Assembly: GCA_018971835.1 (NCBI GenBank) | Contig: JAGWZW010000034.1 | Location: 1-35,427 of the forward strand | DNA length: 35,427 nucleotides | Direction of reading: 5' to 3' | Origin: Alphaproteobacteria bacterium | GTDB taxonomy: Bacteria; Pseudomonadota; Alphaproteobacteria; Micropepsales; Micropepsaceae | In this document: positions 1 through 35,427 of the stretch, piece by piece | Layout: each line of letters opens with the position of its first letter | How positions within the stretch are numbered: position 1 is the stretch's first letter | Notes under the pieces: model-generated | Database searches by the model: none | The model's input: only the letters and a program-made list of their open reading frames with translations | What the model was told of the DNA's origin: nothing | Translations under genes and position numbers: made by a program

Positions 1-53
1 CCGATCCGCTACAGCCCCGCAGTCGCAACAGGTCCGAAGCGAGGACAACCGGC

Positions 54-698
54 ATGCTTGTCGATCTGGAGGCTTTCCGGCGCGCGCCGCTCAACGAACA
101 GCCTTATCCCCATCTGGTGGTGCGGGATTTCCTGCCGCCCGCTCGGCTTTCGGCGGCCATCCGCGATTTTCCCACCCTCGACGTCGGCGGGCTGTTCCTG
201 CCCGAGGCGGCCGCGATCGGAGAGAGCGTGAAAGAGATCATCGCCGAGCTGGAGAGCGCGGCGATGCGCAAGGCCGTGGGCGAGAAGCTGGGCCTCGATC
301 TTTCCGGCCGGCCGACGCTGGTGACGCTGCGCAACCGCTGCAACGCGCGCGACGGGCGCATCCATCCCGATTCGAAATTCAAGCTCGCCACCCTGCTGCT
401 CTATCTCAACGAGCCCTGGGCGACGGATGGCGGCCGGTTGCGCATCCTCAATTCCGGCGACAATCTGGAAGACTACGCCGCCGAGGTGCCGCCCAATGGC
501 GGCACGCTGGTGTGCTTCAAGGTGCAGCCCAACTCGTGGCACGGGCACAAGCCCTTCGTCGGGCCGCGCCGCTACATCATGGTCAATTACTGCCAGGATC
601 AGACCGTGCGCGATTCCGAAGCGGCGCGCCATCGCCTGTCCACGCGCGTGAAGAAAGTGCGCCGCCTGTTCGCTGGCGCGCCGGCGGAGACGGCATGA
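54..698 (+). CDS. 2OG-Fe(II) oxygenase, first of a tandem pair
   Basis: This 214-residue protein has the double-stranded beta-helix signature of 2-oxoglutarate/Fe(II) dioxygenases. The iron ligands look like His104-x-Asp106 (IHPDSKF) and a distal His at 163 or 165 in NSWHGHKPF. An Arg at 172-173 before YIMVNY would bind the 2OG carboxylate. The GGRLRIL strand and the NGGTLVCF strand lie between, as expected for the fold. The ATG at 54 has a GAGGA ribosome site about 8 bases upstream; the frame is open further 5', but that start is well placed. The stop overlaps the next ATG by four bases (ATGA), so the two genes are translationally coupled. The substrate is unknown. Relatives are often annotated as prolyl-hydroxylase-like or glycan-locus oxygenases, but nothing here decides that. 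Confidence 0.85.
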   Translation: MLVDLEAFRRAPLNEQPYPHLVVRDFLPPARLSAAIRDFPTLDVGGLFLPEAAAIGESVKEIIAELESAAMRKAVGEKLGLDLSGRPTLVTLRNRCNARDGRIHPDSKFKLATLLLYLNEPWATDGGRLRILNSGDNLEDYAAEVPPNGGTLVCFKVQPNSWHGHKPFVGPRRYIMVNYCQDQTVRDSEAARHRLSTRVKKVRRLFAGAPAETA

Positions 699-1351
699 GC
701 AATTCCGAACAGATCGCCGGACACTTCCTGAAGGCGCTGGCCGTGGCCGCGGCCCCGACGGAACCCTATCGCCACTGGCCGCTTTGCGAAGCCCTGCCGC
801 GAGAGACGGCACAAGCCATCGCCGCGCTGCCATTCGCCCCGCCGGCGATCGGCGATACGCTGGGCAAGCGCGAGACGCACAATTCCACCCGCATCTTCTT
901 CTCGGCCGAGAACCGGCGCGATTATCCGGTTTGCGCCGCGGTGGCCGGGGCCTTCCAGAGCGCGGCGGTGGTCGAGGCGCTTCAGGCGCGCACCGGCGCC
1001 GATCTTTCCGGCAGCTTCCTGCGCATCGAATATTGTCAGGATACGGACGGTTTCTGGCTGGAGCCGCACACCGATATCGGTGCCAAGCTCTTCACCATGC
1101 TGATCTATCTTTCCGATACGCCAGAGGCGAAGGGTTGGGGCACCGATCTCTACGATGCCGAAGGCCGCCACCTTGGCGCGGCGGACGGCAGCTTCGACCG
1201 CGGGCTCATCTTCATCCCGGGCCGCGACACCTGGCACGGCGTGGCCAAGCGCACCTTTGCCGGCGTGCGCAAATCGATCATCGTCAATTTCGTCAAACCG
1301 GAATGGCGCTCGCGCCATGAGCTGGCGTTTGCCGAAGCACCAGTCGCGTAG
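695..1351 (+). CDS. 2OG-Fe(II) oxygenase, second of a tandem pair
   Basis: The protein has 218 residues and a clear Fe(II)/2OG site: His125-x-Asp127 (EPHTDIG), His181 in DTWHGV, and Arg192 in GVRKSIIVNF as the likely 2OG-binding residue. It shares its layout with the upstream protein (H-x-D, a LLIYL-type strand, then WHG...R...NF/NY), so the pair looks like a tandem duplication that has diverged. I chose the ATG at 695 because it overlaps the upstream stop by four bases. An in-frame extension back to 512 would lie inside the first gene and is not needed. The stop is only three bases from that of the convergent methyltransferase-like gene. The substrate is not known; a cytoplasmic hydroxylase acting on a protein, peptide or sugar nucleotide is an inference from the family. 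Confidence 0.85.
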   Translation: MSNSEQIAGHFLKALAVAAAPTEPYRHWPLCEALPRETAQAIAALPFAPPAIGDTLGKRETHNSTRIFFSAENRRDYPVCAAVAGAFQSAAVVEALQARTGADLSGSFLRIEYCQDTDGFWLEPHTDIGAKLFTMLIYLSDTPEAKGWGTDLYDAEGRHLGAADGSFDRGLIFIPGRDTWHGVAKRTFAGVRKSIIVNFVKPEWRSRHELAFAEAPVA

Positions 1352-1354
1352 GCG

Positions 1355-2122
1355 TTACTTCGCCGGTTTGCGGAACTTGTAGATAAACTGGTCCGTGTGG
1401 TGGCGGATGCGCGGATCGAACACTTTCAGCGTGTGATCGTCCTTCGGGTTGCGCAGCACGTCGCTGTGGCCGGCGAATTTGAAGCCCGCCGCCGCCACTT
1501 CCTGCTTCACCACCGCTGGATCGATGCGGTGCAAGGTGTTGGTGTCGGCCGTGCCGGTGCCGGGCGCCGCAGCGTGATCGAGCACGATATAGACGCCGCC
1601 CGGCTTCAGCGCATCGAAGATCGCCTTGTTGACCTTGGCCATGTCGGCCGGGCCCATGAAGGGATCGTGCAGGTCGTGATAGTTCTGCGAGGTCCAGACC
1701 ACATCCACCTTCGCGGGCGTGGAGAAATCGTCGATCGGGGCGTTGAGCACCGTGACATTGGCGTAGGCCGGATCGGCGGCGATGGCGAAGATTGGTGCGC
1801 GCTTGCCATCCTTGTTGAAGCGATCCATCTCCGTGGGCTGGAAGGAATAGACGTGGCCCTTCGGCCCCACCGCCTTGGAGAAGATGCGCGTGAAATAACC
1901 GCCGCCGGGGATGAGATCGACCACCGTGTCGCCTGGCTTGATGCCGGCGAACACCACCATGTCGGCGGGCTTGCGCTCGGGGTCGAGCGCCGTGTCGGCG
2001 GCGGGGCGATGCGGGTTGGCCACCGCGGCCTTCACATAGGCGGGAATGGCGGGCGATGCCGCGACGGCGCCGCCAAGCCCCAGAATGCAAAGCGCCGAGG
2101 CAATCCATGCGGATAGTTTCAT
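1355..2122 (-). CDS. exported class I methyltransferase-like protein
   Basis: The 255-residue product starts with a Sec-type signal peptide: Lys3, a hydrophobic core at about residues 5-21, and probable cleavage after AVAA. A Rossmann-type motif I follows at 67-75 (VVDLIPGGGYFT), then acidic and hydrophobic strands (KVDVVWTSQNYHD) and a post-motif LKPGGVYIVLDH, as in SAM-dependent methyltransferases of the COG4798 type. The start has GGGAGGG on its coding strand shortly upstream. It is downstream of the efflux operon on the same strand, 88 bases after the nodT-like stop, so it could be read through or have its own promoter. A SAM-binding fold outside the cytoplasm is odd, because SAM is not thought to be available there. 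Real catalytic activity is unproven. Confidence 0.8.
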   Translation of the reverse strand: MKLSAWIASALCILGLGGAVAASPAIPAYVKAAVANPHRPAADTALDPERKPADMVVFAGIKPGDTVVDLIPGGGYFTRIFSKAVGPKGHVYSFQPTEMDRFNKDGKRAPIFAIAADPAYANVTVLNAPIDDFSTPAKVDVVWTSQNYHDLHDPFMGPADMAKVNKAIFDALKPGGVYIVLDHAAAPGTGTADTNTLHRIDPAVVKQEVAAAGFKFAGHSDVLRNPKDDHTLKVFDPRIRHHTDQFIYKFRKPAK

Positions 2123-2210
2123 CTTTCCCTCCCTTGGGCCTGTTTCAGCCGTTGGACCACCTTAGCTCATTCGGCGGCAGGGAGGAGGCGGCTCCGCGAA
2201 TTGTGAGCGG

Positions 2211-3665
2211 TCAGCTTTTCTGGGCCGGGGTGGCGGCCTTGGCTGGTGCAGCGGCGCTGGCCGGGATCGGCTGGGTGACGTCGTCCGGGTTCTCGATCCA
2301 GCTTCCGCCCAGCGCTTGGTAGAGCCCGATATCGGCCTGGATGCGGGCCAGCTTGATCTGCACCAGCTGGTCCTGGGCCGTGAACAGGGTCTGCTGCGCC
2401 TGCAGCACGGTAAGCAGATCGGTTACGCCTTCGCGGTACTGGATCTCGGAGATACGGAAGGCCTCGGCTGCGGCATTGACCTGATCGGTTTTGAGCTTCT
2501 GTTGCTCGGTCAGGCTGTCTACCTGGCCCAGCGCCGTCTCCACGTTCACGAAGGCGTTGAGCACCGTGGTGCGGTAGGTATCGACCAGCTCGCGCTGCTG
2601 GGCGCGGGCGACGCGGCTCTGCCCCAGCAGGTTGCCGCCGTCGAAGATGGTCTGCAGCAGCGAGGCGCCGATGGTGTAGCCGAGGCCCGTGGGTCCGAGC
2701 GCCGTTGCGCCATAATTGCCACCAGCGGAAATGCTGATCGAGGGGAAAAAGGCGGCACGCGCAGCATCCACATTGGCGTGGGCGGCGGCGAGGTTGGCTT
2801 CGGCCGCGGCCACATCGGGCCGGTGGTGCAGGAACTCCGAGGGTACGCCCGGTGCCACTTGCGGCGAGACGATGTCGTTGAGGTTCTGTCCTGCGACGTG
2901 GAAACCTTCCGGCGCCCGGCCCAGCAGCACTGCCAGCGCGTATTCGGCTTCCTTGGCCTGCTCCACCAGGGCTGGAACCTGGGTCTTCTGGCCGGCGACC
3001 AGGGCCTGCTGCTGCGCCAGGTCGAGGTTGGAGGCCACGCCGTTGGTCACCTTGGCCTGGGTGATGGCGAGGATGCGGTCTGCGGCATCGATGTTCTGCT
3101 GGGCGATGGCCACGCGCTCGCGCAGCGCCAGCACGTCGAGATAGGTATTGGCGACGCCGGCAGTGACGGTCAGCCCCACCACCTGTTCGGAGAACTTGGC
3201 CGATTTCAGCGATTCCTCGGCGGCGCGCAGGTTGTCGCGCGCCTTGCCCCAGAAATCGAGCATATAGTTGACGTTCGGCGCGACGCCGAAGCTGTTGCGG
3301 TCGATCCCGATACCGTGGACCTTGGAACCGGAGCGCGTGGCGTCGGCGGAGACGGTGACGTCCGGAAACAGCACCGAACCGCTGATCTGGGTCTGCGCCT
3401 CGGCCTGCAGTACGCGCGCCGCGGCGGCATCGAGGTCGAGGTTGTTTTTCTGGGCGGTGTCGATCAGCCCGTCCATCTCGCTGCTGCCGAAGCCTTTCCA
3501 CCAGTCCGCCTTGGGCCAGATCGGCGCCTCTTTGGCTACAGGCGCCGTAAACATGGACGGCAGGCTGAGCGACGGCCGGTCCAACGCTGCCGGCGGATCG
3601 GTGGCACAGCCCGCCATTGTCAGGGCAAGGACCATTATTGAGGAAGTGCGCAGAAGGTTTTTCAT
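2211..3665 (-). CDS. NodT-family outer-membrane efflux lipoprotein (TolC-like)
   Basis: This 484-residue protein is the outer-membrane channel of a tripartite pump. The N-terminus has a short signal ending in a lipobox-like MAGC (Cys about 19), typical of the NodT/OprM branch rather than of TolC itself. Two long repeats rich in Ala, Gln and Leu (for example YLDVLALRERVAIAQQN and the later FVNVETALGQVDSLTEQQK) are the helical hairpins that build the periplasmic tunnel; LLQTIFDGGN is a family signature. It is the last gene of a macA-macB-nodT operon and starts only five bases after the macB stop. The C-terminus ends in an Ala/Pro-rich tail with no clear function. I am confident of the family; the substrate of the pump cannot be read from the sequence. 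Confidence 0.92.
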   Translation of the reverse strand: MKNLLRTSSIMVLALTMAGCATDPPAALDRPSLSLPSMFTAPVAKEAPIWPKADWWKGFGSSEMDGLIDTAQKNNLDLDAAAARVLQAEAQTQISGSVLFPDVTVSADATRSGSKVHGIGIDRNSFGVAPNVNYMLDFWGKARDNLRAAEESLKSAKFSEQVVGLTVTAGVANTYLDVLALRERVAIAQQNIDAADRILAITQAKVTNGVASNLDLAQQQALVAGQKTQVPALVEQAKEAEYALAVLLGRAPEGFHVAGQNLNDIVSPQVAPGVPSEFLHHRPDVAAAEANLAAAHANVDAARAAFFPSISISAGGNYGATALGPTGLGYTIGASLLQTIFDGGNLLGQSRVARAQQRELVDTYRTTVLNAFVNVETALGQVDSLTEQQKLKTDQVNAAAEAFRISEIQYREGVTDLLTVLQAQQTLFTAQDQLVQIKLARIQADIGLYQALGGSWIENPDDVTQPIPASAAAPAKAATPAQKS

Positions 3666-3670
3666 GGGAA

Positions 3671-5659
3671 CTACTCGCTTGACAGCGCAACGACGGGGTC
3701 GAGCCGTGCTGCTTTCATAGCCGGTGCGAAGCCGAAAACAAGCCCGGTCGCCACCGCACAGGTGAACGCAATCAGAATCGGGGTGGCCGTAACGGCGATG
3801 GGGGTGCCAAAGGCGCCCACCAGCATAGCCGTTCCGATCCCGCCCAGCACCCCCAAAACGCCGCCCAGGGCCGATACAGCGGTCGCTTCGGTCATGAATT
3901 GCTGCAGGATGTCGCGCATCCGGGCGCCGGTGGCCATGCGGATGCCGATTTCGCGGGTCCGTTCAGTAACGGAGACCAGCATGATGTTCATGACACCTAT
4001 GCCGCCGACGAGGAGCGAAATCGCCGCCACCGAGCCCAGCAGGATCGTCAGCGTGTTCTGGGCGGTGGTGGCGGTTTCCAGCACCGCGGCCATGTTGCGC
4101 ACGAAGAAGTCCTCAACGCCATTATGGCGGCGGGTGAGTAGGCTCGTGACCTGATCCTGCACCTGGTCGATGGCGGAGAGGTCGCTGACCGCGATGGTGA
4201 TCGAGCGTACGTAACGCTGGCCGAAAGTGCGCAGCATGCCGGTCGACAGCGGGATGAAGATCACGTCATCCTGATCGCTGCCCATCGGGCTGGCGCCCTT
4301 GGCGCTCATCACGCCGATCACCTGGAAGGGGACGTTGTTGATGAGCACATAGCGGCCGATGGGATCGCCGCCGTCGGGCAGCAGGCTCCTGGCTACCGTC
4401 TGGCCCAGCACGGCGACGGCGGCATAGCTGCGTTCGTCCTCGGCGTCGATGAAGACGCCTTGCGCCACCGGCCAGCTTCTCACCTCCGAAAAGGCCGGCG
4501 TGGTGGCGTCCACCTGGGTCTGGTAATCGATGTCGCCGAGGCGCGCGGTGGCGCCGCCGCTGATCTCCGAAACCGCCGCGGAGATGTTGGGCAGCTTGGC
4601 GATAGCATCGGCATCGTCGGGCACCAGCGTAGCAATGGGGCCGCTGTAGCCGCGCACGTTGCGGCTGGATGGCCGCACCAGCAGGAGGTTTGTACCCATC
4701 GAACCGATCTGCCGCACCACCGCTTCTTTGGCGCCTTCGCCGATCGCCATCATCGCCACCACCGAACCCACGCCGATGACGATGCCCAGCAGCGTCAGGA
4801 GCGTACGGAACAGGTTCATGCGCAGCGCGCGCAACGCCATGCGGCCCGCTTCAGGCAGGCTCGAAAGCGACAGCGCCGATTGCGTGGCGGGGTCTGGCGG
4901 GGGCAGGGCGGCGGCGCCATCATGATCGATGTCCGGCCCGCTGTCGGCCACGATGACGCCGTCGCGGAGTTCCACCACGCGCCGCGCATGAGCGGCAACA
5001 GACTTGTCGTGCGTAATGAGGATGACGGTGTGGCCCTGTTTGGCCAGATCTTCGAGCAGCGCCATCACGTCTTCGCCGCTCTTGGAATCGAGTGCGCCGG
5101 TCGGCTCGTCGGCCAGGATGATGCGGCCACCGTTCATCAGCGCGCGCGCGATGGAGACGCGCTGCTGCTGGCCACCGGAAAGCTGGTTGGGCCGGTGGCT
5201 CAGCCGGTCGCCGAGGCCAAGCTGGGTGAGCAGCGCCACCGCGCGCGCGTGCCGCTCGGCCGGCGAGAGCCCGGCATAGATGGCCGGAATTTCCACATTC
5301 TCCGTTGCCGGCGCGGTGGCGATGAGATTGTAGCTCTGGAAGATGAAGCCGAAGGCCTCACGCCGCAGCCAGGCCAGCGAATCGGCGTCGAAGGTGGAAA
5401 CGTCGCGGCCAGCAAATTCGTAACAGCCGCTGCTTGGCCGATCCAGGCAGCCGATGATGTTCATCAGCGTGCTCTTGCCGGAACCCGATTGGCCGATCAG
5501 CGCCACGAACTCGCCGGCATGGATATCGAGCGTGACGCCACGCAGCGCATGGACTTCCACTTCGCCGCCGCCGGTGACAAAGGTCTTGTGCACGCCCTTG
5601 AGCGCGATCAAAGGCATAGCCATCGCGGCGCCGCGCTGCGTCTGGGGCGTGGCATCCAT
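3671..5659 (-). CDS. macB: MacB-type ABC transporter, fused ATPase-permease
   Basis: The 662-residue protein has an N-terminal ABC ATPase with Walker [10 protein letters not shown] (about 56-64), signature LSGGQQQR and Walker [13 protein letters not shown] with its catalytic Glu. A MacB permease follows: a first membrane helix near residue 285 ([15 protein letters not shown]), a large periplasmic domain, then three C-terminal helices including [18 protein letters not shown] and the [12 protein letters not shown] motif of the FtsX/MacB fold. Length and order match E. coli MacB (about 650 residues). Its ATG overlaps the macA stop (TGATG), so the two are coupled. In the cell it works as a mechanotransmission pump that drives substrate from the periplasm through the outer-membrane channel. 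Macrolides, heme precursors, peptides or siderophores are all possible cargoes in this family. Confidence 0.94.
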
Positions 5660-6996
5660 CAGTGCAGGCCCCCGAAGCCGCGCATCCGGCTCACGCCCGG
5701 CTGGTTGGCCGCACCGTTCGCGGGCGGGTTGCTGGCGCTGCCCACAACGACCTTTTCGTCTCTCCGAAGGCCGGAGATCACCTGCGCCGTCACCCGGTTG
5801 CTGACGCCGATGACCACCGCGCGCGGTGCAATCGTTCCATCAGGTTTGACGATCTGCACCCAGTAGCGTTTGGCGCCTGGCGGCAGCGGCGTGGCTGGGG
5901 TGTCTTTATACTGCGGCCCGGTTTTCGTAGCGGACGTTTTGGCCTCGCGCTGGTGCAGCGCTGCCACCGGAACGGTAAGCACGTTGGTGGCAGAAGCGGT
6001 GACGAAGAAGACCTGCGCCGTCATCTGCGTCATGAGCCGGTCATCCGGGTTCTTCACATCGAAGGTGGCAGTGTAGAGCACGACGTTGTTGACGACGTCT
6101 GGCGTGGGCTGTATCTGCGTGAGGGTTCCGGTCCAGCGTTTGTCCGGTTCGCCCAGCGTGGTGAAATAAGCGGGCATGCCAAGCCGGAGCTTGGGCACGT
6201 CGGCTTCGGAAACCTGAGTCCACACCGTCATGATCGACAAATCGGCGACGCGCAGGATGGTGGGGGCTTGCTGGTTGGCATTCAGCGTCTGGCCCTGCTT
6301 GGCGGTGATCGACACCACGGTACCGTCCATCGGCGCATAGATCTTGGTGTAGCCGAGCGTGACCTCGTCGCCGTCGAGCTGCGATTGCGCGGCGGCGATC
6401 TGCGCTGTGAGGGACTTGCCCTGCGCTTGCGCCGAACGCAGCGCCTGCAGCGCGGCGTCGTAATTGCTCTTGCTGGTGGCGTCGGCCTTCATCAGCCGAT
6501 CCTGGCGGTCGTAATTGGCATTGGCGAGGGCGAGCTGTGCCTGCTTGTCGGCCAGTTGCGCCTTGAGATTGGCAAGGTCGCTCTTGTCCGTCTCGACCTT
6601 GGAATTGAGGACGCGCGGATCGATTTCGGCCAGCAGCTGGCCCTGCTTCACGCGATCGCCCAGATTGACGTCGAGCTTCTTGAGCTGACCGGAGACCTGC
6701 GCGCCGACATCGACGTAATCGCGCGGCTGCAGGTTGCCGAGGGCGGTCACGCTGTCCTGAATGTCTCCGCGCGTGACGATGGCGGTGGCATAGCCGCCGG
6801 TGCCGCTTTCGCTCTCGGCGAACACTCCATAGATCAGCAGGCCGACAAGTGCGGCCAGCAGCGCCAGCGCGACATAGATGTGCCGGCGGGCGAGGGCGGC
6901 CGCGAGGTGCAGGCCCTGCGATGCGCGCGCGCGCCAATGGCCGCCGGCCGGTCCTGTCGTGACCGGCGCTGGAGGCATATGGACGTTGATGGCCAT
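5659..6996 (-). CDS. macA: MacA-type periplasmic adaptor of the efflux pump
   Basis: This 445-residue membrane fusion protein has an N-terminal membrane anchor (about residues 39-59), a lipoyl-like half ([20 protein letters not shown]), a helical hairpin ([19 protein letters not shown]), and the matching second lipoyl half ([19 protein letters not shown]). Beta-barrel and membrane-proximal domains follow. It bridges MacB in the inner membrane and the NodT-like channel. It is the first gene of the operon and overlaps macB by one base. A roughly 30-residue cytoplasmic tail rich in Ala, Arg and His precedes the anchor, slightly longer than in E. coli MacA. A weak GGCGGA-like ribosome site lies upstream of the ATG at 6996; a second ATG six codons in is also possible. 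Confidence 0.92.
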
Positions 6997-7128
6997 CCGG
7001 GTTCCGCCGCAATCGCTCTCCCTGAAAGATAGTCATCGGGAGACGGGATATTTTGGCGGAGAAGTCCCGGCGAAAGATTGAAGTGTATCAATATGTGCCG
7101 GAATCCATCTTTGGCCAATGCTGGCAAG

Positions 7129-7160
7129 AAAATCCCCGGGACGTGACAGCGTCACGCCCC
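7129..7160 (-). terminator. intrinsic terminator after the TPR gene
   Basis: Read on the minus strand, a 10-bp stem (GGGGCGTGAC with GTCACGTCCC, one G-U pair) with a 3-base loop spans 7138-7160 and is followed a few bases later by four T residues (7132-7129). It lies 14 bases beyond the stop of the TPR protein gene and before the macA leader, so it probably ends the 7.2-7.8 kb transcript. Confidence 0.55.
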
Positions 7161-7173
7161 GCGGGCCGGCGGA

Positions 7174-7755
7174 TCAGATGCCCTTCGCGGGCCGGCGCAC
7201 AACCTTGAAGCGTTTGAGCTGCTCGATGGCCAGGGCGAAATGCGGCTCGATGGCCACAGCCTTCTTGTAGTCTTCGTAAGCGCCGCGGATATCGCCCAGC
7301 GCTTCATCGACTACGGCCCGGTCGTAATAGGCGATCTCCGGCGCTTTCGCCCCCATCGCCAGGCCCTTGTTCAGGTCCGCGAGGGCGCGGTGGTAATCCT
7401 TCCTGGCGATGAAATCGGCAGCCCGGTCGACATAGGCCTCGGCCAGATCGGGCATGAGGGCGATGGCAGTGTTGTAATCGTCCAGGGCGCCGTCGCCATT
7501 GTCCACCCGGGCCCGCAGGATGCCGCGATTGACGTAGGTTGAAGCCCGGTCACGCGGTGTCAGCGCCTGCTCCTCGAGTGCGGTGGAACAGGTCGCGATG
7601 CCGTCCGCCGGATTCAGGTTGAACTCCGCAGCCTGGTAGCAGCTCTGCGCCAGCCCCTTGCCCATGACGGTGACGGCGGCACCGGCAGGCAAGGTAGCCA
7701 GCAGTCCGATCCCCGCAAGGCCGACAATCGCGACGGAAAGGTTGCGCAATTTCAT
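7174..7755 (-). CDS. exported TPR-repeat protein
   Basis: The 193-residue protein has a Sec signal peptide (core about residues 8-21, cleavage near LPAGAA) and about three tetratricopeptide repeats at 70-103, 104-137 and 138-171, with the usual spacing of small residues, Tyr and Pro (YNTAIALMPDLAEAYVDRA; YKKAVAIEPHFALA). TPRs form helical scaffolds for protein-protein contacts, here in the periplasm. Two cysteines (39 and 56) in the segment before the repeats could form a disulfide. The ATG at 7755 has a strong GGGAGGA site and directly precedes the signal peptide; a much longer in-frame reading to 8070 runs across the neighbouring gene and lacks a reason to be used. No partner is evident; the genes on either side are an envelope protein and an efflux adaptor. 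Confidence 0.8.
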   Translation of the reverse strand: MKLRNLSVAIVGLAGIGLLATLPAGAAVTVMGKGLAQSCYQAAEFNLNPADGIATCSTALEEQALTPRDRASTYVNRGILRARVDNGDGALDDYNTAIALMPDLAEAYVDRAADFIARKDYHRALADLNKGLAMGAKAPEIAYYDRAVVDEALGDIRGAYEDYKKAVAIEPHFALAIEQLKRFKVVRRPAKGI

Positions 7756-7874
7756 GACAATCCTCCCTGGTTTGTCGATATAAAATGCGCCATTTTGGGC
7801 AATCCGTCTATGTTGACGACGCTCACGACGGCGTGAATGCGATCCCGTTTGCGTGATCGGCCTGCGGGGCCGAG

Positions 7875-8324
7875 TTACTGTGGCCAGGGGTTGTCGCTGA
7901 ACTGGTCCACAGCGTGCAGCGGAACCCGGACAGACGGCTGGGTGCCGAAATAGACGATCATCGTCATCTGCTTGGTGTCCGGGTTCCATTCGAGCTGGGG
8001 CGCAACGCCCCCCGGCTTGCGGAACACCGTGCCATCGAAGCTCATCTGGCGAGGCTGGGTGGCGGCCCAATCCTGGGTGAGATTGGAGGCGATGCGTTGG
8101 CGGATGGCCGCGCGCTCGTCGGGGTCGGTGGCGGAGACGTCCAGCATGTCCGGCGCGCTGATGAGAATGGTGCCGTCCTTGTCGATCTCAAGGCGCGCGG
8201 CGATCATGGTGTCCCGGGTTTCGTAGGTGCCTTCCCAATGGCCCACGGGCGCCTTCGGCGCGCTGCAGGCAAAGCCTGCGGCGAGGCTCAGGCCCACGAT
8301 GAAGGCCATCGTGACGGGACGCAT
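7875..8324 (-). CDS. hypothetical small secreted protein, possible lipoprotein
   Basis: I do not recognise a named family. The 149-residue product has a signal peptide (MRPVTMAFIVGLSLAAGF) ending at a Cys (about residue 19). The residues before it (GFAC) are a poor lipobox, so lipidation is uncertain. The mature part begins APVGHWEGTYETRD, followed by beta-rich segments (RLEIDKDGTILISAP; QMTMIVYFG), which resembles small lipocalin-like or beta-sandwich secreted proteins whose N-terminal GxWxGxY motif closes a barrel. AAGGAG sits 9 bases before the ATG at 8324, which favours it over the ATG seven codons upstream. It lies 119 bases ahead of the TPR gene on the same strand; they may share a transcript. 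Confidence 0.65.
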   Translation of the reverse strand: MRPVTMAFIVGLSLAAGFACSAPKAPVGHWEGTYETRDTMIAARLEIDKDGTILISAPDMLDVSATDPDERAAIRQRIASNLTQDWAATQPRQMSFDGTVFRKPGGVAPQLEWNPDTKQMTMIVYFGTQPSVRVPLHAVDQFSDNPWPQ

Positions 8325-8391
8325 GGACGGGCACTCCTTAGGCACATGCTATCAGCCTCAAGCCTAAGTCACAGGCGTTGATAAAACGTAA

Positions 8392-9687
<1,296 letters not shown>

Positions 9688-9696
9688 GGCGCGGCG

Positions 9697-10785
9697 TTAG
9701 TCCTGCGCCGCATCCGTCGTGCCCCGCGCCAGCGTGCGCGCGATCACGGGGCCGAGCAGGATCACCATGAAGAAGCGCACCGTCTGCAGCGCCATCACGA
9801 ACGACATGTCCACATGGCTGGAGGCGGCGATGATCGCCACCGAATCCATGCCGCCGGGGCTGGTGGCGAGGTAGGCGGTCAGCAGGTCGATGCCGAACAG
9901 CCGCGTCAGCAGGAAGGCGAGCCCGAAGGCGAACGCGATCAGGAGCAGGATGGAGGCGAGGATGCGCGCGAAGGCGCGCGCGGCGTGATGCAGCACCTCC
10001 GGCGTGAAGCTGAGCCCGATGCGCCAGCCGATCACCGCATAGGCAAAGGCCAGCAACCATTCGGGCAACTGGAAATGGATCAGCCCCATCGCGCGCAAGA
10101 TCGCGCCAACAATCATCGGCACCAGCATGGCGCCCGACGGAATGCGCAGGGCTTGGCCGATGGCGCCGCCGACCAACACGAAGCCCAACGTCGTAGCCAG
10201 CCCGGCGGCGTCGAGCGGCGGCAGCCAGACCAGCGGGATCGCCGGCGGCGCGCCCGACAGATGCAGCCAGAACCGCGCTAGCAGCGAGGCCACGCTCGCC
10301 ACGCAGGCCACGCGCAGATACTGCATGAAGGCGACCAGCCGCGCGTCGGCGCCGAAAGCCTCGGCCATCAGCACCATCGCCGTGGCGCCGCCGGGCGCCG
10401 AGCCCCACACCCCCGCGCTGCCGGGCAGGATCTGCCAGCGGCTGATGAGCCAGCCGAGCAGGCTGCTGGCCGCGATCACCGAGGCCACCACGGCGAACAG
10501 CACCGGAGCGTTGGCCGCCACATCGCGCACGATGCCCGGCGTGATGGTGCTGGCGATCAGGCAGCCCACCACCGCCTGCGCGCCGATGTAAGGGGCGCGG
10601 GGCAGTTTCACCTTGCCGTCGAGCAGGCCGAGCAGGATGGCGCCCGCCATCGGGCCAAGCAGCAGCGCCGCCGGAATTTCCGCATCTTCAAGCAGCGCGC
10701 CGAGGCCGAGCGACACCGCGGCCAGCAGCGTCCACTGCGCCCATACCGGCAGGCTGGAAAGGCGGGCCCTGGCCCAGGCTGTCAT
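9697..10785 (-). CDS. AbrB-family membrane protein (duplicated AbrB domain)
   Basis: The 362-residue protein is strongly hydrophobic with about ten membrane segments arranged as two similar halves. Each half carries a glycine-rich stretch: PAALLLGPMAGAILLG and LPGSAGVWGSAPGGATAM in the first, IPSGAMLVPMIVGAILR and YLATSPGGMDSVAIIA in the second. That internal repeat with paired PGG motifs is the hallmark of the AbrB transporter family (Pfam PF05145, once misnamed ammonia monooxygenase). The true substrate is not settled. The gene follows the carbonic-anhydrase-like gene by 31 bases on the same strand, so a joint transcript is likely. That pairing hints at an acid, CO2 or bicarbonate link, but this is inference only. 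Confidence 0.85.
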   Translation of the reverse strand: MTAWARARLSSLPVWAQWTLLAAVSLGLGALLEDAEIPAALLLGPMAGAILLGLLDGKVKLPRAPYIGAQAVVGCLIASTITPGIVRDVAANAPVLFAVVASVIAASSLLGWLISRWQILPGSAGVWGSAPGGATAMVLMAEAFGADARLVAFMQYLRVACVASVASLLARFWLHLSGAPPAIPLVWLPPLDAAGLATTLGFVLVGGAIGQALRIPSGAMLVPMIVGAILRAMGLIHFQLPEWLLAFAYAVIGWRIGLSFTPEVLHHAARAFARILASILLLIAFAFGLAFLLTRLFGIDLLTAYLATSPGGMDSVAIIAASSHVDMSFVMALQTVRFFMVILLGPVIARTLARGTTDAAQD

Positions 10786-10816
10786 GGAGCTTCCGTGTTG
10801 GATTCCGGCGGCGTTC

Positions 10817-11335
10817 TTATACCGCGATCTTCTCCGCCGTCCCGTCCAAAGCCATGAGATAGAACGCGGCTTCGAGATCGGGATGCTGCTTCGCCAGCTT
10901 CGCCTTCAGCGTCTTCATCACCTTGGCGTGCTGCGCGGTTTCTTCATCGCGCGCTGCTGCGAAGGCCTTGCCGAAGGCCACCTTGTAGGCGCCGCAATCG
11001 CGATGATCGAGCACGATCACCTTCTTGATGTGATGCAGGTTCTTGGAGATGGCAAGCTGGTCCCAGAAGGCGGCGTTGGCTTTGGGGAATTTCGGCGACA
11101 CCGCCGCCAGCGAGGCCCCGGCCAGCGCCAGCTCGTCATACTCGTTGGTGAGGCCGAGCCCATCAAAGAAGCGCATGGCATCGTCCACCAGCCGGTAATC
11201 GATGCAGGTCACGCCCATCGCCTCGATGACGCCCGAAGCCGTGCTCCGAAGTGGCGTCAGCATGAGAGCGGCCCCGGCGGCAAGGCCGGCGAAGGCGCGG
11301 CGGCTGAGTGCGTGTTCCCGATGCGTGCTGCACAT
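10817..11335 (-). CDS. Tat-exported beta-carbonic-anhydrase-like protein
   Basis: This 172-residue product opens with a twin-arginine signal (SRRAFAG at 11-17, then a hydrophobic core). The mature part keeps the zinc-site layout of beta-carbonic anhydrases: Cys44-x-Asp46-x-Arg48 (CIDYR) and His111-x2-Cys114 (DHRDCGAYK), separated by the usual LALAGASLA strand. Tyr replaces the common Ser of CxDSR, and the protein is shorter than typical beta-CAs (about 200 or more), so it may be a divergent member with altered activity. I chose the ATG at 11335 because GAGGGGG lies 8 bases before it. The frame stays open across the antisense of the EF-G gene, which is a GC-rich artefact. A Tat signal suits a protein exported folded with its metal. 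The AbrB-family gene is 31 bases downstream. Confidence 0.75.
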   Translation of the reverse strand: MCSTHREHALSRRAFAGLAAGAALMLTPLRSTASGVIEAMGVTCIDYRLVDDAMRFFDGLGLTNEYDELALAGASLAAVSPKFPKANAAFWDQLAISKNLHHIKKVIVLDHRDCGAYKVAFGKAFAAARDEETAQHAKVMKTLKAKLAKQHPDLEAAFYLMALDGTAEKIAV

Positions 11336-11572
11336 CTGCGAATCCCCCTCTGTCATGGACGCAATGATAGCCGAATACGGACAATCCCCTATCACGCAGG
11401 GCAGGTTTTCCCCGGTTTTCCCTTGCCATGCGGGCGGCAACGGGGCGAGCATGGGCCCGTAGCGGGGCGCGTGACGCGGCCCAATCCAGGGGAAAGCGCC
11501 CGCCGCGCCCCGACCCGGGTTCCGGTTTCGGTCCTCTGGCCGCCGGCATCCGCCCGGGTAACGGAGGCGCAT

Positions 11573-13618
11573 ATGTCCAAAGCGAACGGAGGAAGCGGGC
11601 CACGTGCAGTGGCCCTGGTAGGATCCTATGGCAGCGGCAAGACCACGCTGCTCGAAAGCATCCTGGCGGCCACGGGGGCCATAGGGCGCAAGGGTTCGAT
11701 AAATGCCGGCAACACGGTGGGCGACACCTCGCCCGAGGCCCGCGCCCGGCAGATGAGCGTGGACGTGAATGTGGCGACGGCGGACTATCTCGGCGAACGC
11801 TTCACTTTTCTGGATTGCCCCGGCTCCATCGAGTTTCTTCAGGATACGCTGAACGTGCTGCCCGGCGTCGATGCCGCGGTGGTGGTGTGCGAGCCTGAGC
11901 CCGACAAGGTGGCGATGCTCAAGCCCTATCTCAAGCGGCTTGAAGCGCTCGACATTCCGCACTTCCTGTTCGTCAACAAGATCGACAAGGCCGGCGGCGG
12001 TTTGCGTGACCTGCTCGCCATCCTGCAGGAGGCCAGCGACAAGCCGATGCTGCTGCGCCAGATCCCGATCTGGGAAAAGGGCGTGGTGACGGGCTTCGTC
12101 GATCTGGCGCTGGAGCGGGCCTACGTCTATCGCCCGCATGCGGCGTCCGAAGTGATTGAGCTGAAGGGTGAAGTAAAGGACCGCGAGAAGGAAGCGCGCT
12201 TCACCATGCTGGAAAAGCTCGCCGATTATGACGAGCATCTGATGGAGGAACTGCTTTCCGACGTCGAGCCGGCACGCGACGAGATATTCTCCGATCTCAC
12301 CAAGGAACTGGCGCATGACGACGTGGTTCCGGTGCTGATCGGTTCGGCGGAGAACGACAACGGCATCCGCCGCCTGCTGAAGGCCTTGCGCCACGAAGTA
12401 CCCGAAGCCGCCGTCACTGCCGAACGGCTGGGTGTCAAGGCCAACGGTGATACCATCGTGCAAGTGCTCAAGACCTTCCATTCCAGTCACGGCGGCAAGA
12501 TGAGCCTTGGCCGCGTGCTCTCCGGCACGCTGAAAGACGGTGCCGTTCTGCATACCCGCGACGGTGCCGATGCGCGCGTGGGCGGCATCTTCGCGCTCAA
12601 GGGTGCGGAGCAGAGCAAGCTCGTCGAAGCCAAGGCTGGCGATACGGTGGCGCTGGGAAGGCTCGAAACCGTGCAAACCGGCGACACGCTGTCGAGCGGA
12701 AAGTCGGGCGAACTGCCGAAAGTGGCGATCGAGCATCTGCCGCCGGTCTATGCCCTCGGCATCGAGGCGGCGGACCGCAAGGACGAGGTGAAGCTCACTG
12801 CCGCCATCGCCAAGCTGCGCGAGGAAGACCCCTCGCTCGGTTTCGAGCAGAACGCCGACCTGCAGGAGATGACGCTGACCGGGCAAGGCGAAATTCACCT
12901 GAAGGTCGCGGTGGAGAAACTGCAAAGCAAATACGGCCTCAAGCTCGAAACCCATCGCCCGCGCGTGCCCTACCGCGAGACGATCCGCAAGCACGCCAGC
13001 CAGCGCGGCCGGCACAAGCGCCAGTCTGGCGGCCACGGCCAGTTCGGCGACGTGGTGATCGAGATCAGGCCCTTGCCGCGCGGCGACGGCTTCGTCTTCG
13101 AGGATCAGATCAAGGGTGGCGTCGTGCCGCGACAATGGATTCCGTCGGTCGAAAAAGGCGTGATCGATTATCTCAAGGAAGGCCCGCTGGGTTTTCCGGT
13201 GGTCGATGTGGCGGTGGCGCTGGTGGATGGTTCGTTCCACACCGTCGACTCGTCGGACGCTGCGTTCCAGACCGCTGCGCGCATCGCCATGCAGGAAGGC
13301 ATGCCGAACTGCGCGCCGGTGCTGCTCGAACCCATCATGCACGTGAAGATCCACGTGCCGAACGACACCACCGCCAAGGTCAACGGTATCGTCAGCGGAA
13401 GGCGCGGGCAGCTGATGGGTTTCGATGCGCGCGACGGCTGGAAGGGCTGGGACACGGTGGAGGCGCAGATGCCGCAGTCCGAGTTGCACGACCTCATCAT
13501 CGACCTCCGGTCGCTGACCCAGGGCGTGGGTACTTACGAGGTGGCATTCGACCATCTGGCCGAACTGACCGGCAAGTTGGCCGAGCAGGTGGTGGCGACG
13601 CGCAAGGCCGCGGCGTGA
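11573..13618 (+). CDS. EF-G-like translational GTPase, non-canonical paralogue
   Basis: The 681-residue protein has the five-domain EF-G order. G1 is GSYGSGKT (17-24) in place of the usual AHIDAGKT, G3 is DCPGS (81-85), and G4 is NKID (135-138). Domain II, a domain III segment (MTLTGQGEIHLKVAVEKLQ), the domain IV motif SGGHGQFGDVVIEI and a C-terminal domain V follow. In standard EF-G the G3 motif is DTPGH, and its His drives ribosome-stimulated GTP hydrolysis; here the residue is Ser85. This, and the unusual P-loop, mark it as a paralogue, not the housekeeping fusA. No rpsL, rpsG or tuf neighbours are present. The ATG at 11573 has GGAGG five bases upstream. It may act on stalled or recycling ribosomes, as some EF-G2 proteins do; that is speculative. 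Confidence 0.88.
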   Translation: MSKANGGSGPRAVALVGSYGSGKTTLLESILAATGAIGRKGSINAGNTVGDTSPEARARQMSVDVNVATADYLGERFTFLDCPGSIEFLQDTLNVLPGVDAAVVVCEPEPDKVAMLKPYLKRLEALDIPHFLFVNKIDKAGGGLRDLLAILQEASDKPMLLRQIPIWEKGVVTGFVDLALERAYVYRPHAASEVIELKGEVKDREKEARFTMLEKLADYDEHLMEELLSDVEPARDEIFSDLTKELAHDDVVPVLIGSAENDNGIRRLLKALRHEVPEAAVTAERLGVKANGDTIVQVLKTFHSSHGGKMSLGRVLSGTLKDGAVLHTRDGADARVGGIFALKGAEQSKLVEAKAGDTVALGRLETVQTGDTLSSGKSGELPKVAIEHLPPVYALGIEAADRKDEVKLTAAIAKLREEDPSLGFEQNADLQEMTLTGQGEIHLKVAVEKLQSKYGLKLETHRPRVPYRETIRKHASQRGRHKRQSGGHGQFGDVVIEIRPLPRGDGFVFEDQIKGGVVPRQWIPSVEKGVIDYLKEGPLGFPVVDVAVALVDGSFHTVDSSDAAFQTAARIAMQEGMPNCAPVLLEPIMHVKIHVPNDTTAKVNGIVSGRRGQLMGFDARDGWKGWDTVEAQMPQSELHDLIIDLRSLTQGVGTYEVAFDHLAELTGKLAEQVVATRKAAA

Positions 13619-13728
13619 GCAGGCTGTTTCTGCCGCAGCGGTAACTTTCCGGTGCGTCGACGCGAACTGGCATTGAAGGGCGTGGGCCTTGGGCTCACGC
13701 TCGCGCCAACCTTGCCGGAGGTTCTGCC

Positions 13729-14709
13729 ATGCTCATCAAATCGCGTCGCCCCTGGGAACTGCCCGAAGCCGCGGCCACGCCCGAAGCATTGTTCTTCAAT
13801 CGCCGCAAAATCCTCACCACGGCGGGAGCCATCGCGCTGTCCGGTGCGCTGGCCTCCTGCGATGCCAAATCGTCTGCCGCGGTGAAAACCGGCACCGATC
13901 CCAGCGCGAAATTTTATCCAGCCAAACGCGATCCGCTTTACAAGCTCGACCGTGCGCTTTCGCCCGAGCGCGTGGTGGAGACGTACAACAACTATTACGA
14001 ATTCGGCACCGAGAAGGAAATCTATGAAGACGCGCAAGCGCTGCCGATCCGGCCGTGGAGCGTGTCGATCGAAGGCGAAGTGGAAAAGCCCTTCACCGTC
14101 GCCGTCGACGATCTGATCGCGAAGATGCCGCTGGAAGAGAGGCTCTATCGTCACCGCTGCGTCGAGGCCTGGGCGATGGCGGTGCCGTGGACGGGCTTTG
14201 CCATGAAATCGCTGGTCGACCTGGCGAAGCCGCTGTCGAAAGCAACGTTTGTGGAGATGCAGACCTTTATGAAGCCGGATGTCGCCAGCGGCCAGCGCCA
14301 GCCCTGGTATCCCTGGCCCTACACCGAGGGCCTCACGATGGCCGAGGCGACCAATCCGCTTGCCTTCCTGGTCACCGGCGTTTACGGCAAGCCGCTGCCC
14401 AAGCAGATGGGCGCGCCCTTGCGCCTTGCTGTACCGTGGAAATACGGCTTCAAGTCGATCAAGGCGATCGTGCGCTTCCGCTTCCAGTCTGCGCAGCCGA
14501 AGACCTATTGGCAGACGGTGGGCCCGACGGAATACGGCTTCTGGGCCAATGTGAATCCCAAAGTTCCCCATCCGCGCTGGAGCCAGGCGAGCGAGCGGCT
14601 GATCGGCACCGAGCAGCGCGTGCCCACGCAATTGTTCAACGGCTACGCCGAGCAGGTTGCCGCCATCTACAAGGGCATGGGCGGGCTGGGTGACCGGCTC
14701 TACCGCTGA
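13729..14709 (+). CDS. msrP: MsrP, periplasmic protein-methionine-sulfoxide reductase (molybdopterin)
   Basis: This 326-residue protein is the catalytic subunit of the MsrPQ system, which repairs oxidised methionines in periplasmic proteins. A Tat signal (NRRKIL at 24-29 with a following hydrophobic core ending at Cys44) fits export of a folded molybdenum enzyme. The sulfite-oxidase fold has the Mo-ligand Cys144 in RHRCVEAWAMAVPW, and the N-terminal RRPWELPE is typical of the family. Length matches E. coli MsrP (334). GGAGGTT seven bases before the ATG gives a strong start. The usual partner msrQ is not adjacent; an MsrQ gene is found 5.2 kb away at 19.9-20.8 kb. It is 110 bases after the EF-G-like gene on the same strand. 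Confidence 0.94.
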   Translation: MLIKSRRPWELPEAAATPEALFFNRRKILTTAGAIALSGALASCDAKSSAAVKTGTDPSAKFYPAKRDPLYKLDRALSPERVVETYNNYYEFGTEKEIYEDAQALPIRPWSVSIEGEVEKPFTVAVDDLIAKMPLEERLYRHRCVEAWAMAVPWTGFAMKSLVDLAKPLSKATFVEMQTFMKPDVASGQRQPWYPWPYTEGLTMAEATNPLAFLVTGVYGKPLPKQMGAPLRLAVPWKYGFKSIKAIVRFRFQSAQPKTYWQTVGPTEYGFWANVNPKVPHPRWSQASERLIGTEQRVPTQLFNGYAEQVAAIYKGMGGLGDRLYR

Positions 14710-14743
14710 AAAAAAACCGCCGGAGCGTGGGGACGCTCCGGCG
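14709..14743 (-). terminator. intrinsic terminator, oriented for the rdhA transcript
   Basis: A perfect 11-bp stem (CGCCGGAGCGT at 14718-14728 with ACGCTCCGGCG at 14733-14743) has a GGGG loop. The eight A residues at 14709-14716 become a U tract after the hairpin when read on the minus strand, so it ends transcripts coming from the reductive dehalogenase side. It starts at the last base of the msrP stop codon. On the plus strand it has no T tract. Confidence 0.75.
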
Positions 14744-14780
14744 AGGTGCTTGGGGATGCGCGCACAAAATGTACGCGCTG

Positions 14781-14833
14781 GTTCCGGTCCGGGGGAGGAC
14801 GCCGGAACCCTGCGAAGGAAGGGGGCCTTCGCA
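14781..14833. other. two further hairpins in the msrP-rdhA intergenic region
   Basis: The 250-base gap between the convergent msrP and rdhA genes holds no gene. Besides the terminator it contains two inverted repeats. One pairs GTTCCGG (14781-14787) with CCGGAAC (14802-14808). The other pairs TGCGAAGG (14811-14818) with CCTTCGCA (14826-14833) around a 7-base loop. They may protect 3' ends, be part of a small RNA, or be remnants of a mobile repeat. The rest (14834-14959) shows nothing clear. Confidence 0.4.
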
Positions 14834-14959
14834 ATGCCGCCCGCGGGGGCGCGGGGCGACACTGCTGAAATGGGGTGGGCCCAAGCCCGTTTCAAGGGGG
14901 GACGAGGATGCAAATTTTCGTATGTAATTGCAGGCAGTTGGCTGGTGCCCATATAAAAT

Positions 14960-17149
14960 CTAGTTGTACATGTTCGGGACGGCGGCCCTTTCCCGTGCTG
15001 TTTCTTCCAGCGGCGGGGTAGGGCAGTATTGAAGGGGCACAGGCGCCCCGGAGGCCGTGCGCCGGCGCGCCTCGGCCGGCGTTTCCAGATGTTCTGCAGC
15101 CGCCAAGGCGGCCTTGCGGTCCACAGCGACGGCGCCGACCTCATTGGGCGGCGGCATCGCGCTGGCCGGATAGACCGCCATCTTCTGCGCGGCCGGATCG
15201 ATCTTGCGCCCCAGATCGAGATCGCGCGCATTGGTGCCCTTCGGCGGGATTACGGCCACGCCGTCCACGATCTCGTGATCGAACCACCACTTCTTCACCG
15301 GATTGCGCTTGCCGTTGCCCAGCCAATCGTCGAGGGCGGCGGCGACCGGCACCAGGGCGGGCTTCAGCCACATCGCATGGATGCCCAGCCAACTGGCGAT
15401 GCGGGTCGCCAGCGCGCCGTCGGCATCCACCACCTTGTTGAGCGGACAGGTCTTCATGCAGCGCCCGCAGGCCGCGCCTTTCGCGTTGGTCAGCCGGTAG
15501 CGGGTGCAACGCTCCACATCCGGCTTCCAGATCTCGTAGCCGTTGAACATCACCTTGTCGCGGAAGGGGATGGCATCGCAGGGACATTCGCGCGCGCATT
15601 TGAAGCATTTGCTGCAGAAGGTCTGCAGGCCGAAATCTATCGGCTGGTCGACCGCCAGCGGCAGGTCCGTCGTCAGCACCACCGATTTGAAACGCGGGCC
15701 GACGAACGGATTGAGCACCAGTTCACCGATGCGGCTGAGTTCGCCCAGGCCAGCCCACAGGATCAGCGGGATGTGCAGCACGTCGCTGTCGGCATTGGTC
15801 TGCGCGCGCGCCGGAAAACCCTTGGCGCGCAGGAATTCGCCCATCACTCCGGCAATCTCGGCACCGCGCAGGTAGGCGCGCATAGACTGCCCGCCTGAAA
15901 CCCAGTCATCGCCGCTGGCGCCTTCCATCGTGTCGTAGCCCTGGTCGATCAGCATGACCACGGCGTAGCGGTGATAGGGCGGGATTTCCGTGCCGTTTTC
16001 CTTGTGCGAGAACCAGGCATAGCGCGGAATCTCGCAGATGCCGGTGAGATCGGCGCCGAGAAAATAGGACAGCGACTTGATGGCTTTGGCGTTGGCCGCG
16101 GGATCGCTGGATTCTGGACGCGCCGCCACGCCGCCGTTCTGGTATTTCACCAGCGCGCGGATCAGTTCCAGAAAGGCGAAGGCGAGCGGCGTCTTGAACG
16201 CGAAGCGCGTGCGCTCGCGTTTGGCCTTGTCGCCCAGATCGCCGTGCAACGCGCGCTGGAAGAAGGCCGCGCGCTTGGGCACGCGCGGCACTTCGTCGTC
16301 CAGGATCAGCGTGGTCGGCCGCGCCACGCGCTTCACCGTCTCCATCGGATAGGCGCTGAGATGGCTGGCCCGTCTGGCGCGGCGGTTGCGTTCGCGGCCC
16401 GAGCGCGCGCCGCGCACCCCCCACCAATAGGCGAAGCCGCGGGCCTTGAGCGCATCGGCATGCAGCGGCAGATCGCACGCCAGTTCGTAATCGGTGGAGA
16501 TGGCGGCCAGCGAGAATTGCGCGCCGATATAGGGATGCTCGAGCACCGCTCCGCGGCGCACGGCCAGGCCCGCCAACACCGCCAGGCGTTCGATATCCAG
16601 TTGCGTATCGCCGGCCGTGTGCGCGCGCGCCGCGAAACCGAGCTGGCGAACATAGGCGGCGAGGCAGCAGGCGAGCTCCGTGGCGCGCAATTCGGCGGCG
16701 GCACCGGTAGCGCCGCGCGTCCAGTCATGGGCCAGGTTGTCTGCTTCCGGGCGGCGGGGATGTTCCACCAGGATAACGAGCGCATGGGTATGTTGGCATT
16801 CCGGCGCACCCTCGAGCCACGCGTTGGGCACGATGCGGCAGATGCCGGCGCCGCTGGCATCAAGGAAATAGGCACTGCCTTTCAGATCGGCGGCGCAGCG
16901 CTCGAGATCGTCGGGCAGCGGGGCGCGGGCTGCGGCGGGCGCGCCTTCGGCGAATTGCGCGAAGATGCTCCGATAGTGCGCGCACGCCCGCGCAAGGGGT
17001 TCGTCCAGCGGCGGTTCGACCACAGAACCGGGCGCGCGTCGTGGCCGCTCTGCCTCGGCAGCGATGATGGTGCCGTCGCGCCTGAGGCTTTCCAGCGGAA
17101 ACGGCCCGAGATGGCAGGGGCGGTTTTGCGAGCGCGGATGCCAGAGCAT
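14960..17149 (-). CDS. rdhA: cobalamin-dependent reductive dehalogenase, NpRdhA-like, cytoplasmic
   Basis: This 729-residue protein would remove halogen from organohalides, probably halophenols, using cobalamin and two 4Fe-4S clusters. The cluster motifs are CxxCxxCxxxCP at Cys512-Cys522 and CxxCxxxCP at Cys561-Cys568, the RdhA pattern. Tyr426, Lys488 and Arg552 fall at the positions I recall for the active site of Nitratireductor NpRdhA. There is no Tat signal and no membrane anchor, so it is a soluble catabolic type, and it has no fused flavin reductase, so it needs a separate electron donor. Residues about 88-229 repeat 357-499 (GSAYFLDASGAGICRIVPNAW against SLSYFLGADLTGICEIPRYAW). The first copy lacks the Fe-S cysteines and has Glu153 and Ser213 for Tyr and Lys. 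It follows a LysR gene by 41 bases and trxB before that. A QueG-like or other corrinoid protein is less likely given length and residues. Confidence 0.85.
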   Translation of the reverse strand: MLWHPRSQNRPCHLGPFPLESLRRDGTIIAAEAERPRRAPGSVVEPPLDEPLARACAHYRSIFAQFAEGAPAAARAPLPDDLERCAADLKGSAYFLDASGAGICRIVPNAWLEGAPECQHTHALVILVEHPRRPEADNLAHDWTRGATGAAAELRATELACCLAAYVRQLGFAARAHTAGDTQLDIERLAVLAGLAVRRGAVLEHPYIGAQFSLAAISTDYELACDLPLHADALKARGFAYWWGVRGARSGRERNRRARRASHLSAYPMETVKRVARPTTLILDDEVPRVPKRAAFFQRALHGDLGDKAKRERTRFAFKTPLAFAFLELIRALVKYQNGGVAARPESSDPAANAKAIKSLSYFLGADLTGICEIPRYAWFSHKENGTEIPPYHRYAVVMLIDQGYDTMEGASGDDWVSGGQSMRAYLRGAEIAGVMGEFLRAKGFPARAQTNADSDVLHIPLILWAGLGELSRIGELVLNPFVGPRFKSVVLTTDLPLAVDQPIDFGLQTFCSKCFKCARECPCDAIPFRDKVMFNGYEIWKPDVERCTRYRLTNAKGAACGRCMKTCPLNKVVDADGALATRIASWLGIHAMWLKPALVPVAAALDDWLGNGKRNPVKKWWFDHEIVDGVAVIPPKGTNARDLDLGRKIDPAAQKMAVYPASAMPPPNEVGAVAVDRKAALAAAEHLETPAEARRRTASGAPVPLQYCPTPPLEETARERAAVPNMYN

Positions 17150-17190
17150 GCCGAAGCCTGCCGCTCATCGCCCGGCATGTCCAGCCCGGC

Positions 17191-18084
17191 TTAGTACCGC
17201 CAGTCTTTCGCCTCGCGGACCACGAAATCGCGGAAGGCGCCCACGCGCTTGGACTGGCGCAAGGCGTCCGGATAGACGAGGTGAACGTCGAAAGACGGCC
17301 CCTCGATCTCCGGCAGCACGCGCACCAGGGCCGGGCGCGATTCCATCATGTAGTCGGGCAGCGCGGCGATGCCGACCGAGGACTCCACCGCGTGCAGGAT
17401 GCCGGTGACGTTGTTGATGCGCAGCACGCGGGGCCCGCCGTCATGGCCGAGGCGCCGCGCGGTACCGAGCAGCCAGTTGACGTCGCGGATTTCGGGCGCC
17501 GCCGTTTCGCCATAGACGACCAGGGTATGATTGTGCAGGTCGTTGACGCTGGCCGGCGTGCCGTGCCGGGCGAGATAATCGGTGGAAGCGTAAAGGTGAT
17601 AGTGGACGGTGAAGAGCTTGCGCTGGATCAGGTCAGCTTGCACTGGCGCGCGCATGCGCAGCGCCAGGTCTGCCTCGCGCTGGGCCAGATCCAGCTCGCG
17701 ATCCTCCAGGATCAAATGTACCTGCAACTCGGGATAATCGCGCAGGAAGGCGTCCATCCGCGGCAGCAGCCAGTGCGTGCCCAGGCCGTGGCTGGAGGTG
17801 ATCTTGAGCGAGCCGCGCGGTGCGGCCTGCACGTTTTTGAGCGCCTCTTCGGCCTGGCCCAGGCGGGTCAGCACATCGGACACCGCGCCGTAGAGCAGCT
17901 CGCCTTCATCGGTGAGCGTGAGGCCGCGGGCGTGGCGCTGGAAGAGCGGCGTCGCGATTTCCTCTTCCAGCGCGCTGATCTGGCGGCTGACAGCGGACTG
18001 GCTCAAGGCCAGCATCTGTCCGGCATGGGTGAAACTTCCCGCAGAGGCCACTGCGTGGAAGATGCGAAGTTTGTCCCAATCCAT
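17191..18084 (-). CDS. LysR-family transcriptional regulator
   Basis: The 297-residue protein has an N-terminal winged helix-turn-helix (LRIFHAVASAGSFTHAGQ, then LSQSAVSRQISALEEEIATP, about 6-45) and a C-terminal periplasmic-binding-like effector domain (for example SSVGIAALPDYMM). It is a cytoplasmic DNA-binding regulator whose ligand is not predictable. It starts 18 bases after trxB and ends 41 bases before rdhA on the same strand, so all three may be one transcript. Two readings are possible. It may control the dehalogenase, or it may be an old neighbour of trxB, an arrangement I believe is common in alphaproteobacteria. A divergent target, usual for LysR proteins, is absent, which weakens any confident assignment of its target. 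Confidence 0.88.
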   Translation of the reverse strand: MDWDKLRIFHAVASAGSFTHAGQMLALSQSAVSRQISALEEEIATPLFQRHARGLTLTDEGELLYGAVSDVLTRLGQAEEALKNVQAAPRGSLKITSSHGLGTHWLLPRMDAFLRDYPELQVHLILEDRELDLAQREADLALRMRAPVQADLIQRKLFTVHYHLYASTDYLARHGTPASVNDLHNHTLVVYGETAAPEIRDVNWLLGTARRLGHDGGPRVLRINNVTGILHAVESSVGIAALPDYMMESRPALVRVLPEIEGPSFDVHLVYPDALRQSKRVGAFRDFVVREAKDWRY

Positions 18085-18102
18085 GCCGCCTCCTGAAGCG
18101 GG

Positions 18103-19056
18103 TTAGTGGCCTCCGGCGAGGAAACGCTCGGCTTCGAGCGCCGCCATGCAGCCCATTCCGGCAGCGGTGACCGCCTGCCGGAACACCTTATCCTTCACGT
18201 CGCCCGCCGCGAATACGCCGGGAATATTGGTGCGAGTCGAGTCGGGCGCGGTACGAATATAGCCGTCCGCGTCGATATCGAGCTGGCCTTTGAAGAGAGC
18301 CGTCGCGGGCTTGTGACCAATGGCAATGAAAACGCCTTCAGCCGCCAGCCGGCTTTCTGCACCGGTCTGGGTGTCCTTCAGCCGCAGCCCGGTGACCGAG
18401 CGCGGTTCGTCGGTGCCGAGAATCTCTTCGACCACAGTGTTGTACCGCACTTCGATCTTGGGATTGGCCAATAGGCGCTGTTGGCCGATCTTCTCGGCGC
18501 GCAGTTCGCCCCGGCGATGGATCAGCGTGACCTTGCTGGCGAAGTTGGTGAGGAAGAGGGCTTCCTCGACCGCAGAATTGCCGCCGCCCACCACCGCGAT
18601 CTCCTTGCCGCGGAAGAAGAAGCCGTCACAGGTGGCACAGGCCGAGACACCGAAGCCCTGGAACTTGTCCTCGGATGGCAGGCCCAGCCACTGGGCACTG
18701 GCCCCGGTGGCGATGATCAGCGTGTCGGCCAGATAGCGCGTGCCCGAATCACCCACGAGCGTAAAGGGGCGGCGGGCCAGATCCACGCTGGCGATGGTAT
18801 CCGGGACGATCCGGGTGCCGACATGCTCGGCCTGCGCCCGCATCTGCTCCATCAGCCAGGGGCCCTGTACGGCCTCGGCGAAGCCGGGGAAATTCTCGAC
18901 ATCGGTGGTGATGGTGAGCTGGCCGCCGGGCTGCAGGCCCGCGATCATCACCGGTTCCAGCATGGCGCGCGCGGCATAAATGGCAGCAGTGGCGCCAGCC
19001 GGGCCGCTGCCCAGAATTACGACCTTTGAGTGCAAGGGGGGGGTATCGGACGACAT
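18103..19056 (-). CDS. trxB: thioredoxin-disulfide reductase
   Basis: The 317-residue flavoprotein reduces thioredoxin with NADPH in the cytoplasm. It has the FAD motif GSGPAG (16-21), redox pair Cys140-Ala-Thr-Cys143, NADPH motif VVGGGNSAVEEA, and the C-terminal FAD motif GVFAAGDV. Length is the standard for the low-molecular-weight type. GAGGATAG before the ATG supports the start. It is divergent from an Lrp-type gene and leads a possible trxB-lysR-rdhA operon. Because the CATC pair is intact it is a true TrxR rather than a ferredoxin-NADP reductase of similar fold, so it is not an obvious direct donor for the dehalogenase. Confidence 0.96.
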   Translation of the reverse strand: MSSDTPPLHSKVVILGSGPAGATAAIYAARAMLEPVMIAGLQPGGQLTITTDVENFPGFAEAVQGPWLMEQMRAQAEHVGTRIVPDTIASVDLARRPFTLVGDSGTRYLADTLIIATGASAQWLGLPSEDKFQGFGVSACATCDGFFFRGKEIAVVGGGNSAVEEALFLTNFASKVTLIHRRGELRAEKIGQQRLLANPKIEVRYNTVVEEILGTDEPRSVTGLRLKDTQTGAESRLAAEGVFIAIGHKPATALFKGQLDIDADGYIRTAPDSTRTNIPGVFAAGDVKDKVFRQAVTAAGMGCMAALEAERFLAGGH

Positions 19057-19071
19057 GACACTATCCTCGGT

Positions 19072-19083
19072 TGAAATATTTCA
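19072..19083. promoter_or_regulatory. palindrome in the trxB leader, candidate Lrp operator
   Basis: TGAAATATTTCA is a perfect 12-base palindrome 15 bases before the trxB ATG, just upstream of its ribosome site, in the 274-base divergent region between trxB and the Lrp-type gene. Its AT core resembles Lrp/AsnC sites, so it may let the neighbour regulate trxB. The rest of the region is AT-richer than its surroundings. It holds no gene, and I could not assign -35 and -10 boxes with confidence. Confidence 0.4.
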
Positions 19084-19330
19084 GGACGCGTCACAAACCC
19101 CTCGGACCGCAGCAACCGCCCCTTGCCACCCTCATATCGGGAGGGGGTTGGTAAAGGTCAAGCACACGCAGCGAACTCTTTTGGGAGGGCTCGGTTGTGG
19201 CGCTACCCAGCAACGACCAATTGCGTTTCAATATGTGAACGACAGGAACTTTCGCGGAACGGAAATTTTATTGCGCAAGGCGGTCATAAAGAGTAAAAAG
19301 CGCCAGACATAACCGCACGGGTATTTGCCT

Positions 19331-19807
19331 ATGGAGCACCATAAGCTCGATTCCATCGATCTTCGGATTCTTGCCGAATTGCAGGCTAACGGCCGTATTA
19401 CCAATGTCGAGTTGTCGCGCCGCGCCAAGATCACCGCGCCACCCTGCCTGCGTCGCATGCGGGCGCTGGAAAAGGCCGGCTATATCAAGGGCTATCACGC
19501 CGATCTGGACGCCAAGTCACTGGGTTTTGAAGTGACCGGCTACGTTTTCGTCGGCCTGTCCAGCCAGCACGACGGCGAACTCAAGGAATTCGAGGAAACC
19601 GTGCGCGGATGGCCGGCCGTCCGCGAATGTCACATGCTGTCGGGCGAGGTCGATTTCGTGCTCAAATGTGTGGCCAAGGATCTGTCTTCGTTTCAGTCCT
19701 TCATCACCGACACGCTGACTGCCGCCAAGAACGTGGCCAGCGTGAAGACATCGCTCGTCATCCATTGCAGCAAGAATGAGCCCGGCGTGCCGCTGGACGT
19801 GCGCTGA
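19331..19807 (+). CDS. Lrp/AsnC-family transcriptional regulator
   Basis: This 158-residue protein has an N-terminal helix-turn-helix (LDSIDLRILAELQANGRITN, then VELSRRAKITAPPCLRRMRALEKAGYIKGY) and a C-terminal RAM ligand-binding and oligomerisation domain (VRECHMLSGEVDFVLKCVA). Such proteins form octamers that bind amino acids and wrap DNA. Gene order, divergent from trxB, is one I recall from many alphaproteobacteria. The ATG at 19331 gives the typical N-terminus; a TTG two codons upstream is possible, and the ribosome site is weak in either case. The palindrome near the trxB start is a plausible target. The msrQ gene follows on the same strand within about 80 bases. Confidence 0.92.
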   Translation: MEHHKLDSIDLRILAELQANGRITNVELSRRAKITAPPCLRRMRALEKAGYIKGYHADLDAKSLGFEVTGYVFVGLSSQHDGELKEFEETVRGWPAVRECHMLSGEVDFVLKCVAKDLSSFQSFITDTLTAAKNVASVKTSLVIHCSKNEPGVPLDVR

Positions 19808-19891
19808 AGCGCGTTCACGTTTTCGTCAGGAACGGTAACCCGGCGGCTGCGTCGTGCGTAGATGCGCAGGAAGCATTCGGGCCGGCAGGTC

Positions 19892-20755
19892 ATGACGAAT
19901 TTTCCTTGGTGTGATCGCAGCGGCCGTTTTTCGCCGCTCAAGGCCGCGACCTTCGCCGGCCTGTTGCTGCCGGCGCTGGCGGCGGCCATCGACCTGCTCG
20001 ACGGCAGCTTCGCTGCCGAGCCCGCGAAACAGACCATCCACGCACTGGGCCTTTGGACCATCCGGCTGATCCTCTTGGCGCTGGCGGTGACGCCGGCGAT
20101 GCAGATCTTCCGCTTGCCGAAACTGATTCTGGTGCGGCGGATGATCGGCGTGGCGGCCTTTGCCTATGGTACGGCGCATCTTTGCGCCTATGTGGCGCAA
20201 CAGAATTTCGATCTCGCCCATGTGGCGCATGAGATTGGGGCGCGGTTCTATCTTGCGCTCGGGCTGGGCGCGCTGCTCATGCTGGCGGCGCTGGCGGCAA
20301 CCTCGACCGACGCGATGATCCGCCGGATGGGCGCGCGGCGCTGGAGGCTGCTGCACCGCGCGGTTTACCTCGCGGCGGCGCTGGGGCTGGTGCATTACTT
20401 CATCCAGTCGAAACTGGTGGTGACCGAGCCCACGATCTTTGCCGGCCTGTTCCTGTGGCTGATGCTCTATCGCGCGCTGCTGTGGACGGCGGGTGCGCGC
20501 CGGGCGGCACGGCCGCAGGCATTGGCGCTGCTTGGCCTGGCGTCTGCGGCGCTGACGATGACCGGCGAGGCGATCGGTTACACCCTGTTCACGCCGGCGG
20601 ACGGCATTCAGGTGTTCGCCGCCAATTTCACCTTCGTGGCTGGGCTGAGGCCGGGCTGGTTCGTATTGCTCTTCGGTGCGGCCGTGGCCGGTGCTGCCGT
20701 CATTCGCGGACCAGTGATGTCCGTCCAGCCTCTAGCGCGATCTGCCGTTCCGTGA
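19892..20755 (+). CDS. msrQ: MsrQ, heme b membrane subunit of methionine sulfoxide reductase
   Basis: MsrQ passes electrons from the cell interior to periplasmic MsrP. The 287-residue protein has about six membrane helices of the ferric-reductase-like fold. Likely heme ligands are the His in YGTAHLCAYV and the two His in RLLHRAVYLAAALGLVHYF, and the family motif KLILVRRMIGV is present. The ATG at 19892 gives a short N-terminal tail; a start at 19862 would add ten residues and cannot be excluded. Past the conserved core the protein has an extra hydrophobic C-terminal portion reaching about residue 275. Its 3' end overlaps the convergent PAS gene by 56 bases. Its partner msrP lies 5.2 kb upstream, not adjacent as is usual. 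Confidence 0.9.
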   Translation: MTNFPWCDRSGRFSPLKAATFAGLLLPALAAAIDLLDGSFAAEPAKQTIHALGLWTIRLILLALAVTPAMQIFRLPKLILVRRMIGVAAFAYGTAHLCAYVAQQNFDLAHVAHEIGARFYLALGLGALLMLAALAATSTDAMIRRMGARRWRLLHRAVYLAAALGLVHYFIQSKLVVTEPTIFAGLFLWLMLYRALLWTAGARRAARPQALALLGLASAALTMTGEAIGYTLFTPADGIQVFAANFTFVAGLRPGWFVLLFGAAVAGAAVIRGPVMSVQPLARSAVP

Positions 20756-21239
20756 GAATGCGCTGACGGTCGAAGGTGAAGAGGTTGAGGATCAGCGTGA
20801 CGCGTTCGCCGTCGTCCGAAAACGGCAGATAGAGCGCGTCGAAATCCTCGCCGATTCCGGTCCAGTCGATCTGGCCCCAGAGGCGCACCGGCACACGTCC
20901 GGCCACGACGGCGGATAGATTGGTGGTGACGCGCATGACGGCGTCCTCGCCGGCTGGCGCCCAAGCCTCCGCCACCCGTTTGCCTGTCGGATCGACCAGG
21001 AAATAGCGCGTGATCGTCGTCCCCACCAGGCGGTAGCGAAAGTCGCCCCCGCCCAGCACGTCAATCATGACGATGCTGTCAAGATACTTCTTCAGTTCGG
21101 CCGGCCGGATGTCGCGGCGGGCGGGCATCTCGCGCGATCCGCGCTTGGCGCGCCAGTAATCGAGCAGGAACGCCAGCGCAGGTTCTGCGAGCGTTTCGGG
21201 ATTACTCTGCGCCTGAAAAGCGGCACGCGGTTGAGCCAT
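20700..21239 (-). CDS. PAS-domain protein (PAS_5 type)
   Basis: The 179-residue protein matches the alphaproteobacterial PAS_5 family. A helical start (LLDYWRAKRGSREMPARRDI) is followed by a PAS-like beta fold beginning IVMIDVLGGGDFRYRLVGTTI. No output domain (kinase, GGDEF or HTH) is attached, so it may sense a ligand and act through a partner, or be an orphan. Function is unknown. Its 3' end overlaps msrQ by 56 bases on the opposite strand. It is the last of a run of minus-strand genes and lies 58 bases after the APC permease stop. A weak ribosome site precedes the ATG at 21239. Confidence 0.8.
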   Translation of the reverse strand: MAQPRAAFQAQSNPETLAEPALAFLLDYWRAKRGSREMPARRDIRPAELKKYLDSIVMIDVLGGGDFRYRLVGTTITRYFLVDPTGKRVAEAWAPAGEDAVMRVTTNLSAVVAGRVPVRLWGQIDWTGIGEDFDALYLPFSDDGERVTLILNLFTFDRQRILTERQIALEAGRTSLVRE

Positions 21240-21262
21240 AACAACACATTCCGGTCACTAAC

Positions 21263-21280
21263 TGCGGGATTTAACCCGCA
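21263..21280 (-). other. hairpin between the APC permease and PAS genes
   Basis: TGCGGG and CCCGCA form a 6-bp stem around a 6-base AT loop within the 58-base gap. No T tract follows the stem on the minus strand, so it is at best a weak terminator or a leader structure for the PAS gene. Confidence 0.3.
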
Positions 21281-21297
21281 AAAACATTGACGGATTA

Positions 21298-22722
21298 TTA
21301 GCCCGCCGCCTTTCGCGCCAAGGTGCTCTTGCGGGCGCCGTAAAGCAAGTACACAACGAAACCGAAGCTGTTCCAAATCAGGAACCATACCTGCGTGAAC
21401 CGCGGCAGGCCGTTCAGGAACAGGTAGAGACAGCCCACGATGCAGACCGGGCCGACGAGCCAGACCAGCGGCGTCCTGAAGGCGCGCGCCTGTTCCGGCG
21501 CCCGGATGCGCAAGACCAGCACACACAGCGCCACGGCAACGAAGGCGCAGAGGGTGCCGGCATTGGCCAGGAGTGCGATCTCGTCGAGGCGCAACGTCGC
21601 CGCCATTGCGGCCACCACGATCCCAGTCAGCGCCGTCATCAGCACCGGGGTGCCGCGGCGCTCGCTGACGGCGGACAGCGATTGCGGCAAGAGGCCGTCG
21701 CGCGCCATCACGAAGAAGATGCGGCTCTGACCATACATCAGGACCAGGATCACCGTCGGCAGCGCCACGATGGCCGCACCCGCCACGATCTCCGCCGATT
21801 GCGGGTGGTCGAGCAGGCGCAGGATATAGACCAGCGGTGCCGCGCTCTGCGAGAAATCCTTGAAGGTGCTCGCGCCCAGCGCCGCGCCCGCAACGGCGAT
21901 ATAGATCGCCGTGCACAGCACCATCGAACCGATGATGCCGATGGTAAGATCCCGCGCCGGGTTCTTCGTCTCCTCGGCGGCGGTGGACACTGCGTCGAAG
22001 CCGTAGAAGGCGAAGAAGATGAGCGCCGCCGCCGCCAGCATGCCGCGCTTGACGCCGTCGGCATCCACATGCGCGCCAAAGCCGTAGGGCGCGAAGGGGT
22101 GGAAGTGCGCCGGATCGAACGCGCCCGCCGCCAGCGCCACGAACACCACCAGCGCCGACACCTTGATGACGACGAGAACGAGGTTGACAGTCGCGCTCTC
22201 GCGCGTGCCGCTGATGAGCATCAGCGCCACTGCGCCCGAAATCAGCACCGCGGGCAGGTCGAGGATGCCGCCGGACATCACGCCGTGCAGCAACGCCTCC
22301 GGCACCGGCCAGCCGGCGGCACGGATGAATTCGGCCACATGCGCGGACCAGCCGACGGCCACCGCCGCCGCCGCCACCGTGTATTCGAGCACCAGGCTCC
22401 AGCCCACGATCCAGGCCAGCGCCTCGCCGAGCCCGACATAGGTATAGGTATAGGCGCTGCCCGCGGCGGGGATCATGGTCGCCATCTCGGCATAGCAGAA
22501 GGCGGCGCAGGCGCAGATGACGCCGCAGAGCAGGAAGGAGAGGATCACCGCCGGTCCGGCCAGCCCGGCGCCGATGCCGGTCAGCGTATAGATGCCGGTG
22601 CCCACGATGGCGCCTACGCCCATCGCGATCAGGTGCCACCAGCTCAGCGTCGGTTTGAGGCGACTATGCGCGTCAAAATGCGCGGCTACGTCGAGCGCTT
22701 TGCGGCGGTTCCAGAAAGCCAT
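21298..22722 (-). CDS. APC-superfamily amino acid permease (cationic amino acid type)
   Basis: This 474-residue protein has about twelve membrane segments. The first helix carries the APC substrate motif MGVGAIVGTGIYTLTGIGAG, and helix 6 carries FFAFYGFDAVSTAAEETKNP, both typical of the CAT/YfnA branch, which takes up cationic or general amino acids by proton symport. Length is normal. A GAGGGGG site precedes the ATG at 22722. It is 87 bases after the UPF0261 gene and is likely to have its own promoter, as a weak terminator and a repeat-containing region lie between. Near an aminotransferase and an aldehyde dehydrogenase it would suit uptake of an amino acid or amine for catabolism, but the substrate is inferred. 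Confidence 0.9.
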   Translation of the reverse strand: MAFWNRRKALDVAAHFDAHSRLKPTLSWWHLIAMGVGAIVGTGIYTLTGIGAGLAGPAVILSFLLCGVICACAAFCYAEMATMIPAAGSAYTYTYVGLGEALAWIVGWSLVLEYTVAAAAVAVGWSAHVAEFIRAAGWPVPEALLHGVMSGGILDLPAVLISGAVALMLISGTRESATVNLVLVVIKVSALVVFVALAAGAFDPAHFHPFAPYGFGAHVDADGVKRGMLAAAALIFFAFYGFDAVSTAAEETKNPARDLTIGIIGSMVLCTAIYIAVAGAALGASTFKDFSQSAAPLVYILRLLDHPQSAEIVAGAAIVALPTVILVLMYGQSRIFFVMARDGLLPQSLSAVSERRGTPVLMTALTGIVVAAMAATLRLDEIALLANAGTLCAFVAVALCVLVLRIRAPEQARAFRTPLVWLVGPVCIVGCLYLFLNGLPRFTQVWFLIWNSFGFVVYLLYGARKSTLARKAAG

Positions 22723-22762
22723 GCGTTCCCCCTCGCGACAGAACCTGTTTTTCCAACGCTCT

Positions 22763-22788
22763 GTCTTAAAGGGCCAGTCTTAAAGACT
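22763..22788 (-). promoter_or_regulatory. repeat and palindrome upstream of the APC permease
   Basis: GTCTTAAAG occurs twice (22763-22771 and 22777-22785) with a 14-base period. The second copy lies in a perfect palindrome, AGTCTTaAAGACT (22776-22788). The block sits 41-66 bases before the permease ATG, a fitting place for an operator or a promoter element. No known regulator site is recognised. Confidence 0.35.
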
Positions 22789-22806
22789 TTGCCGCAAGCC
22801 GGCAAA
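22788..22806 (-). terminator. weak terminator after the UPF0261 gene
   Basis: TTTGCCG and CGGCAAA pair around a 5-base loop four bases after the UPF0261 stop codon. The following bases on the minus strand (GTCTTTAAG) are only moderately T-rich, so termination may be partial. Confidence 0.35.
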
Positions 22807-22809
22807 CGC

Positions 22810-24054
22810 TCAGGACACGCCGCGCGGGACGAGGCCCTGTTCGACCCAGCCGTCGAAAATCTTCAGCGCCGTATCGACGAAGGCGTCGTCGTTGATATGG
22901 GCGTCGATCTCGATCAGTTCGGCCGGCGCCTTGATATGTTCGCGTAGCGCCTGGGCAAAAGCCGCCAAGGCCTCGGGATTGTGCATGGCTTCGCCTTCGC
23001 GGTCCCAGGCCTCGATGCCCTGCAGCGGCATCAGGAAGGTGGCGGGGCCGGCGGCGGCCTTGAGCTTCTCGCCGATGGTGCGGGCCAGTTCCTGCCGTTC
23101 CTCCGCCGTGATGCCGATGGAGCAGATCAAGCGATTGTGAGCGTGGTAGTCGCGGTCCTGGTAATGCGCGGGCACGCCGGCCCAGGTGGGGAAGTCGCAC
23201 ATGTCGGTGCCGCCCGGTGCCAGCAACTGGGGAATGCCGCGGCGGCTGGCGCCTTCGAGGCGGTCATGGCCGGCGGTGAGCACGCCGCCCAGGATGGCGT
23301 TGGTGATCTCGCACAGCGCGAAGTCCATCACCGCGGCGAACTCGCCGCGCGCGGCCAGGCTCTCGAAGGCCCGCCCGCCCATGCCGGTGGCATGGAACAC
23401 GGCGACTTCGTAGCCGCGCTGTTCAAGCTCGGGTACCAGCCTGACCATGTATTTGAGGCAGGACTTGCCCAGCGAGGTCACGCCGATGCGCGGCCGGTCG
23501 GCCTTGGGCGGGCGCACGGCGCGGCAGGCGCCCGCGATCGCGCCCGCGGCCTGGCTCAGCACCGATTTGCACAGGCTGTTGAGCCCGTAGAGCCCGCCGG
23601 ACCACAGGATCATCTGCAGGTCCGGCGAGAAGCGCTCGATCTGGATCACCGGCGAGAAGGCGATGGTGGAAACGATGTATTTCGGCACGCCCAGAGGCAG
23701 GGCGTCGGCGACGTCGAGCGCCAGATCGGTGCCCATCGAGCCGCCCAGCGCGATCATGCCGTGGATGCGGCCTTCCTGATATAGCTTGAGGGCGAGTGCG
23801 CTGGCGCCTTCGGCCATCTTGGTCATGGCGAGGTTCTCCTCGCCCAGCGCGATGATGTCCTCGATAGTGGTGTTCGCTGCGGCGGCGACGTCGCGATTGC
23901 TGAAATCGACCGCGAAGGGTGGCGTGCCGAGCACGCCCACATCCATCACCAGACCCTTCACATCCAACTCGGCAATGCACTGAGCCAGAAACTGAAGCTC
24001 GTCCGCCTTGGTGTCGGCCGTGCCGATGATGAGAACGCTGGTCTGCCCGCTCAT
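22810..24054 (-). CDS. UPF0261 / Tm-1-like ATP-binding protein
   Basis: The 414-residue protein belongs to UPF0261, the family of the ATP-binding part of tomato Tm-1, which blocks tobamovirus replication. It has the family N-terminus (LIIGTADTKADELQFLAQCI), a segment GMIALGGSMGTDLALDVADALPLG, and IGVTSLGKSCLKYMV in the second half. The bacterial role is not established; the fold suggests nucleotide-dependent catalysis on a small metabolite. The common fusion or neighbour, a PEP-mutase-like TIM-barrel protein, is missing here. Instead its ATG overlaps the stop of an MFS transporter by four bases (ATGA), and an aminotransferase precedes that. Translational coupling points to work on the transported compound. 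It is the last gene of this unit before a weak terminator. Confidence 0.88.
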   Translation of the reverse strand: MSGQTSVLIIGTADTKADELQFLAQCIAELDVKGLVMDVGVLGTPPFAVDFSNRDVAAAANTTIEDIIALGEENLAMTKMAEGASALALKLYQEGRIHGMIALGGSMGTDLALDVADALPLGVPKYIVSTIAFSPVIQIERFSPDLQMILWSGGLYGLNSLCKSVLSQAAGAIAGACRAVRPPKADRPRIGVTSLGKSCLKYMVRLVPELEQRGYEVAVFHATGMGGRAFESLAARGEFAAVMDFALCEITNAILGGVLTAGHDRLEGASRRGIPQLLAPGGTDMCDFPTWAGVPAHYQDRDYHAHNRLICSIGITAEERQELARTIGEKLKAAAGPATFLMPLQGIEAWDREGEAMHNPEALAAFAQALREHIKAPAELIEIDAHINDDAFVDTALKIFDGWVEQGLVPRGVS

Positions 24055-25241
24055 GCCGCTTGTTCCGTCGCCTGCGGTTTATGGAAAAGGATGGGGAAGA
24101 AGGCGCCGAGCGACACCAGCGCCAGCACCGCGCTGCCGATCACCACATGGCCGTAGCCGTTCGCCGTCAGCAGCATCGCGGCGAAGCCCGGCGCCGCTGC
24201 AAAGCCGATGAACTGCAGCGGAATGGCGAAGCGCAACAGTACGCTCGAGGCCGCGCGCACCGCGATCAGGCCGAGGATCAAGGGAATCCCGGCATTCCAG
24301 GTGAACTGGAAGGCGCAGTTGAGCGCGAGAAAACTGGTATGGCCCATCGGTAATCCGAACGCGAAAATCACCGCTGCCCCGCCGCCCAGAACGACGAGCG
24401 CGGTCGAAAGATAGCCGAGCTTGCGGCAGCTCCACGCCATCGACAGGGCGCCGATCACGCCGAAGATCTGCGAGAACGACAGCGTCGAGTTCACCGCCAC
24501 GTCGTCGAGGCCGAGACCGCGGCCGATCAGCGACATGTAGGTGTAGGCCGCCGGAAAGCCGATGGAAAAGGCCAGGAAGGAAACCAGCGCCGTCAGCCCC
24601 GTGGGCGACAGCAGCGAAACGCCATGCGGCGTTTCTTCTTCGACCATCTCCGCGCCTGTCGTCACGAAGGGCACGAAACCGAGGCAGACAAGCAGCGACA
24701 GATTGTACGCGATCAGAAACGCCGTGTAATGGCCGAGCGAGAATATCCAAGGCAGCAGGAAGAAGCCCAGCATCGGAAAGGCGATGATGGCCGCCACGCC
24801 CCAGCCCATGTTGCGCTCGGGATTGTCGCCCAGGCCCAGCACTGCCCAGGCGATGGTGGTGGTCAGCCCCGCGCCGAAACCGGCGACGGTTCTAGTTACC
24901 AGAAACAAATCGTCCCTGCCCAGCGCCATCGCGCCGATGGTGGCGAGGTTGGCGAGGATGGCGATGACCATGCCGACGGCAAAGGCGATGCGCCAGTTCA
25001 TGCGCCGGGCGAAGAAGGTGAACAGCACCGAGCCGGCCATCAGCCCGAACAGTTCGGCCGCCGCGATATAGCCCGCGAAGCTCTGGCTGAAATGCAGGTA
25101 GTCGACCATGCCCTGCACCATCCCCGGCTGCATGGTGACGGGCGTGCCGGTGACGGCGAGCGGGATGGCGGCCGCGGCCACCATCAGGATTTCGCCGCCC
25201 GTCCCTTTGGGCGGCGCGCCGCCCGGAACCCGCTCGCTCAT
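24051..25241 (-). CDS. MFS transporter in an aminotransferase-UPF0261 operon
   Basis: The 396-residue protein has about twelve membrane helices with MFS features: FFARRMNWRIAFAVG in the loop between helices 2 and 3, and GFGAGLTTTIAWAVLGLGDN in helices 4-5. I chose the ATG at 25241, which gives the short polar N-terminus MSERVPGG; a longer frame starts with TTG at 25292 and has no helix upstream. It ends with ATGA overlap into the UPF0261 gene and starts 67 bases after the aminotransferase stop. It may import the substrate of this operon or export a product. The substrate is not predictable from the sequence. Confidence 0.87.
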   Translation of the reverse strand: MSERVPGGAPPKGTGGEILMVAAAAIPLAVTGTPVTMQPGMVQGMVDYLHFSQSFAGYIAAAELFGLMAGSVLFTFFARRMNWRIAFAVGMVIAILANLATIGAMALGRDDLFLVTRTVAGFGAGLTTTIAWAVLGLGDNPERNMGWGVAAIIAFPMLGFFLLPWIFSLGHYTAFLIAYNLSLLVCLGFVPFVTTGAEMVEEETPHGVSLLSPTGLTALVSFLAFSIGFPAAYTYMSLIGRGLGLDDVAVNSTLSFSQIFGVIGALSMAWSCRKLGYLSTALVVLGGGAAVIFAFGLPMGHTSFLALNCAFQFTWNAGIPLILGLIAVRAASSVLLRFAIPLQFIGFAAAPGFAAMLLTANGYGHVVIGSAVLALVSLGAFFPILFHKPQATEQAA

Positions 25242-25308
25242 CGTCTCATCCCTGTGCTTGATGTTATGCCGCCACAGTCTTTTCGTTTGCAACGAAAGTC
25301 AATCCGCG

Positions 25309-26658
25309 TCAGGCGGCCTGAAGGCCCGCGGCCACGGCTTCTGAAATTTGTGTAATGTGCTCGGGGCCGACGATCAGGGGTGGGGAGATGATGATGTTGT
25401 TGCCGGAGACGCGCACGATCACGCCGGCCTCGTAGATGCCGTCGAACACCTTGTTGATGACCGGCTTGGCGATCGGCGTCTTTTTGGCGCGGTCGCTGAC
25501 CAGTTCCAGACAGACCATCAGCCCGCGCCCGCGCACATCGCCCACGATCTCGAACTTGTCCTTGAGGGCGTCGAGTGCGGCGAGCAGTTCGGCGCCGCGG
25601 GCAGCGGCATTCCCGGCCACGTTCAGACGCTGCATTTCGCCGAGTGCCGCGATAGCCGCAGCCGCGCCCACCGGGTGGGCGGAATAGGTGTAGCCCGAGC
25701 CGATGCTGCCGAGCGCGGATTTGTTGTTCTCGAACGTCTCGCGCACGGCGTCGCTGATCATCACCGCGCCGAAGGGGAAATAGCCGTTGGTCAGGCCCTT
25801 GGCGGTGGTGGCGAGGTCGGGCTGGACGCCGTAGAGCCGCGCGCCGGTCCAGGCGCCGGCGCGCCCGAAGCCGGTGATCACCTCGTCGGAAATCAGCAGT
25901 ACGCCGTGCCTGCTGCAGATCTCGCGCACCATCGGCATGAAGCTGTCATGTGGCGGGATCACGCCGCCGGCGCCCAGCACCGGCTCCATGATGAAGGCGG
26001 CCACCGTATCCGGCCCCTGGAAGACGATCTCGTCCTCGAGCAGGTTGGCGCAGAGCTGTGCCACCTTGGCCGGATCGGATTCATTGAAGGGATTGCGATA
26101 GGGCCAGGGGCAGGGGATGTGGAAGCAGCCCGGCAGCAGCGGCTCATAGGCCCGGCGGAAATTGACGTTGCCGTTGACCGAGGCGCCACCGAAATGCGTG
26201 CCGTGATAGGCCTTCTTGAGCGAGATGAATTTCACGCGATCGGCTTCGCCGCGCAGCTTGTGGTACTGGCGGGCGAGGCGCAGCGCCACTTCTACCGAAT
26301 CCGAGCCGCCCGAGGTGAAGAAGGCACGCGTCAGCCCTTCCGGCGCGAAGAACTCGCGCAGCGCATAGGAAAGCTCGATCGCCGGCGCGTTGGTGGTGCC
26401 GCGGAACGAATTGAAGAACGGCATGATGTCGAGCTGGTCGCGGATCGCCGCTTTCACCGGCTCGCAGGAATGGCCGAGATTGACGCACCACAGCCCGCCC
26501 ACGCCATCGAGCACGCGGCGGCCATCGACATCCTCGACATGCACGCCGTCCGCCTTGGTGATGATGGTCGGCGGGCTCTTCTGCATCTCCGCCGGATGGG
26601 CCATTGGGTGCCAGAAATGCCGCGCGTTGTTCTCGATCAGGAAGTTTTTGTCTCGCAT
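25309..26658 (-). CDS. class III PLP aminotransferase (omega-amino acid/amine type)
   Basis: The 449-residue enzyme is a fold-type I class III aminotransferase. It has SGGSDSVEVALRLARQYH (phosphate-binding region), Asp258 in LISDEVITGFGR, which pairs with the PLP ring, and the Schiff-base Lys287 in TTAKGLTNGYFPFGAV. N-terminal HFWHPMAHPAEM and the later TYSAHPVGAAAA are typical of beta-alanine, putrescine or other omega-amine:pyruvate transaminases. I chose the ATG at 26658 (GGAG seven bases upstream); an in-frame extension would run into the IclR gene. It is 34 bases after the IclR gene and 67 before the MFS gene, so it is in one unit. The divergent aldehyde dehydrogenase could oxidise the aldehyde it makes. 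The exact donor is uncertain. Confidence 0.9.
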   Translation of the reverse strand: MRDKNFLIENNARHFWHPMAHPAEMQKSPPTIITKADGVHVEDVDGRRVLDGVGGLWCVNLGHSCEPVKAAIRDQLDIMPFFNSFRGTTNAPAIELSYALREFFAPEGLTRAFFTSGGSDSVEVALRLARQYHKLRGEADRVKFISLKKAYHGTHFGGASVNGNVNFRRAYEPLLPGCFHIPCPWPYRNPFNESDPAKVAQLCANLLEDEIVFQGPDTVAAFIMEPVLGAGGVIPPHDSFMPMVREICSRHGVLLISDEVITGFGRAGAWTGARLYGVQPDLATTAKGLTNGYFPFGAVMISDAVRETFENNKSALGSIGSGYTYSAHPVGAAAAIAALGEMQRLNVAGNAAARGAELLAALDALKDKFEIVGDVRGRGLMVCLELVSDRAKKTPIAKPVINKVFDGIYEAGVIVRVSGNNIIISPPLIVGPEHITQISEAVAAGLQAA

Positions 26659-26692
26659 GGAGTTCTCCGCCACAGACGTAGGTCTGGTTGAT

Positions 26693-27502
26693 TCAGATAA
26701 CGGCGTGTTCCGTTCGGTTGCCGCGTACGCGGGCTCCCCGGTTCGCGTCTGTCCCGCCCGGTGCGCCGCCAAGGGCGCGCGTGATCGCGGCCGCCCCCTC
26801 GCGCACGGCATCGCGCATCACGGCTTCCGCGAGCTGGCGCCGGCGCGAAATGGGCGCGGCCACCGCCACCGCGCCGCAGACCACATCGCCGGAATTGAAC
26901 ACCGGCGCGGCCACCGAGAAGACGCCTTCCTCGTAACCATCCGTGGAGGCGGCAATGCCGCTCTTCCGGCAGGTTTCGAGCAGCGCGCGAATGCGCTCCG
27001 GGTCGCTGAGCGTTGCCGGTGTGAAGGCGGCAAGCGGCTGGTTCAGCGCCGCCTCCACCACCTTGGCCGGCGCAAAGGCGAGATAGGCAAGACCGGACGA
27101 GGTGGCGTGCAGCGGCAAGGCTTCGCCGATCTCCACGATCACACGATTGACTTTCGGGCTTTCGACGACAGCGAGTGTCGCCAGTTCTTCGCCGCAGAGC
27201 ATGGAGAAATGCGCTGTCTCTTCGGTGATCTTCACCAGGTGCGCGAGCACCGGCGCAACGGCCGCTTCGACGGGATGTGTCTGTTCGCGCACCCGGGCGA
27301 GCCGCACAAGGCTGGGGCCGAGCCGGTAGGTCCGCCTCTGTGCATCCTGTTCGAGAAAGCCGCGGCGCAGGAGGGCTGAGAGATAGCGGTGCGTCGTTGC
27401 CTTGTCGTAGCGGGCCAGCCGCGCCAGTTCCGACAAACCGATTGCCGGGCGCTGTTCGGAGAACAGGGCGAGAAGCCCCAATGCCTTTTCGATGGTGCGC
27501 AT
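26693..27502 (-). CDS. IclR-family transcriptional regulator
   Basis: This protein has an N-terminal winged helix (IEKALGLLALFSEQRPAIGL, then ELARLARYDKATTHRYLSAL) and the C-terminal effector-binding domain (VIVEIGEALPLHATSSGLAYL; STDGYEEGVFSVAAPVFN) of IclR proteins. With the ATG at 27502 it has 269 residues, normal for the family. A start at ATG 27556 or TTG 27562 would add 18-20 residues but would overlap a near-perfect palindrome at 27549-27569, which is better read as its operator. It is divergent from an aldehyde dehydrogenase gene and leads the aminotransferase-MFS-UPF0261 unit, so it probably controls both directions. The ligand would be a pathway substrate or intermediate. Confidence 0.9.
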   Translation of the reverse strand: MRTIEKALGLLALFSEQRPAIGLSELARLARYDKATTHRYLSALLRRGFLEQDAQRRTYRLGPSLVRLARVREQTHPVEAAVAPVLAHLVKITEETAHFSMLCGEELATLAVVESPKVNRVIVEIGEALPLHATSSGLAYLAFAPAKVVEAALNQPLAAFTPATLSDPERIRALLETCRKSGIAASTDGYEEGVFSVAAPVFNSGDVVCGAVAVAAPISRRRQLAEAVMRDAVREGAAAITRALGGAPGGTDANRGARVRGNRTEHAVI

Positions 27503-27548
27503 GCCTGCCTGCTTCGCCGCCCTGAGTGTTGGCAGCTTGACACGAGAT

Positions 27549-27590
27549 AATTTCATTTGCAATGATATTTAAACTCTTGGATCGTATAAT
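27549..27590 (+). promoter_or_regulatory. IclR-aldDH divergent promoter and operator
   Basis: A 21-base inverted repeat pairs AATTTCATT (27549-27557) with AATGATATT (27561-27569), eight of nine positions matching, with centre TGC. A perfect TATAAT at 27585-27590 would be the -10 box of the aldehyde dehydrogenase gene, placing transcription start about 9 bases before its ATG. No good -35 box is at 17 bases (the sequence is ATGATA, part of the palindrome), which suits regulation by a bound IclR protein. Confidence 0.5.
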
Positions 27591-27605
27591 AAACCGGGTG
27601 GCGGC

Positions 27606-29093
27606 ATGGGCATGCAGGACGAGATCAACGCGTTGCGGGCCACGCCGGTTGCGCCGCGCCAGCTTTTCATCAACGGCAAATGGGTCGAGCCCGCAGAGGG
27701 CAAGCGCCATCGGGTGATCAGCCCGCTGGACGGGACGGAACTCACCACCATCGCCGAAGCCGGGCCGGCCGACATCGATGCGGCCGTCGCCGCCGCGCGC
27801 GCGGCCTTTGACCGCGGCGTCTGGTCGCGTGCCGCGCCAGCCGAGCGCAAGCGTGTGCTGCTCAAGCTGGCGGGCCTGATCGAACAGCATGCGCTGGAAC
27901 TGGCCGTGCTCGGCACGCGCGACAACGGCACGGAAATCTCGATGTCCTTGCGTGCCGAGCCGGGCAGCGCGGCGGGCACCTTCCGCTATTACGCCGAAGC
28001 CATCGACAAGGTGTATGGCGAGATCGCGCCCACGCCGGACAACGTGCTCGGGCTGATCCATCGCGAGCCTGCTGGCGTGGTGGGCATCATCGTGCCGTGG
28101 AATTTCCCGCTGATGATCGGCTCGTGGAAGCTGGCGCCGGCGCTGGCGGCGGGCAATTCGGTGGTGGTGAAGCCGCCGGAACCGGCCTCGCTCAGCCTGT
28201 TGCGCCTGACCGAACTCGCCGCCGAAGCGGGCCTTCCCGAAGGCGTGCTCAACGTCACCACCGGGCGCGGCAGCGTGGCCGGCGAGGCGATCGCGCGCCA
28301 CATGGATATCGACGTGCTGGCCTTCACCGGCTCCGGCCCGGTGGGGCGGCGATTGCTGGAAGCCTCCGCGCAATCCAACCTGAAGCGCGTCTATCTGGAG
28401 CTGGGCGGCAAGTCACCGAATATCGTCTTTGCCGATGCGCCGGACCTCGACAAGGCCGCCAAGGCGGCGGTCAACGGCGTGTTCCGCAATTGCGGGCAGG
28501 TCTGCATCGCCGGCACGCGGCTGCTGGTGCAGAACACCGTCGCCGAAGAGTTCACCGCCCGCGTGGTGGCGGCCACGCGCGCGCTCAAGCTGGGCGATCC
28601 GCTCGACATGGCTACCGAGGTCGGCGCGGTGTCGAGCGCCACGCAGCTTTCACAGAATCTCGGCTTTGTGGAGGGCGCGCTACGCGAGGGCGCCGAATGC
28701 CTCACCGGCGGCGAGCGCCTGCGCGAAGAAACCGGCGGCTTCTACATGGCACCGGCTGTGTTCGGCGGGGTGACGGAAGCGATGACGCTGTTCCGCGAGG
28801 AAGTGTTCGGCCCGGTGCTGGCCGTCACGACTTTCGAGGATGAAGCCGAAGCTGCGCGGCTGGCCAATGCCACCAGCTTCGGCCTGGCCGCAGGGGTGTG
28901 GACCGGCAACCTTTCCACCGCGCACAGGATGGTGCGCGCGGTGGGTTCAGGCCTTGTGCATGTGAACTGCTATGGCGGCTCGGACATCACCGTGCCCCTG
29001 GGCGGCGTGAAGCAATCCGGCTTCGGCAAGGACAAATCGCTGCACGCCTTCGACAAGTTCACCAATCTCAAATCCGCCTGGATCCAGCTTTAG
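27606..29093 (+). CDS. NAD(P)-dependent aldehyde dehydrogenase
   Basis: The 495-residue enzyme belongs to the ALDH superfamily. It has VPWNFPLM with Asn166, [11 protein letters not shown] (240-250) in the cofactor site, general base Glu265 in LELGGKSPN, catalytic Cys300 in NCGQVC, and C-terminal EEVFGPVL. It resembles the PuuC/betaine-aldehyde-type group that oxidises amine-derived aldehydes. It is divergent from the IclR gene and convergent with wrbA, overlapping its stop by four bases. With the class III aminotransferase it would complete an amine to acid pathway. An alternative is an aryl-aldehyde such as the vanilloyl acetaldehyde formed in lignin dimer catabolism, since a beta-etherase cluster lies 5 kb away. 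Neither is shown by the sequence. Confidence 0.92.
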
Positions 29094-29689
29094 CCGTGTA
29101 GTTTCTTTGCCGTCTCGGCGATCTTGCGGCCCTGATAGCGCGCGCCGGTCAGTTCGTTGGCGCTGGGCCGGCGCGAGCCGTCGCCTCCAGTGAGGGTGGT
29201 GGCACCATAGGGTGAGCCGCCAGTGATCTCGGCCAGTGTCATCTGCCCGGCGTGGCCGTAGTCGAGGCCCACCACCACCATGCCGAAATGCAGCAGGTTG
29301 GTGATGATCGAGAACAGGGTGGTTTCCTGGCCGCCATGCTGCGAAGCGGTGGAGGTGAAGGCGCCACCGACCTTGCCGTGCAGCGCGCCGCGCGCCCACA
29401 ACCCGCCGGCCTGATCGAGGAAGTTCGCCATCTGCGACGACATGCGGCCGAAGCGCGTGCCGGTGCCCACGACGATGGCGTCGTAATCGGCCAGTTCGTC
29501 CACCGTGGCGATGGGCGCCTTCTGGTCGAGCTTGTAATGGGACTTGCGCGCCACTTCCTCGGGCACGAGGTCCGGCACGCGTTTGACGATGGCCTCGGCG
29601 CCGGCTTCGCGCACGCCTTCGGCCACCGCTTCGGCCATCGTTTCGATATGGCCGTAAGCGGAATAGTAGAGAACAAGAACCTTGGTCAT
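29090..29689 (-). CDS. wrbA: WrbA-type NAD(P)H:quinone oxidoreductase
   Basis: The 199-residue flavodoxin-like protein has the FMN phosphate-binding loop [18 protein letters not shown] near residues 8-25, the [17 protein letters not shown] segment and [14 protein letters not shown], all diagnostic of WrbA. It reduces quinones by two electrons, avoiding semiquinone radicals, in the cytoplasm as a tetramer. AGGAGA precedes the ATG. It follows the pirin gene by 33 bases on the same strand, and a LysR gene is divergent from that pair. The stop overlaps that of the aldehyde dehydrogenase gene by four bases. Confidence 0.95.
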
Positions 29690-29722
29690 GACATCTCCTG
29701 TCGGTTGGGTGTTGTGATGCGG

Positions 29723-30421
29723 TCAGGCGGCGTCCACCAGGACGATTTCAGAATCGTCCAGCGCGGCGACGGTGAGGGTTTCGACGTCGGTGATGGCCGC
29801 GCCGTCACGGGCGTTCACGCGCACGCCGTTCACCTCGACCGCGCCAGTGGCCGGCGCCAGATAGAGATGGCGGCCCGGAGCGGCCGTGTAGCTGGCGCGG
29901 CTGCCGGCCTTCAGCGTCGCGCCCAGGACGCGGGCATCGGCGCGGATGGGCAGGGCATCGTCGTCGCCCTCAATGCCGCTGGCCAGCGTGACGAAGCGGC
30001 CGGCGCGCGCGTCCCTGGGGAAGGGCTTGGTGCCCCAGCCCGGTTGCCCGCCCGTGCGCGTGGGCAGGATCCAGATCTGGAACAGCGTGGTCGTTTCCTG
30101 CTCCAGATTGTGTTCGGAATGGCGGATGCCGGTGCCGGCGCTCATCACCTGCACGTCGCCGGCTTCGGTGCGGCCTTCGTTGCCCAGGCTGTCGCGATGG
30201 GTGATGGCGCCCTGCCGCACATAGGTGATGATCTCCATGTTGGCGTGCGGGTGGGGCGCAAAGCCGGTGCCGGAGGCGATCTCGTCGTCGTTCCAGACGC
30301 GCAGCGCGCCCCAGTGCATCCGCTCGGGATCGTGATAATCGGCGAAGGAAAAGTGATGCTTGGTCTTGAGCCAGCCGTGGTCCGCGCCGCCGAGCTTGTC
30401 GAAAGTCCTTACTTCGATCAT
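29723..30421 (-). CDS. pirin-family protein (bicupin, possible quercetinase)
   Basis: The 232-residue protein is a two-domain cupin. The N-terminal metal site is complete: His57 and His59 in FAPHPHANME, and His101 and Glu103 in GIRHSEHN, matching the ligands of human pirin almost by number. The second cupin (YTAAPGRHLYLAPATGAVEV) has no metal ligands, as is usual. Bacterial pirins such as YhhW cleave flavonols like quercetin with O2 in vitro, although other roles are known. AAGGAGAGAGGG precedes the ATG. It lies first in a pirin-wrbA operon divergent from a LysR gene, an arrangement I associate with quinone or electrophile response. Confidence 0.92.
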   Translation of the reverse strand: MIEVRTFDKLGGADHGWLKTKHHFSFADYHDPERMHWGALRVWNDDEIASGTGFAPHPHANMEIITYVRQGAITHRDSLGNEGRTEAGDVQVMSAGTGIRHSEHNLEQETTTLFQIWILPTRTGGQPGWGTKPFPRDARAGRFVTLASGIEGDDDALPIRADARVLGATLKAGSRASYTAAPGRHLYLAPATGAVEVNGVRVNARDGAAITDVETLTVAALDDSEIVLVDAA

Positions 30422-30501
30422 GGCCCTCTCTCCTTGGCGCCTGCTGTGAGCGCCGGTTCTGTTGGCCCCAGAGATATGGACAAATCGCTCGGTTAGAAAT
30501 A

Positions 30502-30530
30502 GAAACTATTGAAACACATTGTTTCCAATA
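30502..30530 (+). promoter_or_regulatory. candidate LysR operator between pirin and lysR
   Basis: GAAAC occurs at 30502-30506 and 30511-30515, and its complement GTTTC at 30521-30525, giving an inverted repeat with a 5-base centre extended by TATT and CAATA on the outside. It lies 6 bases before the lysR ATG at 30536 and about 80-110 bases before the pirin ATG, where a LysR protein would both repress itself and activate the pirin-wrbA operon. Confidence 0.5.
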
Positions 30531-30535
30531 TTGAG

Positions 30536-31438
30536 ATGTCGAAACTTCCCGACCTCGAGGGGCTTGCCATCTTCGCCAAGGTGGCGGAGCGGCGCTCCTT
30601 CGCCGGCGCCGCCGACGAGCTGGCGCTGTCCAAAGCCACCGTATCCAAGGCGGTGGCGCGGCTGGAAGCGAAGCTGGGGGCGCGGCTGTTCAACCGCACC
30701 TCGCGCCGACTGGCGCTCACCGAGACGGGCCGCGGCCTGGCTGCGCGCGCGGCGGCGATGCTGGCCGAAGGCGAAGCCGCGGAGAGTGAGGTGCAGTTCC
30801 AGTCCGCGGCGCCGCGCGGGCGGTTGCGGCTGACGGCGCCGATGTCTTTCGGCGTGCTGTATGTCGCGCCGCTGCTTCCGGAGTTCCTGCAGCGTTATCC
30901 CGAGATATCGATCGACCTGCAGCTTTCCGATGCGCAGGCCGACGTTGTGGGGGAGGGCTACGATGCGGCGCTGCGCATCGCGGCGCTGCCGGATTCTTCG
31001 CTGGTGGCGCGCAAGCTGTGCGACATGCCGCTCCATCTGGTGGCGGCGCCGTCTTATCTGAAAAAGCATGGCCGGCCGAAGCATCCGCTCGAACTCGCCG
31101 AGCGGCCCTGCGTGACCTATGCCTATCAGCCGAACAGCGAGACCTGGCGCTTCCGCAAGCGTTCCGGCGAGGTGGTCTCCGTGCGGCCGGCCGGGCCGCT
31201 CTGCGTCAACAACGGCGATGCCATGCTGCCGGCGCTGATTGCTGGGATGGGTTTCGCCGTGCTGCCGGAATTCCTGCTGCGGACGGCGCTGGCCAAAGGT
31301 AGGCTCGAGATCGTGTTGCCCGAATGGCAGCTGCCGGCAGGCGCGGTTTATTGGCTGACGCCGCCGGGCGGCCCGCGGCCGCGTCGCGTCGCTGTGCTGG
31401 CCGATTTCCTGGCCGAGCGTCTCGGCCGCCGCGCCTGA
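30536..31438 (+). CDS. LysR-family regulator of the pirin-wrbA operon
   Basis: The 300-residue protein has a winged helix-turn-helix ([20 protein letters not shown], then [20 protein letters not shown]) and an effector domain of the CrgA/YhaJ-like type ([40 protein letters not shown]). YhaJ-like members respond to quinones and aromatic electrophiles. I chose the ATG at 30536, where the domain starts normally; a TTG at 30509 would place the operator inside the gene. The ribosome site is weak (GAG only). It is divergent from pirin-wrbA, its probable target, and convergent with the GMC gene 12 bases away. Confidence 0.9.
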
Positions 31439-31450
31439 TCCGGTTTGGCG

Positions 31451-33082
31451 TCAGTTTCGCGCCAGCGGCGGCTTGCCCAGAATGATGTCGGAGGCTTTCT
31501 CCGCGATCATGATCGTCGGGCCGTTGGTATTGCCGCCCGGCACGGTCGGCATCACGGAGGCATCGACCACACGCAATCCCATAACGCCGTACACCCGCAA
31601 CTGCGGATCGACCACGCTCATGCTGCCGATGCCCATCGCGCAGGTTCCCACTGGATGCTGGGTGACTTCCGCGTAACGGCGGACATGCTCGTCCAGTTCC
31701 GCGTCGGTGGTGAGATTTTCGCCCGGAAGGATTTCGCGGCCCGTCAGCTCGCCCTGAGGCGGGGTGCGATAGATGCGCCGCGCCACGGCAATGCCGCGGC
31801 GCGCGGTGGCGAAATCGGCGGCTTCGGAGAACAGGTTCAGTTTGATTGCGGGCGGATCGGCCGGGTTCGGCGTCTTCAGCGTTACGCTGCCGCGGCTCTG
31901 CGGATGCAGCAGGATGACATCGGCGGTGATCTGGTCTTCCTGGCGCGGCTTGATGCCGGGAAACCACATCTCGGCGTCCATGCGCACCGGATTGCACCAG
32001 AGCTGGATATCCGGCTGCGCAAGGTCCGGGTGGCTGCGCACCACGATATTGGCGCTGTTGACCTGCGTGGCGAAAGCGCCGGTGCCGGTCAATGCCCATT
32101 GCAGCACCCAGCGCGCGGCGCGATCGAAGCGCAGCTCGTTGAGGAAACTGACCGGCTTCTTCAGCGTGAAACGGACCGGAACGCGCGGATGTTCGGAGAG
32201 GTTTCGGCCGACGCCGGGAAGATCGTGGACGATTTCGATGCCCAGTGCCTTGAGCGCCGTGGCCGGGCCGATGCCCGACAGCATCAGAAGCTGCGGCGAA
32301 TTGTAGGCGCCGCCCGAGAGAATGATCTCGCGCGCCGCGGTGGCGATCTCGCTGGCGCCGGCGCGCGCATAGACCACGCCGCGGGCGCGCTTGCCTTCGA
32401 AGGCGAGACGCTGCACCGAGGCGCCGGTCACGACCGTCAGATTCGGGCGCCTGAGTGCCGGTTCGAGATAAGCGCGTGCCGTGCTGGCGCGGCGGCCGCT
32501 TTTGTCGATGTTCAATTCGCCGCGGGCGAAGCCTTCCTCCGCCCCGGTGTGGATATCATCGATGCAATGGAAGCCGGCAGCTTCCGCGCTGTTCATGAGC
32601 GGCTGATGAAGCAGCCGCTTGGTGTCCACCGGGACGACCGGCAGCCTGCCGTCGCCGCCGTGATCGGGGCCGGCCCCGCGCCAGCTTGACTCCATGCGCT
32701 TGAAATAGGGCAGCACGTCGGCATAGCCCCAGCCTTCGCAACCCATCTGGCGCCAGGTTTCGAAATCGAGGCTGTGGCCGCGCATGAAGAACATGCCGTT
32801 GATCGACGACGAGCCGCCCAGCACCCGCCCACGGGGCAGAAAAATCGTCCGGCTGTGGAGATGGGGCTCGGCTTCGGATTTGTAGCCCCAGGTATAGCGC
32901 GGCTGGCGCAAGGCGCGCAGGAAGCCGAGCGGCATCGTCAGCAGGAAACGGCGATGATCGCCACCGGCTTCCAGCAGCAGTACGCGATTGCCGGGTTCGG
33001 CAGAAAGCCGGTCGGCCAGCACGCAGCCGGCCGATCCGGCGCCGACGATTACATAATCATATTCGCTGGTTGTCGCTGTCAC
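31451..33082 (-). CDS. GMC-family FAD alcohol oxidoreductase, possible HpvZ-like
   Basis: The 543-residue flavoenzyme has the FAD motif VGAGSAG at 13-19, the GMC signature [18 protein letters not shown], the second signature [18 protein letters not shown], catalytic His476 in [11 protein letters not shown], and the partner Asn in [13 protein letters not shown]. Choline dehydrogenase-like enzymes oxidise primary alcohols. I chose the GTG at 33082; a GTG at 33127 would add 15 residues. It lies 95 bases after the LigD-type gene on the same strand. In Sphingobium SYK-6 a GMC enzyme, HpvZ, oxidises the gamma-alcohol of beta-hydroxypropiovanillone after ether cleavage, so the context fits a similar step. 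Choline or polyethylene glycol oxidation cannot be excluded. Confidence 0.9.
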
Positions 33083-33177
33083 GGCGCGATGACGTCCCCC
33101 GGTTTGCTCTGCCGCCCAATGTATCACCGAACCGCGTTACACCTTTCGGATGACGCGTTCAGGCGCTGCGGGTCGCG

Positions 33178-34089
33178 TCAACCCTCGCGCCCGCGCGAGA
33201 AGATGCTGCCGCGATCCTTGGCCCAGTTCATCAGCGCCTCGGTGCGCTCCTTGGCGCCTTCCGGGTCGGATTCGATCGGCGGAATGCTGTCGACGATCTC
33301 GCGGAAGTGTTGAGCCAGCCGCTCCTTCTCTTCAGGGTAAGGAATGATGTAGAGCTTTCCGGCTTCCATCGCCTGCTTGGTGCGTTCGGCCAGCACCACC
33401 GGATCCATGCCGTGACTGTAGATGCTGTGTAGCGAGGCGATGGCCTCCTCGCTCTCGTTATAGCCGGTGTTGGCCAGATGGGCCGGGCGGGTCTTGACCG
33501 CTTCGGCGATGTTGCTACGGATGTTGGCCGGGCAGAGCACCGAAACCTCGATGCCGTATTTGGCCAGGCCAGCGCGATAGCTTTCCATCAGGCTGATGAC
33601 GGCGGCCTTCGCGGCCGAGTAGATGGAGGCGACCGCGCTGCCCTGGAAGCCGCCCACCGACGCGGTGGAGACGACATAGCCGCCCTTGCCGGCCTTGATC
33701 ATGCGCGGCACGAAGGTCTGCATGCCGTTCGCCACGCCCCAGAAATTGACGCCCATCAGCCAGTCGTAATCGTCATAGGTGGAATTTTCCACCGGCCCGA
33801 AGCTGTTGACGCCGGCGGTGTTGAAGAGTAGCTGCGGCGGCTCGCCGAACACCTTTTCCACTTCGTCGGCCGCGCACGCATAGGCGGCGCGGTCGGTGAT
33901 GTCCAGGCGGATGGCATGGGCCGGCGCATTCTGCGCGCGGAAATAGGCCAGTGCCTCGTCGAGCGGTTCCTGACGAATGTCGGCGATCACGATCTTGCAG
34001 CCGGCCTGGGAGAACACCTTGGCCTGGCCGAAGCCTGCGCCCGACGCGCCGCCCGTGATGAAGGCAACCTTTCCTGCGAAATCTTTCAT
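33178..34089 (-). CDS. ligD: LigD-type Calpha-dehydrogenase (SDR), beta-aryl ether pathway
   Basis: The 303-residue short-chain dehydrogenase has the NAD-binding TGGASGAGFG (12-21), NTAG (90-93), and the Ser-Tyr157-x3-Lys161 site (YSAAK). Its start, MKDFAGKVAFITGGASGAGF, and its FNTAGVNSFGP, CPANIRSNIAEA, IASLHSIYSHG, IIPYPEEKERL and DPEGAKERTEALMNW segments closely match LigD/LigL/LigN of Sphingobium SYK-6 as I remember them. These oxidise the Calpha alcohol of guaiacylglycerol-beta-guaiacyl ether to the ketone with NAD+. Which stereoisomer this one prefers is not readable. AAGGAGA precedes the ATG. It follows the LigE-type gene by 17 bases, so they are one transcript. Confidence 0.88.
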   Translation of the reverse strand: MKDFAGKVAFITGGASGAGFGQAKVFSQAGCKIVIADIRQEPLDEALAYFRAQNAPAHAIRLDITDRAAYACAADEVEKVFGEPPQLLFNTAGVNSFGPVENSTYDDYDWLMGVNFWGVANGMQTFVPRMIKAGKGGYVVSTASVGGFQGSAVASIYSAAKAAVISLMESYRAGLAKYGIEVSVLCPANIRSNIAEAVKTRPAHLANTGYNESEEAIASLHSIYSHGMDPVVLAERTKQAMEAGKLYIIPYPEEKERLAQHFREIVDSIPPIESDPEGAKERTEALMNWAKDRGSIFSRGREG

Positions 34090-34106
34090 GGCTCAATTTC
34101 TCCTTG

Positions 34107-34859
34107 CTATTGTGCGGCTGCGGCTTGCGCTTCGGATTTGGGCAGGCCGAACAGGGTGTGCAGAGCAGGGTGGCGGCCCAGCCCGCCGAACAGATCGAAG
34201 CCGCGGTCGATATAGTCCTTCAGCGGATCATCGTCGTGGAGCGGCGGAATCGTCGCCACCGACGCCGTCCACAAGAACACCGCCAGCGCGCGATAATCGG
34301 CATAGTTGGGATGCTCGCCGCCCAGCCATCTAGTGTCCTTGAGCAGTTCGCGGAAGGGTTCGAGGTCCGGCGGCACCATCGGCAGGCGCTCCTCGCGCCC
34401 GGCCTGCACCTCTTCCAGCTTGCGCCCGCCGAGGAACAGCTGCTCACGGCTTTCGCGCACATAGGCGTGATCCTGCGGCAGCGACAGGTTATGATAATCG
34501 AGGATGTAGCACCGGAACCAGGGCCGGATCGCCGTGCGCCACAGCCAGCCGTCGATGAACTTGGTCAGCACCTTCATGCTGTCGCCGTCGATCAACTTCG
34601 GCCGGTTGGGATATTTCTCGTCAAGATATTCGGCGATCAACCAGCTGTCCTTCACCCAGTGCCCATCATCGACGATCACCGGCAGGCGGTCGGAGAAGCC
34701 GTTGGTGCGCTCCATGATGCCGGTGAAACCGCCGGGCACGATGTCGATATCGAAGCCTTTGTGCCGGAGCGCATACTTCGTCGCCCAGACGAACGGGCTG
34801 ATGGTGCAGCCGCTCGCCAGTTGCAGATCGAACAGCGTGATGGTGTTGTTTCTGGCCAA
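34107..34859 (-). CDS. ligE: LigE-type beta-etherase (glutathione S-transferase family)
   Basis: The 250-residue protein has a thioredoxin-like N-terminal domain and a helical C-terminal domain. From LARNNTITLFDLQLASGCTI on, it closely follows LigE/LigP of Sphingobium SYK-6 as I recall it: KGFDIDIVPGGFTGIMERT, RLPVIVDDGHWVKDSW, PWFRCYILDYHNLSLPQD, and RGFDLFGGLGRHP. Ser21 in the glutathione-contact loop is kept. LigE cleaves the beta-O-4 ether of the Calpha ketone with glutathione. It starts with TTG at 34859, with AGGGAGAG seven bases before; no ATG fits, and the open frame upstream has no homology. The C-terminus is about 30 residues shorter than the LigE I recall. It is the first gene of a ligE-ligD-GMC unit. 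Confidence 0.87.
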   Translation of the reverse strand: MARNNTITLFDLQLASGCTISPFVWATKYALRHKGFDIDIVPGGFTGIMERTNGFSDRLPVIVDDGHWVKDSWLIAEYLDEKYPNRPKLIDGDSMKVLTKFIDGWLWRTAIRPWFRCYILDYHNLSLPQDHAYVRESREQLFLGGRKLEEVQAGREERLPMVPPDLEPFRELLKDTRWLGGEHPNYADYRALAVFLWTASVATIPPLHDDDPLKDYIDRGFDLFGGLGRHPALHTLFGLPKSEAQAAAAQ

Positions 34860-34979
34860 GTTCGGCTCTCCCTGTGTTGCGTCCGCGAACGGCCGCGCTT
34901 TGAGCGCATAGATGCACGCCGTGTCCGCGCGATCAACATGGCATTGGCCTTTGTTGGCGGCAGTTCGCTCTCCGTCGGC

Positions 34980-35015
34980 GTTTGGCTTCCCAAACAGTTG
35001 CATTTGATTTCGCAA
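34980..35015. promoter_or_regulatory. inverted repeats in the lig-MFS divergent region
   Basis: The 294-base region between the LigE-type gene and the MFS gene (34860-35153) holds no gene. It contains GTTTGG (34980-34985) paired with CCAAAC (34990-34995) around a 4-base loop, and next to it TTGC (34998-35001) facing GCAA (35012-35015). Either could be an operator for a regulator of both directions. No regulator gene lies next to this region in the window, and -35/-10 boxes are not clear. Confidence 0.35.
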
Positions 35016-35153
35016 TCTCGCCAGTCGCATTGGGAGGCTGCACATGAATTCGCCGGAACGCGTTTCGGCAGGCTACCTTTGCTGGCAGTCTGTGCTTACA
35101 GTGCCGGCAAGGCGGCCGCGCCAGGCGGACCGAACCGGGGAGGAATGCGAGGG

Positions 35154-35427
35154 ATGGAGATGCGGACGCCTGACCGCGAGAGTGAGGCGATTCACGACAT
35201 CGCGCTGGTCGAAGCCAATGCGCCGGTGCCCGATCCTCCGGCGCAGCCGGGCGCGTCTTATCCGCCCGCTACCCAGGCCTGGTATGCCGTGTTCGCGCTG
35301 GCGCTGGCGGTGATGGTGAATTTCCTCGACCGCGGAATCTTCACGCTGCTGGTGCGGCCGATCAAAGCCGATCTGCACCTGAGCGACGTGCAGATGAGCC
35401 TGATCATGGGTTTCGCCTTCACCTTCT
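35154..35427 (+). CDS. MFS transporter, N-terminal part (cut by window end)
   Basis: The first 91 residues are visible. A roughly 40-residue polar start rich in Pro and Glu is followed by a membrane helix (WYAVFALALAVMVNFLDRGI) and a loop PIKADLHLSDVQMSLIMGF that leads into helix 2, as in MFS proteins of the spinster/anion-cation symporter type, where FLDR(G) ends helix 1. The GGAGG at 35139-35143 fits the ATG at 35154; ATGs at 35145 and 35160 are in frame. It is divergent from ligE-ligD-GMC and may import the aryl ether or an aromatic acid. The remainder lies outside the window. Confidence 0.8.
   Translation, partial: MEMRTPDRESEAIHDIALVEANAPVPDPPAQPGASYPPATQAWYAVFALALAVMVNFLDRGIFTLLVRPIKADLHLSDVQMSLIMGFAFTF

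Follow-up and report, generated by a model that had tools for sequence, protein, structure and literature searches.

A LigE-type beta-etherase gene, a LigD-type C-alpha-dehydrogenase gene and a GMC-family oxidoreductase gene form a tight run on the minus strand, in the order ligE-ligD-GMC, within 31451-34859 of the window, that is, the entire 35,427-nucleotide contig C20 (ORFs and sequence read). Phylogenetically, the GST belongs to the LigE clade and the SDR to the LigD clade, and the run is therefore assigned to the catabolism of beta-O-4 (beta-aryl ether) dimers. Beta-O-4 is the commonest bond in lignin. Taken as a whole, a beta-O-4 dimer operon with the steps proposed below is considered a likely interpretation of the locus. 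None of the 18 other LigE loci used for comparison, some short ones among them, showed the order ligE-ligD-GMC.

Gene organization

The features of the region are listed by coordinates and strand.

30509..31438 (+): LysR-type regulator (Pfam HTH_1 and LysR_substrate), convergent with the GMC gene
31451..33127 (-): GMC-family flavin oxidoreductase, PhcD-type; 558 aa, GTG start; Pfam GMC_oxred_N and GMC_oxred_C
33178..34089 (-): predicted LigD-type C-alpha-dehydrogenase, SDR; 303 aa, ATG start
34107..34859 (-): predicted LigE-type glutathione-dependent beta-etherase; 250 aa, TTG start
34860..35153 (no strand): ligE/MFS intergenic region; both promoters presumed here from its position
35154..35427 (+): MFS transporter, N-terminal part, divergent from ligE; the contig end cuts the gene

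The GST stop codon lies 17 bases from the SDR start codon, and the gap from the SDR stop codon to the GMC start is 50 bases. The spacing and common strand of the first two genes, with the GMC gene next, were as described in an earlier sequence-only reading of this DNA, as was the divergent MFS gene beside ligE; that gene begins at 35154 or 35160 and is left incomplete by the contig end. The start of the listed 312-aa GST ORF was judged too early because the alignment with LigE starts at the TTG codon, and the 250-aa product was preferred. The three minus-strand genes are presumed to be transcribed as an operon, of which the LysR-type protein is a possible regulator; the 3' end of its gene and the GMC stop codon are 12 bases apart.

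A scan of 30400-35427 listed two promoter-like sites (0.7 expected, sd 0.9) and four terminator-like sites (4.5 expected); no sigma-70-like site fell in the ligE/MFS intergenic region. This region contains an 18-bp imperfect palindrome at 35052-35069, for which the chance level was not computed. By a Nei-Gojobori type count, dN was well below dS for ligE against the same-genus locus L079 (0.096 and 0.66), for ligD against L093 (0.268 and 0.60) and for the GMC gene against SYK-6 (0.327 and 0.81).

The GST is a canonical LigE-type protein

The window GST was 74% identical to SYK-6 LigE and 63-64% identical to a second SYK-6 homolog, taken as LigP. Its match to the LigE structure PDB 4yam was ungapped over residues 1-243 (E=1.4e-129, 434 bits), far beyond chance, which confirms the long likeness to SYK-6 LigE that the earlier reading had proposed. 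Proven LigE homologs share >59% identity among themselves (PMC6369299), a range that includes the window protein (LigE 74%, LigP 63%). In the LigE tree, 22 LigE/LigP rows were separated from three outgroup rows (approximately 40% identical) with support of 100/100, and the window protein joined the same-genus LigE at 97/93, placing it inside the LigE clade. Consistent with this placement, 10 of the 12 published glutathione- and substrate-site residues, a set that covers the glutathione site and aromatic pocket and includes the active-site serine 21 (PMC4777856), were identical; the two exceptions, Y23F and V59L, were also present in SYK-6 LigP and other LigE rows.

The window LigE scored 434.9 bits against NCBIfam NF042997, 5 bits short of the naming cut-off of 440 bits, which is an automatic annotation threshold and not a biochemical definition. 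The match ended at model position 244 of 273, the C-terminal tail being the missing part; the LigE structure was itself solved from a construct cut at residue 255 (PMC4777856). With the same model SYK-6 LigE scored 498.3, LigP 509.2 and the same-genus L078 protein 445.1, while L031 also fell below the cut-off (386.2) and the 39% identical outgroup L040 scored 195.5.

The SDR is an outlying LigD

The window SDR was 63% identical to SYK-6 LigD and matched the LigD structure PDB 4y98 over residues 1-301 of 303 (E=1.6e-122, 411 bits), so that the likeness to LigD extends over nearly the whole length. In the SDR tree it was sister to 10 LigD rows (nine distinct) at 100/100, with LigO-type rows outside, and it stood apart from LigO, LigL and LigN. 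The TGxxxGx(G/A) motif and the N-S-Y-K tetrad (PMC4858972) were kept, and the position of LigL Arg222, a residue whose role has been described (PMC4858972), was occupied by His, as in all 10 LigD rows.

The 10 LigD rows nevertheless formed their own group at 100/99 with the window protein as the outlier, and same-genus LigD proteins were 76-77% identical to SYK-6 LigD, compared with 63% for the window LigD. Because it is an outlying LigD, its substrate could have shifted. Across 385 genomes sampled evenly over the class, a search with the window LigD (E<=1e-105) returned its own copy only; the four same-genus genomes shown did not include the three known to have LigD, and SYK-6 LigD (3.5e-123) would pass the limit.

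GSTs and SDRs are huge families with many roles, and the window SDR was matched by 205 NCBIfam SDR models, as would be expected were the two proteins generic detoxifying enzymes with no role in lignin use. The identities of 74% and 63% to enzymes of proven function over nearly the whole length, the clade support, the kept residues and the presence of several other parts of the same pathway in the genome make this explanation highly improbable.

The GMC oxidoreductase is PhcD-type

The third gene had been likened to HpvZ, and this assignment did not survive the phylogenetic analysis. The window GMC was 38-39% identical to HpvZ and 64% identical to the SYK-6 gene at the phcD position, PhcD being identified from its genome position close to the SLG_09440 dioxygenase and not from a labelled record, and it paired with that gene at 100/99 in two trees, outside both the HpvZ and HpvY groups. 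The HpvZ ortholog of this genome was instead found on contig C110 (64% to HpvZ, grouped at 100/100), and the window GMC was accordingly rejected as an HpvZ ortholog. In SYK-6 the phcC/phcD GMC oxidases are encoded by SLG_09480 and SLG_09500, and PhcD acts on a beta-5 dimer, not on a beta-O-4 compound; the window gene, in contrast, sits in the ligE-ligD run.

The pairing with the phcD-position gene raises the question of whether the operon serves beta-5 dimers (phenylcoumarans of the dehydrodiconiferyl alcohol type), with the GMC enzyme leading and LigE opening the phenylcoumaran ether. One LigE-type enzyme, a GST of Agrobacterium, uses a beta-5 dimer and lacks the usual LigE activity (PMC11497285), which would fit such a route. 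The window LigE, however, belongs to the canonical LigE group, far from the approximately 40% identical outgroup, and is 38% identical to Agrobacterium plasmid homologs, which may not be the tested enzyme. The published beta-5 route, in the excerpts consulted, assigns no step to LigD. Moreover, the SYK-6 ORFs at the phcF/phcG position had no match in the window, and the gene resembling one such ORF lies on another contig (C70), adjoining a PhcC-like GMC gene. A beta-5 operon is thus regarded as improbable.

A second alternative overlaps with the beta-O-4 reading and fixes the substrate of the GMC enzyme, which would be an HPV oxidase like HpvZ or HpvY while not being HpvZ itself, so that the operon would cover dimer oxidation, cleavage and the first monomer oxidation. 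The position of the gene in the operon favors this, as does the occurrence of an HpvZ ortholog approximately 1.5 kb from ligE in the same-genus loci L078 and L079. HpvY of Novosphingobium aromaticivorans oxidizes HPV with 39% identity to HpvZ (PMC11837543), and HPV oxidation is therefore not confined to the HpvZ clade; the window GMC is 45% identical to HpvY. Yet it clusters with neither HpvZ nor HpvY, and the genome already has close relatives of both, on C110 (64% to HpvZ) and C60 (59.5% to HpvY). An HPV oxidase is a serious candidate, if one with slightly less than an even chance.

Partner genes on other contigs

Other parts of the pathway were found in the same genome. Contig C110 carries a LigF-type GST (48% to LigF), an SDR, the HpvZ ortholog, a BaeA/BaeB-like pair and a Nu-class-like GST that is 52-57% identical to the GST adjoining ligF in six sphingomonad loci; the LigF-type and Nu-class-like genes lie tail to tail on opposite strands. 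Contig C1 carries an MFS gene cut at the contig start, a LigF-type GST (48-50%), an SDR and a second MFS gene. At the position of LigL Arg222 the C1 SDR also carries Arg, and it grouped with LigL weakly (88/79).

The two LigF-type GSTs exclude a pathway without LigF, and together with the BaeA/BaeB-like pair and the Nu-class-like GST they contradict the suggestion of a streamlined pathway. Of the two genes thought to lie possibly elsewhere in the genome, ligF was thus found and ligG was not: the best of three LigG matches in the genome reached 30.6 bits, and the presence of LigG was rejected, in agreement, as far as searched, with the earlier reading that it was missing.

Contigs C20 and C1 are probably neighbors, because just two of the genome's eight MFS matches, C20:35223-35423 and C1:1-855, reach a contig end and the remaining six are internal, and because the two fragments are complementary (residues 13-78 and 165-457, respectively). 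Apart from the fragments themselves, the closest relative of both among 35 loci compared was the L021 gene 18879-20249 of Sphingomonas canadensis, from which approximately 255 bp are estimated to be missing between the contigs. The C20 fragment was 76% identical to this protein over 51 aa, a small lead for so short an N-terminal fragment (84.0 bits against 79.7 and 78.6 for same-genus genes), and 61-62% identical to an MFS protein near ligE in L078. The second MFS protein of C1 was 58-59% identical to the second MFS protein near ligE in L078 and L079. The gap is unspanned by sequence, and a join by overlap was rejected, there being no shared end of 12-399 bases with C1 in either orientation. 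The joined arrangement would probably be GMC-ligD-ligE facing MFS-ligF-SDR-MFS2, a locus that could serve all four stereoisomers.

Comparison with known systems

As in SYK-6 (Sphingobium/Parasphingobium sp.) ligDFEG, LigD- and LigE-type genes lie together on one strand in the window. The difference in order noted in the earlier reading was evident from the coordinates: ligE precedes ligD, ligF does not lie between them as in ligDFEG, a PhcD-type GMC gene is third, and no ligG, which follows ligE in SYK-6, was found here, while LigF-type genes are on C1 and C110. The same-genus genomes G067 and G065 (loci L078 and L079) have LigE proteins 84-85% identical to the window LigE and two MFS genes of matching kinds within approximately 6 kb of ligE, but differ in having after ligE an HpvZ ortholog together with a gene that we take to be LigM/DesA-like, and in grouping ligD-ligN-ligF elsewhere. 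The GST3-6 cluster of Novosphingobium sp. MBES04 and PP1Y resembles C110 in placing a LigF-type gene beside an opposite-strand Nu-class-like GST; there, however, the two are head to head rather than tail to tail and the cluster includes LigE, whereas here LigE is with LigD on C20 (PMC4609964).

Proposed pathway

The steps of the beta-O-4 reading are predicted from homology. Dimers would be taken up by the MFS protein. LigD, with NAD, would oxidize the alpha(R) forms at their C-alpha hydroxyl, giving the ketone, and LigE would use glutathione to displace the beta(R) aryl ether, with release of guaiacol. The PhcD-type GMC enzyme may then turn a gamma-hydroxymethyl group, either on the released C3 monomer or on the dimer, into an aldehyde, with quinone as electron acceptor. 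For the alpha(S) and beta(S) forms the facing half of the locus, probably on C1, would be responsible, with the rest of the MFS gene, the LigF-type GST, the LigL-like SDR and the second MFS protein. Removal of glutathione is provisionally assigned to the Nu-class-like GST of C110 because LigG was not found.

A fuller version is offered tentatively, as somewhat less probable than not: a compact divergent locus whose enzymes, in pairs of complementary stereospecificity, cover the four beta-O-4 stereoisomers, and into which a PhcD-type GMC enzyme of the beta-5 pathway was recruited as gamma-alcohol oxidase. It would represent a separate assembly of the pathway with a different monomer or dimer oxidation step, in an order apparently outside Sphingomonadales.

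Significance

Characterized beta-O-4 dimer pathways are from sphingomonads, as far as surveyed here, and the host genome apparently belongs to an order outside Sphingomonadales, given that its order comprises just 96 genomes of a single family in the genome set used. LigE-like sequences have already been noted in other alpha- and deltaproteobacteria (PMC4609964), and LigE in other groups may be reported in PMC12377529 and PMC10269927. Literature searches found no report uniting beta-etherase, LigE, LigD, gene cluster and GMC, and none on beta-etherase in Rhizomicrobium.

The enzymes are of known kinds; the gene set is reshuffled, with several partners on other contigs. The occurrence of LigE, LigD, LigF-type, BaeA/BaeB-like and Nu-class-like GST genes and of an HpvZ ortholog, in operons of new composition, widens the probable range of the whole pathway, and the divergent LigD and the PhcD-type GMC enzyme of the putative beta-O-4 operon are candidate enzymes for lignin use.

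A predicted dimer-catabolic operon at the contig end

The host genome comprises 3.67 Mb in 162 contigs, and the window is the complete contig C20. The genes at its right end are:

30509-31438, plus strand, LysR gene, convergent with the GMC gene
31451-33127, minus strand, GMC oxidoreductase
33178-34089, minus strand, SDR
34107-34859, minus strand, GST, TTG start
from 35154 or 35160, strand opposite to the GST, SDR and GMC genes, MFS gene truncated by the contig end

The GST and SDR genes are separated by 17 bases and the SDR and GMC genes by 50, and the three look like a single predicted operon. A 312-aa GST reading frame in the ORF list was rejected as over-extended because the alignment with LigE starts at the TTG. 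Further left, at 22810-29093, genes for a class III aminotransferase, an MFS protein, a UPF0261 protein, an IclR regulator and an aldehyde dehydrogenase adjoin one another, perhaps as a separate catabolic cluster.

The LigE-type and LigD-type enzymes

The assignments of the sequence-only reading, LigE-type for the GST and LigD-type for the SDR, were both borne out by trees. The GST matched SYK-6 LigE in the PDB with E=1.4e-129 and no gaps across residues 1-243. In SYK-6 (L025, NC_015976.1), one of 15 named loci, it was 74% identical to LigE and 63-64% identical to a second homolog at 3,523,525, taken as LigP. A 25-row tree clustered the GST with LigE from two same-genus genomes (97/93) and split the LigE/LigP rows from three roughly 40% identical GSTs (100/100). 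Ten of the 12 residues named in the available portion of PMC4777856 were identical; F23 and L59 also occur in LigP and in further LigE rows, and F115 and W197 match LigE at positions where LigP differs. The GST fell 5 bits short of the NCBIfam cut-off, and its match extended to position 244 of the 273 in the model. A same-genus LigE of comparable length cleared the cut-off by 5 bits, and the LigE of locus L031 missed it by a wider margin than the GST. LigE-like GSTs of 38-42% identity were also seen in three genomes of another genus of the family (L039-L041; G004, G006 and G005), and homologs on Agrobacterium plasmids were similarly distant (38%). An Agrobacterium LigE-type enzyme is reported to act on beta-5 rather than beta-O-4 dimers (PMC11497285, in excerpt).

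The top PDB match of the SDR was LigD (E=1.6e-122), and identity to SYK-6 LigD was 63%. In a 43-row tree the SDR was sister to ten LigD rows (100/100), with LigO-type rows outside. SYK-6 LigL, LigN and LigO were identified by comparing genome positions with the locus tags given in PMC12997858, LigL additionally by its published residue numbers. The catalytic tetrad is intact. LigL Arg222 has been tied to stereoisomer recognition (PMC4858972, partial text); this position is His in the SDR, as in 10 of 10 LigD rows. On pairwise identity the SDR is an outlier among LigD proteins, because LigD of three same-genus genomes is nearer to SYK-6 LigD (76-77%) than to the window SDR (67-69%). Within the order, an SDR matching it at E<=1e-70 occurred in 4 of 96 genomes, counting that of the window, and at E<=1e-105 the window's SDR was the sole match across 385 genomes drawn from the class.

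The GMC oxidoreductase

The GMC enzyme had been proposed as a relative of HpvZ, a placement that the comparisons overturned. SYK-6 yielded six GMC matches, with identities of 64% (1,010,587), 45% (1,008,560) and 38% (1,398,139) among them. Names were derived from genome position, using the locus tags phcC SLG_09480, phcD SLG_09500, hpvZ SLG_12830, lsdB SLG_09440 and lsdD SLG_12860 (PMC12997858). The SLG_09440 dioxygenase lies within ~5 kb of phcCD (PMC8191317, in part), and carotenoid-oxygenase-like genes were found at the expected spots near both phcCD and hpvZ. The window GMC is PhcD-type by homology, since its 64% match is phcD by position and the trees concur (100/99); an HpvZ ortholog lies instead on contig C110. 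For HpvY of Novosphingobium aromaticivorans, another HPV oxidase (PMC11837543, in the portion accessible), the reference was SARO_RS19130 on pNL2; its tree partner was a GMC on contig C60 (59.5%), not that of the window.

Elsewhere in the genome (L083, G000:C70:1001-18000), a same-strand row at 5344-9054 encodes a PhcC-like GMC (51%), then a small protein with 40% identity to a SYK-6 ORF near the phcF/phcG position and finally an aldehyde dehydrogenase; the three may form a beta-5 dimer operon.

Gene order and the contig junction

Eighteen distinct LigE loci (L001, L020-L034, L078 and L079) were compared beside the window. Six carried a LigD-type gene (L021, L025-L028 and L033), all with ligF between ligD and ligE; in L031 and L032 a LigN-type SDR comes after ligE. 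GMC genes occurred in four (L029, L030, L078 and L079), each HpvZ-type. Neither ligE followed directly by ligD nor a PhcD-type GMC was found in any of the 18, although the absences in L020, L022 and L031 count weakly because these loci are short. The same-genus genomes keep ligD together with a LigN-type gene and ligF, away from ligE. At about 5-16.5 kb of L078 and L079, from two of these genomes, ligE is followed by one further gene, which we take to be LigM/DesA-like, an HpvZ ortholog and two MFS genes; a gene that we take to be a LigB-like dioxygenase lies upstream.

Contig C1 (8494 bp) starts within an MFS gene, of which residues 165-457 as counted on the L078 scale are present. Next come a LigF-type GST, an SDR and another MFS gene, the last sharing 58-59% identity with one near ligE in L078 and L079. 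Of the eight genomic MFS matches, the first MFS gene of C1 and that of the window are the sole ones at contig ends, the other six being internal. The two partial genes cover complementary parts, with ~255 bp absent between them. Among 35 loci, themselves aside, both had as nearest relative the gene at 18879-20249 of Sphingomonas canadensis L021, ~8 kb from ligE there: the C1 part with 57% over 289 aa (322 bits; next 226), the window part, by a narrow lead, with 76% over 51 aa (84.0 bits; next 79.7). The contig ends share no bases, so the join is inferred; C20 and C1 very probably adjoin.

Other pathway genes in the genome

Absence of ligF and ligG between the genes had suggested a possibly streamlined or alternative pathway. 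Searches of the genome recovered LigF-type GSTs on C110 (49%) and C1 (50%). With SYK-6 LigG as query, three matches were obtained, all weak and the best at 30.6 bits. A further tandem GST pair on C110 was 43% and 30% identical to LigF. Its first member clustered with genes of L001 and L029 (100/100), each of which likewise has a second, more distant GST immediately after it. The genes baeA and baeB are reported to be arranged in this way (PMC6369299); on this basis the pair was assigned, without a labelled reference sequence, as putatively BaeA/BaeB-like. The builder of the 43-row tree flagged long branches for the second gene of this pair and the C1 GST.

A second dimer cluster was observed on C110 (L016, G000:C110:28000-46000, 9102-13359; L081, 4209-5769); it takes in the BaeA/BaeB-like pair, ~12 kb from its other genes. 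The HpvZ ortholog (64%), an SDR and the LigF-type GST share one strand. A GST tail to tail with them is Nu-class-like, judged from its matches in the PDB and NCBIfam (YfcG and YghU, with N. aromaticivorans 5uun scoring lower at 137.5 bits), and 52-57% identical to the ligF-adjoining GST of six sphingomonad loci (L001, L023, L024, L029, L030 and L034; compare GST3 in PMC4609964), where the two genes are head to head. A lignostilbene-dioxygenase-like gene (L016, 16294-17757) scored 747.5 bits, below the cut-off of 800.

On contig C80 (L017, G000:C80:20000-38000, 8324-11785), a GMC gene followed by two tandem C-alpha-dehydrogenase-like SDRs lies on one strand, perhaps a pathway for a different dimer; own-genome searches gave no LigE- or LigF-type match there. 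By eye, we take the adjoining gene to be a TonB receptor and a more distant one to be a sigma-54-type regulator.

The enzyme kinds are themselves already known; the literature searches, which covered open-licence papers, gave no description of a beta-O-4 set combined with a PhcD-type GMC. As judged by homology, the run is a genuine set of beta-O-4 genes that includes a PhcD-type GMC, and it probably makes up one half of a larger, divergently oriented locus. The host lineage seems not to belong to Sphingomonadales. If the join is true, LigE would face LigF across the MFS gene, and LigD would be complemented by the C1 SDR, which carries the Arg of LigL Arg222.
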